Positions 1 to 60,301 of a DNA stretch of 60,301 bases are shown piece after piece (position 1 is the first letter of the stretch; every line of letters begins with the position of its first letter). The DNA is taken from NCBI GenBank assembly GCA_900472785.1, contig UCJH01000091.1, positions 1-60,301 of the forward strand. Reading direction: 5' to 3'. Both the position numbers and the translations under genes were made by a program. The notes under the pieces are model-generated. The model was not told where the DNA came from, searched no databases, and worked only from the letters and a program-made list of their open reading frames with translations. Source of the DNA: Hyphomicrobiales bacterium. Its GTDB lineage: Bacteria; Pseudomonadota; Alphaproteobacteria; Rhizobiales; Rhizobiaceae.

Positions 1-606
1 CCCTTCATCCATCGCCTGCAGCAGCCGGAAAATCCGGACGGCACGACGATCGTGCTTTTGCACGGCACCGGCGGCAACGAGACCAGTCTGCTGCAGCTGG
101 GCAGCCAGATCTCCCCGAACGCGACGCTGCTCGCGCTGCGCGGCCGCAGCCTCGATGAAGGCTTTCCGCGCTTCTTCCGGCGGTTGACCAACGTAACCTT
201 CGACCAGAAGGAAATCCTGTCCGAGGCGGAAGCCTTCGCGGCCTTTGTCAAAGGCGCCGTCGAAGGTTATGGCATCGATCTTTCAAGAACCCTGTTCGTC
301 GGTTATTCGAACGGCGCGAACATGCTGGGCGCCGTCATGCTGCTGCATCCGGGGCTTATCCGCCAGGCGGCTCTCTTCCGAGCGATGAACGTGCTGGAAA
401 CCATTCCAGGCGGCGATCTCACCGGGACCAAGGTGCTGATGACGACGGGCGCGCAGGACCCTTACGCACCCTATACGCCGGCATTGGAGAAGAACCTGCT
501 GAACGGCCATGCGCAGGTGGAAAACACCCTGCTCAACACCGGCCATGAACTCAGCCTGCAGGATGTCAGCGTGACAAGGACGTGGCTGGCCGACATCGGT
601 TTTTGA
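1..606 (+). CDS. alpha/beta hydrolase (carboxylesterase/phospholipase type), 5' end outside window
   Basis: The reading frame is open from the first base, so the start codon lies upstream and about 201 C-terminal residues are visible. Seen: an oxyanion-hole type HGTGGNE motif, the nucleophile elbow GYSNGAN, a TGAQDPYAP loop with the likely acid Asp, and TGHELS near the end with the likely catalytic His. This matches the predicted esterase/phospholipase family that includes Bacillus MhqD. It is convergent with the FMN reductase gene and lies near a VOC ring-cleaving dioxygenase, a grouping like the mhq quinone-stress genes. A cytoplasmic hydrolase is inferred; the substrate is not readable from the sequence. 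Confidence 0.85.
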   Translation, partial: PFIHRLQQPENPDGTTIVLLHGTGGNETSLLQLGSQISPNATLLALRGRSLDEGFPRFFRRLTNVTFDQKEILSEAEAFAAFVKGAVEGYGIDLSRTLFVGYSNGANMLGAVMLLHPGLIRQAALFRAMNVLETIPGGDLTGTKVLMTTGAQDPYAPYTPALEKNLLNGHAQVENTLLNTGHELSLQDVSVTRTWLADIGF

Positions 607-636
607 AGGCGCGGCGGCCGGGGTTTCAGGCCACCG

Positions 637-1194
637 TCATCTTGAAGCCGGGTTGCAATAATCCGCAAACGCCTCGATGAAGGACGCAAGCCGCTTCCTT
701 GCGTCCTCGTCGATGAGCTTGCCGTCCGCATCAAACAGCGAACTCGCCTTGGGCAGCATCAGCCGCTTGCCCGACCAGAGATCGGCACCCAACGTGTGGA
801 AGACGGCGAGCCAGGCATTCTGGCTGAGAATCGTGCCAAAATTGCCCGGCGACGTGCCGGCGAGCGCGAAGGCGCGGCCGGCAAAGACATTCGGCGCGCC
901 GGTCATGGAAGAGCCCACCCAGTCGATGGCGTTCTTGAAAACGCCGGGCATCGAATTGTTGTATTCCGGCGTGAACAGGATGACGCCATCGGCCGCCGCC
1001 ACCTGCTCCTTGAGGATCCGCACGGCCTCCGGCACGCTTTCTTTCTCGACATCGGCGTTATAGAGCGGGATGCCATCGATCGTCCCGACCGTAAAATCCA
1101 CGCCCTCCGGTGCAAGCGGCACGGCAGCGCGCAAAAGCGCGGTGTTAAACGAAGCCTTGCGCAGGCTGCCGGAAATTCCAAGCAGTTTGGTCAT
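637..1194 (-). CDS. NADPH-dependent FMN reductase family protein
   Basis: A 185-residue flavodoxin-like protein. The N-terminus MTKLLGISGSLRKASFN carries the phosphate-binding GSLRKxS loop, and FTPEYNNSMPGVFKNAIDW matches the P-E-Y-N-x-S-x-P-G motif of the NADPH-dependent FMN reductase/quinone reductase family. An in-frame upstream extension to 1296 exists, but it runs across the terminator of the neighbouring gene and has no family similarity, so the start at 1194 is preferred. These enzymes reduce quinones, azo dyes or flavin with NAD(P)H in the cytoplasm. With the esterase and VOC dioxygenase alongside, quinone or electrophile detoxification is the likely role (inference). Confidence 0.88.
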   Translation of the reverse strand: MTKLLGISGSLRKASFNTALLRAAVPLAPEGVDFTVGTIDGIPLYNADVEKESVPEAVRILKEQVAAADGVILFTPEYNNSMPGVFKNAIDWVGSSMTGAPNVFAGRAFALAGTSPGNFGTILSQNAWLAVFHTLGADLWSGKRLMLPKASSLFDADGKLIDEDARKRLASFIEAFADYCNPASR

Positions 1195-1253
1195 CGTGTC
1201 ATCCTTCCATTCTGTCGAGCGGAGATTGATGCTGAAATGCGAAAAGTACAGAC

Positions 1254-1283
1254 AAAAAAGCCGGGCGCTTGCGGCTCCCGGCT
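1254..1283 (-). terminator. Rho-independent terminator of the VOC dioxygenase gene
   Basis: On the minus strand, 19 bases after the VOC gene stop, a 7-bp GC-rich stem (AGCCGGG / CCCGGCT) with an 11-base loop is followed by six T residues. This separates the dioxygenase transcript from the reductase gene downstream. Confidence 0.85.
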
Positions 1284-1301
1284 GATTTACAGTCAAAATG
1301 T

Positions 1302-2255
1302 TCAGACCAACGGCTTCAGGCGCGCCTCGATATGCGCCCGTTTGCCCTCGAGGAACGGCGGCAGCGACAGGCTTTCACCCAGGGTCTCCATCGGCTCGTC
1401 CACGGCAAAGCCGGGACCATCCGTGGCAATCTCGAACAAAATGCCGTTCGGCTCGCGGAAATAGAGCGAACGGAAATAGTAGCGCTCGACCTCGCCGCTC
1501 GACGGCAACCGGAAACCCTGCAGGCGGGCCGTCCATTCATGCAGGGCGGCCTCATCCGGTGCACGAAACGCCACGTGATGCACGGCGCCGGCACCTTGCC
1601 GGGCCGTCGGAAGGCCGGGCTGGACTGCGACATGCAATTCGGCAGATGGACCGCCCTCGCCCATGGAAAAGACGTGCACATCGCCGATACCATCAGGCGA
1701 CGGATAGACGCGGCTTTCGACCATGTTCATCACCTGCGTCAGGACGATTTCCGTGTTGCGGATGTCCGGAACGCTCATGGTGATCGGGCCCAGCCCCTTG
1801 ATCTGGTGTTCGGCCGGAACCGGCGAGCGATCCCAGGGATGCGACGGGGCAAAACCGCCATCGTCGATCAGCCGGAAACGCTGGCCTTCACCATCTTCGA
1901 AGTCGATCGATGCGCGGCCGTCGATATCCGCGACTTCGCCGGTCTTCACCCCGAGTTCATCGAAACGGGCTTTCCACCAGGCGATTGAATCGCGGCTTCC
2001 GACGCGAAGTCCTGTGCGCGAAATGCTATGCGTGCCACGGCCCTCGCGGCCGACAGGCCAGTCGAAGAAGGTCAGGTCCGTGCCAGGCGTCGCCTGCCCG
2101 TCGGCGTAGAACAGGTGGTAGGCGCTGGTGTCGTCCTGGTTGACGGTCTTCTTGACCAGCCGCAGGCCCAAAACCTGCGTGTAAAAACGCAGGTTTTCAG
2201 GCGCATTGGCGGTGATAGCCGTCAGGTGATGGATACCGGTCAGTTGCAGGCTCAT
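1302..2255 (-). CDS. VOC-family ring-cleaving dioxygenase (MhqO-like)
   Basis: A 317-residue protein with two vicinal-oxygen-chelate modules, the usual size of the MhqO/PcpA-type ring-cleaving dioxygenases. The first module opens with [10 protein letters not shown] (metal His near residue 9-10) and [19 protein letters not shown]. The second contains GAVHHVAFR and ends with [18 protein letters not shown], supplying the likely second His and the Glu ligand. The start is supported by AGGAGG five bases upstream. Family knowledge: Fe(II)-dependent cleavage of hydroquinones or similar aromatics. The gene ends in its own terminator. Confidence 0.88.
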
Positions 2256-2368
2256 GGCTGCCTCCTCAAAGAGAAACGATTTGAGGCGAATATCGGATGT
2301 CTGCGCCGTTTAACAAAGGCCTATCTCACGCACAGATTGTTCACGGTTATCGAACGACCTGCACCAGA

Positions 2369-2875
2369 TCATCTGCGCTTGAAATCGACCCTGACGCGCG
2401 CGACCGGGAAAATGTATTTCCAAACGGTCGCCGTGTTAGCGATCGTCCTACCGTCTTTGGCCAGCACCAGCGTGTCGAAGAAGCGGACGATGTTTTTCTC
2501 CGGCCCCGGATCGAGATCGACCAGATAATTGAACCGGGCCGTATTGCCGCTGATGCGCACCGTGGTCGCGCCGACCACGTCCTCGCGCGTGCCGCTATAG
2601 GTCGTTGGCCCTGTTCTGACGAAGCGCCATGTCTTGCGGTCCTTTTCGCCGTCGTCATAGACGAAGTCCTCGCGCAGAATAAGCGTGCCGCCGCGCAGGC
2701 GTCCGGTCAGCGTCACGTCGAACCGCCGTTTGACACCATTAATGGCGGAGAAGGAACCGACCGCCGTCGTCCTGCCGACAAAGAACGTCTCCATCAGCGT
2801 GTCTTTGGCCAAGGCCAGGCCGGGCGAAAGGATCACCGTCGCCAGAACCGCCATCGATAATACAAACCGTTTCAT
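2369..2875 (-). CDS. DUF3833-like exported protein
   Basis: A 168-residue protein. MKRFVLSMAVLATVILSPGLALA forms a Sec-type signal peptide with an A-L-A cleavage site; no lipobox Cys is visible. The mature part has the pattern of the DUF3833 family: FxGRTTAxGSF, RFDVTLTGRLRGGTLILREDFVYDDGE, KTWRFVRTG, YSGTREDVVG and a C-terminal WKYIFPVARV. An earlier in-frame Met adds 22 residues ahead of the signal peptide; the start at 2875 is chosen because it puts the signal peptide at the N-terminus. DUF3833 proteins are envelope proteins of unknown function. It stands alone between two other transcription units. Confidence 0.75.
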   Translation of the reverse strand: MKRFVLSMAVLATVILSPGLALAKDTLMETFFVGRTTAVGSFSAINGVKRRFDVTLTGRLRGGTLILREDFVYDDGEKDRKTWRFVRTGPTTYSGTREDVVGATTVRISGNTARFNYLVDLDPGPEKNIVRFFDTLVLAKDGRTIANTATVWKYIFPVARVRVDFKRR

Positions 2876-2968
2876 CTTCTCTCTCCCATTGTCTGGCTCA
2901 AGGAAGATACGAAGGAAAAGCCCTGTCGGTTTCCGCCTCACGGCGTTGTGCTGGCACGGCCGTTATTT

Positions 2969-3748
2969 TTATGTCCGGTCCACGTCGGTGAGATAGGTGT
3001 TCTCGGCTTTGGAAATCGCGAAATGCTCGGGCCGGATTTCGGCGATCATCAGATTTTCGCCATGCGAACCGGAACTGGCAAGCAGGGAGCCGTCCGGGGC
3101 GGCGATGCGCGAAAGCCCGGCAAAGGAGAATCGCGCATCCGCGCCGCAATGATTGATATAGGCGACGAAGACCTGATTCTCGAAGGCCCGCGTCTGGATC
3201 ATATGGCCGGTGATAAAGGTGCCCGACCAGCCGGCCGGGAGTGCCGTTGGTACCAGCACGGCTTCGGCTCCCGCCTGTGCCAGCCGCCGGACATTTTCCG
3301 GAAACTCGACATCGTAGCAGATCAGCATGCCGCAGGTGACACCGCGGTGATTGAAAAGCCTGGCCTCGGGCGCTCCTGCTGCAAACAGGCGGCGCTCGTA
3401 GTCGCCATAGAGATGCGACTTGCGATAGACGGTCGGCTCTGCCGCGCCATCGACATAGACAGCACTGTTGAAAACCGCCGCATCGGCCCGCTCGGCAAAC
3501 CCGGCAATGATGGCCACCCCGGTCTCCGCCGAGATCGCCTGCAGCCGTCGGACGATCGACCCGTCTGCCGGCTCCGCGAGATGGGAGATCACATCGCCCG
3601 CGCCATAGCCGGTGATGCAGAGCTCCGGAGTGACCAACAGGCTGGCGCCGGCCGTGGCCGCATCCCAGGCGGCACTCTCGATCCGGGACAGGTTCGCGCC
3701 GACATCGGCGTCGATGGATTGCATCTGGAGAGCAGCAAGCGTGATCAT
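2969..3748 (-). CDS. carbon-nitrogen hydrolase (nitrilase superfamily amidohydrolase)
   Basis: A 259-residue protein with the complete catalytic triad of the nitrilase superfamily: Glu42 in TPELCITGY, Lys110 in YRKSHLYGDYE and Cys144 in GMLICYDVEFPE. The length is normal for single-domain amidases. ATG overlaps the permease stop (ATGA), so it is the last gene of the polyamine-type ABC operon. The family hydrolyses amides, N-carbamoyl amines or nitriles in the cytoplasm. The neighbouring agmatinase-family gene and importers suggest an amide or N-carbamoyl intermediate of guanidino/polyamine breakdown, for example 4-guanidinobutyramide or N-carbamoylputrescine. That substrate guess is inference. 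Confidence 0.88.
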   Translation of the reverse strand: MITLAALQMQSIDADVGANLSRIESAAWDAATAGASLLVTPELCITGYGAGDVISHLAEPADGSIVRRLQAISAETGVAIIAGFAERADAAVFNSAVYVDGAAEPTVYRKSHLYGDYERRLFAAGAPEARLFNHRGVTCGMLICYDVEFPENVRRLAQAGAEAVLVPTALPAGWSGTFITGHMIQTRAFENQVFVAYINHCGADARFSFAGLSRIAAPDGSLLASSGSHGENLMIAEIRPEHFAISKAENTYLTDVDRT

Positions 3749-4545
3749 TTGTCGTCCGATGACATGGCGCCGAGCAGCTTCGGCAGATCGCCGAACCGTG
3801 CAACGAGGGAAAAGATGATGGCGGCCGTCGCCACGAACAGGATCGTCACCGAGGCCATGGTCGGCGTGTAGCCGTAGCGCAGCGCGTTGAAGATCTTGAT
3901 CGGCAGCGTTTCCATGGTGAAGCCGACGGTCATGTAGGCGACGATATACTCGTTGAGCGACAGGACGAAGGCAAAGGCATAGCCCGAGACGATATAGGGC
4001 AGGATCAGCGGCAGGACGACAGTGCGGAAGATCGTCCGGTCGTCGGCGCCCATCGTCGCGGCCGCTTCCACCAGCGACCGGTCGATGGCGGTAAAGCCGA
4101 GCGACAGCGTCACCAGCGGCAGCGTCACGAAGAAGATCGCGTGGCTGATCACCGCCGTCCAGGGCTGGCCGTAGAAACCCGTTGTCGCCCAGAAGGTGAG
4201 CAGTCCGAGCGCCGTGATGACCGGCGGCAGGGTAAAGGGTGCGACGCCGATAAGCTGGAAGATGTTCGCCCAGGGCGCCACCCTGCGCCACAGAAACCAG
4301 GAGAGCGGCAGGGCGATCACTACGGCGAGACCAGCAGAAAGAACCGCGAGCGTAACGGAAGCAAACAGCGCATTTCGCCATTCCGGATTAAGGAATATCT
4401 CGCCGTACCAGGACAGCGAAAAGCCCTTGGGCGGAAAGGCAAGCGTCTGCTTCTCGTTGACCGAGACACCGGCGACGACGATCATCGGCAGCGCCAGGAA
4501 AAGACCGATCAGGAAGAAGTAGAGTTTGCGGAATACCCCGGTCAT
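3745..4545 (-). CDS. ABC transporter permease, PotC-like
   Basis: A 266-residue inner-membrane protein with about six hydrophobic segments, starting MTGVFRKLYFFLIGLFLALP. It carries the EAAxxMGA-type coupling loop (EAAATMGADDRTIFRTVVLPL) that contacts the ATPase. ATGA overlaps join it to the permease before it and the amidohydrolase after it, so expression is probably translationally coupled. The pairing with a PotB-like permease, a TOBE-bearing ATPase and a PotD-like binding protein places it in the polyamine/opine/thiamine-type importer family. Confidence 0.92.
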   Translation of the reverse strand: MTGVFRKLYFFLIGLFLALPMIVVAGVSVNEKQTLAFPPKGFSLSWYGEIFLNPEWRNALFASVTLAVLSAGLAVVIALPLSWFLWRRVAPWANIFQLIGVAPFTLPPVITALGLLTFWATTGFYGQPWTAVISHAIFFVTLPLVTLSLGFTAIDRSLVEAAATMGADDRTIFRTVVLPLILPYIVSGYAFAFVLSLNEYIVAYMTVGFTMETLPIKIFNALRYGYTPTMASVTILFVATAAIIFSLVARFGDLPKLLGAMSSDDK

Positions 4546-5396
4546 GCGGCTTCCCCCTTGCGTCCGGCAATGACGGTCAACGCGACGAGACCGAGCGTGA
4601 CGAGAACCAGGAACACGGCCATGGCGGCAGCGAACGGCATGTTGGACTGGTAGATCGCCTGATCGGTGATCAGCACCGACAGCGTCCAGTGCTGCGGCCG
4701 GCCGAGAAGCTGCGGCAGCAGATAGGAGCCGAGCGCAAAGATGAACACCATGATCAGCGTCGCGGTGATCGTGTTGCGCAGGGCCGGCACGACGACGGTA
4801 AAGAAGGCCTTGACCGGCGATGCGCCGAGCGTACGGGCAGCCTCCGTCAGCGTCGGATCGAGCCGGACCAGAGCCGGGTAGAGCACGAGTACGGTATAGG
4901 GAAACGCCTGATAGACCATGCCGGTCAGCACCGCGCCGAAGCTCGGCAGCAGTGCCTTCGCCTCGCTCAGGATCCCGGCCATGACCAGAAGATTGGTGAT
5001 GCCGGCGGTGCGGGAAAACAGTGTCGACCAGGCAAAGCCAATGATGACCTCGGACAGCGACAGTACGGACAGCAGCGCGACGAGCCAGACGATCTGCACC
5101 TTCCGCTGCATGCGGGTGAGCAGGTAGGTGAAGGGCAGCGCCAGCACGACACAGCAGATGGCGACGACAACCGCCAGCATCAGCGAAAAACCCAACACAT
5201 TGGCGAAGAACCAGCTGATGAACCGCTCGTAGTTCGACAGCACGAAGGCCGGCACGTAGAAGCCGGCCTGCTGGCGCTGAAAGAACGAAACGGCGATCAT
5301 CGTTGCAAACGGTACAACGAAGAAGACGATGAGCATCGTCGCCGGAAAAAACAGCGGCGCATAATCGCCGATCTTCTGGGGCGCTTCCCGTCTCAT
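4542..5396 (-). CDS. ABC transporter permease, PotB-like
   Basis: A 284-residue inner-membrane protein with about six transmembrane segments. After a short cytoplasmic N-terminus, FFPATMLIVFFVVPFATMIAVSFF-type helix sequence begins near residue 16. The EAA loop reads TEAARTLGASPVKAFFTVVVPAL. Four-base overlaps connect it with the ATPase gene upstream and the second permease downstream. It forms the heterodimeric channel of a polyamine-type importer with the PotC-like protein. Confidence 0.92.
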   Translation of the reverse strand: MRREAPQKIGDYAPLFFPATMLIVFFVVPFATMIAVSFFQRQQAGFYVPAFVLSNYERFISWFFANVLGFSLMLAVVVAICCVVLALPFTYLLTRMQRKVQIVWLVALLSVLSLSEVIIGFAWSTLFSRTAGITNLLVMAGILSEAKALLPSFGAVLTGMVYQAFPYTVLVLYPALVRLDPTLTEAARTLGASPVKAFFTVVVPALRNTITATLIMVFIFALGSYLLPQLLGRPQHWTLSVLITDQAIYQSNMPFAAAMAVFLVLVTLGLVALTVIAGRKGEAA

Positions 5397-6430
5397 CTGG
5401 CCAGCACCACGCAGACATCCGGCGACAGCACGACGCCGACCGGCTGGCCGACGGTGACATCCGGCCGCGCCCTTGGTGTCGAAACCGCGATGATCTGGTG
5501 CCCGGCAACATCGACAAAGGTCTCGATCGTGCCGCCGAGGTCGCGCACGAAGGTGACCGTGCCGGACAGGGCGCCGGCGCCAGGCGCCGTCAGATGCACG
5601 TCTTCGGGCCGAACCGACAATGTGGCCTTGGTCATCCCCGGCTTGAAAGCGACACCCTCGACCGGATGACCGAAAACCAGCGCGCGGCCGGAGCTGTCCA
5701 GCTCGGCTTCAAGCAGGTTGGTCTGGCCGATAAAATCGGCGACGAAACTGTCGGCCGGCTTGCGATAAATCTCCATCGGCGACGCCGCCTGGCGGATTTC
5801 GCCGCCCTGCATGACGACCACGGTGTCGGCCATGGTCATCGCCTCGCGCTGGTCGTGGGTAACGACGATGGTGGTGATGCCGAGCTTCTGTTGCAGCTGG
5901 CGCAGCTCCACCTGCATGGCCTCGCGCAGCTTGGCATCGAGCGCCGACAGAGGCTCGTCGAGGAGAAAGAGCTTGGGCGAGATGGTCAGCGCCCTTGCGA
6001 TCGCCACACGCTGCCGCTGGCCGCCCGACAGCTTGGAGACCGGGCGGTCGGCATAGCCGGACAGATGAATCATCGACAGCAATTCATCGACCCGCTTCTT
6101 CTGCTCCTCCTTCGCCCGGCCACGGATGCGTAGCGGATAGGCGATGTTTTCGCCGACCGTCAGATGCGGAAACAACGCCAGCGACTGGAACACCATGCCG
6201 AGTTCGCGCTGGTGCGTTGGAACTTTTGTAATGTCCTTGCCGTCGAGCTGGATGGCGCCATCCGTCGGAAGGTCGAGGCCGGCGATCATGCGCAACAGCG
6301 TGGTCTTGCCGCAGCCGGATGGCCCGAGCAGGCACACGAAGGTGCCGTGCGGCACGGTGAGCGCCACATTGTTGACCGCGGTAAAAGTCCCGAATTCCTT
6401 CGTGACATTGTTGAGGACGAGGCCTGACAT
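5393..6430 (-). CDS. ABC transporter ATP-binding protein, PotA-like
   Basis: A 345-residue ATPase with Walker A GPSGCGKTT, a Q-loop in MVFQSLALFPHLTV, signature LSGGQRQRV, Walker B LFLLDEPLSALD and the switch His in VVTHDQREA. A C-terminal extension of about 110 residues contains SVRPEDVHL, typical of a TOBE-type regulatory domain. It overlaps the next permease gene by four bases. A 220-bp stretch holding a palindromic repeat separates it from the binding-protein gene that precedes it in the operon. It powers the polyamine-type importer; it is unlikely to serve the separate polar-amino-acid permeases, which normally use shorter ATPases without TOBE domains. Confidence 0.93.
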   Translation of the reverse strand: MSGLVLNNVTKEFGTFTAVNNVALTVPHGTFVCLLGPSGCGKTTLLRMIAGLDLPTDGAIQLDGKDITKVPTHQRELGMVFQSLALFPHLTVGENIAYPLRIRGRAKEEQKKRVDELLSMIHLSGYADRPVSKLSGGQRQRVAIARALTISPKLFLLDEPLSALDAKLREAMQVELRQLQQKLGITTIVVTHDQREAMTMADTVVVMQGGEIRQAASPMEIYRKPADSFVADFIGQTNLLEAELDSSGRALVFGHPVEGVAFKPGMTKATLSVRPEDVHLTAPGAGALSGTVTFVRDLGGTIETFVDVAGHQIIAVSTPRARPDVTVGQPVGVVLSPDVCVVLAR

Positions 6431-6481
6431 GGTGATCCAAACTATGGTGCGTCAATCTGATTGTCGAATTTGAGGATAGCT

Positions 6482-6627
6482 ACCCCCCTCTGTCACTTCG
6501 TGACATCTCCCCCTCAAGGGGGAGATCATTCTTTTCATGCCCCCACTATCGTCAGGGAGGCAAGAGGTTTGCGGCTCATCTCCCCCCTTGAGGGGGAGAT
6601 GTCGGCGTCGCCGACAGAGGGGGGTAT
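6482..6627. repeat. Intergenic palindromic repeat pair, family A
   Basis: Two inverted copies of one element flank about 50 bp. Copy 1 (6482-6527) begins ACCCCCCTCTGTC and contains the hairpin TGTCACTTCGTGACA plus a hairpin with CTCCCCC/GGGGGAG arms. Copy 2 (6578-6627) is the reverse, ending GACAGAGGGGGGTA. The same element occurs at 37344-37510. It lies between the binding-protein gene and the ATPase gene of one operon. Confidence 0.85.
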
Positions 6628-6649
6628 CCTCGCTGCGTCGGAATTACAG

Positions 6650-7738
6650 TCAACCGACGATCAGCTCCGTCCACTTCTGGTTCAGCCAATCCGACTTCGT
6701 CTGATAGAGATCGTAGCGCGGAATGATCGGCTCGATATCGGAGGAGACGGCAGCGAATTCTTCGGCCGTCAGGTCGGTCAGCTCGCGCTTGACCGTCGGC
6801 GAAGTGCCGACCTTGCGCGACAGGATCGCCTGGATCGACGGCTGGCTCATATAGTCGATGAACACATGGGCTTCCTCAACCTTGGTCGATGCGCGCGACA
6901 GAGCCCAGCAACCGGAATCCTGGATGCCGCCTTCCTTGGGGAATGTCGAGCGAACCGGATTGCCGTCGGCCGCTGCCAGGCCCGTGACGTCGTGGTAATA
7001 CTGGCCCATCGGGATTTCGCCCGACTTCAGCGACTGTTCGAACTGGGCCTCGTCACGATACCAGAGCCGGACGTTCGGCTTGACCTCGGCCAGCTTGTCG
7101 AACGCTTTCTGGAGGCCTTCCTCGGTGTCGAGCGCATTGGTGCCGCCGAAAAAGGTCTTCGCCGTCACTTCGAGCAGGAAGGAGTTTGAGACGAGCGCGA
7201 GAAGGCCGAGCTTGTCGGCGTTTGCCGGATCCCACAGGGCTTCCCAGGAGGTTGGGGCTTCCTTGTAGACGTCGGTGTTGGTCACCAGCGTGATGTACCA
7301 GGAGACGGCGCCGATGCCGGCGATGCGGCCATCCGGATATTTGTTGACGAAACGATCGATCAGGTTTCCGGCATTCTTGATCTTGGCAACGTCGAGTGGC
7401 GCCCAGAGATCGGTGGACTGGCCCTTGAGCATCGCGACCTGCGACATCATCGAGACGTCGGCCGGCGCGGCACCCGCCTTGGCAGCCTGCTCAAGCTGAA
7501 CCAGCCACGCTTCGCCCGTCGGCTCGGCGACCGATTCAACGGCGATTCCGGTCACCTTTGTGAACTCCGGGAAAATGTTCTTGTCGAACGAATCCTTGAA
7601 ATAGCCGCCATAGACGCCGACTTTCAGCGACTTGTCCTGCGCCCGCAGGATGGACGGCATGGCCAGCATCGCGGTTGCCGCAGCGCCACCGGCCAGGACG
7701 ACCCGGCGGCTGACAGGCTTGTTGACGAGATCCTTCAT
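6650..7738 (-). CDS. ABC transporter solute-binding protein, PotD-like
   Basis: A 362-residue periplasmic protein and the first gene of its operon. The N-terminus has a twin-arginine look: SRRVVLAGGAAATAMLAMP followed by a cleavable A-Q site, suggesting Tat export. The mature part starts KSLKVGVYGGYFKDSFDKNIFP, typical of the extracellular solute-binding protein family 1/PotD group. An in-frame extension to 7867 would bury the signal peptide, so 7738 is chosen. It delivers substrate to the two permeases downstream; related proteins bind polyamines, opines or thiamine. The 71 bp upstream separate it from the amino-acid permease gene, so read-through from that operon is possible. Confidence 0.9.
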   Translation of the reverse strand: MKDLVNKPVSRRVVLAGGAAATAMLAMPSILRAQDKSLKVGVYGGYFKDSFDKNIFPEFTKVTGIAVESVAEPTGEAWLVQLEQAAKAGAAPADVSMMSQVAMLKGQSTDLWAPLDVAKIKNAGNLIDRFVNKYPDGRIAGIGAVSWYITLVTNTDVYKEAPTSWEALWDPANADKLGLLALVSNSFLLEVTAKTFFGGTNALDTEEGLQKAFDKLAEVKPNVRLWYRDEAQFEQSLKSGEIPMGQYYHDVTGLAAADGNPVRSTFPKEGGIQDSGCWALSRASTKVEEAHVFIDYMSQPSIQAILSRKVGTSPTVKRELTDLTAEEFAAVSSDIEPIIPRYDLYQTKSDWLNQKWTELIVG

Positions 7739-7809
7739 CTTGTTTCTCCTTATATTCGGCACTTTGGCCGGTTCCCACATCCTACGACGAAAACGCGTGC
7801 CGCACGTCT

Positions 7810-8457
7810 CTAATATCGCGCGGCACGAAGTTCCAAGACCCGCGCATACCGTGTCAACGGAAAACACAGGGCAAAATAAATCAGCGCGACCAGACCATAC
7901 ACCTTGAAGGGCTCAAAGGTCGCGTTGTTGATGGCGTTCGACGTGCGAACCAGCTCTTCGAAACCGATAATCGACGTCAGCGCCGTGCTCTTGATCAGCT
8001 GCACGAGAAAGCCGACGGTCGGTGCGCGGGTCATGGAAAAAGCCTGCGGCAGGACGATCAATCGCATCTGCGAGACGTAGTGCAGACCAAGGCTGCTGCC
8101 GGCATCCCACTGCCCGACAGGAACGGCCTCGACCCCACCCCGCCAGATTTCAGCGAGAAAGGCACTGGCGCAAAGCGTCAGGCCAAGAACGGCGGCGGTC
8201 CAGGGCTCGATGCGGATGCCGAGCATCGGCAGCCCGAAGAACAGAAGAAACAGCTGCATCAAAAGCGGCGTGCCCTGGAAAAGGCCGATGTAATATTCAC
8301 CGAACTTCCTCAGCATGCGACGCTTGGAAATTCGCAGGAACAGAATGGTCAGCCCCACGATCGTGCCGCCGATGAAAGCGACGATCGAGAGAAGAATGGT
8401 CCAACGGGCGGCCAGCAGCAGATTGCGGACGATGTCCCAGAAGGTGAACTCGATCAT
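7810..8457 (-). CDS. polar amino acid ABC transporter permease (second of pair)
   Basis: A 215-residue inner-membrane protein of the HisM/GlnP type, with about five hydrophobic segments, the family sequence YYIGLFQGTPLLMQLFLLFFGLP, and the coupling loop DAGSSLGLHYVSQMRLIVLPQA. It overlaps the preceding permease gene by four bases. No ATPase gene of the matching 240-260-residue GlnQ type follows or precedes it in the window. Confidence 0.92.
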   Translation of the reverse strand: MIEFTFWDIVRNLLLAARWTILLSIVAFIGGTIVGLTILFLRISKRRMLRKFGEYYIGLFQGTPLLMQLFLLFFGLPMLGIRIEPWTAAVLGLTLCASAFLAEIWRGGVEAVPVGQWDAGSSLGLHYVSQMRLIVLPQAFSMTRAPTVGFLVQLIKSTALTSIIGFEELVRTSNAINNATFEPFKVYGLVALIYFALCFPLTRYARVLELRAARY

Positions 8458-9122
8458 GAGAGACCTCCCGACAGCATGCGGTTTCCGCCGGCCACCAGCA
8501 GGCGGCGCAGGCCGATGCTCAAGGCCAGATAGACCAGCGTGAAGATGAAATAGGTCTCGAAGGCGCGGAACGTCCGGGCCTGCAGCATATCGGCTTCATA
8601 GGTCAGTTCGCGCACCGCGATCTGTGAGACGACGGCCGATTCCAACATCATGATGACGATCTGGCTGGTGAGCGCTGGGAAGATTACCTTGAGCGCCTGC
8701 GGCAGCACGACCTTGATGAAGACCTGGCGGGGGCGAAGGCCGAGCGCCAGCGCTGCCTCCCGCTGCCCCTTCGGCACGGCATCAAGCCCGGCGCCGACAA
8801 TCTCGGTCGTATAGGCGGTCATGTTCAGGGTCATCGCAAGGATGGCGGCCACGACCGGATCGAGCCGGATGCCAAGGCTGGGCAGGCCGAAGAAGATGAA
8901 GAACAGCTGCACCAGAAACGGCGTGTTGCGGATGAGCTCGACATAGGCGGCGATCGCCCGGCGAAGCACGGCATGACGGCTGCGTCGTCCCGCGGCCCCC
9001 AGAATGCTGAGCACGGTGCCGGCAACAGCCGACACCGCGATCAGGAACATCGTCATGGCCGCACCGTTGACGATCGCGCCGGACGCGTCGGTGAGCCAGC
9101 CGAAATCGAGCACATAGCCCAA
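8454..9122 (-). CDS. polar amino acid ABC transporter permease (first of pair)
   Basis: A 222-residue inner-membrane protein of the HisQ/GlnP type. It shows YVELIRNTPFLVQLFFIFFGLP and the EAA loop REAALALGLRPRQVFIKVVLPQAL. It begins four bases after the binding-protein stop and overlaps the second permease by four bases, so the three genes form one unit. Substrates of this family are polar amino acids, opines and related cations. The nearby ureohydrolase suggests a guanidino or cationic compound (inference). Confidence 0.92.
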   Translation of the reverse strand: MGYVLDFGWLTDASGAIVNGAAMTMFLIAVSAVAGTVLSILGAAGRRSRHAVLRRAIAAYVELIRNTPFLVQLFFIFFGLPSLGIRLDPVVAAILAMTLNMTAYTTEIVGAGLDAVPKGQREAALALGLRPRQVFIKVVLPQALKVIFPALTSQIVIMMLESAVVSQIAVRELTYEADMLQARTFRAFETYFIFTLVYLALSIGLRRLLVAGGNRMLSGGLS

Positions 9123-9126
9123 AGGA

Positions 9127-9933
9127 TCAGTCCTTCAGGTTTTCAGGGTTGAGCGGCGTCTTCAGCCATGTCTGCGAGCTTTCGTTCAGCTTGCCATCGG
9201 CGAGCATCTTGGCAACCGCGTCGTTGATCGCGGCCTTTAGGCGATCCTCGCCCTTGTTCAGCGCCAGATGCGACGGCGAGGTCAGGAGCTGGAATTTCTG
9301 CTCCGGCTTCAGCGCCTCCTGTCGGGCCAGAACCTGCGCGCCAACATCGTTGCCGACGACCATCAGGTCGGTCTGGCCGGAGATGAAAGCCTGGATGACC
9401 GAATTATAGTTGTCGAAGCGCTTGATATCGGCAGACGCCGGCGCCGCCTCCGTCAGCGATGTATCCTCAAGCGTGCCGCGGTTGACGGCGATCGACTTGT
9501 CGGCAAGGTCTTCCTTGCCCTTCACTTCCATGGCCGCCGGCCCGATAACAGCGATGTAGTATGGCGCATAGGCAGCGGCAAAATCGATGACCTCGGCGCG
9601 CTCCTTGCTGTAGCCAACGCTGACAAGCACATCGACGCGCTTTTCGGTGAGGTATGGAATACGGTTCTGGCCGGTGATCGGCACGGGAACCAGCTTCACC
9701 TTCAGCGCATCGGCGATGTACTGCGCCACGTCTATGTCATAGCCCTTGAGGCTCATGTCGGCGCTGGCCGAGGAGAAGGGCGGGAAATCGGCGAAGACGC
9801 CGACATTGAGAACGCCTGCCTTGGTGATGTCGTCGATCGCATCGGCATGGGCCGCGGACGCAAAACCAAGAACGGTGCCGCTGATCAGGAGCATCGCGGC
9901 GGCCGTCGATTTCAGTGCTGATTTCATGGTCAT
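9127..9933 (-). CDS. polar amino acid ABC transporter solute-binding protein
   Basis: A 268-residue protein with a Sec signal peptide over roughly residues 1-31 (ending SAAHADA). It has the SBP family 3 pattern: LNVGVFADFPPFSS, MSLKGYDIDVAQYIADAL, RVDVLVSVGYSKERAEVIDFAAAY and a C-terminal MLADGKLNESSQTWL. GGGG lies seven bases before the ATG at 9933, which decides for it over the Met two codons later. It opens the permease operon and follows the ureohydrolase gene by 91 bp, a gap holding an intercistronic hairpin. Confidence 0.92.
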   Translation of the reverse strand: MTMKSALKSTAAAMLLISGTVLGFASAAHADAIDDITKAGVLNVGVFADFPPFSSASADMSLKGYDIDVAQYIADALKVKLVPVPITGQNRIPYLTEKRVDVLVSVGYSKERAEVIDFAAAYAPYYIAVIGPAAMEVKGKEDLADKSIAVNRGTLEDTSLTEAAPASADIKRFDNYNSVIQAFISGQTDLMVVGNDVGAQVLARQEALKPEQKFQLLTSPSHLALNKGEDRLKAAINDAVAKMLADGKLNESSQTWLKTPLNPENLKD

Positions 9934-9993
9934 TTTATTCCCCTTTTTTATATGGACATTGCTTTGGGTGATGCGGGCAATCCGGCCGCCAGC

Positions 9994-10014
9994 CGCTGAT
10001 CCGGGCGATCAGCG
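9994..10014 (-). other. Intercistronic hairpin
   Basis: A perfect 8-bp stem (CGCTGATC / GATCAGCG) with a 5-base loop sits between the ureohydrolase stop and the binding-protein start. No T-run follows on the minus strand, so it looks like an mRNA processing or stability element or a weak attenuator, not a canonical terminator. Confidence 0.5.
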
Positions 10015-10024
10015 CAAATAGAAA

Positions 10025-11086
10025 TCAATCCCTTTTTCCCTGAACGAACGGGCTGAACACCATCAGGCTCACGATTTCGAACAGAACCTGCGCACCGACA
10101 TGGGCGGTGTTGGTGGTCGCGTCGTATTGCGGCGCCACCTCGACGACATCGCCGCCGACGAAATTGAGCCCTTTCAGCCCACGGAGCAGCTCCAGCACCT
10201 CGCGGGTGGTGAGACCGCCGACTTCCGGCGTGCCGGTGCCCGGCGCAAAGCTCGGATCGACGCTGTCGATGTCGAAGGAGAGATAGGTCGGACCATCGCC
10301 GACGATCGCCCTCGCCTTCTCGATGATCGCCGCCATGCCCATGCCGGTCACGTCCTCGGCGTGGATCACGGTCATGCCGCTTTCATAGGAGAACTCCCAG
10401 AGATATTCCGCCGAGCCGCGAATGCCGATCTGCACCGTGCGCGTCGGATCGAGCACCCCATCGAGGACGGCGTTGCGGAACGGTCCGCCATGGTGGAATT
10501 TCGTCTGGTCGAAGGCGCCGCTGGTGTCGCAATGGGCATCGATATGGATCATGCCGACCGGGCGGCCCTTGCCGACGGCCTTCAGGATCGGATGGCTGAT
10601 CGAATGATCGCCGCCGACCGACAACGGCACGACGCCGGCATCGACGATCTGGTTGATGCGCTTTTCAATGTCGTCATGGCTGAGCTCCAGCCGGTAGCGG
10701 CTCTGGAACGGCACGTCACCGATATCCGCCACCCTCAGATCAAAGACCGGCGCGCAATCCAGCACGTGATTATAAGGGCCGATGCGCTCGATGGTGCGCA
10801 CTGCGCGTGGTCCAAAGCGCGAGCCGGGGCGGTTGGTGACGCCGAGATCCATCGGCACGCCGGTAATCGCCACCTGCAGATTGCCGAAATCCGGATTTTC
10901 CGCATCGACGGGCATGTAGGGTGCGGTCAGGAATGTCGGAACGCCGGCATAGGGCGCCAGACGCGTGCCGCTCTTGGAAAATATCTTGTCCGCGACCTTG
11001 CGGAAGGCCGGATCGAACATCTCGCCACCATGGCCCGTGCCATACTTCGCCTTGAGTTCGTTCAGTTTTCCTTCGTCCCAAGCCAT
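10025..11086 (-). CDS. agmatinase/arginase-family ureohydrolase
   Basis: A 353-residue enzyme with all the manganese-binding motifs of the ureohydrolase family: GGDHS, DAHCD (IHIDAHCD) and SFDIDSVDP. A long N-terminal region of about 85 residues precedes the catalytic fold, which begins near VAITGVPMDLG. ATG codons lie at 11095 and 11086. AGAGG directly abuts the first but is nine bases before the second, so 11086 is chosen. Family members split guanidino compounds (agmatine, guanidinobutyrate, guanidinopropionate, formiminoglutamate, guanidine) into urea plus amine or acid. The substrate here is unresolved. Adjacent importers and a divergent LysR gene support a catabolic role. Confidence 0.88.
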   Translation of the reverse strand: MAWDEGKLNELKAKYGTGHGGEMFDPAFRKVADKIFSKSGTRLAPYAGVPTFLTAPYMPVDAENPDFGNLQVAITGVPMDLGVTNRPGSRFGPRAVRTIERIGPYNHVLDCAPVFDLRVADIGDVPFQSRYRLELSHDDIEKRINQIVDAGVVPLSVGGDHSISHPILKAVGKGRPVGMIHIDAHCDTSGAFDQTKFHHGGPFRNAVLDGVLDPTRTVQIGIRGSAEYLWEFSYESGMTVIHAEDVTGMGMAAIIEKARAIVGDGPTYLSFDIDSVDPSFAPGTGTPEVGGLTTREVLELLRGLKGLNFVGGDVVEVAPQYDATTNTAHVGAQVLFEIVSLMVFSPFVQGKRD

Positions 11087-11264
11087 GTCCGCCATCCTCT
11101 TTTTGAACCGGGAGGACGTGCGGATTGGCGATCCTAGTCCTTAAAAGGTCAAGCCTTCAAAAGGTCCGGAATGGTCGCCAATACGGGATTGGGCCGGTTC
11201 TGCCACCGTACCATCCCTCACATGTTCCCCAGGCTTCTGCCTTTGTTGAAAGCATTAGGAAACA

Positions 11265-11284
11265 AATTGATTGGAAAATCAATT
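11265..11284. promoter_or_regulatory. Perfect inverted repeat in the ureohydrolase/LysR intergenic region
   Basis: AATTGATT-GGAA-AATCAATT is a perfect 8-bp-arm palindrome between the divergent genes. It overlaps TTGACA (11283-11288), which could be a -35 element. It is a plausible operator, perhaps for the adjacent LysR protein. The six-base spacing between TTGAT and ATCAA does not fit an FNR/FixK box. Confidence 0.5.
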
Positions 11285-11303
11285 GACATTGTTATAGCTT
11301 TTC

Positions 11304-11322
11304 ATGTGAGAAAACCTCACAT
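11304..11322. promoter_or_regulatory. Inverted repeat (candidate LysR binding site)
   Basis: ATGTGAG-AAAAC-CTCACAT is a perfect 7-bp-arm inverted repeat, 27 bases before the LysR start codon. LysR proteins bind interrupted dyads containing T-N11-A, which this site has. Its position fits autoregulation plus activation of the divergent ureohydrolase gene. Confidence 0.55.
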
Positions 11323-11348
11323 AAGAATCTGCCGACCGGAGTTCCTTC

Positions 11349-12410
11349 TTGTCAAGCCGCCTGCCCCCGCTCAATCCCCTGCGCGCCTTCGAGGCGACGG
11401 CGCGGCGCGGATCCGTTTCGGCGGCGGCGCGGGAACTGAACGTCACGCATGGCGCCATCAGCCACCAGATCCGCGCACTGGAAATGTCGTTCAGCGTCGA
11501 ACTTTTCGAGCGCAGCGGCAAGCGGCTGAAGCTGACCTCGCAGGGCGCTTTGCTCCTGCCGGCCGTGACCCACGCCTTCGAGGGGATCGCTGCGGCAACG
11601 GCCGCCATGACCCGCCCGACGACCAGCGGCGAGCTGAAGATCATTTGCGTGCCGGCTCTCCTGTCCTTCTGGATGATCCCGCGCCTGCACCAGTTCACCG
11701 AGCAGTTTCCCGACGTCCGGCTGACGCTGGTCGCCTCCAACGATTCCAGACAGCTTTTTTCGCCCGATGTCGATGTCTGCATGCTCTATGGCGACGGCAA
11801 CTGGCCGGATTGCTGGGCGCGGCTGTGGAGCCGGCTGGAGCTTTTCCCGGTGGTCAGCCCGACGCTCCTCAACATGCGACCCCTCCGCTCGGTTCGCGAC
11901 CTGCGGGATCACGTCATCCTGCATGGCGATGACGGGCGCGAATGGAACACCTGGCTTGCCGCCGCAGACGCTATCGACATCCAGCGTGGGCCCCAGCATT
12001 TCATGAGCGATGCGCGGCTTTCGACGGAAGGCGCACTTCACAATCAGGGCGTGGCGCTCGGCGACACGATCACCGCCGGAAGCCTCATCGCCAAGGGTGA
12101 ACTGATCGCGCCCTTCGATCTCACGGTCCCTGCCAACAATGCCTTCTACGTGGCCTGCCGCAACGAAAACCGGGCGGCTCCCATCGTCAAGGTGTTCATC
12201 GATTGGCTGTTTTCGGCACTCGAAAGCGATCCCATGCCGGAGTTGCAAACCTCGGCACGCACGATCATCCGCGCCCGCGCGCCAAAAATCAGTGCGCCCA
12301 AAACCGGCGTGCAGGAACGACTACCCTCAAAAGACAGTTTTCAGCCCGTCTCCTCCCCCGCCCGCGCCAGACGTCCGGAAAGGACCCAGAAGCGCCGCGC
12401 AAAGCCTTGA
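11349..12410 (+). CDS. LysR-family transcriptional regulator (GcvA-like)
   Basis: A 353-residue regulator. The N-terminal winged helix-turn-helix reads NPLRAFEATARRGSVSAAARELNVTHGAISHQIRALE in shortened form, the GcvA/TrpI subgroup pattern. The effector domain begins near residue 92 with GELKIICVPALLSFWMIPRL. The protein is about 50 residues longer than usual because of a basic, proline-rich C-terminal tail (APKISAPKTG to TQKRRAKP). The start is TTG, supported by CGGAG seven bases upstream. It is divergent from the ureohydrolase and followed after 17 bases by an aminotransferase. Control of both flanking units by a guanidino or amino compound is inferred. Confidence 0.9.
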   Translation: MSSRLPPLNPLRAFEATARRGSVSAAARELNVTHGAISHQIRALEMSFSVELFERSGKRLKLTSQGALLLPAVTHAFEGIAAATAAMTRPTTSGELKIICVPALLSFWMIPRLHQFTEQFPDVRLTLVASNDSRQLFSPDVDVCMLYGDGNWPDCWARLWSRLELFPVVSPTLLNMRPLRSVRDLRDHVILHGDDGREWNTWLAAADAIDIQRGPQHFMSDARLSTEGALHNQGVALGDTITAGSLIAKGELIAPFDLTVPANNAFYVACRNENRAAPIVKVFIDWLFSALESDPMPELQTSARTIIRARAPKISAPKTGVQERLPSKDSFQPVSSPARARRPERTQKRRAKP

Positions 12411-12427
12411 ACCACAGGATAAACGCA

Positions 12428-13606
12428 ATGCCGCATTTCAATCCGCTGATCGCCCGACTGTCGCCGCCGCCGGTTCCCTCCGTACTCGTCTGGGCCAAGG
12501 CCTATGACGGTTCGCGCGGTCCGTTGATCGATCTCAGCCAGGCCGTCCCCGGTTATCCGCCGCATCCCGACATGCTGACATGGCTGGCGGAAGCGGCCGG
12601 CTCCACCGCTTATACTGGCTACGGTGCGATCGAGGGCGAACAGGTGCTGCGCACGGCCTATGCGGAGCATGTCTCGAAAGTCTATGGCGCCAGCGTTTCG
12701 GCTGAAAACATTCAGGTGACATCCGGCTGCAACCAGGCTTTCATCTGCGCGGTCATGGCGATCGCCGGTGCGGGCGACACGATCCTGATGACCAATCCCT
12801 TCTATTTCAACCAGGAAACGACGCTGGCCATGCTCGGCATCGGTGTCGAGCTTGTGCCTTGCGATCCCTATGAAGGGTTCCTGCCGGACATCGAGGCGAT
12901 TCGGTCCGCCTTGAAACCGGGCATCCGCGCACTTGCGCTGGTCTCACCGAACAACCCGACCGGCGCGGTCTATCCGGCCGACTTGCTGTCCCGCATCCAT
13001 GCGCTGTGCCGCGACAACGGCACCTGGCTGATCCTGGACGAGACCTATCGCGATTTCTTGCCGTCGGGCAGCGGTGCGCCGCACAGCCTGTTTTCGGCCG
13101 ATGGCTGGCAGAACAGTTTCATCGGCCTCTACAGCTTCTCGAAATCCTTCTGCATTCCTGGCCACCGGCTGGGCGCGATCACCGCCAGCCCGGCCTTGAT
13201 CGAGCAGATCGCCAAGATCATGGACAATCTGCAGATCTGCGCCCCACGGTCCGCGCAGGCGGCCGTAGCCCGCGCCATCCCGGCGCTCGATGACTGGCGG
13301 GCGGGCAACCGCGCCGAGATCGAGAAACGGGCCGATGCGCTCAAACACGTGATGGGCAGGCTTTCCGGCTGGAGGCTGCAGGCGATCGGCGCTTATTTCG
13401 CCTATATCCGCCACCCCTATCCGGACATCCGCTCGGAATTCGTTGCGGAGAAGCTGGCGAAGATCGCCGGCGTTGTCTGCTTGCCGGGCGACTATTTTGG
13501 CGAAGGGCAGGAAAGCTACCTGCGGTTCGCCTTCGCCAATGCCGACGAAGAGACGATCCTCAAGCTTGAGGAACGGCTCTCGCGTTTCGAACTGCCGGGG
13601 ATCTGA
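12428..13606 (+). CDS. class I/II PLP-dependent aminotransferase
   Basis: A 392-residue fold-type I enzyme. The motifs are VTSGCNQAF (cofactor phosphate region), SPNNPTGAVY (substrate-binding Asn), LILDETYRDF (Asp/Tyr to the PLP ring), and Lys239 in SFSKSFCIPGHRLG as the Schiff-base lysine. An in-frame extension upstream overlaps the LysR gene and is rejected; the ATG at 12428 follows CAGGAT. The family transfers amino groups from amino acids to keto acids. Its size equals that of arginine:pyruvate transaminase (AruH type), and its linkage to a ureohydrolase makes an arginine or guanidino substrate attractive, but this is inference. Confidence 0.88.
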   Translation: MPHFNPLIARLSPPPVPSVLVWAKAYDGSRGPLIDLSQAVPGYPPHPDMLTWLAEAAGSTAYTGYGAIEGEQVLRTAYAEHVSKVYGASVSAENIQVTSGCNQAFICAVMAIAGAGDTILMTNPFYFNQETTLAMLGIGVELVPCDPYEGFLPDIEAIRSALKPGIRALALVSPNNPTGAVYPADLLSRIHALCRDNGTWLILDETYRDFLPSGSGAPHSLFSADGWQNSFIGLYSFSKSFCIPGHRLGAITASPALIEQIAKIMDNLQICAPRSAQAAVARAIPALDDWRAGNRAEIEKRADALKHVMGRLSGWRLQAIGAYFAYIRHPYPDIRSEFVAEKLAKIAGVVCLPGDYFGEGQESYLRFAFANADEETILKLEERLSRFELPGI

Positions 13607-13609
13607 CGC

Positions 13610-14518
13610 TCAGCCGCGTCGCGCGATCAAAATGCCGACCAGCACGATGGCGCCGCCGATCGCCTGCATCAGGCCGACCGACTCGCTGAGCAGCAGCCAG
13701 GCGAGGATTGCCGCAACGACGGGCTGGAGAAGCAGGGTCAGCGACGAGAAAGCGGGCGGCAGGAAGGCTAGCGCATAGATGATCAGCCCCTGCCCCGACG
13801 CATGGCTAATGAGCGCGAGGCCGAGCAGCATGGCCCAGCCGAACAGCGCCACGGGCATGAAATCCGCCTCGAACACAAGCACAAGCGGCAGCATGCAGAT
13901 CGCGGCAGAGGCGGTGCTCCAGATCATGATGCGGATGGTCGAGAACCGCGCGCGCAGGCGGCCGATGGAAAGGATATAGCCGGCATAAAAGACGGCGGCG
14001 ACGATCGCCGTCGCGTCCCCCGCAAGCTTGCCGTCGCCAATTGCGGCCGGCCCGCCTTTGAGGATGATGACGCCTGCAAGGGCCGTCACAAGGCCGGCGA
14101 TGAATATACGGCTGACATGGGCACGAAACAGCAGCCACGAACCGAGCGTCACGAAGAGCGGGGCGAGATTGGCGAGCAGCGTCGCATTGGCAACCGCAGT
14201 CATATGCAGGGCGAGATGCCAGGCGGCGAGGTCGATCGCCAGAAACACGCCGGGAAGCACGAGAAGCCCATAATCGGCAAAGCCCGCCGGCTTCGCATCC
14301 GTCGCGGTCTTTTCCACCGCCAGCGACCAGACGAAAAGCGGGAGCAAAGCCAGCGCCACGCGCCAGAACGCGGTCGCCATCGGCCCGACCTCCGAAAGCC
14401 GCACGAAAATCGGCGACCCGCCGATGAACGCGCCGCCGATCAAAAGGGCTGTAAGCGCCAGGCGGTTACTGGTAGCGGATTTCGATGGCAATGGCGATGG
14501 CGGAGCAAGGTCTGTCAC
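13610..14518 (-). CDS. EamA/DMT-family transporter
   Basis: About 302 residues with ten hydrophobic segments in two repeated halves, as in EamA (drug/metabolite transporter) exporters: ALLIGGAFIGGSPIFVR near the N-terminus and AFLPPAFSSLTLLLQPVVAAILAWLLLSE in the second half. The start is uncertain. GTG at 14518 places the first helix about 20 residues in, while TTG at 14548 adds ten residues; neither has a strong ribosome site. It converges on the aminotransferase with a three-base gap. The family exports amino acids or metabolites; the substrate is unknown. Confidence 0.85.
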   Translation of the reverse strand: MTDLAPPSPLPSKSATSNRLALTALLIGGAFIGGSPIFVRLSEVGPMATAFWRVALALLPLFVWSLAVEKTATDAKPAGFADYGLLVLPGVFLAIDLAAWHLALHMTAVANATLLANLAPLFVTLGSWLLFRAHVSRIFIAGLVTALAGVIILKGGPAAIGDGKLAGDATAIVAAVFYAGYILSIGRLRARFSTIRIMIWSTASAAICMLPLVLVFEADFMPVALFGWAMLLGLALISHASGQGLIIYALAFLPPAFSSLTLLLQPVVAAILAWLLLSESVGLMQAIGGAIVLVGILIARRG

Positions 14519-14627
14519 AAAGGATATCCATACAAGCCGGCGCACCAAGTCATGACACGCGGGAAAGCATGGCAGCTATCAGATGGTCGTGTTTTGCAAC
14601 AGCCACTTCTTCTGATGGGATGATGAT

Positions 14628-14649
14628 AATTGGTGAACTCGAGCCAATT
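14628..14649. promoter_or_regulatory. Inverted repeat upstream of the orphan gene
   Basis: AATTGG and CCAATT arms are separated by ten bases in the short region between the divergent EamA gene and the orphan gene at 14698. TTGACA follows at 14648. It may be an operator, but six-base arms are weak evidence. Confidence 0.3.
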
Positions 14650-14697
14650 GACAAAACGGGCTGAGAGCGCCGAGCTTTGGTTTTTTGGAGGAAGCTT

Positions 14698-15129
14698 TTG
14701 AGAACGATCAGAATCTACGACGAAGCCCAGTCTGTTTTATCCGTCCATTTGCACGATGTCCTGAAGCTGCTCTCACCCCGCGCGCTTCAAGCTTCATGGA
14801 CCGTAAAAGCCGTCGATGCCGGCTATCGGTGGTTCGATGCGACTGGCGCCGGAGGCGAATTGTTGGAGGACATGGCTGAGTCGAAGGAAACCGTCAGCGG
14901 ATATACGTTGGCGAAGGCAGCAAGCGACACACTCCAGGTGATATGGGGAGAGTTTTCAGCGTCGCTGCCGGAAGATCCGGATGAGACTTGGGTCGTTGTG
15001 CGGGCGATAGACAGTGCGTTCCTTGAAATCACCACGTCAGACGATGACGTCATTCGACGCATGAAATCAAAGTTCAACGACATTCGGCATTATGAGAGCC
15101 CTTGGAAGCAGTCGTCCGGCCAGCCTTGA
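14698..15129 (+). CDS. hypothetical protein, 143 residues
   Basis: A small acidic cytoplasmic protein, not recognised. It has no signal peptide and no membrane segment; predicted secondary structure looks alpha/beta. Visible features are RTIRIYDEAQSVLSVHLHDVLKLL at the start, WTVKAVDAGYRWFDATGAGG, TWVVVRAIDSAFLEITTSDDDVI and an ending HYESPWKQSSGQP. An in-frame TTG at 14677 exists, but GGAGG at 14690-14694 sits just before the TTG at 14698, so that start is used. The base composition looks less GC-rich than its neighbours. Size and acidity recall orphan immunity proteins, but there is no toxin gene beside it, so no function is assigned. Confidence 0.65.
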   Translation: MRTIRIYDEAQSVLSVHLHDVLKLLSPRALQASWTVKAVDAGYRWFDATGAGGELLEDMAESKETVSGYTLAKAASDTLQVIWGEFSASLPEDPDETWVVVRAIDSAFLEITTSDDDVIRRMKSKFNDIRHYESPWKQSSGQP

Positions 15130-15141
15130 AAGCGATTTTGA

Positions 15142-15171
15142 TCCTCCGCAAGCGCAAATGCCCGCGGAGGA
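15142..15171. terminator. Hairpin between convergent genes
   Basis: TCCTCCGC and GCGGAGGA form a perfect 8-bp stem with a 14-base loop, placed between the stops of the convergent orphan gene and the aldehyde dehydrogenase gene. No clear T-run flanks it on either strand, so a bidirectional terminator is only probable. Confidence 0.45.
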
Positions 15172-15195
15172 AATTGATACGCCGAGGTTTGAGCC

Positions 15196-16632
15196 TTAAG
15201 CAGCTGCCTCCGGCCGATGCACAGTCTTCACCTCGAGGAAATCCTCCAGTCCGAACATGCCGCCTTCGCGGCCGTTGCCGGATTGTTTGTAGCCGCCGAA
15301 CGGGCTGCCGTAGCGATGTGGGCCGCCGTTGATGTGGACCATGCCGGCACGAAGGCGCGACGCGACCCGCTCGGCCCGCTTCGGATCGCTGGTCTGGACA
15401 TAGGCCGCCAGACCGTAATTGGTGTCGTTGGCGATCGCGATCGCTTCTTCTTCCGTATCGAACGGCATGATCGCCAGAACCGGGCCGAAGACCTCGTCGC
15501 GGGCGATCCGCATCGTGTTGTTCACGTCGGCAAAGATCGTCGGCTTGACGAAATACCCCGTCTCGAACCCTTCCGGCTTGCCGGGACCGCCGACCAGCAG
15601 CTTCGCACCTTCCGCGACGCCAGCTTCGATCAGCGCCTGCACCCGGCCGAACTGGATATGGCTGACGAGCGGGCCGATATGGCCGCCTTCCTGCATCGGA
15701 TCGCCGACGGTCGCTTCCTTTCCGACGCGGGTCGCGATCTCCACCGCCTTGTCGTAGACCGAGCGCTGCACCAGAAGGCGCGTCGGCGCATCGCAGGACT
15801 GGCCGGAATTGTTGAAGCACTCGTTGACGCTGCCGGCGACCCGGTCTTCCAGATCGGCATCCTCGAAAACGATGTTCGGCGACTTGCCGCCGAGTTCAAG
15901 CGTCACGCGCTTGACGGTTTCGGCCGCATCCTTGCTGACGGCGATGCCGGCGCGGGTCGAGCCGGTGAACGACATCATATCGACGTCCCGGTGCCTGGAG
16001 AGCGCCGCGCCGCATTCCAGACCGTCGCCGTTGACGAGATTGAACGTGCCGGCCGGGAAGCCCGCCTCATGCACCATTTCGGCATAGAGAAGCGCATTCA
16101 GCGGCGTGAATTCCGACGGTTTGAGCACGCAGGTCGAGCCGGTCGCCAGCGCCGGCACCACCTTCAGCGCGATCTGGTTGATCGGCCAGTTCCACGGCGT
16201 GATCAGGCCGCAGACGCCGACCGGTTCGCGCAAGAGCACGTCGCCGTTCGGCAGCACCTGGCGCATATGCAGCCGTTTCAGCGCATCGATGAACCCCTGG
16301 AGGTGGCCGACGCCGACATCCGCCTGCTGCTCGGTGCTCATGGTGATCGGCGCGCCGAGTTCGAGCGTGATGGTCTGCGCCATCTCGTCATAGCGGCGCC
16401 TGTAGATGGACAGGAGCGTTTCGAGCAGCGCCAGCCGCTCCTCGACGCTCGTCCGGCTATAGGTCGCGAAAGCCTGCTTGGCTGCAGCGACCGCTCGGTC
16501 GATATCGGCCGATGTGCCCATGGAAATCACCGCAACCGGCTTCTCCGTGGCCGGGTTGAGCACCTCGAGATCATTGGCCACGAGCGGGGCCACCCATTCG
16601 CCGTTGATGTAGAACTTGCGTTTGTCGAGCAT
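15196..16632 (-). CDS. aldehyde dehydrogenase
   Basis: A 478-residue NAD(P)-dependent aldehyde dehydrogenase of normal length. Motifs: TPWNWPINQ (substrate/cofactor), KPSEFTPLNA, FTGSTRAGIAV (NAD loop), Glu246 in LELGGKSPN as general base and Cys280 in NNSGQSCDAPTR as nucleophile, then EVFGPVL. It ends the operon that starts with the PotD-like binding protein at 21433 and follows the metallo-hydrolase by about 17 bases. Oxidation of an aldehyde made from an imported amine or amino compound is a reasonable inference. The exact substrate is not readable from the sequence. Confidence 0.92.
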   Translation of the reverse strand: MLDKRKFYINGEWVAPLVANDLEVLNPATEKPVAVISMGTSADIDRAVAAAKQAFATYSRTSVEERLALLETLLSIYRRRYDEMAQTITLELGAPITMSTEQQADVGVGHLQGFIDALKRLHMRQVLPNGDVLLREPVGVCGLITPWNWPINQIALKVVPALATGSTCVLKPSEFTPLNALLYAEMVHEAGFPAGTFNLVNGDGLECGAALSRHRDVDMMSFTGSTRAGIAVSKDAAETVKRVTLELGGKSPNIVFEDADLEDRVAGSVNECFNNSGQSCDAPTRLLVQRSVYDKAVEIATRVGKEATVGDPMQEGGHIGPLVSHIQFGRVQALIEAGVAEGAKLLVGGPGKPEGFETGYFVKPTIFADVNNTMRIARDEVFGPVLAIMPFDTEEEAIAIANDTNYGLAAYVQTSDPKRAERVASRLRAGMVHINGGPHRYGSPFGGYKQSGNGREGGMFGLEDFLEVKTVHRPEAAA

Positions 16633-16649
16633 TCGTCCTGTCCTTCCCG

Positions 16650-17384
16650 TCAGATCGTCTTCTGTTTTTCATTCAGCCAGCCGGTGATCAGCTGGCAGTA
16701 GCGTTCGCCGCCGAAGCTTGGAAAATGCCCGCCATGCACGATGCGGACGGACAGTTTCAACAGGCGCTCCATGGAGGCGAGGTAGGCGGCGGCATTGGAA
16801 TGATAGGTATCCTCGATCAACGGTCCGTCATAGAGGATATCGCCGGAGAAAAGAGTTTCGGTCGCCTTTTCATAAAGCGCAATGCCACCGGGCGAGTGTC
16901 CGGGCGTATGAATGACTTCGAAATGCCGGTCGCCGAGGTCGACCCTATCGCCATCGTGAAGAATGCGCGTCGCCGGCGCTTTTTTTACCGCATAGCATTT
17001 GGAGCAATAGGGCTCCGGCGGCAGTGCATCGAAGATTTCGTCGGTGACATACGGGTCGGCAAGCGTATTTTCCCGCGTCGGGTTGGCCAGGAGATCGGCC
17101 TCCGCGGCGTGCACCGCCCGGCACTCGAACTCGTGATGACAGCCGATGTGATCGAAATGCGTATGGCTGGCGACGGCGATCAGGTCGCGTTCGGTGACCA
17201 GCGGCACATACTCCCGTAGCGATACAACGCCCATGCCGCTATCGACCAGCATGTCGCGATCACGTCCACGCACATGCCAGATGTTGCAGCGGTAGAATTC
17301 CTGGATGAACGGCTCGGAAATCGCCGTGACATCATCGTCGAGACGCTTGACCGCATACCAGTTTTCGGCAGGAATCCGTTTCAT
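16650..17384 (-). CDS. metallo-beta-lactamase-fold hydrolase
   Basis: A 244-residue protein with the zinc motif H74-T-H76-F-D78-H79, a later HTPGHSPGGI (third zinc His), and FSGDILYDGPL (bridging Asp). These are the hallmarks of glyoxalase II/lactonase-like MBL hydrolases. Longer upstream frames overlap the ATPase gene and show no homology; the ATG at 17384 lies four bases after the ATPase stop, giving MKRIPAENWYAVKRL. It is the fifth gene of the TetR-linked transporter operon. A thioester or lactone hydrolase acting with the aldehyde dehydrogenase is inferred. Confidence 0.88.
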   Translation of the reverse strand: MKRIPAENWYAVKRLDDDVTAISEPFIQEFYRCNIWHVRGRDRDMLVDSGMGVVSLREYVPLVTERDLIAVASHTHFDHIGCHHEFECRAVHAAEADLLANPTRENTLADPYVTDEIFDALPPEPYCSKCYAVKKAPATRILHDGDRVDLGDRHFEVIHTPGHSPGGIALYEKATETLFSGDILYDGPLIEDTYHSNAAAYLASMERLLKLSVRIVHGGHFPSFGGERYCQLITGWLNEKQKTI

Positions 17385-17388
17385 CGTC

Positions 17389-18489
17389 TCACGCGTCCTT
17401 TGTCGCCGACGGCAAGACAACCACATCTCCCGCATGAACGGCAAGTGTGACAGCTTCACCTTCCGACACATGGGCCGATTGTGGCATGTGGGCGATGATC
17501 GACAGGTCCGGCGCGCCCTGAGGACGGAGATGGCACCGATAATGCGTTCCAAAGAAGGCCTGCCCCGTCATCTGCGCCGAACCGAGTGTCACCAGCTCTG
17601 CCGTTCCATTTCCGGCCCGACGGAAATGCTCCGGCCGGATGCAGAGCGTCACGGCTTGCCCGGCAAAGGGAGCTCCGGCTGTAAAGGCAGAGCGGGCAAG
17701 CGTCATCGTTCCCAGTGCTGTTTCGATCTGCGCCGAGACGGGATCGACATCGGCGACACGGCCGGGAATGAAATTGACCTCGCCCATGAAGCCGGCCGAA
17801 AACAGCGAGCGCGGGCGCATGTAGATATCGGCGGGTGCGCCGATATCCTCGATGCGCCCTTGGTTCATGACGACGATCCGGTCGGCGATCGCCATCGCCT
17901 CTTCCTGATCGTGGGTGACGTGGACGAAGGTGGTGCCGACGCGTTTCTGGATCGCCTTCAACTCATCCTGCATCTGGCGCCGAAGCTTGAGATCGAGGGC
18001 ACCGAGCGGCTCGTCGAGCAAGAGCACGTCCGGATCGACGGCAAGCGCGCGCGCAAGAGCCACGCGCTGGCGCTGGCCGCCGGAAAGCTCGTGCGGCTTC
18101 TTCTCGGCCGCCGCCCTGAGACCCACGAGATCAAGGAAACCCAAGGCCTTTTCGTCGCGTGCCGCTTTCGCCATGCCGCGCATCCGCAGGCCGAAGCCGA
18201 CATTGTCCCTGAGCTTCATATGCGGGAACAGCGCATAATCCTGGAACATGGTCGTGGTCGGCCGATTGGCCGGCTGGACATGGGTCATCTCGCGGCCACC
18301 GATCGATATGCGGCCATTGGTCGGTGAAAGAAATCCGCCGAGAATCGAGAGGAGCGTGGTCTTGCCGCAGCCTGACGGCCCGAGCAGGACGATGAACTCG
18401 CCCGCCTCGATATCGAGCGAAACGTCGTTCAATGCCGTGAACATGCCGAAGGTCTTGGTGGCGTTCTGAACGGAAACCGCGGCGGTCAT
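17389..18489 (-). CDS. ABC transporter ATP-binding protein, PotA-like
   Basis: A 366-residue ATPase: Walker A GPSGCGKTT, Q-loop TTMFQDYALFPH, signature LSGGQRQRV, Walker B VLLLDEPLGALD, switch His in VTHDQEEAMA. The C-terminal third holds CIRPEHFRR and FFGTHYRCHL, matching the TOBE-2 domain of polyamine/iron-type importers. It overlaps the permease gene before it by four bases. It energises the transporter encoded by the three genes upstream in the operon. Confidence 0.93.
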   Translation of the reverse strand: MTAAVSVQNATKTFGMFTALNDVSLDIEAGEFIVLLGPSGCGKTTLLSILGGFLSPTNGRISIGGREMTHVQPANRPTTTMFQDYALFPHMKLRDNVGFGLRMRGMAKAARDEKALGFLDLVGLRAAAEKKPHELSGGQRQRVALARALAVDPDVLLLDEPLGALDLKLRRQMQDELKAIQKRVGTTFVHVTHDQEEAMAIADRIVVMNQGRIEDIGAPADIYMRPRSLFSAGFMGEVNFIPGRVADVDPVSAQIETALGTMTLARSAFTAGAPFAGQAVTLCIRPEHFRRAGNGTAELVTLGSAQMTGQAFFGTHYRCHLRPQGAPDLSIIAHMPQSAHVSEGEAVTLAVHAGDVVVLPSATKDA

Positions 18490-19277
18490 GATTTTCCAGT
18501 CTTTCTGAACAGGGTGAATTCGAGCAGCATCAGAACGGCGACGGAGACCTGGAAGACCAGCGAGCCGATCGCATTGGTCTTCGGGTTGAGACCGGAGCGC
18601 AGCAGGCTCCAGATTTCAACCGGCAGCGTCACATCGAAACGCGAAAGCAGGAAGGCGATGATGAACTCGTCCCAGCTGAAGGTAACGGAGAGAAAGAAGG
18701 CCGCAAGGATCGACGGCATGAGCATCGGCGCCGTGACCAGCACCATCACCTTTATGTCGCTGGCGCCGAGATCGCGGGCCGCACGCTCGATATTGACGTG
18801 ATGGTCGCCCATCGAGGAGTAGATGATGGCGAAACAGAGCGGCAGGTTGATGACCACATGACCGATCCCGACAGTTGAGAGCGACAGCGGAATGCCGAAG
18901 GCGTTGAGGACCGTGAGCAGTCCGAGCGCGATGATGAGATAGGACACCGTCATCGGCGCGATCAAAAGGCCGCGCTGCAGCGCCGAACCCGGCAGCTTGT
19001 GGCGGGCGAGCGCATAGGCTGCGAGAAAACCGAGAAGGCAGGCGATCAGCGAGGAGAAAAGCGCGACGACAAAGGAGTTCAGCAGAGCGGCCATCAGCTT
19101 GCGATCCGCAAATACCGCCGTATACCACTGCGTCGAAAATCCATTGAACGGCGGCACCGGCAGGCGGCCATCCTGGAACGAGAAGAGGACGAGAACGGCG
19201 ACCGGCAGAAAAATGAAGCCGAAGATCAGCGTGGCATAGACCCAGGAGGCCGTGGAAATCAGCACATTGCGCAACAT
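18486..19277 (-). CDS. ABC transporter permease, PotC-like
   Basis: A 263-residue inner-membrane protein with about six helices, starting MLRNVLISTASWVYATLIFG. The EAA loop reads ERAARDLGASDIKVMVLVTAPML. Its ATG overlaps the previous permease stop as TAATG, indicating translational coupling. Longer in-frame extensions overlap that permease gene and are not credible. Confidence 0.92.
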   Translation of the reverse strand: MLRNVLISTASWVYATLIFGFIFLPVAVLVLFSFQDGRLPVPPFNGFSTQWYTAVFADRKLMAALLNSFVVALFSSLIACLLGFLAAYALARHKLPGSALQRGLLIAPMTVSYLIIALGLLTVLNAFGIPLSLSTVGIGHVVINLPLCFAIIYSSMGDHHVNIERAARDLGASDIKVMVLVTAPMLMPSILAAFFLSVTFSWDEFIIAFLLSRFDVTLPVEIWSLLRSGLNPKTNAIGSLVFQVSVAVLMLLEFTLFRKTGKS

Positions 19278-20137
19278 TACGCCCTCTCGATCTTCAGCCA
19301 GCGGGCGCAAAGCACATAGGCGAGTGTGACCGCCAGCATGAGGATAATGGACAACGCCGCCGCCATCGGAAAATCCGCTCGGCGGCCAAGCTGCAGCATG
19401 ATGATCTGCGGCAGGACAAGCTCGTTGTTGCCACCGAGAATCTGCGGCGTGACATAGTCGCCGATGCACAGGACGAAGGTGAGGAAGGCCCCGGTCATGA
19501 TGCCCGGCAGCGTCAACGGCACGATGACGTGCCAGAAGGTCTCGAAGGCATTGGCGCCGAGATCGGCTGCGGCGCGCCGATAGTTCGGCGAGAGCTGGAT
19601 GAGGTTGGCATAGATCGTCAGCGTCAGCAGCATGACGAAGAAATGCGTGAAGCCGATCACCGTCGCGGTGCGGTTGCTCGCCAGTTCGAGCGGCTCGCCG
19701 ACAAGGCCGACCGTCATCAGCGTCTGGTTGACGACGCCGTTTTTCGACAGCACCAGCAGCCAGGAATAGGAGCGCACGACATAGGAGGTCCAGAACGGCA
19801 GGACCGCCATGATCAGCGCCATGCGCTGGAAGCGCTTCGGAACCCGTTCGGCAATGATCCAGGCGAGAGGATAGGCGAGGACGACCGACAAGACGGTGAC
19901 GATCAGGGTGATTTCGAGCGAGTTGACGAGCCCCTTGAACAGGGCGGCCTTCTCGAAGAAGGCCAGATAATTGTCGAGGTTCCAGGCCCTGACGATGGCG
20001 CCGCTTTGCCGCGACCACAGGCTCATCGCCACCATGAACAGAAACGGCACGACGAAGAAGGCGAGCGTCCAGGCAAGCGCCGGGGCGACGAAACCCCAGG
20101 CCTTGCGCTGCTCGGACTGTTCGAGGGTCATGGACAT
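19277..20137 (-). CDS. ABC transporter permease, PotB-like
   Basis: A 286-residue inner-membrane protein starting MSMTLEQSEQRKAWGFVAPA, with GGAG six bases before the ATG. About six helices; the EAA loop is RRAAADLGANAFETFWHVIVPLTLPG, and PFWTSYVVRSYSW is a conserved PotB-type stretch. A frame extension to 20320 runs through a palindromic repeat and is rejected. It forms the channel with the PotC-like partner. Confidence 0.92.
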   Translation of the reverse strand: MSMTLEQSEQRKAWGFVAPALAWTLAFFVVPFLFMVAMSLWSRQSGAIVRAWNLDNYLAFFEKAALFKGLVNSLEITLIVTVLSVVLAYPLAWIIAERVPKRFQRMALIMAVLPFWTSYVVRSYSWLLVLSKNGVVNQTLMTVGLVGEPLELASNRTATVIGFTHFFVMLLTLTIYANLIQLSPNYRRAAADLGANAFETFWHVIVPLTLPGIMTGAFLTFVLCIGDYVTPQILGGNNELVLPQIIMLQLGRRADFPMAAALSIILMLAVTLAYVLCARWLKIERA

Positions 20138-20150
20138 CAAATGCTCCGAA

Positions 20151-20337
20151 ATAGCCTCACCCTGGCCCTCACCCCGCTTATGGCGAGAGGGAACGACGGA
20201 GGCTGCCGCTTGGTCCTTCTCCCCGTCCAAACGGGGAGAAGGTGCCCGCCATCCTTTCGAGACAAGAAGGGGCGGATGAGAGGCCACTGCTGGCAGCCCA
20301 GTTCTCCCTCTTCTCCCCACGGGGAAAAGAGAAAAAC
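20151..20337. repeat. Intergenic palindromic repeat, family B
   Basis: A block of imperfect palindromes between the binding-protein gene and the PotB-like gene. It contains CCTCACCCTGGCCCTCACCCC, the hairpin TTCTCCCCGTCCAAACGGGGAGAA (arms TTCTCCCCGT / ACGGGGAGAA) and a second TCTCCCCACGGGGAAAAGAG stretch. Related sequence occurs at 29118-29265 and, more degenerate, at 34575-34653. Confidence 0.75.
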
Positions 20338-20338
20338 C

Positions 20339-21433
20339 TTACTGCTGCATCATGTCCGTCCAGGCATCCTGCATCTTCTGATCCAGCTCGGCGCTGGGGA
20401 TCGGATAAAGCTGGGTCTTCTTCAGGTATTCGGCCTGATCGTTCCAGCGCAATGCCGTTTTCTGGGCATCCGTCAGGTGATCACCTGCCTTGGTATTGGC
20501 AGGCATCGCCCAATAGCAGGAGGAGGTCGCAAGCCGCGCCTGCCCTTCGGGGCTGACGATATACTGGACAAACTTCAGCGCCAGGTCCTGCTTCTTCGAC
20601 GCTTTCATGACGCCGATCGACTGTGCCCAGCGCACAGCGCCCTGATCCGGCACCGTCCAGTCAAGGTTGGGTTTCTCGCCGGACAGGGCGGCGGTGATCC
20701 ACTCGCCGCCGCCGACCAGAATATCGACCTCGCCGGTGGCCAGCGCCGTCTGCGAGGAGACGACGTCGCTCACCTGCTTGGAAACCTTCTTCATCGCCGA
20801 CAGCTTTTCGGTAATGGCCGGCATGTCGGCGTCGGAGAGCTCCGCCGTTTTCTTGCCAAGTCCAAGGCCGACGAGGCCGATCATCGGAAGGTAATAATCG
20901 TAGAGCGCTATGCGGCCCTTGTACTTGTCGGACCAGATCATCGTCAGGTCCTGCATGTCCTTCGGATCGACCTTGGTCTTGTCGTACGAAATCGTGTTGT
21001 AGCCGAATTTTTCCGTGACGGCGTAAGTCTTTCCGTCCTTGGTGTTGTTCGCTTCCATCCGCACTTCTGGAAAGATATCCGCCGTCGGCAACGCATCGGC
21101 CGGAATTTCGGCAAGCAGGTCCAAACCAACGGCGCGCTGCACGTCAACGCCGTCGATGACCAGCACATCCCAGTCACCCGGTTGCGATTGCTCAAGGATC
21201 GAAAGGGCAGCCCCCGTCCCCTCATAGTCCTTCAGGTTGACCTTGACGTCATTGGCTTTTTCAAACGGCTCGATCAATGCCGGATCCGTGTGGTCGCACC
21301 ACACCAGAGCATTAAGCTCTTCCTGCGCGAAAGCCGGCGTGGCAACGGGAAAAAACGATCCCGCGGCGATCGACGTGGCGGCTGCAGATGCAAGAAATCG
21401 ACGCGCAAAGGCGCCCTTCATGGAAGATGTCAT
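20339..21433 (-). CDS. ABC transporter solute-binding protein, PotD/PotF-like
   Basis: A 364-residue periplasmic protein. The signal peptide runs from MTSSMKGAFARRF to about residue 37 (TPAFAQ), with an Arg pair that may permit Tat export. The mature sequence ELNALVWCDHTDPALIEPFEKANDVKV and later GEVDILVGGGEWITA fit the spermidine/putrescine-type group. The start at 21433 is supported by AGAGGG seven bases upstream; longer frames add residues ahead of the signal peptide. It is the first gene of the SBP-permease-permease-ATPase-MBL-ALDH operon and is divergent from the TetR gene. Confidence 0.92.
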   Translation of the reverse strand: MTSSMKGAFARRFLASAAATSIAAGSFFPVATPAFAQEELNALVWCDHTDPALIEPFEKANDVKVNLKDYEGTGAALSILEQSQPGDWDVLVIDGVDVQRAVGLDLLAEIPADALPTADIFPEVRMEANNTKDGKTYAVTEKFGYNTISYDKTKVDPKDMQDLTMIWSDKYKGRIALYDYYLPMIGLVGLGLGKKTAELSDADMPAITEKLSAMKKVSKQVSDVVSSQTALATGEVDILVGGGEWITAALSGEKPNLDWTVPDQGAVRWAQSIGVMKASKKQDLALKFVQYIVSPEGQARLATSSCYWAMPANTKAGDHLTDAQKTALRWNDQAEYLKKTQLYPIPSAELDQKMQDAWTDMMQQ

Positions 21434-21559
21434 CACGTTGCCCTCTGGTTTGACGCTCATTCCGGCGCCTTCGAGAAAAAGATTGAATGAGTTCATTTTT
21501 TTAGTCAATATTAATTTTGAGGACATTCAGAAAAGAAAAGCGCAGAAAAGGGAGGGGCG

Positions 21560-22189
21560 ATGGCGGGACTTCGCGCAAAACAGAAAGCGGACAGGAACCG
21601 CCGCATCCTGGAGGCGGCCACCCGCCTCTTTCGCGAGGTCGGCTATGACGCCGCGCGGATCGAGGATATTGCCCAGATCGCCGAAATCTCGGTCGGTACC
21701 TTCTACAATTATTACGAGAACAAGGGCGACATCCTCGTCGCCGCAGTTTCGATGGAGGTTGAGGAGGTTCTGGAAGCGGGCAAGCCGATCGTCGAAAATC
21801 CACCGCCGATGGTGATCGACGCACTGGTGGCGCTGATCAACCAATATTACGACCACTCGCTGTTCTATCTCTCCAAGGAAATGTGGCGCACCGCCATGGC
21901 GATCTCGATCCAGCAGCCGGATAGCCCGTTCAGCAAACGTTATACCGAACTCGACGGGCGCCTTTGCGACCAGGTCTCGATGCTGATCGGCAAACTGCAG
22001 CTCCGCGGCGCCATCATGCCGGGCATCGACACGGTCGCGGTCGGCCAGATGATCTTCAACAATCTCAATACGATGTTCACTGAGTTCGTTCGCGACGAAA
22101 CCATGCCGCTCGAGACGCTGAAGCGAGAGGTCACCCGACAGAACAGGCCGATTGCGACGATGATGTCGTCGCCTAAATTGACATCATAA
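21560..22189 (+). CDS. TetR-family transcriptional regulator
   Basis: A 209-residue regulator. The N-terminal helix-turn-helix covers about residues 10-57: RRILEAATRLFREVGYDAA, then EDIAQIAEISVGTFYNYYENKGDIL. The C-terminal part is a helical ligand domain. GGGAGGGG lies just before the ATG. It is divergent from the PotD-like operon across 126 bp that include a short AATGA-GT-TCATT dyad (21486-21497). Repression of that operon until its substrate appears is the natural inference. Confidence 0.92.
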   Translation: MAGLRAKQKADRNRRILEAATRLFREVGYDAARIEDIAQIAEISVGTFYNYYENKGDILVAAVSMEVEEVLEAGKPIVENPPPMVIDALVALINQYYDHSLFYLSKEMWRTAMAISIQQPDSPFSKRYTELDGRLCDQVSMLIGKLQLRGAIMPGIDTVAVGQMIFNNLNTMFTEFVRDETMPLETLKREVTRQNRPIATMMSSPKLTS

Positions 22190-22206
22190 AAACGGGAACA
22201 TCAGGG

Positions 22207-22599
22207 ATGGAACAGACCAGGCAAGCTATTCTCGCGGCGGCCGATCGACTGATCGCGGCGTTTGCGCGCCATGATCGCGAAACCTATTTCGCCGCATTTT
22301 CACCGGATGCGACTTTCATCTTTCACAATCTCGACCGTGCACTGAAAAACCGCGCCGAATACGAGATTGAATGGGCTCTTTGGGAAAGACGCGACGGATT
22401 TCGCGTGCGCGCCTGTCGATCCAGCAACAGAAACCTGCAGATTGCCGGTGATGTCGGTATTTTCACGCACAGCGTGGAAACGGAAGCAGAATTTGGTGGA
22501 GAAGCAGTCACCAGCCACGAACGTGAAACGATCGTTTTCGAGAGAGGATCGGACGGCCACTGGCTGGCTATCCACGAACATTTGTCGCGCGCTGTCTAG
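22207..22599 (+). CDS. SnoaL-like/NTF2-fold protein
   Basis: A 130-residue protein with the DUF4440/SnoaL layout: helix ADRLIAAFARHDRETYFAAFSPDATFIFH, a central strand pair, and an ending SHERETIVFERGSDGHWLAIHEHLSR, where the conserved H-W-x-x-x-H-E-H pattern closes the cone fold. It follows the TetR gene by 17 bases in the same direction, so the two may be cotranscribed. Such proteins are small isomerases, hydrolases or ligand binders; the function here is unknown. Confidence 0.8.
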   Translation: MEQTRQAILAAADRLIAAFARHDRETYFAAFSPDATFIFHNLDRALKNRAEYEIEWALWERRDGFRVRACRSSNRNLQIAGDVGIFTHSVETEAEFGGEAVTSHERETIVFERGSDGHWLAIHEHLSRAV

Positions 22600-22617
22600 G
22601 GGCAGCGTAGAAAATAC

Positions 22618-22758
22618 TTAGAGGACGCCGCAGATGACAGCGGACAAAAACACGAATGCAGCAACGAGCGCAGCACCGTGGGCCAGGGAATTCCAGGTCA
22701 GGCGCGGCGTGGACGGTGCGGCATAAGTCGAATGGCGGATTGTCTTTGAACTTTGCAT
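22618..22758 (-). CDS. small single-span membrane protein, 46 residues
   Basis: A short gene: MQSSKTIRHSTYAAPSTPRL, then WNSLAHGAALVAAFVFLSAVICGVL as one C-terminal transmembrane segment. A strong AGGAGG lies five bases before the ATG, which is the main support for expression. No family is recognised. It converges on the SnoaL-like gene and lies downstream of the transglutaminase-fold gene's far end, apparently with its own promoter. Confidence 0.65.
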   Translation of the reverse strand: MQSSKTIRHSTYAAPSTPRLTWNSLAHGAALVAAFVFLSAVICGVL

Positions 22759-22940
22759 GTCGTCCTCCTTGCGGGTTGAACCATACGGGAGATTGGCGGT
22801 CCCGAAACGGCCAGAAGCAACCTGACCGTCATGTTGTCCGATATATTCGACAAAATTTATAGATATTATTTTTCTCATTTTTGCCGGAAATTGAAAAAAC
22901 AATTCCGCGGCATTGTCTGCCGTGCCTTCACAATATGCGG

Positions 22941-23873
22941 TCAGAGATGGGAATGGTCATGCTCGTGCAGATGTTCCCGTTCCTGCACATGACGAGCCCA
23001 GCGCTCGCTGAACCATGGCGTCAGCAACGACACGTCTGCAGCCTGATGCGGCCGTGTCAGTGCCGCGTCCGATTCCTTGTAGGTCCAGACGGTAAACGTC
23101 GTCAGTTCGTGTTTTCCGAAGGTCTGTATCAGCGGAATATCGGCAGCGTCCCTGCCCCGTGCCACAGCGATACGGCCGATCCTGCGCTCGTTGTAGCGCG
23201 CGTCGAACGTGTACCAGCGGTCGCCGAGATAGACTTCGAACCAGGCATTGAAATCCATCGGAGCCGGGTTTTCCGGGACGCCGATGTCACCCATATAGCC
23301 GTTGACGTAGCGCGCCGGCATGTTCATGGCCCGGCACAGGGTAACGGCAAGATGGGCATAGTCGCGGCTGACGCCGACACGCGCGTCATGCGCCTCCATC
23401 GCGGTTCGCAAGGTCGCCGCATAGCCGTAGCTGAACAGCAGGCGCTCATGAACATAGTCGCAGATGGCCTGTACCCGCGCCCAACCGGCCTCGACCTCGC
23501 CGAACAACCGCCATGCCAGAGACCCGAAACGATCGGTTTCGCAATAACGACTGGCGGAGAGATAAGGCAGGCACGCGGCCGGAAGCTTTTCAACCGGTAC
23601 CGGCTGTGCCTCGAGGTTGATGGGATCAGGCAGGCCGCTGTCACGGATCACGGCGTCATAGCTTAAACGAACGCCACCTTCCGGCACGACCATGCGCATA
23701 CAGATATTGCCGAAAGGATCGGAAATTTCGCTCATTGCGATGGCCGGGCTGGCAATCGGCCCTCGCTCGCTGACCACCGCATGACGGCGGTCGCGATCAA
23801 TAGAAAGATAGGTCATCATCGGTGTCGGCTGATGACAATGAATGCCGATTTCGTATCCCAAACGTATGAACAT
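22941..23873 (-). CDS. transglutaminase-fold protein, catalytic Cys and His replaced
   Basis: A 310-residue protein of the bacterial transglutaminase-like family: N-terminal beta region (residues 1-120), then the core. GGAGG six bases upstream supports the start. The core reads GVSRDYAHLAVTLCRAMNMPARY, where the family has G-x-C-R-D; Ser169 (codon AGC, 23367-23369) takes the nucleophile position. The His of the usual H-A-W-x-E-V motif is Asn209 in FNAWFEV. Asp224 in TFDARYN is kept. The C-terminal tail is His-rich (HLHEHDHSHL). The fold is clear, but peptidase or cross-linking activity is doubtful; a pseudoenzyme or an altered hydrolase is possible. Confidence 0.88.
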   Translation of the reverse strand: MFIRLGYEIGIHCHQPTPMMTYLSIDRDRRHAVVSERGPIASPAIAMSEISDPFGNICMRMVVPEGGVRLSYDAVIRDSGLPDPINLEAQPVPVEKLPAACLPYLSASRYCETDRFGSLAWRLFGEVEAGWARVQAICDYVHERLLFSYGYAATLRTAMEAHDARVGVSRDYAHLAVTLCRAMNMPARYVNGYMGDIGVPENPAPMDFNAWFEVYLGDRWYTFDARYNERRIGRIAVARGRDAADIPLIQTFGKHELTTFTVWTYKESDAALTRPHQAADVSLLTPWFSERWARHVQEREHLHEHDHSHL

Positions 23874-24410
23874 TCACAACCTCCACATATGAAGCGGAGA
23901 ACAATCGTCAGCGGGTTTTTGTTCCGGCGCAGACACGATATGGCCAAGGCTCATATGCCTCAAAATCGGCCTTGTCGGCTCCGAATTTCACAAAAAACGC
24001 TCCGGGGATCATCATAACCCCTTGAATCAACGTCCTCGTCCTCAAATCAACGCGGATTTAAGGATTTTTTCACCAGAGGCATTGATCGCAATCTGCCGGG
24101 CCTGAACGTCAGGGCTCGGCATAGCTGCAGCAGCCATACCATCTAAAACCCGTTCACTGGCAATCATTCGGACAAAAGCCGGACGCGATGCAAACAAAGT
24201 TGCAAGCGGCTCAAGACACGATTCTAAGATGAATCGAGGCTGGAGGCAACTGTTTCCGGAAGGTGCATCTCTGGTAGGCAAACCCTCTCGATCGGTGAGT
24301 TCTAAAATTTGCAGGCGCGCGGATGACTTCCGTTGGGACTTGCCTATATGTTTTGTTTCGATGCCCGCATCCGGCATCTATATTTTGTATCTTTTTTGAG
24401 ATTGAAGCCT
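23874..24410. other. 537-bp intergenic region
   Basis: It lies between the divergent transglutaminase-fold and sensor kinase genes. It holds a possible GGGG/CCCC hairpin near 24004-24023 and one weak reading frame on the minus strand (24042-24377, listed separately). No RNA gene, repeat family or clear operator was recognised. Confidence 0.6.
24042..24377 (-). CDS. doubtful open reading frame, up to 111 residues
   Basis: No ribosome-binding site precedes the ATG at 24377. Only the C-terminal half (RPAFVRMIASERVLDGM, then PSPDVQARQIAINASGEKIL) looks protein-like, and it faintly recalls the small DUF982-type proteins common in rhizobia. It could be a remnant of such a gene or chance coding. 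It overlaps the upstream region of the sensor kinase. Confidence 0.2.
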   Translation of the reverse strand: MPDAGIETKHIGKSQRKSSARLQILELTDREGLPTRDAPSGNSCLQPRFILESCLEPLATLFASRPAFVRMIASERVLDGMAAAAMPSPDVQARQIAINASGEKILKSALI

Positions 24411-26321
24411 ATGTCGAAACCTTTGTTCGCCTCGCGCGGCGTTGATATCGCCGCAAAGATGGCAAACAGCGAAATGCTGAATTGTTTCGACGCGATGGCA
24501 TGGCACTCGACGGCACTTGGTCCCGTCGAAACATGGCCGCCGGCCCTGATCGCGACAATCCGCATGATGCTTGCGTCGCCGGTTCCGATGGTGCTGCTCG
24601 TCGGGAGGAGCGGTATCCTTATTTACAATGAAGGCTACAAGATCATTGCCGGCAAACGCCATCCGGACTGCTTCGGCACATCCGCTTTCACGTCCTGGCC
24701 AGAGGTGGCCGATTTCAACCGTGCCGTAATCGAGACGGTGTTTGAGGGCGGAACGCTGTCCTATGAGGATCAGCAGTTCACCCTCTACCGCAACGGCTTG
24801 GCCGAGGAGGTCTGGCTAAACCTCTACTATAGCCCCGTCGTCGATGAGAACAGCGAGGTTATCGCCGTGCTGGCGATGCTTTCGGAAACGACAAAACGGG
24901 TTCAGGCGGAGCGAGCGCTGGCGCGCAGCCGCGAACAGCTTTCTCTCGCCCTCGGCGCGTCCGGCATCGTTGGAACCTGGGACTGGCATGTACAGGAGGA
25001 CAAGGTCTATTCGGACCGGCGGTTTTCCAGCCTCTATGGGGCCGACGTCGAAAATCCGGAGGAAGGAGCATCAATCAGCGCCTACCTGTCCGGCATCCAT
25101 CCGGACGATATCGAAGCCGTTTCGCAGTCTATGCAGGCGGCAATGGCAACCGGTGAACGCTTCTCTGCCGAATACCGGCTGCTGCAGAAAAATGGCGACC
25201 TGCGCTGGGTGCTGGCGGAAGGCCAGCCGCGCCTGGATGGCGACGGCCGCTGCATCCGCTTTCCCGGCGTCGCTGTCGACATCACGGAGCAGAAGGTGGC
25301 CGCCGAGGCGCATGCGCGCTCCGAAACCGCCTTCCGCACGCTTGCCAACGCCATGCCGCAAATGGTCTGGTCGACCCAGCCCGACGGTTTCCACGATTAT
25401 TACAATGCGCGCTGGTATGAATTCACCGGTGTCCCGGACGGTTCGACGGATGGCGAAGGCTGGAACGGAATGTTCCATGCGGAAGATCAGGAGCGAGCCT
25501 GGGCGGCCTGGCGGCACTCGCTTGAAACCGGGGCCCCCTATCAGATCGAGTATCGCCTGCGCCATCATAGTGGCCTCTACCGCTGGGTTCTCGGACGCGC
25601 CCTGCCCGTTCGCAATAATGAGGGCGAGATCACCCGCTGGTACGGAACCTGCACGGATATTCACGACGCCAAGATGACCATGGCCGAACGCGAGATCGTC
25701 GCCCACGAACTGAGTCATCGCATCAAGAACATATTTTCGGTGCTGAGCGGCATCATCGGTCTCTCCGCCCGTTCGGCGCCCGAGTCTCGCGGCTTTGCCG
25801 AGCAGTTGCGAAAGCGCATCGAAGCCATGGGGCGCGCCCACGATTTCGTTCGCCCGCACAGCAAGTCGTCCCGTCCGACCGAGGTGGAAACTACCGTCTT
25901 CGGCCTTTTGCAGCGGCTGCTTGAGCCTTACGCGGCCGACAACGACGATGTGCGGGTGCGCTTTGAAGGCGACGATGTCGCAATTGGCGACAGTGCCGCA
26001 ACTCCGCTCGCGCTCCTGCTGCACGAACTGGCAACAAACTCGGCGAAGTATGGCGCACTTTCCCATCTCTCCGGACGGCTGACCGTGGTCGGGAAGACGA
26101 TCGACGAGAATTACAGTCTGGAATGGACCGAGAGCGGCAGCCCCAATCCGGTGCTACCACCGGAGATCGACGGCTTTGGTTCACGGCTGATGAAAATCAG
26201 CGTTGAAGGCCAGCTGGGAGGAAAGTTCGAGCGCGCCTGGAATCACGATGGCGTCCGTGTCCAGGCCGTCATCCCGGTCGCGTCGATTTCCCGCAACAGC
26301 AAGCTGTCACCAACCGGCTGA
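24411..26321 (+). CDS. HWE-family sensor histidine kinase with PAS domains
   Basis: A 636-residue cytoplasmic kinase without membrane segments. Three PAS-like units are seen: about residues 20-165 (WPPALIATIRMMLASPVPMVLLVGRSG), 180-300 (GASGIVGTWDW to GVAVDITEQK) and 305-425 (ANAMPQMVWSTQPDGF to YGTCTDIHDAK). The kinase core starts with HELSHRIKNIFSVLSGI, phospho-acceptor His436, followed by LLLHELATNSAKYGAL and the W-x-E motif LEWTE that defines HWE kinases. Earlier in-frame ATGs exist, but the family match begins near MSKPLFASRG. It is convergent with a single-domain response regulator 57 bases away, its probable partner (inference). The bound signal, perhaps light or redox through a PAS cofactor, is unknown. 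Confidence 0.9.
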   Translation: MSKPLFASRGVDIAAKMANSEMLNCFDAMAWHSTALGPVETWPPALIATIRMMLASPVPMVLLVGRSGILIYNEGYKIIAGKRHPDCFGTSAFTSWPEVADFNRAVIETVFEGGTLSYEDQQFTLYRNGLAEEVWLNLYYSPVVDENSEVIAVLAMLSETTKRVQAERALARSREQLSLALGASGIVGTWDWHVQEDKVYSDRRFSSLYGADVENPEEGASISAYLSGIHPDDIEAVSQSMQAAMATGERFSAEYRLLQKNGDLRWVLAEGQPRLDGDGRCIRFPGVAVDITEQKVAAEAHARSETAFRTLANAMPQMVWSTQPDGFHDYYNARWYEFTGVPDGSTDGEGWNGMFHAEDQERAWAAWRHSLETGAPYQIEYRLRHHSGLYRWVLGRALPVRNNEGEITRWYGTCTDIHDAKMTMAEREIVAHELSHRIKNIFSVLSGIIGLSARSAPESRGFAEQLRKRIEAMGRAHDFVRPHSKSSRPTEVETTVFGLLQRLLEPYAADNDDVRVRFEGDDVAIGDSAATPLALLLHELATNSAKYGALSHLSGRLTVVGKTIDENYSLEWTESGSPNPVLPPEIDGFGSRLMKISVEGQLGGKFERAWNHDGVRVQAVIPVASISRNSKLSPTG

Positions 26322-26378
26322 CCGGGTTGTGGTCATAAGATCGGGCCACGTTTTACGGGCCCTGAAGGCTGGAAAAGA

Positions 26379-26777
26379 CTACGAGAAAAGCGTCATCCGC
26401 GCGGGCACGTCGGCCGTCAGCGAGTGACGCTTGGCGACCGCGTAGTTCACCGCCTGCTTCAATTCCTCCTCTGCGACAGGCTTCGGTAGAACGCCGATTG
26501 TTCCGGGGACGCCATCACCCAGCTGCGACGGGTTCGCCGTCATGAACAGCACTGTTATGCCATGCTCTTCTGCAAGCAGCCGCCCGATCTCGGTTCCGGT
26601 CGGACCATCGCGCAGATTGAGATCGACAAGCGCGATATCGGCGAGCGGCGCAAGATGAAAGGCCGTCGCCTTGTCTGCGGCGATGCCGACGGGGCTGTGT
26701 CCCAGTTCGGAAACCAGGTATTCAATCTCTGTTGCGACGAAGATTTCATCCTCGACTACCAGAATCTTACAGGTCAT
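26379..26777 (-). CDS. single-domain response regulator
   Basis: A 132-residue receiver domain without output domain. Acidic pocket Glu9/Asp10, phosphorylation site Asp52 in IALVDLNLRDG, Thr80 in LFMTANP and Lys99 in VLPKPV are all present. It is convergent with the HWE kinase gene, a frequent arrangement for cognate pairs. Single-domain regulators act by protein contact or as phosphate sinks. Confidence 0.9.
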   Translation of the reverse strand: MTCKILVVEDEIFVATEIEYLVSELGHSPVGIAADKATAFHLAPLADIALVDLNLRDGPTGTEIGRLLAEEHGITVLFMTANPSQLGDGVPGTIGVLPKPVAEEELKQAVNYAVAKRHSLTADVPARMTLFS

Positions 26778-27110
26778 TTCAAAATCTCACACTTGGCCAA
26801 TCGGCGCCGGGAAATATCCTCTTCATCTCCCTTAGATCACACCGGTAGTTATTGTTTCTGTTACCTGCGTCACAAGCGGGTGGATTCCCCTTGAAAAATG
26901 TCCGGCCGTTGATCTCTTCCCCATGGCGGACATTTTCGATGTGGTGCATGACACGCCTCCATCCTTGAAAGACCCCAAAGTCATCGGACGAGCCAATCGG
27001 AACGGGCGGATGCAATGATTGTTCCAAGAGGCTGAGGAAATTTTGCAACGAAAGATGCTTCCGCACCGGATGCGGTTTGGCCTCCGCCTGACATCTGCCA
27101 CATCGCACGT
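26778..27110. other. 333-bp intergenic region
   Basis: It lies upstream of the response regulator and downstream of the Dabb gene. Frames of up to 109 codons cross it, but none shows family motifs or a ribosome site. No repeat or operator was recognised. Confidence 0.5.
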
Positions 27111-27425
27111 TCAGGCCGCAGTCTCAAAGTCGTAGACGAACACCCCGTCGATACCGCCTTCCGTCGCGGCGACGATCCGCCCTCCGGCTTTCTCATGAGC
27201 GGGATGCACAAGATAGGCGTCTCGCGCCGTGGCATCGGCAAAGTCGATGATGAAGCCGTTGGTGTACCCTTTTCCCAGCCCTTCCGGACTGACGTTCGGG
27301 CCGATATCGACAGCCAGATATCCGGGAACCAGCGATTGCAACGCAGCGATATCCGCAAGAATCGCGCTCCGCTCCTCGACCGAAACGCTATCCTTGAAAC
27401 GAATGAAGACACAATGGCGGATCAT
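27111..27425 (-). CDS. Dabb-domain (stress-responsive A/B barrel) protein
   Basis: A 104-residue protein with the Dabb pattern: MIRHCVFIRFKDSVSVEER at the start, NGFIIDFADATARDAYLVHPAH in the middle, ending FVYDFE. AGGGG six bases before the ATG supports the start. It follows the GMC oxidoreductase by nine bases, so it is probably the last gene of the carbohydrate operon. Dabb domains form dimeric barrels; roles range from stress proteins to small enzymes. Confidence 0.88.
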   Translation of the reverse strand: MIRHCVFIRFKDSVSVEERSAILADIAALQSLVPGYLAVDIGPNVSPEGLGKGYTNGFIIDFADATARDAYLVHPAHEKAGGRIVAATEGGIDGVFVYDFETAA

Positions 27426-27434
27426 GGCAAACCC

Positions 27435-29090
27435 CTATCTTATGTTGGCGCGCGCACGCGGCCGCTGATCGTTGCGTTCATGTTCGAAAATTGCCGGCGA
27501 TAAGGGTTGCCGATCGCGGATGATATCCGCCCCCTTCTCACCCATCATGATTGTCGGCCCGTTGGTATTGCAGGAGGGGACCCTCGGCATGACCGAACTG
27601 TCGCAGACGCGCAGTCCCTCAAGCCCGTACACCTTCAGGTCGAGCCCGACGACGGCGTCCGGTCCGGTGCCCATCTTGCAGGTTCCGACCGGGTGGTGAT
27701 CGGTCTTGGCATTGGCGCAGCCATAGTCGAACAGCTCATCGTCCGTCATCACCTTGGGACCGGGCAGCCGCTCGGCCATGATGAAAGGTTTGAGCGCCGC
27801 CTGTTGGAAGATTTCGCGTGCGATCTTCAGACCCTCCAGCGACATCTTGCGGTCATGCGGATCGCTCCAGTAGTTGGGATCGATCAGCGGTGCCGCTGCG
27901 GGATCAGACGATGAAAGCCGCACCGTGCCGCGCGAGCGTGGATGCAGATAGGCGGAATTGAGCGTTACACCGGCATTTTTCAACTTTTCGACGCCGGCCT
28001 CGATACCGGAGCCCAGACCAAGGTGAAACTGGATATCCGGCGAACGCGCATTCGGATCGGCATACCAGAAGCCGCCGGTCTCGAAGAGCGACGAGGCCAC
28101 GGGACCGGAGCGAAACAGCACGTATTGCAGCCCGGCCCAGAGCGTGCGGTGCAGCTTGGCGACTCCATCATAGGTGTGATCGCCGGTGCATTCGGAGATT
28201 ACGAAGAGATCGAGATGATCCTGCATGTTGGAACCGACACCCGGCAGGTCGTGCTTGACCTCGACGCCGACGGAGCGAAGGTGATCGGCCGGGCCAATGC
28301 CGGACTGCTGGAGCAGCTTTGGCGAACCGATCGCACCGGAGGACACCAATACCTCGCGGTCGGCCCGGATCGTTTCGAGCCCCTTGGCCGTGGCAATCTC
28401 GACGCCGACGGCGCGGCTTCCTTCCAGCACGATCCGCGTCACCCGCGCGCCGAGCCGCACCGTCAGGTTCTTGCGATCCTTGATCGGGTTGAGATAGGCT
28501 AGCGAGGCGGATGAGCGCCGGCGGTTGCGCTGGGTCAGCTGGTAGAAGCCGACGCCGGCCTGCTGCTTTCCATTGAAATCGTGGTTATAGGGAATGCCGA
28601 GCTCCTGTCCGGCACGAATATAGGCGTCGCAGATCGGCAGGCCGGACACCGGCATGGAAACACCGAGCGGCCCGCCATAGGAATGATAGTCGTCAGCAAA
28701 GCGCTGGTTGTCTTCCGAGCGCTTGAAATACGGCAGAACGCTGCGGTAATCCCAGCCGGTGCAGCCATCCTCGCTTGCCCAGAGATCATAGTCTGCCGCA
28801 TTGCCGCGCGTATAGAGCTGCGCGTTGATCGAGGAGCCGCCGCCGATGACCTTGGCCTGCGTATAGCGCAGCACCCGGTTCTTCATGTGTTTCTGCGGCA
28901 CGGTTTCCCAGCCCCAGCTGGCGACGCCCTTGGTCATCTTGGCAAAACCGGCCGGCATGTGGAACAGCGGATTCCAGTCGCTGCCACCCGCCTCCAGCAG
29001 CAGCACCTTGACATAGGGATCCTCGGTCAGCCGATTGGCCAGGACGCAGCCGGCAGGTCCGGCACCGGTGATGATGTAGTCGTAGGTCAT
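27435..29090 (-). CDS. GMC-family FAD oxidoreductase (choline dehydrogenase-like)
   Basis: A 551-residue flavoprotein. The FAD-binding GxGxxG site is in [20 protein letters not shown] signature 1 is [16 protein letters not shown] and signature 2 is near [17 protein letters not shown]. The catalytic pair is His in [10 protein letters not shown] and Asn in [14 protein letters not shown] seven bases before the ATG at 29090 decides against an upstream TTG. The family oxidises alcohols, with choline, polyols or sugar alcohols as usual substrates. It lies 183 bp after the SDR gene, across a family B repeat, and probably belongs to the sugar ABC operon. Confidence 0.9.
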
Positions 29091-29117
29091 GGTCACGTCC
29101 TTAAAATTCAATTGTCG

Positions 29118-29265
29118 AGGGGCAGCCCCTCATCCGCCACCCCTGCTTGCTTAAAGGAGCAGGCACCTTCTCCTCGTAAACGAAGAGAAGACTGTGCCGC
29201 AGACTCCATAGTCCCCTCTCCCCGTTTACGGGGAGAGGGTTAGGGTGAAGGGCAATCACCAGCAG
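29118..29265. repeat. Intergenic palindromic repeat, family B
   Basis: It contains GGGGCAGCCCCTCATCCG, a hairpin around CTTCTCCTCGTAAACGAAGAGAAG and CCTCTCCCCGTTTACGGGGA followed by GAGGGTTAGGGTGAAGGGC. It lies between the SDR and GMC genes of one operon. Related copies are at 20151-20337 and 34575-34653. Confidence 0.75.
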
Positions 29266-29272
29266 ACGTTTC

Positions 29273-30046
29273 CTACAATCGCCCGATCGACAGGCCGCCA
29301 TCCGCATTGATCACCGTGCCGGTCGCAAAACCGAAGCGGCCGGACGCCAGCGCCGCAGCCATCCGGCCGATATCCTCTGCCTCGCCCCAGCGCTTCATCG
29401 GAACCAGACCGCCGTCGATCAGCACGTCATATTTGCCGGAGACATTGGCCGTCATGTCCGAGCGGATGATGCCCGGCCGGATCTCAAAAACCGAAATGCC
29501 GGTCTCCGCCAGCCGCAGGGCCAATCCTTGAGAAAACGACGCAAGTCCCGCCTTTGTCATGCAGTAATCCAGCCGTTCAGGCGAACTCATCGTCGCCGAT
29601 ACCGAGGTGATGTTGATCACCGAGCGCGACTTGCTCGACGGCAGGTCCAGCATTGCCTTGACGACCGCCTGCGTGAAAAACACCGTTCCCCGCAGGTTGG
29701 TGGCGACAATCGCGTCGAAATTCTCCGGCGACAATTCGAGGAAATCTCCGCGGACGACGGAGGCCATGCCGGCATTGTTGACCAGGCATTCGATAGACCC
29801 GAACGCCGACAGAACCGCATCGACCGTTGCCCGGTGTCCGGAAAGCTCGGAGAGATCCGCCTTGAGAAAGATCGCTCTTGCACCGAGGACGGCAAGATCT
29901 TCTAGGACCCCGTTCACCTGATCGGCCTCGCCTATGCCGGTAATCGCGATATCGAAGCCGTCCACGGCAAGCGCCTTTGCGATGCCGAGGCCGATACCAC
30001 GGCGTCCGCCGGTAACGATGGCGACGGGACGTTTCTGATCCGTCAT
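29273..30046 (-). CDS. SDR-family oxidoreductase
   Basis: A 257-residue classical short-chain dehydrogenase. Cofactor loop TGGRRGIGLGIA near residue 12, NNAG in CLVNNAGMAS, catalytic Ser in ITSVSAT, and Y-x-x-x-K as YCMTK. The C-terminus FATGTVINADGGLSIGRL is typical. ATGA overlaps the preceding GMC gene. An Arg in the glycine-rich loop favours NADP(H), though this is weak. It probably reduces or oxidises a keto-sugar or polyol produced by the adjacent GMC enzyme (inference). Confidence 0.92.
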   Translation of the reverse strand: MTDQKRPVAIVTGGRRGIGLGIAKALAVDGFDIAITGIGEADQVNGVLEDLAVLGARAIFLKADLSELSGHRATVDAVLSAFGSIECLVNNAGMASVVRGDFLELSPENFDAIVATNLRGTVFFTQAVVKAMLDLPSSKSRSVINITSVSATMSSPERLDYCMTKAGLASFSQGLALRLAETGISVFEIRPGIIRSDMTANVSGKYDVLIDGGLVPMKRWGEAEDIGRMAAALASGRFGFATGTVINADGGLSIGRL

Positions 30047-31551
30047 GCCGCCAGATCCCTGGAAACGATGTGGTCGGCCACGCGCAGCGCCTGGGCCGCA
30101 ACCGTCAGCGCCGGATTGACCGCCGCCGAGGTCGGCAGGCAGCTGGCGTCGACCACGAACAGGTTTTGATGATCGAAGGCGCGGCAGTAGACGTCGAGCG
30201 GCGCGGAGGCCGGGTCGTTGCCCATGCGCACGGTGCCGCATTGGTGCGACGGCGTGCGCTTGTCGAAGGCACGCGACAGCACGATCGGAAATCCGGCGGC
30301 CTTCAGCGCCTTCTTCAGCTTGTCGACCAGCATCAGATGCGCATCCCAGTTGGTCCGCACCCATTGCAGAACGATTCGCTCGCCATCGACCATGATCCGG
30401 CTTTCCGGATGCGGAACGTCCTCGCTCATCGCGTAAAAGTCGATGGCGTGCGCCGAAATCTGATTCAGCAGCCACTCCGGCACGGACGGAATATTCGCCT
30501 TGAGAATCGGGCCTGAGATGCGGCCAAGCAGCTGCACGTTTCCAAGCGGCGGGCCGCCTGCACCATCGGAAAGGTAATAATCGTTGAAGCCGAAAGTCTT
30601 CTGGTAGATCGACGTATTGCGGAAGAAGGGCGAAATCGCCAGCACGGCGCTGGAATTGTGGTTCATGAAGTTGCGGCCAACCTGATCGGAGCTGTTGGCG
30701 AGCCCCTTCGGATGCTGGGCGTTGGCCGACCGCAGCAAAAGCGCGGACGACTGCACGGCCCCGGCAGAGAGGATGACGAGCCTTGGCGACACCGTTTGCT
30801 CGACGCCGTCCTTGATATAGCGGACGGTCTCGATGCGTTTTCCATCGGCCGCGGTTTCCAGCCGGGTCACACGCGATTCGGTCTGCAGGCGGACATTGGC
30901 GTGCTGCAGGGCGATCGTCAAAGCAGCCGTCTCGGCATCCATCTTGCCGTCGAAGCTGTTGGGATGGGCATCCCAAGGCGTCTTGGCCTTGGCGAGCCAC
31001 GTGTCGATATCGACCCCGAGCGGCAGCGAATAGGGATGGAGGCCGTTTCTTTTCAGCTTCTCTCGCACGGACGCGATCGGCGGCTCGTCCGGCACCGGCG
31101 GGAAGGCGTAGCCCTGCGAATGCGGCGGTTCGGTCGGATCCTCTCCGAGCGTGCCGCGCACCTGATAGAGCTGTTCGGCCCGGCTATACCATGGTTCCAG
31201 TTCCTCATAGGCAAAGGGCCAGGCGGGCGAAATACCCTCCAGATGCACCATCTCGGCAAAATCCTCACGGCGATAGCGCACGAGGACAGCGCCGAAAAAT
31301 TTCGAATTGCCGCCGACATTGTAGTAGTTGCCGGGATTGAAGCCCTTGCCGTCGGTCTCGTACCAGAACTCCTTCGGGCGGAAATGACCGCGCTGGAAGA
31401 TCGCCCGCTGGTCGCGGTTTTCCGGCCGGTCCTCGATATGTCCGCCGGCTTCCAGAATGAGGATCTCCGCACCGGAAGGCGCCAGCGCCGAGGCGATCGT
31501 CGCGCCGCCGATGCCGGAACCGATGATGACGATGTCGGGCTGCTTGGACAT
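30043..31551 (-). CDS. GMC-family oxidoreductase, pyranose/glucoside dehydrogenase-like
   Basis: A 502-residue flavoprotein. N-terminus IVIIGSGIGGATIASALA binds FAD; YYNVGGNSKFFGAVLVRYR matches the substrate/FAD region of sugar-oxidising GMC members. The C-terminal part HQCGTVRMGNDPASAPLD, then NLFVVDASCLPTSAAVNPALT, has the catalytic His and Asn of the GMC-C domain in the form seen in pyranose oxidase and glucoside-3-dehydrogenase-type enzymes. No small (hitchhiker) subunit gene is adjacent. It starts nine bases after the ATPase stop and overlaps the SDR gene. Oxidation of the imported sugar or glycoside is inferred. Confidence 0.88.
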   Translation of the reverse strand: MSKQPDIVIIGSGIGGATIASALAPSGAEILILEAGGHIEDRPENRDQRAIFQRGHFRPKEFWYETDGKGFNPGNYYNVGGNSKFFGAVLVRYRREDFAEMVHLEGISPAWPFAYEELEPWYSRAEQLYQVRGTLGEDPTEPPHSQGYAFPPVPDEPPIASVREKLKRNGLHPYSLPLGVDIDTWLAKAKTPWDAHPNSFDGKMDAETAALTIALQHANVRLQTESRVTRLETAADGKRIETVRYIKDGVEQTVSPRLVILSAGAVQSSALLLRSANAQHPKGLANSSDQVGRNFMNHNSSAVLAISPFFRNTSIYQKTFGFNDYYLSDGAGGPPLGNVQLLGRISGPILKANIPSVPEWLLNQISAHAIDFYAMSEDVPHPESRIMVDGERIVLQWVRTNWDAHLMLVDKLKKALKAAGFPIVLSRAFDKRTPSHQCGTVRMGNDPASAPLDVYCRAFDHQNLFVVDASCLPTSAAVNPALTVAAQALRVADHIVSRDLAA

Positions 31552-31559
31552 ATTCGTTC

Positions 31560-32672
31560 TCAGCGGATGCGGCTCTGGCTTTGCGGATCGAAGAACACGG
31601 CCTTGTCGAGATTGAAGGCAAGCCGTGCGGTCTGCCCGGGCGCGATATGCGCATCGGCGCGCAGGCGGGCGACGACTTCCTTGCCACCCAGCTTGGTTAC
31701 GGCAAACGTATCGGAGCCTGCAGGCTCGACCACATCGATCAGGCAATCACCCTCGACCAGCGAGCGGGCATTGCGATCCGCACCATCAGGGTCGGTCAAG
31801 GCTTCCGGCCGGATGCCGAAGACGATCGGCTTGCCGGCATAGGCCGCAAGCCCGCCGACCTGCGAAACGGGTAGTTTCAGCGGCTCCGCCTCGGGCCGCG
31901 CCAGCACCACGCGCAAATCACTGCCGCCGCCTTCGACCGTCGCCGTCAGGAGGTTCATCGCCGGCGAGCCCATGAAATCGGCGACGAAGAGATTGGTCGG
32001 ATTGTTGTAGATTTCGGCCGGGGTGCCGAACTGCTGCACCTCGCCGTCGCGCATGACGGCGATCTTGGTCGCCAGCGTCATCGCCTCGATCTGGTCATGG
32101 GTCACGTAGACGATCGATGTGCCGGTCGCCTGATGCAGGCGCTTGATCTCGATGCGCATATCGACGCGGAGCTTGGCGTCGAGGTTCGACAGCGGCTCGT
32201 CGAACAGGAAGAGTTTCGGATCACGCACCAGCGCACGGCCCATGGCGACGCGCTGGCGCTGGCCGCCGGACAGCTGGCTTGGCTTTCGGTCGAGCAGATG
32301 GGTGATCTGCAGCACCTTGGCCACCTTGTCGATCGCCTTTTTACGCTCTTCGACCGGCACGCCGCGCATTTCCATGCCGAAGGAAATATTGCCGGCCACC
32401 GTCATGTTCGGATAGAGCGCATAGGACTGGAACACCATGGCGATGTCGCGCTTGGAAGGATGCAGGTCATCGATCGCCCGTCCATCGACCCGGATAGAGC
32501 CCTCGGTGATTGATTCAAGCCCGGCAATGGTGTTGAGAAGCGTGGACTTGCCGCAACCCGACGGGCCGACAAGCACCAGAAAACCACCCTTCTCGAGTTC
32601 AAGATTGATGCCCTTCAGAATTTCCACTGCGCCGAAACGCTTTCTGAGGCCGGAGATTTCGAGGAAAGCCAT
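31560..32672 (-). CDS. ABC transporter ATP-binding protein, UgpC/MalK-like
   Basis: A 370-residue ATPase: Walker A GPSGCGKST, Q-loop AMVFQSYALYPNM, signature LSGGQRQRV, Walker B LFLFDEPLSNLDAKLR, switch His in VTHDQIEAM, and a C-terminal regulatory domain with FGIRPEAL. The N-L-D-A-K-L-R form and the length match carbohydrate importers of the CUT1 family. The start lies a few bases after the permease stop. It serves the two permeases and the binding protein upstream. Confidence 0.93.
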   Translation of the reverse strand: MAFLEISGLRKRFGAVEILKGINLELEKGGFLVLVGPSGCGKSTLLNTIAGLESITEGSIRVDGRAIDDLHPSKRDIAMVFQSYALYPNMTVAGNISFGMEMRGVPVEERKKAIDKVAKVLQITHLLDRKPSQLSGGQRQRVAMGRALVRDPKLFLFDEPLSNLDAKLRVDMRIEIKRLHQATGTSIVYVTHDQIEAMTLATKIAVMRDGEVQQFGTPAEIYNNPTNLFVADFMGSPAMNLLTATVEGGGSDLRVVLARPEAEPLKLPVSQVGGLAAYAGKPIVFGIRPEALTDPDGADRNARSLVEGDCLIDVVEPAGSDTFAVTKLGGKEVVARLRADAHIAPGQTARLAFNLDKAVFFDPQSQSRIR

Positions 32673-32675
32673 GGT

Positions 32676-33620
32676 TTATCCCTTTACGGCGCCCGCCATC
32701 AGCCCGCTGACGAAATAGCGGCCGGCGAGAATATAGACGAGGAGCGTTGGCGCTGCCGCGATCATCGCGGCCGCCATGTTGACATTGTATTCGACGACGC
32801 CGGTCGAGGTGTTGACGACATTGTTGAGCGCAACCGTCATCGGCATCGATTCCCCTGTGCCGGCATAGGCCGAGGCGAACAGGAAGTCGTTCCAGATGTT
32901 GGTGAACTGGTAGATGACCGTGACGACGATGATCGGCAGCGAATTGGGCAGCATGATCCGGCGGAAGATCTGGAAGAAGCCCGCGCCATCGACCTGCGCG
33001 GCCTTGACCAGTTCGGTCGGGAAAGCCTCGTAGAAATTCCGGAAGAACAGCGTCGTGAAGCCCAGACCGTAGATGACATGGACCAGGACGAGGTTGACGG
33101 TCGGATTGCCGAAGCCGAAGGACAGGCCCGTCATGTTTCGAAGCGTAACCCCGAAGCGCCCGAGGCTGCCGAGGATCGTCGCCATCGGCAAAAGCACCGA
33201 CTGGAACGGAATGAAGCAGGCAAACAGCATCAGGCCGAAGACCAGCGTATGGCCGCGGAAGCGCCACTTGGTGAGCACATAGCCATTGAGCGCTCCGAGC
33301 AGCGTCGAGATCAGGACGGCCGGAATGACCATCTTCAGCGAATTCCAGAAATAGCCCTTGATGCCCGCGCAGGTGAGACCGACGCAGGTCTCGCCCCAGG
33401 CCTTGACCCAAGGCTCGAAGGTCGGCGCGCTCGGCAGCGACAGCATGTTGCCGTTCTGGATTTCGTCCATGGTCTTGAACGAGGTGACGAGCATGACGAA
33501 GAGCGGCATCAGGTAAATGATCGCGAACAGCGCCAGAAGGCCGTAGATGACGATCCGGTTGAGGATCTTGATGCCGTTGGCGCGACGGGCGCCGGCATCC
33601 GAGGAGACGATCGCGCTCAT
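32676..33620 (-). CDS. carbohydrate ABC transporter permease (MalG-like)
   Basis: A 314-residue inner-membrane protein of the CUT1 MalG/UgpE type with about six helices. ILNRIVIYGLLALFAIIYLMP forms helix 1, and the coupling loop is ELVKAAQVDGAGFFQIFRRIMLPNS. It overlaps the MalF-like gene before it by four bases. The loop between helices 1 and 2 carries two Cys residues, CVGLTCAG, which may form a periplasmic disulfide. Confidence 0.92.
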   Translation of the reverse strand: MSAIVSSDAGARRANGIKILNRIVIYGLLALFAIIYLMPLFVMLVTSFKTMDEIQNGNMLSLPSAPTFEPWVKAWGETCVGLTCAGIKGYFWNSLKMVIPAVLISTLLGALNGYVLTKWRFRGHTLVFGLMLFACFIPFQSVLLPMATILGSLGRFGVTLRNMTGLSFGFGNPTVNLVLVHVIYGLGFTTLFFRNFYEAFPTELVKAAQVDGAGFFQIFRRIMLPNSLPIIVVTVIYQFTNIWNDFLFASAYAGTGESMPMTVALNNVVNTSTGVVEYNVNMAAAMIAAAPTLLVYILAGRYFVSGLMAGAVKG

Positions 33621-34567
33621 CGTGCTTTCTCCCTGAGTTCTGAATAGAGATAGGGAACGATGATCGCCGTGATCGTCATCAGCATGATGATCGCGCTGGC
33701 GGACCCGACAGCCATCTCATTGCGCTTGAAGGTATATTCGTACATGAAATTGGACGGCAGCCATGCCGAGCCACCGGGGCCGCCGCTGGTCAGCGCCACG
33801 ACAAGGTCATAGGACTTGATGGCCATGTGGGCGAGCACGATGAACGCGGACAGGAAGACCGGCCGCAAAAGCGGAATGATGATGCGCCGGTAAAGTTGCG
33901 GGGTCGTCGCGCCGTCGATCTGGGCGGCTTTCATGATCTCGCCGTCGATGCCGCGCAGGCCCGCCAGGAACATTGCCATGACAAAGCCGGAAGCCTGCCA
34001 GACACCGGCGATCACGACCGTATAGATGACGAAGTCCTTGTTCTTGATCCAGTCGAAATGAAAGCTCGTCCAGCCCCACTGGTGCAGGGTCTGTTCCAGA
34101 CCGAGGCCCGGATCGAGGAACCACTTCCAGGCGACGCCGGTGACGATGAAGGACAAAGCCATCGGATAGAGATAAATTGGTCGCAGCACGCCCTCGCCGC
34201 GGATCTTCTGGTCGAGCAAAATGGCCAGAAACAGACCGAGCGCCAAGCAGATGCCGATATAGAGAAAGCCGAAAATCCCCATATTGGTGATCGACGTATA
34301 CCAGCTCGACGGCGGGTCGCTCTCGAAGGTCCAGCGCCAGAGCCTTTGATAGGCCCGCGCACCCGTGATCGCGTAGGACGGGAAGGTTTTCGAATTGGTG
34401 AAGGACAGATAGCCCGTCCAGAGGATGAAGCCATAGACGAAGATCAGCGTGATGACGAAGCTGGGAGCCAGCACGATCTTCGGTAGCGCGTCCTGCAGGC
34501 GGGAGCGGATGGAGCTGCGTGTGGAACGCTCCGTCAGGCTGATTTCAGGTGTCGCGACAGTGCTCAT
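33617..34567 (-). CDS. carbohydrate ABC transporter permease (MalF-like)
   Basis: A 316-residue inner-membrane protein of the CUT1 type with about six helices, starting after a 30-residue cytoplasmic tail. The coupling loop is EIMKAAQIDGATTPQLYRRIIIPLL. It overlaps the next permease by four bases and follows the binding-protein gene by 101 bp containing a palindromic repeat. Confidence 0.92.
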   Translation of the reverse strand: MSTVATPEISLTERSTRSSIRSRLQDALPKIVLAPSFVITLIFVYGFILWTGYLSFTNSKTFPSYAITGARAYQRLWRWTFESDPPSSWYTSITNMGIFGFLYIGICLALGLFLAILLDQKIRGEGVLRPIYLYPMALSFIVTGVAWKWFLDPGLGLEQTLHQWGWTSFHFDWIKNKDFVIYTVVIAGVWQASGFVMAMFLAGLRGIDGEIMKAAQIDGATTPQLYRRIIIPLLRPVFLSAFIVLAHMAIKSYDLVVALTSGGPGGSAWLPSNFMYEYTFKRNEMAVGSASAIIMLMTITAIIVPYLYSELREKAR

Positions 34568-34574
34568 GGAATTA

Positions 34575-34653
34575 ATCCCCTCCCCAGCACCACCCCATAA
34601 GGGCAGTCCTCATATCGGCAGCCCCTCCCCCGCTTGCGCGGGGAAGGGTCGCA
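34575..34653. repeat. Intergenic palindromic repeat, degenerate family B
   Basis: A short block with CCCCTCCCCAGCACCACCCC and a hairpin around CCCCTCCCCCGCTTGCGCGG, then GGAAGGG. It lies between the sugar binding-protein gene and the first permease gene, the same relative position as the repeats at 6482 and 20151. Confidence 0.6.
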
Positions 34654-34668
34654 TTTGAAATCAGACGC

Positions 34669-35928
34669 TTACTTTGCGTCTTCGATCGCCTTGACGAGTT
34701 CTTCGACAGCCTGATCGGAGCTGGTGATCTGGCCATGAACGAACTTGGAAACGACGTCCTTGTAAGCGTTGGCAACGGATGGCGGTGCGCCATAACCCTG
34801 GGCCAGTGAACCGAACAGCGTGCCGCCGTCGTTCGCTGCCTTCAGGTCGGCGATGCCCTTCTTGCCGCAGGCGTCGAAGTCCGTGTCCGGAACGTCGGTA
34901 CGGGCCGGAACCGAACCCTTGACGACGTTGAAGGCCGACTGGAAGCTCTTCGACAACGTCGCTGTCGCGAGCGCAACCTGGGCGGCCTTCTGGTCGTCCG
35001 GAACGTTGAACATGCCGAACATGTCGGAGTTGTAGATCACGCTGCCATCGGTGCCGGGGAAGCGGTAGCAGAGGAAGTCCGTGTCCGGGGTCTTCTGGGC
35101 TGCGACGAACTCGCCCTTCGCCCAGTCGCCCATGACCTGAACCAGTGCATCGCCCTTGATGACCATGGCGGTCGCAAGGTTCCAGTCGCGGCCCGAGAAG
35201 TTCGGATCGACATACTTGATGATGGTTGCGAGATTGTCGAACGACTTCTTCATCGTGTCGGACTTCAGCGATTCCTCGTCGAGATCGTTGAAGGCCTTCT
35301 TGTAGAACTCAGGTCCGCCCGTCGAAAGAACGATCGAGTCGAACATCGTGGCTTCCTGCCAGTTCTGCCCACCGAGGGCCAGCGGAATGACGCCGGCAGC
35401 CTTGGCTTTTTCGAGCAGCGCAACCAGATCCTCGAAGGTCTTCGGCTCGGTGCCGCCGATCTTGTCCATCACGGCCTTGTTGATCCACAGCCAGTTGACG
35501 GAGTGGACGTTGACCGGGGCTGCGACCCACTTGCCGTCATAGACGGAGAACTTCTGCAGGGCGGCCGGAACCGACTTGTCCCAGCCTTCCTTGACCGCGG
35601 TTTCCGTGAGGTCGCCCATCACGCCGGCAGCCGCATAGTCGAGCACGGTGTAACCGAGCATCTGCGATGCCGTCGGATAGGTGCCGGCGGCAACCATGGC
35701 CTTCAGCGCGGTCATGGCAGCGTCGCCGCCGCCGCCGGCAACCGGCACGTCCTTCCAGGCAAAGCCTTCCTTGGACAGATCACCCTTGAGAACGTTCAAG
35801 GCAGCCGCTTCGCCGCCCGACGTCCACCAATGCAGCATCTGAACTTCCTTGACGTCTTCTGCGTGGGCTGCAGCGCAACCCATCACCATCAATGCTGCCA
35901 TCGCTGTCGTCGTCATAAACTTGCGCAT
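34669..35928 (-). CDS. carbohydrate ABC transporter solute-binding protein (glucose/mannose-type)
   Basis: A 419-residue periplasmic protein. The signal peptide [24 protein letters not shown] ends in A-H-A; the Cys at residue 18 sits in a poor lipobox, so a soluble protein is more likely. The mature N-terminus [16 protein letters not shown] and [25 protein letters not shown] match GtsA-type glucose/mannose binding proteins. GGAGG six bases before the ATG supports the start at 35928. It opens the operon and is divergent from a LacI gene. Glucose, mannose or a glycoside is the likely ligand (inference from family). Confidence 0.92.
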
Positions 35929-36038
35929 CGTATTCCTCCCGGTTGCAAGTCTTACAAAGCGGAATCCCTTCCGCCGTTGAGTGCCGTCCCGTTCCCAATG
36001 ACGGGGTAGCAATTGGTCGCGGCATCCGCCGCTGCGGT

Positions 36039-36058
36039 AATTTAAAACGTTATAAATT
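36039..36058. promoter_or_regulatory. LacI-type operator, site 1
   Basis: AATTTAAAACGTTATAAATT is a 20-bp palindrome with one mismatched pair, centred on the CG step typical of LacI-family operators. It lies 111 bases before the binding-protein start codon. Confidence 0.8.
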
Positions 36059-36174
36059 CCCGCAAGTCAAGCCATGCTCCGCTTTTTGCATTTTCACTTT
36101 TGAACATACTGAATTCACTGCTTTATAAGCGAATTTATCATACCGCATCGCAACATTTTCAACCGCTCGACAGC

Positions 36175-36194
36175 AATTTAAAACGTTTTCATAG
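36175..36194. promoter_or_regulatory. LacI-type operator, site 2
   Basis: AATTTAAAACGTTTTCATAG repeats the first 13 bases of site 1 exactly; the central AAAACGTTTT is a perfect dyad. Its centre is 136 bp from that of site 1, close to 13 helical turns, and 68 bases before the LacI start codon. Confidence 0.75.
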
Positions 36195-36262
36195 AGATCA
36201 TTGCGCATCTGTTTGTCCCGCGTTACAAAAGCGGTTCGTGATCGCGCACAGAAAGAACGCCA

Positions 36263-37306
36263 TTGGCCGACACCCCCAGATCCACGGCGCCGGAACAGCA
36301 GGCAAGACATGTCCGGCCGACCCTGCGGACCATTGCCGACATCACCGGCTTTGCGGTCACCACGGTCTCGCGGGCGCTGAGCAATGCGCCGCAGATTTCG
36401 GCCGACACCCGCAGGCGCGTCCATGAAGTGGCCAGCGAGATCGGCTACCTGCCGGACCGGGCGGCACAACGCCTGAAGACGGGGCGAACCAATGTCATCA
36501 GCGTGCTGCTCGACCCGCACGAGGAAATCCTCGGATACGGCACCTCTCTGATGCTGGGCCTTGCCAAGGCGCTCGGCGGCACGCCGTTCCATCTCATCGT
36601 CACGCCGAACTTTCTCAACGACAGCAATGTCGATGCGGTGCGCCACATCGTCCGCAACAGCATGGCCGACGGGCTGATCTTTTCGCGCACCGAGCCTTTC
36701 GATCCGCGCGTCCGCTTCCTTCTCGAAAATGGCTTTCCCTTCGTCTCGCACGGAAGGACGGAATTCTCCGCGCCGCACCCTTACGTCGACTACGACAATT
36801 TCTCGTTCGCCTATGAGGCGACGAAGCGGCTGATCGTCCGGGGCCGACGCAAGCCGTCGATCATCCTGCCACCGAAGCGCATGACATTCTCGCAGCATCT
36901 GCTGCATGGATTCATGACCGCCATCCGGGAGGCGGGCGTCGCCTACGAAATCCCCGACGAGATTCATCTCGACAGCCCCATCGACCAGATTCGCGACTAT
37001 ATCAGCCGGCGCGCAGGCAAGCCCGACTGTCCCGATGGTTTCACCTGCGGCGGCGAAGTTTCGGCGCTCGCCACCATCACCGGCATGAGCGACCACGGCC
37101 TGACGCTCGGCGTCGAATACGACATCGTCGCCAAGCAAACCTCGAAACTGCTCGTCAACATCCAGCCAAAGGTCGAGACCATCTACGAGGACCTGACGGA
37201 CACCGGCGAGCAGATGGGCCGCGTCCTGCTTGCCCGCATCGCCGGCAATGACACGGTGAACATGCAGGTCCTGCTGAAGCCGACGGTCAATTTTCCCGTG
37301 GCTTGA
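36263..37306 (+). CDS. LacI-family transcriptional regulator
   Basis: A 347-residue regulator. A 19-residue leader precedes the DNA-binding head TLRTIADITGFAVTTVSRALSN, followed by the hinge helix region GYLPDRAAQRLKTGRTNVI. The effector domain is of the periplasmic-binding type. The start codon is TTG, with only an A/G-rich stretch upstream; no better start is available. It is divergent from the glucose/mannose-type ABC operon, and two LacI-type operators lie between them. Repression relieved by the imported sugar or its derivative is inferred. Confidence 0.9.
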   Translation: MADTPRSTAPEQQARHVRPTLRTIADITGFAVTTVSRALSNAPQISADTRRRVHEVASEIGYLPDRAAQRLKTGRTNVISVLLDPHEEILGYGTSLMLGLAKALGGTPFHLIVTPNFLNDSNVDAVRHIVRNSMADGLIFSRTEPFDPRVRFLLENGFPFVSHGRTEFSAPHPYVDYDNFSFAYEATKRLIVRGRRKPSIILPPKRMTFSQHLLHGFMTAIREAGVAYEIPDEIHLDSPIDQIRDYISRRAGKPDCPDGFTCGGEVSALATITGMSDHGLTLGVEYDIVAKQTSKLLVNIQPKVETIYEDLTDTGEQMGRVLLARIAGNDTVNMQVLLKPTVNFPVA

Positions 37307-37625
37307 GGCGTTGAGAGAATCAGCTTTTATCCCCGTGGAATTTACCTCCCCCTTTCGGCAGAGCCTGCCCTCGGGCTTGCCAAAGGCAAGACCCGGAGGC
37401 CGACATCTCGCCCTCAAGGGGAGAAATTGGCCGCTGGCTCTGGAGGTATAAGGGAAAAGAACGATCTCCCCCCTTGAGGGGGAGATGTCACGCAGTGACA
37501 GAGGGGGGTAAGCGTCCCCGATCTCTGTCGAGTTGAAAGAGCAGGAAGCAGCGCCCTGCTCCAGATTTAAATTCAATTCCTGCATCACGCCCTCCTTTCT
37601 CCTCATCGCGTCAATCCAGACCGTC
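37307..37625. other. 319-bp intergenic region
   Basis: It separates the convergent LacI and aldehyde dehydrogenase genes. Most of it is the family A repeat pair at 37344-37510; no gene is seen in the rest. Confidence 0.7.
37344..37510. repeat. Intergenic palindromic repeat pair, family A (one copy diverged)
   Basis: Copy 2 (37463-37510), GATCTCCCCCCTTGAGGGGG through GTCACGCAGTGACAGAGGGGGGTA, is nearly identical to the element at 6578-6627. Copy 1 (37344-37427) is inverted and carries an internal segment, GCCTGCCCTCGGGCTTGCC and following, in place of the short TGTCAC hairpin. Confidence 0.8.
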
Positions 37626-39137
37626 TTACGAACGCGGCATCCACCAGCCGGTGCGCCCGCCGATATGCATGTTGAGCGTCTTTGTCTCGGTATAATCCTC
37701 CACCGCATGGCGGCCGAGTTCGCGGCCGAGGCCGGACTGGCGGTAGCCACCGAACGGCAGTTCGGACGCGCCGTCCATGAAAGTGTTCATCCACACCGTG
37801 CCCGCCCGCACCTTGCGGCCGATCGTCAGGCAGGTGTCGAAGTCGCGGCTCCAGACGCCGGCCGACAGGCCGTAGTCAATGGAATTGGCGATGCGGATCG
37901 CCTCTTCCGTCGCCTCGAAGGTCAGAACGGAAAGGACCGGGCCAAAAACCTCTTCACGCGCGACAGCCATGTCCGGCGTGACGGCCGACAGGATGGTCGG
38001 CGACATGAACTGGCCGGAGCCGAGATCAAGTGCCGAACCGCCATGCGAGACGGTTGCGCCGTTGCCGGAAGCGGCCGAGACATAACCGACGATCTTTTCC
38101 AGGTGTTGCGGCGTGATGATCGCGCCGACCTGCGTCGAGGGATCGAGGGGATCGCCGACCTTGACCTTCGCCGACATCGCCGCGATGCGGGCGATGACAT
38201 CCTCAGCGATTTCCTTGTGTACGATCAGCCGCGAGCCGGCATTGCAGCATTCCCCCGCATTGAAATAGGCGCCGAAAACCGCGGCATCGATGAAGTCGTC
38301 CAGATTGGCATCGGGAAAGACGATCTGCGGGTTTTTGCCGCCGAGTTCCAGCGACACCTTCTTCAGGGTCTGTGCCGCGTTGCTCATCGTCAGCTTGCCG
38401 ACGCCGGTCGAGCCGGTGAAGGAAACCATGTCGACATCCGGATGGGACGTCATGATTGCGCCGACATCCGGGCCGGTGCCGGTGACTATGTTGACGACAC
38501 CGGCGGGAACGCCTGCTGCTTCCAGAATTTCGCCGAGCACCAGCGTCGAACCGGATGTCAGTTCGGACGGCTTGACCACCGTCGTGCAACCGGCGGCGAG
38601 CACAAACGGCAGCTTCTGGCTGACGATCAGGAAGGGAAAATTCCACGGCGTGATGATCGAGACGACGCCGATGGCTTCGCGCAGAACGACACCGAGCGTG
38701 CCGTCGCCCAGCGTGTTGTAGCTCTCACCATGCAAATCTCGTGCAAGGGCCGCCGCATAGCGCCAGATATCCGCTGCGCCACCAAGCTCGGCTTTCGCCT
38801 GACTGATCGGCTTGCCGCTCTCAATGCAGTCGAGATAGGCGAGTTCATCGGCCCGCGCGGCAATCATGTCTGCGGCCCTGAGCAGGACCAGCGACCTTTC
38901 GGACGCCGTCATCCTTGGCCATGGGCCATCCTCGAAGGCTTTTCGTGCTGCAGCGATCGCCCGCTCGGCATCGGCCTTCGTCGCTGCCGGATAACGGCTG
39001 ACGGTAACGCCATGACCGGGGGCTACGCGCTCCAGCGTCTTGCCTTCAGCGGCATCGATCCACTTGCCATCGATCAGCATCTTGAAATCGCGCACCGCGA
39101 TATCGCCGAGCGACTTCGGCTTCACCAGTACCGTCAT
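37626..39137 (-). CDS. aldehyde dehydrogenase
   Basis: A 503-residue enzyme of the betaine-aldehyde/gamma-glutamyl-semialdehyde type. Motifs: TPWNFPFLI, KPSELTSGST, FTGSTGVGKL, general base Glu in LELGGKNPQ, nucleophile Cys in FNAGECCNAGSR, EVFGPVL and a C-terminal PFGGYRQSGLGRELG. An ATG at 39143 abuts GGGAGA with no spacer, while the ATG at 39137 has six bases, so 39137 is used; it overlaps the crotonase stop as TAATG. It is the last gene of the LacI-led operon. The substrate is an aldehyde from the same pathway (inference). Confidence 0.92.
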   Translation of the reverse strand: MTVLVKPKSLGDIAVRDFKMLIDGKWIDAAEGKTLERVAPGHGVTVSRYPAATKADAERAIAAARKAFEDGPWPRMTASERSLVLLRAADMIAARADELAYLDCIESGKPISQAKAELGGAADIWRYAAALARDLHGESYNTLGDGTLGVVLREAIGVVSIITPWNFPFLIVSQKLPFVLAAGCTTVVKPSELTSGSTLVLGEILEAAGVPAGVVNIVTGTGPDVGAIMTSHPDVDMVSFTGSTGVGKLTMSNAAQTLKKVSLELGGKNPQIVFPDANLDDFIDAAVFGAYFNAGECCNAGSRLIVHKEIAEDVIARIAAMSAKVKVGDPLDPSTQVGAIITPQHLEKIVGYVSAASGNGATVSHGGSALDLGSGQFMSPTILSAVTPDMAVAREEVFGPVLSVLTFEATEEAIRIANSIDYGLSAGVWSRDFDTCLTIGRKVRAGTVWMNTFMDGASELPFGGYRQSGLGRELGRHAVEDYTETKTLNMHIGGRTGWWMPRS

Positions 39138-39916
39138 TACCATTCTCCCTTGAATTCCGCGGGGCGTTTGCCGGAAAAGGCCGCAACACCCTCTTTCATG
39201 TCGCCGGTCTTGGCAGCCAGGATCGATCCCAGCGCCTCGACGGCCGTACCATTGTCTTCGCCGTTCGCCGAGGCGATCATCAGCTTGCAGATTTCGAGAG
39301 CCGCAGGTCCGCGCTCGGCGATGCGGCCGGCATAGGCCTTCGCGGCGGTCAGCCCCGTTCCCGTTTCCGCAACCGCATCGACCAAGCCGAGAGCGCGAGC
39401 CTCTTCCGCGGAAAATATCTCGCCGCCCAGCACCATGCGGCGCACGGTCTGTGCACCGAACCGCTTGACGAGACGCTGCGTGCCGGACCAGCCGGGCACC
39501 ATGCCGAGGCTGGTTTCCGGCAGGCCGATTTTAGCCTGCACTTCGGCGATCCGAATATCAGCCGCTGCCGCCAATTCCAGACCGCCGCCGAGCGTGTGAC
39601 CGTTGATGGCCGCGATCAACGGCATGCGCAGCGTCGCCAGCCGCTCGAAGACGCGGTGACCGAAACGTACCCATTGGTGACCGAAATCGCTCGGGCTCAT
39701 TGGCCCCCAGGCCTTGATGTCGCCGCCCGCGCAGAAAGCCTTGCCCTCGCCGGTGATGATCGCGACGCGAATAGTGGCATCGGCTTCGATCGTGTCGCAG
39801 GCAGCGCCAAGCGCCGTCAGCATGTCGATATCGAAGGCATTCAGTTTTTCCGGCCGGGCGATCGTCAGTATTGCAATCGCATTCTCGATTTCAATCCTGA
39901 TCCGGGCATCAGACAT
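39137..39916 (-). CDS. enoyl-CoA hydratase/isomerase (crotonase) family protein
   Basis: A 259-residue crotonase-fold enzyme. Oxyanion-hole segments are GKAFCAGGDIKAWG and INGHTLGGGLELAAAADIRIA; PETSLGMVPGWSGTQRL holds the active-site Glu region. GGGAGG five bases upstream of the ATG at 39916 supports the start, which overlaps the CoA-transferase stop by eight bases. Family reactions are hydration, isomerisation or C-C cleavage of acyl-CoA. Its position between a CoA transferase and an aldehyde dehydrogenase implies it acts on the CoA thioester formed in this pathway. Confidence 0.92.
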   Translation of the reverse strand: MSDARIRIEIENAIAILTIARPEKLNAFDIDMLTALGAACDTIEADATIRVAIITGEGKAFCAGGDIKAWGPMSPSDFGHQWVRFGHRVFERLATLRMPLIAAINGHTLGGGLELAAAADIRIAEVQAKIGLPETSLGMVPGWSGTQRLVKRFGAQTVRRMVLGGEIFSAEEARALGLVDAVAETGTGLTAAKAYAGRIAERGPAALEICKLMIASANGEDNGTAVEALGSILAAKTGDMKEGVAAFSGKRPAEFKGEW

Positions 39917-41522
39917 GCGCACCTCCCGCAAGACTGCGCAGCGGCTTCTGCGGCAGCGTCAGTCCGATCGGCGCTTCATGAAACAGCGCCGCGTCCATAA
40001 TCTTGAGGTCGCCGGAAACGATCAGCGGGAATTCCGACTGGTCGAGAATATGGGTCTGCAGATCGACGCCCGGCGCGATCTCGGTCAACACGATGCCTTC
40101 CGGCGTCAATTTCATGACGCAGCGTTCGGTGACATAGGTGATGTCCTGGCCCTGCTCGACGGCGCGACGGCCGGAGAAGGTGACGTGCTCGACTTCGCTG
40201 ACCAGCTTCTTCAGCTTGCCCTCCTTCTCGATCACCAGCTTGCTGTCGGCCATCGAGAGCTTCGCCCCGGCATTGAACATGCCCGAGAAGACAATCTTCT
40301 TCGCCCGCGCGGTAATATCCACGAAACCGCCGGCCCCGGCCGTCACATGTGGACGGAAGGACAGTTTCGAGACATTGACCGAGCCTGATCTGTCGATCTC
40401 GAGGAAAGACAGGAGCGAAGCATCGAAGCCCGCGCCCTGAAAGTACGTGAATTGGTGAGGCGACGGCATGAAGGCGTCAGCGTTTGAGGCGCAGCCGAAC
40501 GCAAAATCGAGCAACGGCACGCCGCCGACAGCCCCCTGCTCGATGACCCATGTGACGGAGCCGTGCAGCCCTTCTTCCAACAGGATACGCGGCACGTTGG
40601 CCGAAATGCCGAAGCCGAGATTGACGCAGCTTCCGCCTTCAAGCTCCTGCGCGACGCGCCGCGCAATAACCTTCTGGATATTGAATTCCGGCACGCGAAA
40701 ACTGTCGAGCGGCCGGAAGATCTCGCCGGAGATGGCTGGATCGTAATCCGTCAGCGTCGTCTGCTTCTGGTCGGGATCGACGATCACGTAATCGACCAGC
40801 ATGCCGGGAACGCGCACGTCGTGCGGCTTCATGGAGCCGGATTTGGTGATGCGCTTGACCTGCGCGATGACGATGCCGCCATTGTTGCGGGCGGCGAGCG
40901 CCTGGTCGAGACCGCCGAGGTAGGCGCCTTCGTGTTCATAAGTCAGGTTGCCGCGCTCGTCGGCGGTGGTAGCCCGGATGATCGCCACCTGCGGCACGAT
41001 CGCCTTGAAATACAGCCAGTCCTCGCCCTCGAATTCGATTTTCTTGACGACCGGCTTCAAGGCCGCCGAGGCATTCATCGCGCAGCCCTGGCGCGCCGGA
41101 TCGACGAATGTGTCGAGGCCGATCTTAGTCAGCACGCCGGGGCGCTTGGCCGCGGCTTCGCGGTGCATGTCGAAGAGCACGCCCGAAGGGATATTATAGG
41201 CCACGACCTCGTCCTTGCCGATCATCTGCCAGATCAGCGGCGGCTCGGACGTCGAGGGACCGGAGGGGTAGGACCCGCCGATGATTGTCTTCAGAAGCCC
41301 CTTTTTCGCAATATAATCGACGCCCTTGATGCCGCTCATGTCGCCGGCGGCGATCGGATGGAGCGTCGTCAGGTTTTTCGGATGTCCGGTCGCGTCGAAA
41401 CGTTCGCCGATCGCCTTCAGCATCAGATCCGGGCAGCCGAGACCGCTGGACGAGGAGACGGAAACGACCGCGTCGTCGGGAATAAGGGAGGCGGCTTTAG
41501 CCGGGGTGATATGCTTGCTCAT
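39909..41522 (-). CDS. acyl-CoA:acetate/3-ketoacid CoA transferase (fused alpha-beta subunits)
   Basis: A 537-residue class I CoA transferase with both halves in one chain. The first half has AVVSVSSSSGLGCPDLMLKAIGER and IGGSYPSGP; the second starts near VAQELEGGSCVNLGFGI and contains VIEQGAVGGVP, with the Glu that forms the CoA thioester intermediate. The ending LTEIAPGVDLQTHILDQSEF is typical of propionate/acetoacetate-type enzymes. It starts ten bases after the Gfo/Idh stop and overlaps the crotonase gene. It activates a carboxylic acid with CoA from acetyl-CoA or succinyl-CoA; the acid is unknown. Confidence 0.9.
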   Translation of the reverse strand: MSKHITPAKAASLIPDDAVVSVSSSSGLGCPDLMLKAIGERFDATGHPKNLTTLHPIAAGDMSGIKGVDYIAKKGLLKTIIGGSYPSGPSTSEPPLIWQMIGKDEVVAYNIPSGVLFDMHREAAAKRPGVLTKIGLDTFVDPARQGCAMNASAALKPVVKKIEFEGEDWLYFKAIVPQVAIIRATTADERGNLTYEHEGAYLGGLDQALAARNNGGIVIAQVKRITKSGSMKPHDVRVPGMLVDYVIVDPDQKQTTLTDYDPAISGEIFRPLDSFRVPEFNIQKVIARRVAQELEGGSCVNLGFGISANVPRILLEEGLHGSVTWVIEQGAVGGVPLLDFAFGCASNADAFMPSPHQFTYFQGAGFDASLLSFLEIDRSGSVNVSKLSFRPHVTAGAGGFVDITARAKKIVFSGMFNAGAKLSMADSKLVIEKEGKLKKLVSEVEHVTFSGRRAVEQGQDITYVTERCVMKLTPEGIVLTEIAPGVDLQTHILDQSEFPLIVSGDLKIMDAALFHEAPIGLTLPQKPLRSLAGGAHV

Positions 41523-41532
41523 GCGCGTTGTC

Positions 41533-43580
<2,048 letters not shown>

Positions 43581-43630
43581 GTCATCCTCCCGAATAAGGC
43601 ATTTCAGCCCCGTTGCTGCGCCTCAAATAA

Positions 43631-43648
43631 TTGGATCGTTCCAAATTT
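43631..43648. promoter_or_regulatory. LacI-type operator, LacI-operon side
   Basis: TTGGATCGTTCCAAATTT contains a perfect TTGGA-N4-TCCAA dyad. Fifteen bases (43634-43648) are the exact reverse complement of 43855-43869. It lies 50 bases before the LacI start. Confidence 0.8.
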
Positions 43649-43854
43649 GTCAAGCATCCTGCTGAAAGAATTGTCAGGCCGGCATTGCAAACACCAAACC
43701 ATGCGACCGGATATAAGACTGAAAAACCTGATTATAATCAATTTTATCAAAATAATTACAATGCTTTCGACACATCGGGGTCGATATCCGATCTCAATTG
43801 TTGCCTTTCAGGGGAGGAAATTCCAACCCATGGCGCCGTGAAAAATGCAGCTTG

Positions 43855-43872
43855 AAATTTGGAACGATCTAA
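43855..43872. promoter_or_regulatory. LacI-type operator, DUF993 side
   Basis: AAATTTGGAACGATCTAA carries the same 15-bp word in inverted orientation, with one mismatch in the dyad (TCTAA for TCCAA). It lies 35 bases before the DUF993 start codon, where bound repressor would block transcription. Confidence 0.8.
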
Positions 43873-43907
43873 ATTATTCGACATCGGCCATCGTGAGGAG
43901 GAAATCC

Positions 43908-45071
43908 ATGACAGCCACTTTGCCGCTTCCCTGTGCCGACGGAACTGTTGCGGCCTACCGCCTCACCGGAACGCCGGTCGAGCGTCCGGCGGCACCGCCG
44001 CGCTTCAACCGCATCGCCTATGCGGCTGCCCATGTGGTGTCCGATCCGCTGCGCGATGCGACGCCCTGGGGCCAGCCGGCGATCGACTGGGATACGACGA
44101 TGGCCTTCCGCCACCACCTCTGGAGCCTCGGCTTCAAGATCGCCGAGGCGATGGACACGGCGCAACGCGGCCTCGGGCTTGATTGGTCCGGCGCGCAGGA
44201 ACTGATCCGCCGCTCGCTGGCCGAGGCGCGCACGATCCCCGGCGCCGATCTCGCCTGTGGCGCCGGAACCGATCATCTGGCGCCGTCGGAAACCAGATCG
44301 CTGGATGACGTCATCCGCGCCTATGAAACGCAGGTCGGCTTCGTCGAGAAGGAGGGCGGTCGATCGATCATGATGGCAAGCCGCGCGCTGGCAAGGATCG
44401 GCACGTCGTCGGATGACTATCGCAAGGTTTACGGCCACATCCTGCGCCAGACGAAAGACAAGGTGGTCCTGCACTGGCTCGGCGACATGTTCGATCCGCA
44501 ATTGAAGGGCTACTGGGGGTCGGAAAATTTCGAAACCGCTCTTCAGACCGTGCTGTCGATCATTCAGGACAACAGGGCGAAGGTCGAGGGCATCAAGATT
44601 TCGCTGCTCGACAATGCCTGCGAAGTGGCCCTGCGCGATCGCTTGCCGGACGGCGTACTCTGCTTCACCGGCGACGATTTCAACTATGCGGAGCTCATCG
44701 AGGGCGACGGCAAAAAATACAGCCACGCCCTGCTCGGCATCTTCGACGCCGTCGCGCCGTCCGCATCGAAGGCGCTGGCATCGCTGGCAGCGGGCGACGT
44801 CGACACGTTCCGCAGCGTGATCGAACCCACCGTCCCGCTGTCGCGGAAAATCTTCGAAGCGCCGACGCAATATTACAAGGCGGGCGTCGTCTTCCTGGCC
44901 TGGCTCAATGGCCACCAGAAGCATTTTACCATGCCGGCCGGCATGCAGTCCGCGCGTGGCGTGCTGCATTATGCGGATGTCTTCCGGCTTGCGGATCAGG
45001 CAAACGTGCTCGACAATCCCGATCTCGCCGTCAAGCGGATGACGGCCTTTCTCACGACGCAAGGTTTCTAG
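43908..45071 (+). CDS. DUF993 family protein (dihydrodipicolinate synthase-like)
   Basis: A 387-residue protein recognised as DUF993, a family often labelled dihydrodipicolinate synthase-like (TIM-barrel aldolase). Seen: ARFNRIAYAAAHVV-type start region PPRFNRIAYAAAHVVSDP, FRHHLWSLGFKIAEAMDTAQRG, then KVVLHWLGDMFDPQLKGYWG and GIKISLLDNACEVALRDRLP, where the Lys of the G-I-K-I-S strand is a Schiff-base candidate by analogy with that superfamily. GAGGAGG precedes the ATG. Frames starting earlier run through the operator and are rejected. It is divergent from the LacI-Gfo/Idh-CoA operon and shares its operator sequence, so it likely performs a retro-aldol or dehydratase step there (inference). 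Confidence 0.88.
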   Translation: MTATLPLPCADGTVAAYRLTGTPVERPAAPPRFNRIAYAAAHVVSDPLRDATPWGQPAIDWDTTMAFRHHLWSLGFKIAEAMDTAQRGLGLDWSGAQELIRRSLAEARTIPGADLACGAGTDHLAPSETRSLDDVIRAYETQVGFVEKEGGRSIMMASRALARIGTSSDDYRKVYGHILRQTKDKVVLHWLGDMFDPQLKGYWGSENFETALQTVLSIIQDNRAKVEGIKISLLDNACEVALRDRLPDGVLCFTGDDFNYAELIEGDGKKYSHALLGIFDAVAPSASKALASLAAGDVDTFRSVIEPTVPLSRKIFEAPTQYYKAGVVFLAWLNGHQKHFTMPAGMQSARGVLHYADVFRLADQANVLDNPDLAVKRMTAFLTTQGF

Positions 45072-45191
45072 CGCATCCGAGTGGCGCATAGGAAAACAGG
45101 CGAACCGGCGCTGAAAAGTCGAAAAACATTCCCATTTTCCTGTCCATGCTGTAGCGCAGACTGCGAGACATCGAGACGACTTGGAGCGGGA

Positions 45192-46055
45192 ATGCTGACT
45201 GCCAAAAGGTTGAAACGCCGGATCCGGAAAATGAGAAACAGGCTCGCGCGCCGTTTCTTCGAGACCCGCTACGGCCGCGAACTTCTCGTCAACGCCCTGC
45301 CATCGCGGGTGCTGGCGATAACGGCCGATTGCGGCGATCACGTCATGACCTTTTCGCCGCACGACTACATCGGACGCAAAATCTTCCGCAAGGGCCATTT
45401 CGAGCGCGACCATGTCGATCGTTTGCTGGCCATTCTCAAAGAGCGTGGTCTATGGCGCGAGGGAACGACGCTGCTCGAACTGGGCGGCAATATCGGCACA
45501 CAGACCGTCTATTTCGGCCTGAGCAAGGCCTATGCCCGCATCGTCAGCATCGAGCCGGACCCGCGCAACTTCGAATTGCTGCAGACCAACGTCGCCCGCA
45601 ACGGGCTGGGTGCGATGGTGACGCTGGTCAATTGCGCGGCCGGAGAAAGCGAAGGCGAAATCGCCTTCTTCCAGCACCAGGACAATCACGGAAAAAGCAG
45701 CGCCCTGCGGCAAAGCCCGTCCGATCGGGAGATTTCGGTTCCCGTGCGGCCAGTCAGCGCCATTCTATCGGCGGCAGACATGGAGCCGCGATCCATTGGT
45801 CTGGTCTGGATGGATATCGAGGGCTATGAGCCAGTTGCCTGCCGGTCGATGGAAGCGCTGATGGCGCTGCGGGTGCCGCTCTACATGGAATTTTCGCCGA
45901 GCTTCTACGGCAAGGAGGGATCCGCGGAGTTCGTCCGCTACCTCGCAGGCTTCTACACGGACTGCCTCGTTTTTTCCGACGACGGCCCGGTCGCTCTCAA
46001 GGTTGCCAGGATGCCGGTCGATCAGGTGCAATACGACGTTCTGCTCCTGCCGTAA
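45192..46055 (+). CDS. FkbM-family methyltransferase
   Basis: A 287-residue SAM-dependent methyltransferase. The first 40 residues are very basic (AKRLKRRIRKMRNRLARRF). SAM motif I is TLLELGGNIGTQTVYFG, followed by IVSIEPDPRNFELLQTNV and the FkbM motif IGLVWMDIEGYE. GGAG with a six-base gap supports the ATG at 45192; the upstream extension is not protein-like. The family O-methylates sugars, polyketides or lipids. It stands alone, convergent with another methyltransferase gene five bases away. Confidence 0.88.
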   Translation: MLTAKRLKRRIRKMRNRLARRFFETRYGRELLVNALPSRVLAITADCGDHVMTFSPHDYIGRKIFRKGHFERDHVDRLLAILKERGLWREGTTLLELGGNIGTQTVYFGLSKAYARIVSIEPDPRNFELLQTNVARNGLGAMVTLVNCAAGESEGEIAFFQHQDNHGKSSALRQSPSDREISVPVRPVSAILSAADMEPRSIGLVWMDIEGYEPVACRSMEALMALRVPLYMEFSPSFYGKEGSAEFVRYLAGFYTDCLVFSDDGPVALKVARMPVDQVQYDVLLLP

Positions 46056-46060
46056 GGACA

Positions 46061-46546
46061 TTACCGTTTGCGGTATATGAAATAACGCCCCTCCCGCACG
46101 CTGGCGGGCAGCGGCTGCGGGGCAAGATCGGGATGTTCCAGCGGCAGGCCGCTGACGGCGACACCGCCGCTGCGCAGGCTTGCCGCCGCCAGCTGCGGCA
46201 GCCATGTCAGCGTCACAGCATCCTTGTCTGGATAGCCCGTGCCGATATCGGCATGCACCAAGGCGGCGCCCGCACTGACATAGGCCTGCGCCGTTTCGCG
46301 AATTTCACCGATAACGAGATCGCCCGGTTCCGGCGTCGAACTTGCATGCGAACCGATGGCGCGATCAAAGGCTATGATGCGGTGACCGGGAAAATGTTCG
46401 CGAAGATGGCTGTAGGTGCGCCCGTTGCCAAGGCCGATCTCAAGGATCGGCCCTGCCTCCAATCCATCCATCATCGTCTCGCTGATATGATTGAGAATGT
46501 CACGTTGGGCGGTCAGGCGGCGAATGAAGCTGTCGAGGCGGCTCAT
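46061..46546 (-). CDS. small SAM-dependent methyltransferase (PF12692-type)
   Basis: A 161-residue protein: MSRLDSFIRRLTAQRDILNH, SAM motif ILEIGLGNGRTYSHLRE, FDRAIGSH, then LVHADIGTGYPDKD and the ending REGRYFIYRKR. This is the pattern of a short methyltransferase family found mainly in alphaproteobacteria. A 28-residue basic extension upstream lacks that pattern and is rejected. The substrate is unknown. Confidence 0.82.
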   Translation of the reverse strand: MSRLDSFIRRLTAQRDILNHISETMMDGLEAGPILEIGLGNGRTYSHLREHFPGHRIIAFDRAIGSHASSTPEPGDLVIGEIRETAQAYVSAGAALVHADIGTGYPDKDAVTLTWLPQLAAASLRSGGVAVSGLPLEHPDLAPQPLPASVREGRYFIYRKR

Positions 46547-46706
46547 AGCGTGTGGGTATCCGTTTTCTGCATTTCCAAGGGCCCGGCTTACCAGACGCCG
46601 CCGTTTCGGTCGACCGTGTCGAGGCCTCATGAAGCATCAAGATTTTGTCAGCGCCCAAGCCTTCACCTCAATCGCATCGCGCTTTCGACTGTGCTAGGCT
46701 TGATGC

Positions 46707-47891
46707 ATGGCAGAGATTTCCAGCGATCTTTTTTTCAGTTCACTCCCCGTTTTCGTGGAATTCGAGGGCGTGGCTGACGGCGGCAACTATCAACCGCTGC
46801 CCGACGACTGGGCGCTGGCGACGGCCGATATCGTCAATTCCACCGGCGCGATCGAAGCCGGAAACTATAAATCCGTGAACATGGCCGGCGCGAGCGTCAT
46901 CTCGGCCATCCTCAACGCGCTCGGGCAGCACGACCTTCCCTTCGTGTTCGGCGGCGACGGCGCTCTCGTCGCCGTTCCCCGTTCCGCTCGCCACAAGGCG
47001 GAGGAAGCACTTTCAGCGGTACAGAACTGGGTCAAGGAAGAGCTGCAACTGACAATGCGTGCCGCGCTCGTGCCGGTTTCCGATATCCGGGCTGCGGGGG
47101 TCGACGTGCGCGTCGCACGCTTCCAGGTGAGCGAAGGGGTCTCCTATGCGATGTTTACCGGCGGCGGTGCAAGCTGGGCCGAAACCCGCATGAAGGAAGG
47201 TCTCTATGCCGTAGCCCCGGCGCCGCCCGGAACGCGGCCGGATCTCAACGGCCTGTCCTGTCGCTGGAACCCGATCCGGTCGCGCCATGGCGAGATCGTC
47301 TCGATCATCGCCGTACCGAGCAACGCAGGCAGCAGTCTGGCGTTCCAGGAACTGATCACCGATATGGTGGCGCTTGCCGCGACCGAAGAACGGGCCGGCC
47401 ATCCGGTCGCACAGGAAGGGCCGCAACTCGGCCTGTCGCGCGCCGGTCTTGAGACCGAGGCAAGAGCCGCCGCGCCGAAGGAGCGGAGGCTGCGGCAAAA
47501 GCTTTTCATCCTCGCCCAGTATATTCTCACGGTGGCGCTGTTCCGCTTCGGCGCGACGCTCGGACGCTTCGATCCGAAGGTCTATCGCAGCGACGTGGCG
47601 CAAAACACCGACTTCCGGAAATTCGACGACGGCCTGAAGATGACCATCGATGTCAGCGAGGCGCAATTGAAACGCATCGAGGCGCGGCTGGAGCAGGCAG
47701 CGAATGCGGGCGTCTGCCGTTATGGACTGCACCGGCAGGATTCCGCCTTGATGACCTGCATCGTGCCGACGCCGCTCAGCCGCAACCATATGCATTTCAT
47801 CGACGGCGCGGCCGGCGGATATGCCGTTGCCGCCAGCCGCTTGAAAGGCGGGCCACCCGCACTGGAGACGGCATCCGCCGTCATCCCGTGA
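46707..47891 (+). CDS. DUF3095 family protein, cyclase-like
   Basis: A 394-residue protein recognised as DUF3095. Two segments resemble class III nucleotidyl cyclases: LATADIVNSTGAI with Asp41 and FVFGGDGALVAVP with Asp84. Their spacing of 43 residues is close to the 44 between the metal-binding Asp residues of the cyclase encoded at 49499. A middle hydrophobic stretch (FILAQYILTVALFRFG, about residues 265-280) could touch the membrane. The C-terminal third ends with DSALMTCIVP and HMHFIDGAAGGYAVA. The function of the family is not established. It is divergent from the PF12692-type gene and convergent with the sugar dehydrogenase. Confidence 0.82.
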   Translation: MAEISSDLFFSSLPVFVEFEGVADGGNYQPLPDDWALATADIVNSTGAIEAGNYKSVNMAGASVISAILNALGQHDLPFVFGGDGALVAVPRSARHKAEEALSAVQNWVKEELQLTMRAALVPVSDIRAAGVDVRVARFQVSEGVSYAMFTGGGASWAETRMKEGLYAVAPAPPGTRPDLNGLSCRWNPIRSRHGEIVSIIAVPSNAGSSLAFQELITDMVALAATEERAGHPVAQEGPQLGLSRAGLETEARAAAPKERRLRQKLFILAQYILTVALFRFGATLGRFDPKVYRSDVAQNTDFRKFDDGLKMTIDVSEAQLKRIEARLEQAANAGVCRYGLHRQDSALMTCIVPTPLSRNHMHFIDGAAGGYAVAASRLKGGPPALETASAVIP

Positions 47892-47894
47892 AGA

Positions 47895-49238
47895 TCACGC
47901 CTTGACGATCCTGTCGCTTTCCAGCTGCCGGCGCGCGAAGGCATTGCGCGTATCGATGATCAGCGGCGCCCAGCGGGCGAGCGCCGCATAATCGACGGCG
48001 TCATGATCGGTGGCGATCAGCACGGCGTCGAAACCCTTGATCGTATTCTCGTCGAGCGACACCGAAGATCGGCCTTTGAGCTTCATGTATTCGCGGGTCG
48101 GCGGGATCTCGGCAATGTGCGGATCATGATAGGCGGTCGTTCCACCGCGCTCCTCGATGAGCTCGATCAGCTTCAGCGACGGGCTTTCGCGGGTATCCGG
48201 CACGTTTTTCTTATAGGCAAGCCCGATGACGAGGACCCGCGAACGGCTGAGTGCCTTGCCGCTGTGACGGTCGAGCGCTTCGGCAAGCCGCCCGACGACA
48301 TGGCGCGGCATGGCGGAATTGATCTCGCCGGCAAGTTCGATGAAGCGGGTCGGCAGTTCGAATTCCCGCGATTTCCAGGTCAGGTAGAACGGATCGATCG
48401 GAATGCAGTGTCCGCCGAGCCCCGGCCCCGGATAGAAGGGCATGTATCCGAACGGCTTGGTCTTGGCGGCATCGATCACCTCCCAGATATCCACGCCCAT
48501 GGCGTCATAGACGACCTTCAGCTCGTTGACCAAGGCGATGTTGACGGCGCGAAAGATGTTTTCGGTCAGCTTCACGGCTTCCGCCGTCGCGTTCGACGAA
48601 ACCGGCACCACGGTTTTCACGGCGGCAGAATAGAAACGCACCATCAATTCGGACGCGGCCGGCCCATCGCCGGCGACGACCTTCGGAATGCTCGATGTCT
48701 CGAAATCGCGGTTGCCGGGATCCTCGCGCTCGGGCGAAAAGCCGAGAAAGAAGTCCCGCCCGGATTTCAGCCCGCCCTTCTCAAGGATCGGCTTGACCAC
48801 CTCATCGGTCGTGCCGGGATAGGTGGTCGATTCGAGCACCACGAGTTGCCCGGGTCGCAGCGTTTCAGCGATATGCGCACAGGTCCGGACGATGAAGGAA
48901 AGGTCGGGATCGCGGTGTTTCGTAAGCGGCGTCGGTACGCAGATGACGATCACGTCGCACTCGCCCAGCCGCGAAAAATCGGCCGTCGCCTGAAAGCGGC
49001 CGGAGCCGGTGTGTTCGGAAAGCACGGCGTCTGATACGGCCTCGATATAGGATCGGCCCGCCTCGATCGCGACCATCTTGGCCGGGTCGATATCGAAGCC
49101 CGTTACCGGGAAACCACTGCGCGCGATCGTCATGGCGAGCGGCAAACCGACGTAACCGAGGCCGATCACTCCGGCGCGGGCGGTGCGCGCATCAATGCTG
49201 GCAAGGAGGTTTTGGTAAAAGGAGGAGGAAGCGGTCAA
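47895..49238 (-). CDS. nucleotide-sugar dehydrogenase (UDP-HexNAc 6-dehydrogenase type)
   Basis: A 447-residue enzyme of the UDP-glucose/GDP-mannose dehydrogenase family, WbpA/WecC branch. NAD site AGVIGLGYVGLPLAMTIA; central NIFRAVNIALVNELKVVYD; catalytic Cys278 in GGHCIPIDPFYLTW; C-terminal LIGLAYKKNVPDTRESPSLKL-type UDP-binding region reads VIGLAYKKNVPDTRESP. It oxidises C6 of a UDP-sugar to the uronic acid used in polysaccharides. It is not in an operon here; three glycosyltransferase genes follow about 8 kb away on the other strand. A link to them is possible but unproven. Confidence 0.92.
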   Translation of the reverse strand: MTASSSFYQNLLASIDARTARAGVIGLGYVGLPLAMTIARSGFPVTGFDIDPAKMVAIEAGRSYIEAVSDAVLSEHTGSGRFQATADFSRLGECDVIVICVPTPLTKHRDPDLSFIVRTCAHIAETLRPGQLVVLESTTYPGTTDEVVKPILEKGGLKSGRDFFLGFSPEREDPGNRDFETSSIPKVVAGDGPAASELMVRFYSAAVKTVVPVSSNATAEAVKLTENIFRAVNIALVNELKVVYDAMGVDIWEVIDAAKTKPFGYMPFYPGPGLGGHCIPIDPFYLTWKSREFELPTRFIELAGEINSAMPRHVVGRLAEALDRHSGKALSRSRVLVIGLAYKKNVPDTRESPSLKLIELIEERGGTTAYHDPHIAEIPPTREYMKLKGRSSVSLDENTIKGFDAVLIATDHDAVDYAALARWAPLIIDTRNAFARRQLESDRIVKA

Positions 49239-49498
49239 TATCGTTTTCTCGTCTTATATGCGGACATGGATAGGCCGTTCTGGAGTTGGGCGTAAATAGC
49301 CCGGGTGTCAAGCACCGACGGAAGCGGACACGCCGCCTGCGAAAATCGCCTCGACTTTTGTTTGCCCCGAATCTGGTTTTGCAATCACCGCCTCATTATA
49401 TTGCCCCTCGGTGATATCATCCGATCCACCGAGAGAAGAGACTGGATATGCCGTGCCGGCAAGCCGCCGGACTGCGGAAGAAAGATCAAATACAGGCG

Positions 49499-50845
49499 AT
49501 GAACACACACCGCGCGCATGTCTCGACCACTCTTCTCGATCGTGTTTCCCACTGGCTGCAACAGGCGGCACTCAGCGGTGAAAGCCTCGAAAATCTCGTT
49601 CAGGGCTTCTGCGAGCGGCTGGCGGCGTCGGGACTTCCCCTCAACCGCGTTCATCTCAGTTTCTCCATGCTGCATCCACTCTATGACGCGCTCGGCTTTA
49701 CCTGGATGCGCGGCAAGGGCGTGAGCGTCGAGGGCTACCGCGCCAGCAACAACCCCGGCGACACGAACCGTTTTCTGCACAGCCCCTATTATTATTTGCT
49801 GAGCAACAATCTCGATCACATGCGCCGCCAGATCGACCCGTCCGCACCATCGGAATTTCCGGTATTCGATGATTTCAAATCGATGGGCGTGACCGACTAC
49901 ATCGCCTTCGTACAGTCTTTCGGCGAGGCAGCCGGCCAGGGCATGATGGGCTCCTGGGCGACAGACGCAGCGGACGGCTTCAGCGACAACGTCATCGAGG
50001 CCTTGCTGCGCATCCAGAACAGCCTGGCAGTCGCGGCAAAGATGGCGGTTCTCGGCAAGCTCGCCGACAACATGCTGACGACCTATCTTGGCGGCAATGC
50101 CGGCAAGCGCGTCCTGTCCGGACAGATCCGCCGCGGCGACGGCGATACCATCCGCGCGGCTCTGGTGATGGCCGATATGCGGCAGTCGACGGTGCTGGCC
50201 GAAAAGGAAGGCCGGCAGGTCTATATCGATACGCTCAACGAATTTTTCGACGCGATCGCCACACCCTTCAATAAACACGGCGGTGAAATCCTGAGCTTCG
50301 TCGGCGATGGGTTCCTTGCCGTATACCCTTGCGGCCGCCACCGCGAGCCTTCGCAGGTCGCAGCGCTTGCGGCTATGGGAGCCGTGCGCCAGGCAACCGC
50401 CCGCATGGCGGAACTGAACATCGACAGAAGGCGCAAGGGTCTTGGCGATATCCGCTACGGCATCGGCCTGCATGTCGGCAATGTCATGTTCGGCAATGTC
50501 GGCCTCAAGGACCGCCTAACCTTTTCCGCTTTCGGCGCCGCCGTCAACGAGGTCGAGCGGTTGCAGGGCCTGACCAAGAAATATGCCCAGCCGATCGTCG
50601 CCAGCCAGTCCTTCGCCACCTATTGCGGCGGCGACTGGACCTCGCTCGGCCAGGAGAAACTGCGCGGCGTCCGCCAGAAAGTGACGGTGCTTCTTCCCGG
50701 CGAGAGCAACATGAAACTCGACTATGCCGAGGTGGCGCAGAACCAGTCCCATGACAATCGCTCGGAGGCCGAACAGGTCATGCTGCTCTATCGAAACAGC
50801 CGCAAGCCGAACGCGCCGGATGCCTGGAACAAGCTGCTGCAATAG
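49499..50845 (+). CDS. class III adenylate/guanylate cyclase
   Basis: A 448-residue soluble protein. The N-terminal region (about residues 1-200) is the type found with rhizobial cyclases: LENLVQGFCERLAASGLPLNR, FTWMRGKGVSV and SPYYYLLSNNLDHMRR. The catalytic domain starts near residue 218: Asp226 in LVMADMRQST and Asp270 in FVGDGFLAVYP are the metal ligands, and NVGLKDRLTFSAFGAAVNEVERLQ fits the conserved region before the active-site Asn/Arg. An upstream ATG at 49448 is possible; MNTHRAHVSTTLLDRV is preferred because the family match begins there. Cyclic nucleotide synthesis is expected; the signal is unknown. Confidence 0.85.
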   Translation: MNTHRAHVSTTLLDRVSHWLQQAALSGESLENLVQGFCERLAASGLPLNRVHLSFSMLHPLYDALGFTWMRGKGVSVEGYRASNNPGDTNRFLHSPYYYLLSNNLDHMRRQIDPSAPSEFPVFDDFKSMGVTDYIAFVQSFGEAAGQGMMGSWATDAADGFSDNVIEALLRIQNSLAVAAKMAVLGKLADNMLTTYLGGNAGKRVLSGQIRRGDGDTIRAALVMADMRQSTVLAEKEGRQVYIDTLNEFFDAIATPFNKHGGEILSFVGDGFLAVYPCGRHREPSQVAALAAMGAVRQATARMAELNIDRRRKGLGDIRYGIGLHVGNVMFGNVGLKDRLTFSAFGAAVNEVERLQGLTKKYAQPIVASQSFATYCGGDWTSLGQEKLRGVRQKVTVLLPGESNMKLDYAEVAQNQSHDNRSEAEQVMLLYRNSRKPNAPDAWNKLLQ

Positions 50846-51064
50846 CGCACGCGCCCGGCAATCGACCGTTACCAACCGAAAACGACAGGATATCGGCTTC
50901 GGGCAGCCGTACCGAGCCGTCTTTTTGCGCCCTGAAGTTTCCCCGGTCCGGGTCATGGACAGGGCAAATTCGGTGGGATAGTCTCGAATGCCTGAAGCCG
51001 AGCGTTCCTGCGAGCGCGGCATGTGCCATGCGGCGACTGCAAAACGACAAGGAAAACTGCTGGC

Positions 51065-52951
51065 ATGACCACAGGCGCGGACCTGCTGCGGATCGAGAAC
51101 CTGAATATCTCGTTCGCGATGCTTGGCGGGCAGATAGACGCCGTGCGCAATGTCAGCCTGCGCGTTCGCCCCGGCAAGGTCACCGCGCTTGTCGGCGAAT
51201 CCGGTTCCGGAAAGTCCGTCATCAGCCAGGCCGTCATGGGCATCCTGCCCCAGACCGCGTCGGCCAGCGGCCGTATCCTCTTCTGCGACCCGGCGATTTC
51301 CGACAAGCCATCCGATCTCCTGCAGATGCCGCGCGAAGGACGCCAGATCCGCTCGATCCGCGGCAATCGCATGGGCAAGATCTTCCAGGAGCCGATGACG
51401 TCGCTGTCACCGCTCCACACTATCGGCAACCAGATCAGCGAAGTCCTGCGCATCCATACCAATGCCTCGAAGAGCGAGCGGCGCGAACGCAGCGAGGAAA
51501 TGCTGGGGCTGGTCGGCTTCCCCAAGCCTTCCCGCGCTTTCGACATGTATCCGTTCGAATTGTCCGGCGGCATGCGGCAGCGGGCGATGATTGCCATGGC
51601 GCTCATCTGTCGGCCGTCGCTGCTCATTGCAGACGAGCCGACCACGGCGCTCGACGTGACGATCCAGGCGCAGATCCTGCAATTGCTGCGCGACCTGCAG
51701 ACCAAGCTCAACATGGCGATGCTGCTGATCACCCACGATCTCGGCGTCGTCGCCAACGTCGCCGATGAAGTCGTGGTCATTTATCATGGCGAGATCATGG
51801 AGGCCGGCCCGGTCGACACGATTTTCCGCCACCCCTCCCACCCATACCTGAAGGGCCTGATGGCGGCCGTTCCGCATTTCGACATGAAGCCGGGTGAACG
51901 GCTGAAGGCGCTGCGCGAAATACCGGTGCATGCCGGCAACCTGCTGGGGAAAAAAGCAGCCGTCGCGACAGGTCCGGAAATCCTTCTTTCCGTTCGCAAT
52001 GTCGGAAAGACCTTCACAACCCGCAAATCGGGCTGGTTCAACAAGGGCGACACCACATCGATGCGGGCTGTCGACGATGTCAGCTTCGATATCCGCCGGG
52101 GTGAGTGCCTCGGGCTCGTCGGCGAAAGCGGCTGCGGCAAGACCACGCTCAGCAAGATCCTGATGCGGGCGATAAAGCCGGATACCGGTACGATCACCCT
52201 GCACGGGAACGACGGCGATCTCGATGTGCTGGGAGCCGAAGGCGCCGCGCTGAAGGCGTTGCGCACGAAGGTCCAGATGGTCTTTCAGGATCCGGTGTCC
52301 TCGCTCTCCCCGCGCATGACCATCCAGAACATCCTCGCCGAACCGCTCGAAATCCACAATCGCGGCAATGCCCAGGCGCGGCAGGAAAAGGTCAAGACGC
52401 TCATCAAGGCGATCGGTCTGGACCAGCGCTTTCTCAATCGTTATCCGCACAGCTTTTCCGGCGGCCAGCGCCAGCGCATCGGCATCGCCAGGGCGCTCGC
52501 GCTCGGCCCCGACCTTCTGATCTGCGACGAGCCCGTTTCGGCGCTCGACGTGTCTGTGCAGGCGCAGATCCTCAATTTGCTCAAGGACCTGCAGAAGGAA
52601 CTGGGCCTGACCTACCTGTTCATCTCGCACAATCTGGCGGTCGTCGACTATATGGCAGACCGGATCGCCGTCATGTGCGGCGGGCGTATCGTCGAGATCG
52701 CGCCGCGCGAAACGCTGATGCGTGCGCCAGTGCATCCCTATACGAAATCGTTGCTGGCGGCCGTTCCCTTCCCGGATCTCGACCGCCCGCTGGACTTTGC
52801 CGCGCTCAACCCGAGCGGCGCCTCCGACAAACGCAGCTGGGGCCGCCAGTTTTCCGGCGCCGATGGCGAGGCACTGCTGCCCGCGGATCTCGGCAACGGT
52901 CATCTTGTACTCGCCAGCCGCAACATTGACGCAAGAGAGCTCGTCCCGTGA
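51065..52951 (+). CDS. peptide-type ABC transporter, fused double ATP-binding protein
   Basis: A 628-residue ATPase with two complete nucleotide-binding domains, like the YejF/GsiA type. NBD1: GESGSGKSV, KIFQEPMTSLSP, LSGGMRQRAMI, LLIADEPTTALD. NBD2: GESGCGKTT, MVFQDPVSSLSP, FSGGQRQRIGI, LLICDEPVSALD. Each ends in an oligopeptide-type HPY motif (HPYLKGLM, HPYTKSLL). The ATG at 51065 is chosen because the first domain begins ten residues later. Its end overlaps the binding-protein GTG by four bases. It drives uptake of a peptide or glycopeptide-like compound by the next three gene products. Confidence 0.94.
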   Translation: MTTGADLLRIENLNISFAMLGGQIDAVRNVSLRVRPGKVTALVGESGSGKSVISQAVMGILPQTASASGRILFCDPAISDKPSDLLQMPREGRQIRSIRGNRMGKIFQEPMTSLSPLHTIGNQISEVLRIHTNASKSERRERSEEMLGLVGFPKPSRAFDMYPFELSGGMRQRAMIAMALICRPSLLIADEPTTALDVTIQAQILQLLRDLQTKLNMAMLLITHDLGVVANVADEVVVIYHGEIMEAGPVDTIFRHPSHPYLKGLMAAVPHFDMKPGERLKALREIPVHAGNLLGKKAAVATGPEILLSVRNVGKTFTTRKSGWFNKGDTTSMRAVDDVSFDIRRGECLGLVGESGCGKTTLSKILMRAIKPDTGTITLHGNDGDLDVLGAEGAALKALRTKVQMVFQDPVSSLSPRMTIQNILAEPLEIHNRGNAQARQEKVKTLIKAIGLDQRFLNRYPHSFSGGQRQRIGIARALALGPDLLICDEPVSALDVSVQAQILNLLKDLQKELGLTYLFISHNLAVVDYMADRIAVMCGGRIVEIAPRETLMRAPVHPYTKSLLAAVPFPDLDRPLDFAALNPSGASDKRSWGRQFSGADGEALLPADLGNGHLVLASRNIDARELVP

Positions 52952-54855
52952 TCAAGCGCCGCACCACACTTGGCCTGCTTGCCTCCGCCTTCCTGCCCGG
53001 CCTTGCGCGCGCAGGTTTCGTCGAGCCCGACTATCTGAAACCGCTGCTGCGCGCCGCCGCCTTGCCGGACCTCGCCGATCGCCTGCCGAAGAAACCCCGC
53101 GTGGTCAATCTGGCCGGCATGGGACGCAAGGCCGGCCGTTATGGCGGCGTTGTTCGAACCCTGATCGGCAGCCAGAAAGACATTCGCATCATGACGATCT
53201 ACGGCTATGCCCGTCTGGTCGGCTATGATGAAAAACTGGCGCTGCAGGCCGATATCCTGGAAAGCTTCGAACACGTCGAGGAGCGTGTCTTCACGTTCAG
53301 GATTCGCGAGGGTCATCGCTGGTCCAACGGCAGCTACCTGACCTCGGAGGATTTCCGGTACACCTGGGAAGACGTGATCCTCAACGAAGACCTCAGACCG
53401 GGCGGCGTCCAGCGCGAATTGCTGGTGGACGGCAAGCCGCCGCGCTTCGAGGTCGTCGACAAATACACCGTACGCTACACATGGGACGGTCCGAACCCGG
53501 ATTTTCTGCCCGGTCTTGCGGCCGCCTCACCGCTCACGCTGCTTCTTCCGGGCGCCTATATGCGCCAGTTCCATCGCAAGTATCAGGACAACATCCGGCT
53601 TTCGGCGCTGATGAAGGAGTATCGCGTCAAGAAATGGGCCGACCTGCACATCAAGATGTCGCGTCAGTACAGGCCTGAAAACCCGGACCTGCCGACGCTC
53701 GATCCCTGGCGCAACCGCACGGCACCGCCGGCCGAACAATTCGTCTTCGAGCGCAACCCGTTCTTCCATCGGGTCGACGAAAACGGGCTGCAACTGCCCT
53801 ATGTCGATCAGTTCATTCTCAACATCAGCTCCTCGGAAATCATCGCCGCGAAGACCGGCGCCGGCGAAAGCGACCTGCAGGCAACCGGCATCGACTTCTC
53901 CGACTATGCCTTCCTGAAGGACTCCGAGAAACGCTATCCGGTCAAGGTCAGCCTCTGGAAGCGGACCCAAGGCTCCCGCGTGACGCTTCTGCCAAACCTC
54001 AACTGCAAGGACGAGGTCTGGCGCAAGCTGTTCTGGGACGTCCGGATGCGCCGGGCGCTGTCGCTCGCCATCGACCGCCACGAGATCAACATGGTCACCT
54101 TCTACGGGCTGGGCAAGGAAAGCGCCGACACGGTGCTTCCCGAAAGTCCGCTTTTCAGGCCGGAATATGCGAAGGCCTGGAGTGCGCATGATCCGGACCA
54201 GGCCAATGCCCTTCTGGACGAAGTCGGGCTTACCAGCCGCGATGAAGACGGCATGCGTGTCCTGCCCGATGGCCGCACGGCCCAGATCGTCGTTGAAACC
54301 GCAGGCGAAAGCACGCTGGAAACCGACATTCTGGAGCTGGTCACCGATCATTGGCGCAAGATCGGCATCTCCCTGTTCATTCGCACCTCGCAACGCGACG
54401 TTTTCCGGTCCCGCACCATGGGTGGGGAGATCATGATGTCGATGTGGTCCGGCCTTGATAACGGCGTGCCGACGGCGGACATGAACCCCGAGCGACTGGC
54501 ACCAAGCTCCGACGAACAGTACCAGTGGCCGGTCTGGGGTATGCACTATCTGTCGCTCGGCCAGTTCGGTCACGCGCCGGAGCTTCCCGAAGCCGCCAAA
54601 CTTCTCGACCTGCTGAAGGCCTGGCGGAAAACGACCGAAACGGCGGAGCGCACCAAAATCTGGGGCGAGATGCTGAGCCTTTCCACCGATCAGGTGTTTT
54701 CGATCGGAATGGTCAACAGCGTCCATCAGCCGCTGCTGCGCTCGTCGCGCCTGAACAACGTTCCGGCGGAGGGACTTTACGGCTTCGATCCGACCAGCTA
54801 TCTCGGCGTCTATATGCCGGATACCTTCTGGTACAGCGGCAGCGGGGATAGCTGA
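52948..54855 (+). CDS. peptide-type ABC transporter solute-binding protein
   Basis: A 635-residue SBP family 5 protein, at the long end for this family. The signal peptide is KRRTTLGLLASAFLPGLARAG; its Arg pair may allow Tat export. Later motifs: FTFRIREGHRWSNGSYLTSEDFRYTWED, RNPFFHRVDENGLQLPYVDQF, and VRMRRALSLAIDRHEIN. GTG start overlapping the ATPase stop. Large members of this family (YejA-like) bind oligopeptides, microcin-type peptides or aminosugar compounds. The ligand here is unknown. Confidence 0.92.
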   Translation: MIKRRTTLGLLASAFLPGLARAGFVEPDYLKPLLRAAALPDLADRLPKKPRVVNLAGMGRKAGRYGGVVRTLIGSQKDIRIMTIYGYARLVGYDEKLALQADILESFEHVEERVFTFRIREGHRWSNGSYLTSEDFRYTWEDVILNEDLRPGGVQRELLVDGKPPRFEVVDKYTVRYTWDGPNPDFLPGLAAASPLTLLLPGAYMRQFHRKYQDNIRLSALMKEYRVKKWADLHIKMSRQYRPENPDLPTLDPWRNRTAPPAEQFVFERNPFFHRVDENGLQLPYVDQFILNISSSEIIAAKTGAGESDLQATGIDFSDYAFLKDSEKRYPVKVSLWKRTQGSRVTLLPNLNCKDEVWRKLFWDVRMRRALSLAIDRHEINMVTFYGLGKESADTVLPESPLFRPEYAKAWSAHDPDQANALLDEVGLTSRDEDGMRVLPDGRTAQIVVETAGESTLETDILELVTDHWRKIGISLFIRTSQRDVFRSRTMGGEIMMSMWSGLDNGVPTADMNPERLAPSSDEQYQWPVWGMHYLSLGQFGHAPELPEAAKLLDLLKAWRKTTETAERTKIWGEMLSLSTDQVFSIGMVNSVHQPLLRSSRLNNVPAEGLYGFDPTSYLGVYMPDTFWYSGSGDS

Positions 54856-54857
54856 TC

Positions 54858-55856
54858 ATGCTGCGATACATCCTGTGGCGCATCGCCGCCATGATCCCGA
54901 CGCTGCTGATCATCTCGGCCCTGGTCTTCACCATCATCGAACTGCCGCCGGGCGACTATTTCGAAAGCTACATCGCCGAACTGCGCGCCCAGGGCGAAGG
55001 CGTTGACATGGCCGAGATAGAGGAGCTGCGCCACCAGTACGGCTTCGACCAGCCGCCGGTGCTGCGCTATTTCCACTGGGTCGCCGGCATGCTGCAGGGC
55101 GATTTCGGCTATTCCTTCGAATACCAGCTGCCGGTCAACGAAGTCGTCGGCGACCGGTTGTGGCTGACCATCCTCGTCTCGCTGTTCACGATCATCTTCA
55201 CCTGGATCGTCGCCTTTCCCATCGGCATCTATTCGGCCACGCACCAGTATAGCTGGGGCGATTACGGCCTCACTTTCGTCGGGCTGATCGGGATTGCCAT
55301 TCCGAATTTCATGTTCGCGCTGATCCTGATGTATTTCGCCAATATCTGGTTCGGCACCTCGATCGGCCACCTGATGGATCAGAAGTACCTCGCCGAACCG
55401 ATGAGCTGGGACAAGGCGAAGTCGATCATGGAGCATCTCTGGATTCCGGTGCTGATCGTCGGCACCGCCGGAACCGCTGGGATGATCAGACGGCTGCGCG
55501 CCAACCTACTCGACGAGTTGCAGAAGCAATATGTCGTCACGGCGCGCGCCAAGGGCCTTCATCCCTTCCGCACGCTGATCAAATATCCATTGCGCATGTC
55601 GCTCAATTTCTTCATCTCCGACATCGGCTCGATCCTGCCGGCGATCATTTCCGGGGCCGAGATCACCGCGATCGTGCTGTCGCTCGAAACGACCGGTCCG
55701 ATGCTGATCAAGGCGCTGCAGAGCCAGGACATGTATCTCGCCGGCTCCTTCCTGATGTTCCTCGCCTTCCTCACCGTCATCGGCGTGCTGATCTCGGATA
55801 TCGCGCTGGCGTTCCTTGATCCGCGCATCAGGCTGCAAGGCGGGAGCACCAAGTGA
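54858..55856 (+). CDS. peptide-type ABC transporter permease (DppB/YejB-like)
   Basis: A 332-residue inner-membrane protein starting MLRYILWRIAAMIPTLLIIS, the usual DppB N-terminal helix. A periplasmic segment FESYIAELRAQGEGVDMAEIEELRHQYGFDQP follows, then GDFGYSFEYQLPV. The coupling motif is VTARAKGLHPFRTLIKYPLR. It starts two bases after the binding-protein stop and overlaps the next permease by four bases. Confidence 0.93.
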   Translation: MLRYILWRIAAMIPTLLIISALVFTIIELPPGDYFESYIAELRAQGEGVDMAEIEELRHQYGFDQPPVLRYFHWVAGMLQGDFGYSFEYQLPVNEVVGDRLWLTILVSLFTIIFTWIVAFPIGIYSATHQYSWGDYGLTFVGLIGIAIPNFMFALILMYFANIWFGTSIGHLMDQKYLAEPMSWDKAKSIMEHLWIPVLIVGTAGTAGMIRRLRANLLDELQKQYVVTARAKGLHPFRTLIKYPLRMSLNFFISDIGSILPAIISGAEITAIVLSLETTGPMLIKALQSQDMYLAGSFLMFLAFLTVIGVLISDIALAFLDPRIRLQGGSTK

Positions 55857-57028
55857 CCTCACCGATCCCGTCCATCAACAACGCGCTGCCGCACTTCGTC
55901 TCGACGGCGCCGTTCGACCCGCATTCCGTCGAGGTGATGTCGGAGGAACAGGCGCGCGTCTACCAGGCCTCGCAGGCGCGGCTGATGTGGTGGAAATTCA
56001 AGCGCCACAAGCTCGCCCTCGTCTCGGGCGTCTTTCTTCTCATTCTCTACGCGATGATTGCCATCGTCGAATTTCTGGCGCCCTACAATCTGCATACGCG
56101 CAATGTGGATTTCATCCATTCGCCGCCGCAGGCCGTGCATCTGTTCAATGAAGGGACCTTCGTCGGCCCCTTCGTCTATGGCCGCGACATGCGCCTCGAC
56201 ATGGACACGCTGCGCCGCATCTACACGGAAGACCGGACCGACATCCAGCCGCTGCGCTTCTTCTGCAGCGGCGACGGCTACAGGTTCTGGGGCCTGTTCG
56301 AGGCAAGCACGCATCTCGTCTGCCCGGCAAAAGGCGGTCAATTCTTCCTGCTCGGCAGCGATCGGCTCGGCCGTGACGTGCTGTCGCGCATCCTCTACGG
56401 CGCCCGCATTTCGCTGACCATCGGCCTGCTCGGCATCACCATGAGCTTCGTGCTCGGCATCGTCATCGGCGGCCTGGCCGGCTATCACGGCGGCGTCTTC
56501 GACCTGATCGTCCAGCGCATCATCGAGGTGCTACAGTCGATCCCGAGCATTCCGCTGTGGATGGCACTGGCCGCGATCATGCCCGTTACCTGGAGCCCGA
56601 TCGTCATCTATCTCGGCATCACCGCAATCCTCGGTCTTCTCGACTGGACGGGTCTCGCCCGGGCGGTGCGCTCCAAGCTGCTGGCGCTCCGCGAAGAGGA
56701 TTATGTCCTTGCAGCGCAGCTGATGGGTGCCAAAAGCGGCCGCATCATCGGTCGGCATCTGGTTCCCGGCTTCATGTCGCACCTGATCGCCACAGCAACG
56801 CTCTCGATTCCCGGCATGATCCTCGGCGAGACGGCGCTGAGCTTCCTCGGGCTGGGACTGCGTCCGCCAATCACCAGCTGGGGTATTCTCCTGACCGAAG
56901 CCAGAAGCGTCAGCGTCATTGCCTTCTATCCTTGGCTGCTGTTTCCGACTATCCCCGTCATTCTCGTGATTCTGGCCTTCAATTTTCTCGGCGATGGTCT
57001 GCGCGACGCTGCCGATCCCTATAAGTGA
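55853..57028 (+). CDS. peptide-type ABC transporter permease (DppC/YejE-like) with periplasmic insert
   Basis: A 391-residue inner-membrane protein with GTG start. Helix 1 is about residues 53-73. The typical FLLGSDRLGRDVLSRILYGARISLTIGLLG follows only at about residue 163, so some 90 residues (VDFIHSPPQAVHLFNEG, CSGDGYRFWGLFEASTHLVC) form an enlarged periplasmic loop with two Cys that may pair. The coupling loop is VLAAQLMGAKSGRIIGRHLVPG. The insert is longer than in standard DppC proteins. It is followed after 13 bases by a 20-codon frame. Confidence 0.92.
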   Translation: MTSPIPSINNALPHFVSTAPFDPHSVEVMSEEQARVYQASQARLMWWKFKRHKLALVSGVFLLILYAMIAIVEFLAPYNLHTRNVDFIHSPPQAVHLFNEGTFVGPFVYGRDMRLDMDTLRRIYTEDRTDIQPLRFFCSGDGYRFWGLFEASTHLVCPAKGGQFFLLGSDRLGRDVLSRILYGARISLTIGLLGITMSFVLGIVIGGLAGYHGGVFDLIVQRIIEVLQSIPSIPLWMALAAIMPVTWSPIVIYLGITAILGLLDWTGLARAVRSKLLALREEDYVLAAQLMGAKSGRIIGRHLVPGFMSHLIATATLSIPGMILGETALSFLGLGLRPPITSWGILLTEARSVSVIAFYPWLLFPTIPVILVILAFNFLGDGLRDAADPYK

Positions 57029-57041
57029 AGTGGAGTAAACC

Positions 57042-57104
57042 ATGTCGAAGAAACGCCATTGGGAAATGGACTTCGCGGGGGGAAAACAGAGGCTGGGTTT
57101 GTGA
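57042..57104 (+). CDS. 20-codon open reading frame (candidate small peptide)
   Basis: ATG at 57042 with GGAG six bases upstream, as good a ribosome site as any in the operon. The product starts MSKKRHWEMDF, then AGGKQRLGL and TGA. The stop overlaps the next gene's ATG (TGATG), so translation of the glycosyltransferase is probably coupled to it. It lies inside the ABC/glycosyltransferase operon. Three explanations fit: a real small peptide (precursor or cargo), a leader peptide that only couples translation, or chance. Position and ribosome site favour translation; function is unknown. Confidence 0.5.
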   Translation: MSKKRHWEMDFAGGKQRLGL

Positions 57105-58309
57105 TGCGCCGGATCGAGGACGCCCGCATTCTGATGTACAGCCATGACACGTTCGGCCTCGGGCATCTGCGCCGTTGCCGAACCATCGCGCACTCGCTGG
57201 TCGAGGATTATCGCGGCCTGAACATCCTGATCATTTCCGGCGCGACGATCGCCGGCGCGTTCGACTATCGCGCCCGCGTCGATTTCGTGAAGATTCCGAG
57301 CGTGATCAAGCTGCGCAACGGCGAATACACGTCCATGGACCGGCATATCGACCTGCATGAGACGCTGAAGATGCGCCAGTCGATCATCCGGCACACGGCG
57401 GAAACCTTCCAGCCGGATATTTTCATCGTCGACAAGGAGCCCATGGGGCTCGGCGGCGAGGTCGAGGAGACACTGGCCTATCTCAAAAAGCAGGGCACGA
57501 CGCTCGTGCTTGGCCTTCGCGAAGTCATGGACGCACCGCACCTGCTCGATGCGGAGTGGAAGCGCAACGACGTGATGCGCAAGATCGGCCAGTTCTACGA
57601 CAGTGTCTGGGTCTACGGGCCGCCGGATTTCTACGATCCGCTGGTTGGGCTGGACGTGCCGGCGCCCGTGCGATCGAAGATGGATTTCGTCGGTTTTCTC
57701 CAGCGCAGCACCTCGCAGGATGGCGAGCCGGATCACAAGCCCAAGGGCGACTATATTCTGGTCACCACCGGCGGCGGCGGCGACGGCTCAGACCTGATCC
57801 ACGACGTCATCGACGCCTATCAGGAAGACCCGACGCTCACCCACCGGGCGTTGATCGTTCTTGGTCCCTACATGCCCGCCAAACAACGGCATAAGCTGGT
57901 TCGCAAGGGCGCCAAGGTGCCCTATATCGAGGTCATCGAATTCGACAATCGCATGGAAGAGCTGATTGCCGGCGCCAAGGCCGTCGTCGCCATGGGCGGA
58001 TACAACACCTATTGCGAAATTCTCTCCTTCGACAAACCGGCGCTGATCGTGCCACGCGTCATGCCCCGGGAGGAACAGCTGATCCGGGCGCGGCGCGCCT
58101 CTGAACTCGGCCTGATCGACATGCTGCTGCCCAACGAAGCCGGTGATCCCATGCGGCTGGCCGCCGCACTGAAGGCCCTGCCGATGCGCGACCCGCCATC
58201 GAAGAGCGCTGCCGGCATGACGCTCGAAGGCCTGCCGAACATCTCGCAGATCGTCGGCGAGTGGCTCGGCCGTCGCGAAAGCGAACATCTTTCGGTCGTT
58301 GAAAGGTAG
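57104..58309 (+). CDS. glycosyltransferase, GT28/MurG-like
   Basis: A 401-residue protein. The N-terminal domain starts ILMYSHDTFGLGHLRRCRTIAHSL, the glycine/His acceptor-side loop of this group. The C-terminal domain has DYILVTTGGGGDGSDLI and VVAMGGYNTYCEILSFDKPALIVPR, the nucleotide-sugar-binding region. Start at ATG 57104 (or GTG 57101): AGAGG lies 8-11 bases upstream, and the ATG overlaps the stop of the 20-codon frame. The family transfers a sugar from UDP- or similar donors at the cytoplasmic face. The protein encoded at 59558 is of the same type, suggesting successive sugar additions. Confidence 0.85.
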   Translation: MRRIEDARILMYSHDTFGLGHLRRCRTIAHSLVEDYRGLNILIISGATIAGAFDYRARVDFVKIPSVIKLRNGEYTSMDRHIDLHETLKMRQSIIRHTAETFQPDIFIVDKEPMGLGGEVEETLAYLKKQGTTLVLGLREVMDAPHLLDAEWKRNDVMRKIGQFYDSVWVYGPPDFYDPLVGLDVPAPVRSKMDFVGFLQRSTSQDGEPDHKPKGDYILVTTGGGGDGSDLIHDVIDAYQEDPTLTHRALIVLGPYMPAKQRHKLVRKGAKVPYIEVIEFDNRMEELIAGAKAVVAMGGYNTYCEILSFDKPALIVPRVMPREEQLIRARRASELGLIDMLLPNEAGDPMRLAAALKALPMRDPPSKSAAGMTLEGLPNISQIVGEWLGRRESEHLSVVER

Positions 58310-58316
58310 TTGCCAG

Positions 58317-59561
58317 GTGCAGAACCGTAAAATTGTCGTGGTGCTGAAAGGCTATCCGCGCCTGTCGGAGACGTTCATCGCGCAGGAACTGCTTGGGCTG
58401 GAGCGCGCCGGTTTTGAACTCGTCCTCGTTGCCCTGCGCCGGCCGACCGACAAGAAGCGTCATCCCGTCCATGACGAGATTCGCGCGCCGGTGCACTATC
58501 TGCCGGAATATCTGCGCGAGGAGCCGTGGCGCGTGATGCGTGCCATTTCGACCTGCCTGTCCAGACCGGGCTTCTGGCGCGCCCTTCCGGTTGTGTTTGC
58601 CGATTTTCGCCGCGATCGCACCCGAAACCGCATCCGCCGCTTTGGCCAGGCCGCAGTGCTTGCCGCCGAATGGCCCGAGGGTGCCGGATGGCTGCATGCC
58701 CATTTCATCCATACCCCGGCCTCGGTTGCCGCCTATGCCAGCCTGATCAGTGACATACCCTGGACATGCTCGGCCCATGCCAAGGACATCTGGACGTCGC
58801 CCGATTGGGAACTGGCCGGCAAGCTCGCCCGCACGCGCTGGACCGTGACGTGCACGCATACCGGTTTTGACCACCTGCACGCCCTCGCCGCTGGAAAGAG
58901 CGCAGTGCACCTGAGTTATCACGGGCTCGATCTTGCCCGCTTTGCACCGTTCACCGGTCAGCGTCCCGCTCGGGACGGATCGGATGCCAATGCACCAGTG
59001 ACGATTCTGAGTGTCGGACGTGCGGTCGAGAAAAAAGGCTTCGATATTCTCCTGAAGGCGCTCAGTCTTCTACCCGCCGACATCCACTGGCAGTTCGAGC
59101 ATATCGGCGATGGCGGCGAGCTGAACAAGCTGCAATTGCTGGCCCGGCATCTGGGTATCTCCGAAAAACTGATTTGGCGCGGCGCGCTTGACCAGAACGA
59201 TGTGCTGGCGCGCTATCGGGAAGCCGATATTTTCGCCCTGCCCTGCCGCATCACCGCGGACGGCGATCGCGACGGGCTTCCGAATGTTCTCGTCGAAGCG
59301 TCGAGCCAAAATCTCGTGTGCATCTCGACAAATATCTCGGGCGTGCCGGAACTGCTCATCGACGGCGAAAACGGCTTTGTCGTACCACCGGAAGACCCGC
59401 AGGCTTTTGCAGAGGCCCTCGAAACGGCCATTCGCGACCCTGACCTTCGGAAGCGGCTGGGCGTTGCGGCCGAGCACCGGGTGCGGACGGAATTCGATCA
59501 CCATGCCAGCATCCACCAGCTGAAACACCTTTTCGAACAGGAATGGCAGGCTGCATCATGA
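58317..59561 (+). CDS. glycosyltransferase family 4 protein
   Basis: A 414-residue GT-B enzyme. N-terminal VVVLKGYPRLSETFIAQELLGLERAGFE matches the WcaL/EpsE-type group. The C-terminal domain has ILSVGRAVEKKGFDILLKAL and the donor-site region DGLPNVLVEASSQNLVCISTNISGVPEL, followed by NGFVVPPEDPQAFAEAL. The GTG start at 58317 follows AAAGG and lies seven bases after the previous stop; the TTG at 58299 would overlap that gene. The next gene overlaps its end by four bases. It probably builds the same glycan as its neighbours. Confidence 0.9.
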   Translation: MQNRKIVVVLKGYPRLSETFIAQELLGLERAGFELVLVALRRPTDKKRHPVHDEIRAPVHYLPEYLREEPWRVMRAISTCLSRPGFWRALPVVFADFRRDRTRNRIRRFGQAAVLAAEWPEGAGWLHAHFIHTPASVAAYASLISDIPWTCSAHAKDIWTSPDWELAGKLARTRWTVTCTHTGFDHLHALAAGKSAVHLSYHGLDLARFAPFTGQRPARDGSDANAPVTILSVGRAVEKKGFDILLKALSLLPADIHWQFEHIGDGGELNKLQLLARHLGISEKLIWRGALDQNDVLARYREADIFALPCRITADGDRDGLPNVLVEASSQNLVCISTNISGVPELLIDGENGFVVPPEDPQAFAEALETAIRDPDLRKRLGVAAEHRVRTEFDHHASIHQLKHLFEQEWQAAS

Positions 59562-60301
59562 ATGCGCATCCGGAACAGCCACGGGTGTTCTTCTACGTCC
59601 AGCATCTGCTTGGCATCGGCCATCTGGCGCGCGCGAGCCGCATTGCATCAGCACTCGCCGAGGACGGTTTCGATGTGACGGTGGTCACCGGCGGATCGCC
59701 GGTCGCCGGCTTTCCGGGGCCGGGCGTGCGCCATGTCGCCCTGCCCGCCATCATCTCCGGAGATGCCGGTTTTTCAGGGTTGATCGACGAACACGGAAAT
59801 CCTGTGGATGATGCCTTCAAAGACAAGCGACGCGACCTGTTGCTTTCCGCCTTCCGCGACTGCCTTCCGGATATCGTCCTTCTGGAAGCCTTTCCCTTCG
59901 GCCGCCGGCAGGTGCGCTTCGAGCTTCTGCCGCTGCTCGACGCCATCGCGGCGGCGACGCCGAAGCCGCTGGTGATGACGTCGCTGCGCGACATTCTTCA
60001 GGAACGCGCCAAGCCCGGTCGCGACGAAGAAACCGTCGGCCTGATCAAGCGGCATTTCGATCACGTGCTGGTGCATGGCGATCCAACCTTCGCCCGGCTG
60101 GAGGACACGTTTCCGCTTGCCGCCGAGATCGCCGACAAGGTCGTCTATACCGGTCTTGTCGCCGCACCACCGCCGGCTCCGGCCACAGAGACATTCGACG
60201 TGATCGTTTCGGCCGGCGGTGGCGCGGTCGGAATCGACCTGATCAGGGCGTCCCTTGAAGCGGCAATTGCGATCGGCAGCGGACGCTGGTGCCTGATCAC
60301 C
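59558..60301 (+). CDS. glycosyltransferase, GT28/MurG-like, 3' end outside window
   Basis: 248 residues are visible; the gene runs off the window. The N-terminus VFFYVQHLLGIGHLARASRIASALAEDGFDVTVVTGG matches the first glycosyltransferase (57104). The second domain begins with TFDVIVSAGGGAVGIDLI. Its ATG overlaps the GT4 stop (ATGA), so it continues the operon. Confidence 0.85.
   Translation, partial: MNAHPEQPRVFFYVQHLLGIGHLARASRIASALAEDGFDVTVVTGGSPVAGFPGPGVRHVALPAIISGDAGFSGLIDEHGNPVDDAFKDKRRDLLLSAFRDCLPDIVLLEAFPFGRRQVRFELLPLLDAIAAATPKPLVMTSLRDILQERAKPGRDEETVGLIKRHFDHVLVHGDPTFARLEDTFPLAAEIADKVVYTGLVAAPPPAPATETFDVIVSAGGGAVGIDLIRASLEAAIAIGSGRWCLIT

Follow-up and report, generated by a model that had tools for sequence, protein, structure and literature searches.

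The window, that is, the whole stretch of 60,301 nt that was analysed (positions 1-60,301 of contig UCJH01000091.1, assembly GCA_900472785.1, Hyphomicrobiales bacterium, Rhizobiaceae), carries between 27435 and 45071 a group of ~14 genes (~17.6 kb) which probably constitutes one catabolic locus, importer included. Gene identities, conserved linkage, operators, the fold of DUF993 and the intactness of catalytic residues were computed for the following features:

27435..29111, minus strand: GMC flavin oxidoreductase 2 (choline-dehydrogenase/alcohol-oxidase type; PF00732/PF05199)
29273..30046, minus strand: SDR dehydrogenase of 257 aa (adh_short Pfam domain; tblastn with the S. meliloti SDR)
30052..31563, minus strand: GMC-family oxidoreductase 1 (79% over 504 aa to an S. 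meliloti protein annotated as GMC family oxidoreductase, by tblastn)
31560..32672, minus strand: ATPase of an ABC sugar importer, MalK-like (PF00005, OB_MalK)
32676..33620, minus strand: ABC importer permease B (PF00528)
33617..34567, minus strand: ABC importer permease A (matches the permease in the S. meliloti AFR locus at 67%)
34669..36012, minus strand: solute-binding protein of the importer (PF01547; matches its counterpart in the S. meliloti AFR locus at 62%)
36040..36056: first likely operator site for the second LacI, ATTTAAAACGTTATAAA, with the core word AAAACGTTAT
36176..36192: second likely site for the same regulator, ATTTAAAACGTTTTCAT, from the same search as the first
36263..37306, plus strand: second LacI-family regulator, divergent from the importer (PF00356, PF13377), beside the importer in many relatives
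37626..39143, minus strand: aldehyde dehydrogenase (ALDH), L-sorbosone-dehydrogenase-like (PF00171)
39137..39931, probable ATG start 39916, minus strand: crotonase (enoyl-CoA hydratase; PF00378)
39909..41522, minus strand: fused class I CoA transferase, YdiF/FadX type (PF01144; 2ahu YdiF, 384 bits)
41533..42534, minus strand: predicted 1,5-anhydro-D-fructose reductase (AFR) orthologue (2glx, 534 bits; 4koa, 532 bits)
42531..43580, minus strand: LacI-family regulator (PF00356, PF13377)
43631..43644: predicted operator TTGGATCGTTCCAA, ~50 bases upstream of LacI
43859..43872: predicted operator TTGGAACGATCTAA, ~35 bases upstream of DUF993
43908..45071, plus strand: DUF993 protein of 387 aa with predicted DHDPS fold (PF06187, 613 bits)

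From ALDH to LacI all genes lie on the minus strand with gaps or overlaps of at most 10 bases, provided that the crotonase starts at 39916, and DUF993 is divergent on the plus strand. Gene coordinates and Pfam matches confirm in this respect the tight five-gene unit of a preliminary description of this DNA. Together with DUF993 these genes make up roughly half of the locus; the rest comprises two GMC flavoenzymes, the SDR, the ABC importer and the second LacI with operators of its own. The importer (31560-36012) and the second LacI (36263-37306) follow directly downstream of the six-gene unit and had been missed. For DUF993 the ATG at 43908, behind AGGAGG at ~43896, is the more likely start, while the ATG at 43845 is disfavoured because the operator would then fall inside the gene. 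The SDR represents only the C-terminal part of a long ORF (29273-31000), where the S. meliloti SDR matches 30046-29276 in tblastn (76% over 257 aa). The nearest solved chains of GMC 2, which lies near the SDR in relatives, are choline dehydrogenase, a chloramphenicol-inactivating oxidoreductase and alcohol oxidase.

Enzyme assignments and conserved residues

The Gfo/Idh protein had been read as an oxidase of a sugar or cyclitol. Instead, its match to AFR, a reductase of solved structure, is orthologue-grade, with 241 of 331 residues (73%) identical to 2glx over the full length (E 8.7e-160). Lys94, Asp176 and His180, which we take to be the active-site residues of AFR, are kept in 98 of 98 loci with at least 48% identity. 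Glu328 of the CoA transferase, presumably the catalytic Glu of EXGXXG in class I enzymes, is kept in 132 of 132 loci with at least 60% identity. The same holds, at an identity of at least 42%, for Glu119 and Glu139 of the crotonase (132 of 132), which we assume to be the two acid/base Glu of a hydratase/dehydratase; its best solved match is 3-hydroxypropionyl-CoA dehydratase (5zai). For ALDH the best solved match is 3u4j, which has a generic name (554 bits), followed by L-sorbosone dehydrogenase 7w5l (548 bits), and Cys300/Glu266 are kept in 105 of 105 loci with at least 50% identity. The intact catalytic residues support the CoA-activation module that had been suggested for these genes.

DUF993 resembles the solved structure 4dnh (SMc04132; TM 0.96, 56% identical), and its AF2 model has a pLDDT of 88.4. 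Among the 50 Foldseek matches listed for this model, those to the DHDPS family reach E 1e-8 to 4e-7 (TM 0.51-0.64 by query, 0.63-0.82 by target), pointing to a DHDPS-type TIM barrel; the modelled fold thereby favours the earlier label of an aldolase-like protein. Lys230 and His189 are kept in 208 of 208 loci with at least 40% identity. Lys230 lies on strand 226-232 of the model and was aligned to the DapA lysine in a weak hhalign match (probability 8%), so that it probably takes the Schiff-base position on strand 6. In the same weak match His189 falls at the column of the catalytic Tyr on strand 5 of DapA (Tyr133 in E. coli). Because His189 takes the place of this Tyr, DUF993 would be a divergent lyase at most. 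No paper on DUF993 or 4DNH was found under those names in the open-licence literature.

Elsewhere in the order, 67 of 119 DUF993 places adjoin another Gfo/Idh and an isomerase. These paralogues belong to the same DUF993 family (49-60% identity), but a CoA transferase, which is present here, was found in none of the 67 fetched stretches of up to 17 kb. In a DUF993 tree (quick mode, 130 rows) the neighbourhood types are clustered, none of them as a single clade. The association with other Gfo/Idh proteins (25-31% identical to AFR among the matches listed) and an isomerase would fit the preliminary idea that the Gfo/Idh enzyme oxidises a sugar or cyclitol and that DUF993 splits or dehydrates the product. 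However, the Gfo/Idh here matches AFR, a reductase, and the window yielded no orthologue of the isomerase, which makes this idea quite improbable.

Operators and two LacI regulators

The 15-bp word AAATTTGGAACGATC occurs in mirror orientation before both units, as had been described, and is part of a LacI-type palindrome TTGGAWCGWTCYAA (43631-43644 and 43859-43872). Within the 5.38-Mb genome exact matches exist only at these two places, and two other places match with one mismatch. A loose window search with up to two mismatches gave four matches, all at the two operator places (both strands), which is not significant alone because 2.1 were expected and four were reached in 25 of 100 shuffles. 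In LacI/DUF993 intergenic regions of the same divergent layout, the form TRGAWCGWTCYA is present at least once in 66 of 66 and twice in 59, with one further match elsewhere in those loci (L091:3542). Conservation across the 66 loci is strong evidence for an operator, and together with the genome-wide uniqueness of the exact copies it rejects a chance occurrence. The conserved palindrome with its central CG at the divergent promoters suggests a local LacI-type regulon.

At the importer, the core word AAAACGTTAT was found in 15 of 31 importer/LacI2 intergenic regions, while the AFR-type palindrome was absent from all 31. The sites at 36040 and 36176 are the sole places in the genome for the second-LacI word with at most one mismatch. 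Control of the importer by the AFR-side LacI is not supported in this genome, as a different operator is present there. Since the importer side and the AFR side have different operators, it is likely that two regulators act on the locus, perhaps with two inducers.

By gene order, the LacI at 42531..43580 presumably corresponds to S. meliloti SMc04401. The S. meliloti regulon prediction assigns to SMc04401 a motif and a regulon that averages 4.04 genes, and the parts of it considered here, which concern the same regulator by locus name, contain neither a function nor operator letters (PMC4560400). A study on LacI regulons (PMC4052901) mentions neither AfrR nor anhydro.

Conservation of the gene neighbourhood

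A comparison of neighbourhoods, as proposed in the preliminary description, covered the 80 most similar relatives, and 62 of these keep all six genes in the same order and orientation. The binding protein has a match in 55 of the 62; within 10 kb none was found in the remaining seven, all from the Brucella/Ochrobactrum group. The same neighbourhood is present in S. meliloti (L112). Two other families (L280-L284) carry operator, AFR, CoA transferase, crotonase, (ALDH), importer, GMC1, SDR and GMC2 on one strand, with the operator found before AFR in four of the five loci. DUF993 is encoded on that strand of the same contig too, at a distance of ~11 to 15 kb from AFR. The earlier statement that the operon holds no dedicated importer is true of the operon as it was read, but not of the locus, since the importer lies downstream, recurs in most six-gene relatives and, in several other families, is colinear with the genes for AFR and the CoA enzymes. 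In the betaproteobacterium Leeia CoA transferase, crotonase, ALDH, importer, SDR, GMC, DUF993 and glycerate kinase stand in a row; of the two operator words, one falls within the gene for the binding protein and the other precedes a second such gene, and the fetched stretch showed no LacI of the AFR-side type.

Across 397 genomes (at most five candidates scored per genome for AFR, at most three for CoA transferase), this CoA transferase lies within 3 kb of 34 of 41 AFR genes (at least 51% identity, one per genome), and three of the other seven keep LacI and operator. CoA transferases of at least 61% identity occupy 65 places among the matches listed, in 60 of the 397 genomes, and 41 of these places are within 20 kb of DUF993. 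DUF993 is present in 55 of the 60 genomes versus 116 of 397 overall, and Fisher values on the co-occurrence of AFR, CoA transferase and DUF993 ignore the relatedness of the genomes.

DUF993 is not obligatory, because six of the 41 AFR genomes are without any DUF993 match. As an obligatory partner it is also rejected by seven clusters (L244-L250) which, without AFR and adjacent DUF993, still have the operator along with most core genes. The proposal of one pathway unit thus stands insofar as there is a single conserved LacI-bracketed unit, but the six genes are not its natural extent, since they are repeatedly accompanied by GMC and SDR genes and these seven clusters retain most of the remaining genes. 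No DUF993 match was found in 39 fetched AFR-/CoA-transferase-centred loci (L244-L263, L273-L284, L286-L292), several of which were chosen because DUF993 lies elsewhere. Two of them, L250 and L256, have a FAD_binding_2 flavoprotein on the divergent side instead, and L255 has a BLAST relative of that flavoprotein.

A possible route for 1,5-anhydrohexitols

The best reading of 27435-45071 is a larger, aerobic locus for 1,5-anhydrohexitols. That the substrate is 1,5-anhydro-D-fructose (AF), 1,5-anhydro-D-mannitol (AM) or a related anhydrohexitol may be right or wrong with about equal chance, and for the explanation as a whole, a locus for a 1,5-anhydro-sugar with a working model, the balance is similarly even. 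For this model we infer the substrate, the order of steps, all chemistry after AFR and the reaction of DUF993. The CUT1-type ABC importer would take up the sugar, and AFR would reduce AF to AM with NADPH. A GMC flavoenzyme and the sorbosone-dehydrogenase-like ALDH could convert the alcohol at C6 into an acid, from which the CoA transferase would form a thioester, and the crotonase would remove the 4-OH, which is in the beta position, by elimination. Ring opening of the enol ether so formed would yield 2-keto-3-deoxy-D-gluconate (KDG). DUF993 may split KDG, or a closely related compound, into pyruvate and glyceraldehyde, the latter leaving as glycerate. Of the two LacI-type regulators, each with an operator pair of its own, one would control the importer side and the other the AFR/CoA/DUF993 side. 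The SDR and the second GMC have no clear step in this route.

KDG is proposed as an intermediate on purely chemical grounds. As AFR sets the manno configuration, exactly D-KDG would be formed, while the gluco epimer would not give it (Fischer-projection reasoning by hand). The full route through KDG is nevertheless doubtful, and only tentatively do we suggest a CoA-dependent, kinase-free and P450-free aerobic 1,5-anhydrohexitol pathway in which DUF993 cleaves KDG as a new His-type DHDPS-fold aldolase. The non-phosphorylative Entner-Doudoroff pathway likewise comprises KDG, a DHDPS-superfamily aldolase and glycerate kinase, but here the pathway would be entered through an anhydrosugar acid and a CoA ester rather than through gluconate dehydratase. 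A glycerate kinase accompanies the locus in Leeia and, together with LacI-AFR-ALDH-importer, in L291, as expected because of the C3 product. It is rare elsewhere (4 of 119 DUF993 places, 2 of 80 relatives, 2 of 39 AFR-/CoA-transferase-centred loci), and the own genome has one MOFRL-type glycerate kinase away from the locus.

The ring might also be opened in a retro-Claisen manner, with oxidation of the CoA ester at its beta-hydroxyl by the SDR and hydrolysis of the C-C bond by the crotonase. The SDR gene recurs in these clusters and crotonase-fold C-C hydrolases exist, but the two Glu of the classical hydratase are invariant, the best solved match is a dehydratase and the product would be an awkward ether, so that this variant is highly improbable.

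A catabolic role of AFR in Rhizobiaceae is already in print (PMC12441222 section 5.1). The AF catabolism of S. morelense (Kuhn, Yu and Giffhorn 2006) involves the same reductase in the same bacterial family; its published scheme leads to mannose by C1 oxygenation, whereas the neighbour genes suggest a post-AFR route by CoA ester, unlike the one proposed so far, and the present locus also names importer, regulators and DUF993. For AM, C1 hydroxylation to mannose by an unidentified P450-like hydroxylase is reported (PMC12441222 section 5.1). If that route is right, the oxygenase would be encoded elsewhere and the CoA/DUF993 genes would belong to a separate pathway sharing the operon. Five P450 matches in the own genome, none on the contig of the window, agree with this. 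However, no P450 was among the window proteins scanned, and AFR stands beside the CoA transferase in 34 of 41 genomes, which renders this explanation unlikely. Anaerobic gut bacteria use the same class of substrates, 1,5-anhydroglucitol/anhydromannitol, by PTS and glycyl-radical enzymes (Ma et al., as summarised in PMC12441222), in contrast to ABC import, flavin and NAD(P) enzymes and CoA here, where no kinase was seen in the locus.

A 2025 review lists AF use by Rhizobiaceae after the reductase step as unidentified; for this part of the pathway the locus provides a few candidate genes, together with an importer and two regulators. DUF993, with a solved structure, gains a concrete substrate hypothesis. 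A CoA ester that opens a sugar ring would be unusual, if true; no CoA route for anhydrosugars was found in the open-licence literature (titles and abstract openings among the matches listed).

The substrate could instead be another 2-keto sugar, e.g. an osone, or a glycoside-derived sugar, AF reduction being a side activity. AFR is said to reduce osones in the 2006 study of the enzyme, L-sorbosone dehydrogenase ranks first among the solved matches of ALDH that carry a specific name, and core clusters without AFR exist. By locus numbering, smc04396 is presumably the adjacent binding protein in S. meliloti. Against this substrate, which we regard as possible but not probable, Rhizobiaceae metabolise AF, which arises from starch and glycogen, according to PMC12441222. 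The reported induction of smc04396 by dextrin (PMC4960864) fits an alpha-glucan-derived sugar, and fits a malto-oligosaccharide importer equally well.

The anhydrofructose reductase and its gene unit

The locus holds a bold but testable pathway proposal around a known enzyme, 1,5-anhydro-D-fructose reductase (AFR). The Gfo/Idh protein had been taken for an oxidase of a sugar or cyclitol in the preliminary description, which was not borne out. Its closest solved relatives, 2glx (534 bits, 241 of 331 residues identical) and 4koa (532 bits), are both named 1,5-anhydro-D-fructose reductase, and the next match scores 118. Lys94, Asp176 and His180, which we take to be the AFR active-site residues, are present in 98/98 matched AFR loci. 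According to a 2025 review (PMC12441222 section 5.1), in Rhizobiaceae a specific reductase turns 1,5-anhydrofructose into 1,5-anhydromannitol, which is converted to mannose by a P450-like enzyme, still unidentified. Given the match to 2glx and 4koa and this account, the Gfo/Idh protein is, judged by sequence, an already known enzyme that acts as a reductase.

Gene and family calls bear out the positions and families of the six genes, i.e. aldehyde dehydrogenase (ALDH), crotonase, CoA transferase, AFR and LacI on the minus strand and DUF993 divergent on the plus strand. Order and orientation of all six are kept in 62 of 80 related loci, a sample skewed toward close relatives since it comprises the best 80 of 590 candidates. 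Contig ends truncate 2 of the 18 other loci, and in L032 and L094 (L-numbers denote gene neighbourhoods of other genomes) some six-gene matches are only partial. An FkbM-type methyltransferase gene (45081-46055) starts 10 bases past DUF993 on the same strand, and has relatives (62-64%) in three loci, L034, L038 and L039.

The 15-bp word noticed before both divergent units is real. It forms the core of a palindrome of LacI type, TTGGAWCGWTCYAA, which lies at 43631-43644 and 43859-43872 and has no other exact copy in the 5.38-Mb genome. Among divergent LacI/DUF993 relatives, 66/66 intergenic regions contain at least one palindrome and 59/66 contain two, while the remainder of these loci yields a single stray match, in L091. 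A loose palindrome search of the window alone, with 2 mismatches, was not significant. Outside the window, operator-like sites with one mismatch occur at C35:24336 and C95:2860 of the same genome. The DUF993 start should be 43908, which is preceded by AGGAGG; the upstream ATG at 43845 was rejected because the operator would then fall inside the gene.

The importer and the wider locus

Beyond the six-gene unit, the locus comprises the following features:

Downstream of the six-gene unit: ABC importer, CUT1 type
36040-36056 and 36176-36192: likely operator pair of the second regulator LacI2 (ATTTAAAACGTT...), between the importer and the LacI2 gene
30052-31563: GMC1, flavin oxidoreductase
29273-30046: SDR
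27435-29111: GMC2, flavin oxidoreductase

The earlier statement that no dedicated importer lies in the operon holds for the operon itself, but a match to the solute-binding protein (SBP) lies inside the examined stretch in 57/80 loci, among them 55 of the 62 that have all six genes. The 7 six-gene loci in which none was found in that stretch all belong to the Brucella/Ochrobactrum group. The LacI2 operator pair gives the only genome matches at up to one mismatch; its core is shared by relatives and is unrelated to the AFR-side operator.

The genes surrounding the six-gene unit recur in S. meliloti and Rhizobium records. In L280 the AFR-side operator, AFR, CoA transferase, crotonase, ALDH, SBP, permeases, ATPase, GMC1, SDR and GMC2 follow each other on one strand throughout, with AFR at contig position 18036 and DUF993 at 31055, both on the plus strand. 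L281-L284 are close variants (two without detected ALDH, one with reversed LacI2, one without detected operator), and this colinear layout of L280-L284 comes from two other families. A third group, L273-L277, shows LacI, AFR, CoA transferase, crotonase, ALDH, importer and GMC1, with operator words preceding LacI and no adjoining DUF993. Leeia oryzae has a row of CoA transferase, crotonase and ALDH, importer, SDR, GMC, DUF993 and glycerate kinase; its two operator words carry less weight, as one falls within the SBP gene and the other ahead of a second SBP gene. Because the importer adjoins the core in relatives and in the colinear families, it very probably belongs to the AFR/CoA/DUF993 system.

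By locus numbering the adjacent SBP is presumably smc04396 of S. meliloti, in agreement with the gene order of L112. PMC4960864 cites smc04396 as dextrin-induced. 1,5-Anhydro-D-fructose (AF) originates from starch and glycogen, via lyases and GH31 side reactions, according to PMC12441222. Dextrin induction fits AF and is equally compatible with malto-oligosaccharides.

Linkage of AFR, CoA transferase and DUF993

A less biased sample of 397 genomes of the order was searched, scoring the best few candidates per genome. AFR (at least 51% identity) occurs in 41 genomes, and in 34 of these 41 the CoA transferase of this locus lies within 3 kb. Of the other seven AFR genes, three retain LacI and the operator alongside importer, ALDH or crotonase; in L291, which is among the three, a glycerate kinase is present as well. 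At 61% identity or above, the CoA transferase was found at no fewer than 65 places, spread over 60 genomes. DUF993 is present in 55 of these genomes and lies within 20 kb at 41 of the 65 listed places. DUF993 is present in 35 of the 41 AFR genomes, within 20 kb of AFR in 23. Fisher values for these linkages are very small, calculated as if genomes shared no common descent.

Two results speak against a fixed partnership: six of the 41 AFR genomes have no DUF993 match, and in the seven clusters L244-L250 AFR and an adjacent DUF993 are missing, whereas the operator and most of the other parts are retained. Overall, the preliminary observation is confirmed and its interpretation supported in part. 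In L250 (11991-16219), L255 and L256 an FAD_binding_2 flavoprotein occupies the divergent side, DUF993's place here; in L250 it is accompanied by another Gfo/Idh and a PfkB kinase.

DUF993 is present in 116/397 genomes. The 126 matches comprise our own, 119 examined places, 4 partial and 2 weak ones; the 119 were surveyed for 14 families over flanks of about 8 kb, or less near contig ends. Another Gfo/Idh, always paired with an isomerase, lies at 67/119 places and a CoA transferase of at least 35% identity at 35/119 (3 of these only about 40%), the two together at none of the 119. Crotonase was found at 31, ALDH at 17 and AFR at 16 places, and none of the 14 families at 8/119. In the DUF993 tree neighbourhood types are clustered, and no type forms a single clade.

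A possible CoA-dependent route

Catalytic residues are kept in CoA transferase (132/132 loci), crotonase (132/132) and ALDH (105/105) at identities of at least 60%, 42% and 50%, respectively. After reduction of AF to 1,5-anhydro-D-mannitol by AFR, we infer every further step: C6 would be oxidised to the acid by GMC and ALDH, the acid converted to its CoA ester, and the 4-hydroxyl removed by the crotonase; the enol ether would then open to a 2-keto-3-deoxyhexonate, which an aldolase could split into pyruvate and glyceraldehyde. On paper, the whole route would need no kinase. Rotated by hand, the Fischer projection of the manno epimer has its C4 and C5 hydroxyl groups on the right-hand side and corresponds to 2-keto-3-deoxy-D-gluconate, whereas the gluco epimer would lead to the L-threo isomer. 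This difference would explain why AFR makes the mannitol. The release of the acid from CoA, the SDR and one of the two GMC enzymes have no assigned place in this scheme.

The one solved relative of DUF993 is 4dnh (SMc04132), 56% identical. The AF2 model of DUF993 (pLDDT 88.4, 35-row alignment) resembles DHDPS-family enzymes, including the KD(P)G aldolase 2r91. Lys230 and His189, invariant in 208/208 DUF993 loci and borne on predicted strands 6 and 5, fall in a weak profile alignment (probability 8%) on the Schiff-base lysine and catalytic tyrosine of DapA. DUF993 may therefore act in the manner of a class I lyase whose proton relay is altered; it should not be classed as DHDPS.

In the literature searched, so far as its text was available, no description of the AFR surroundings, the importer, the two operator pairs or the proposed CoA route was found; AFR itself is already known.

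Glycerate kinase lies near AFR, CoA transferase or DUF993 in L099, L100, L115, L116, L117, L120, L254 and L291. Being rare in the surveys (4/119 DUF993 places), these neighbours lend a C3 product only slight backing. A sister DUF993 cluster in L117 (S. meliloti pSymA) and L120 (Paracoccus) contains CoA transferase, crotonase, acyl-CoA dehydrogenase, SDR, isomerase, glycerate kinase, GMC and aldo/keto reductases and ETF genes, and looks like a beta-oxidation-style sugar route. Plasmid pAO1 (L116:7768-14385) carries a carbohydrate cluster with GMC, ALDH, Gfo/Idh, DUF993 and glycerate kinase, the ALDH of which is annotated for xylose.
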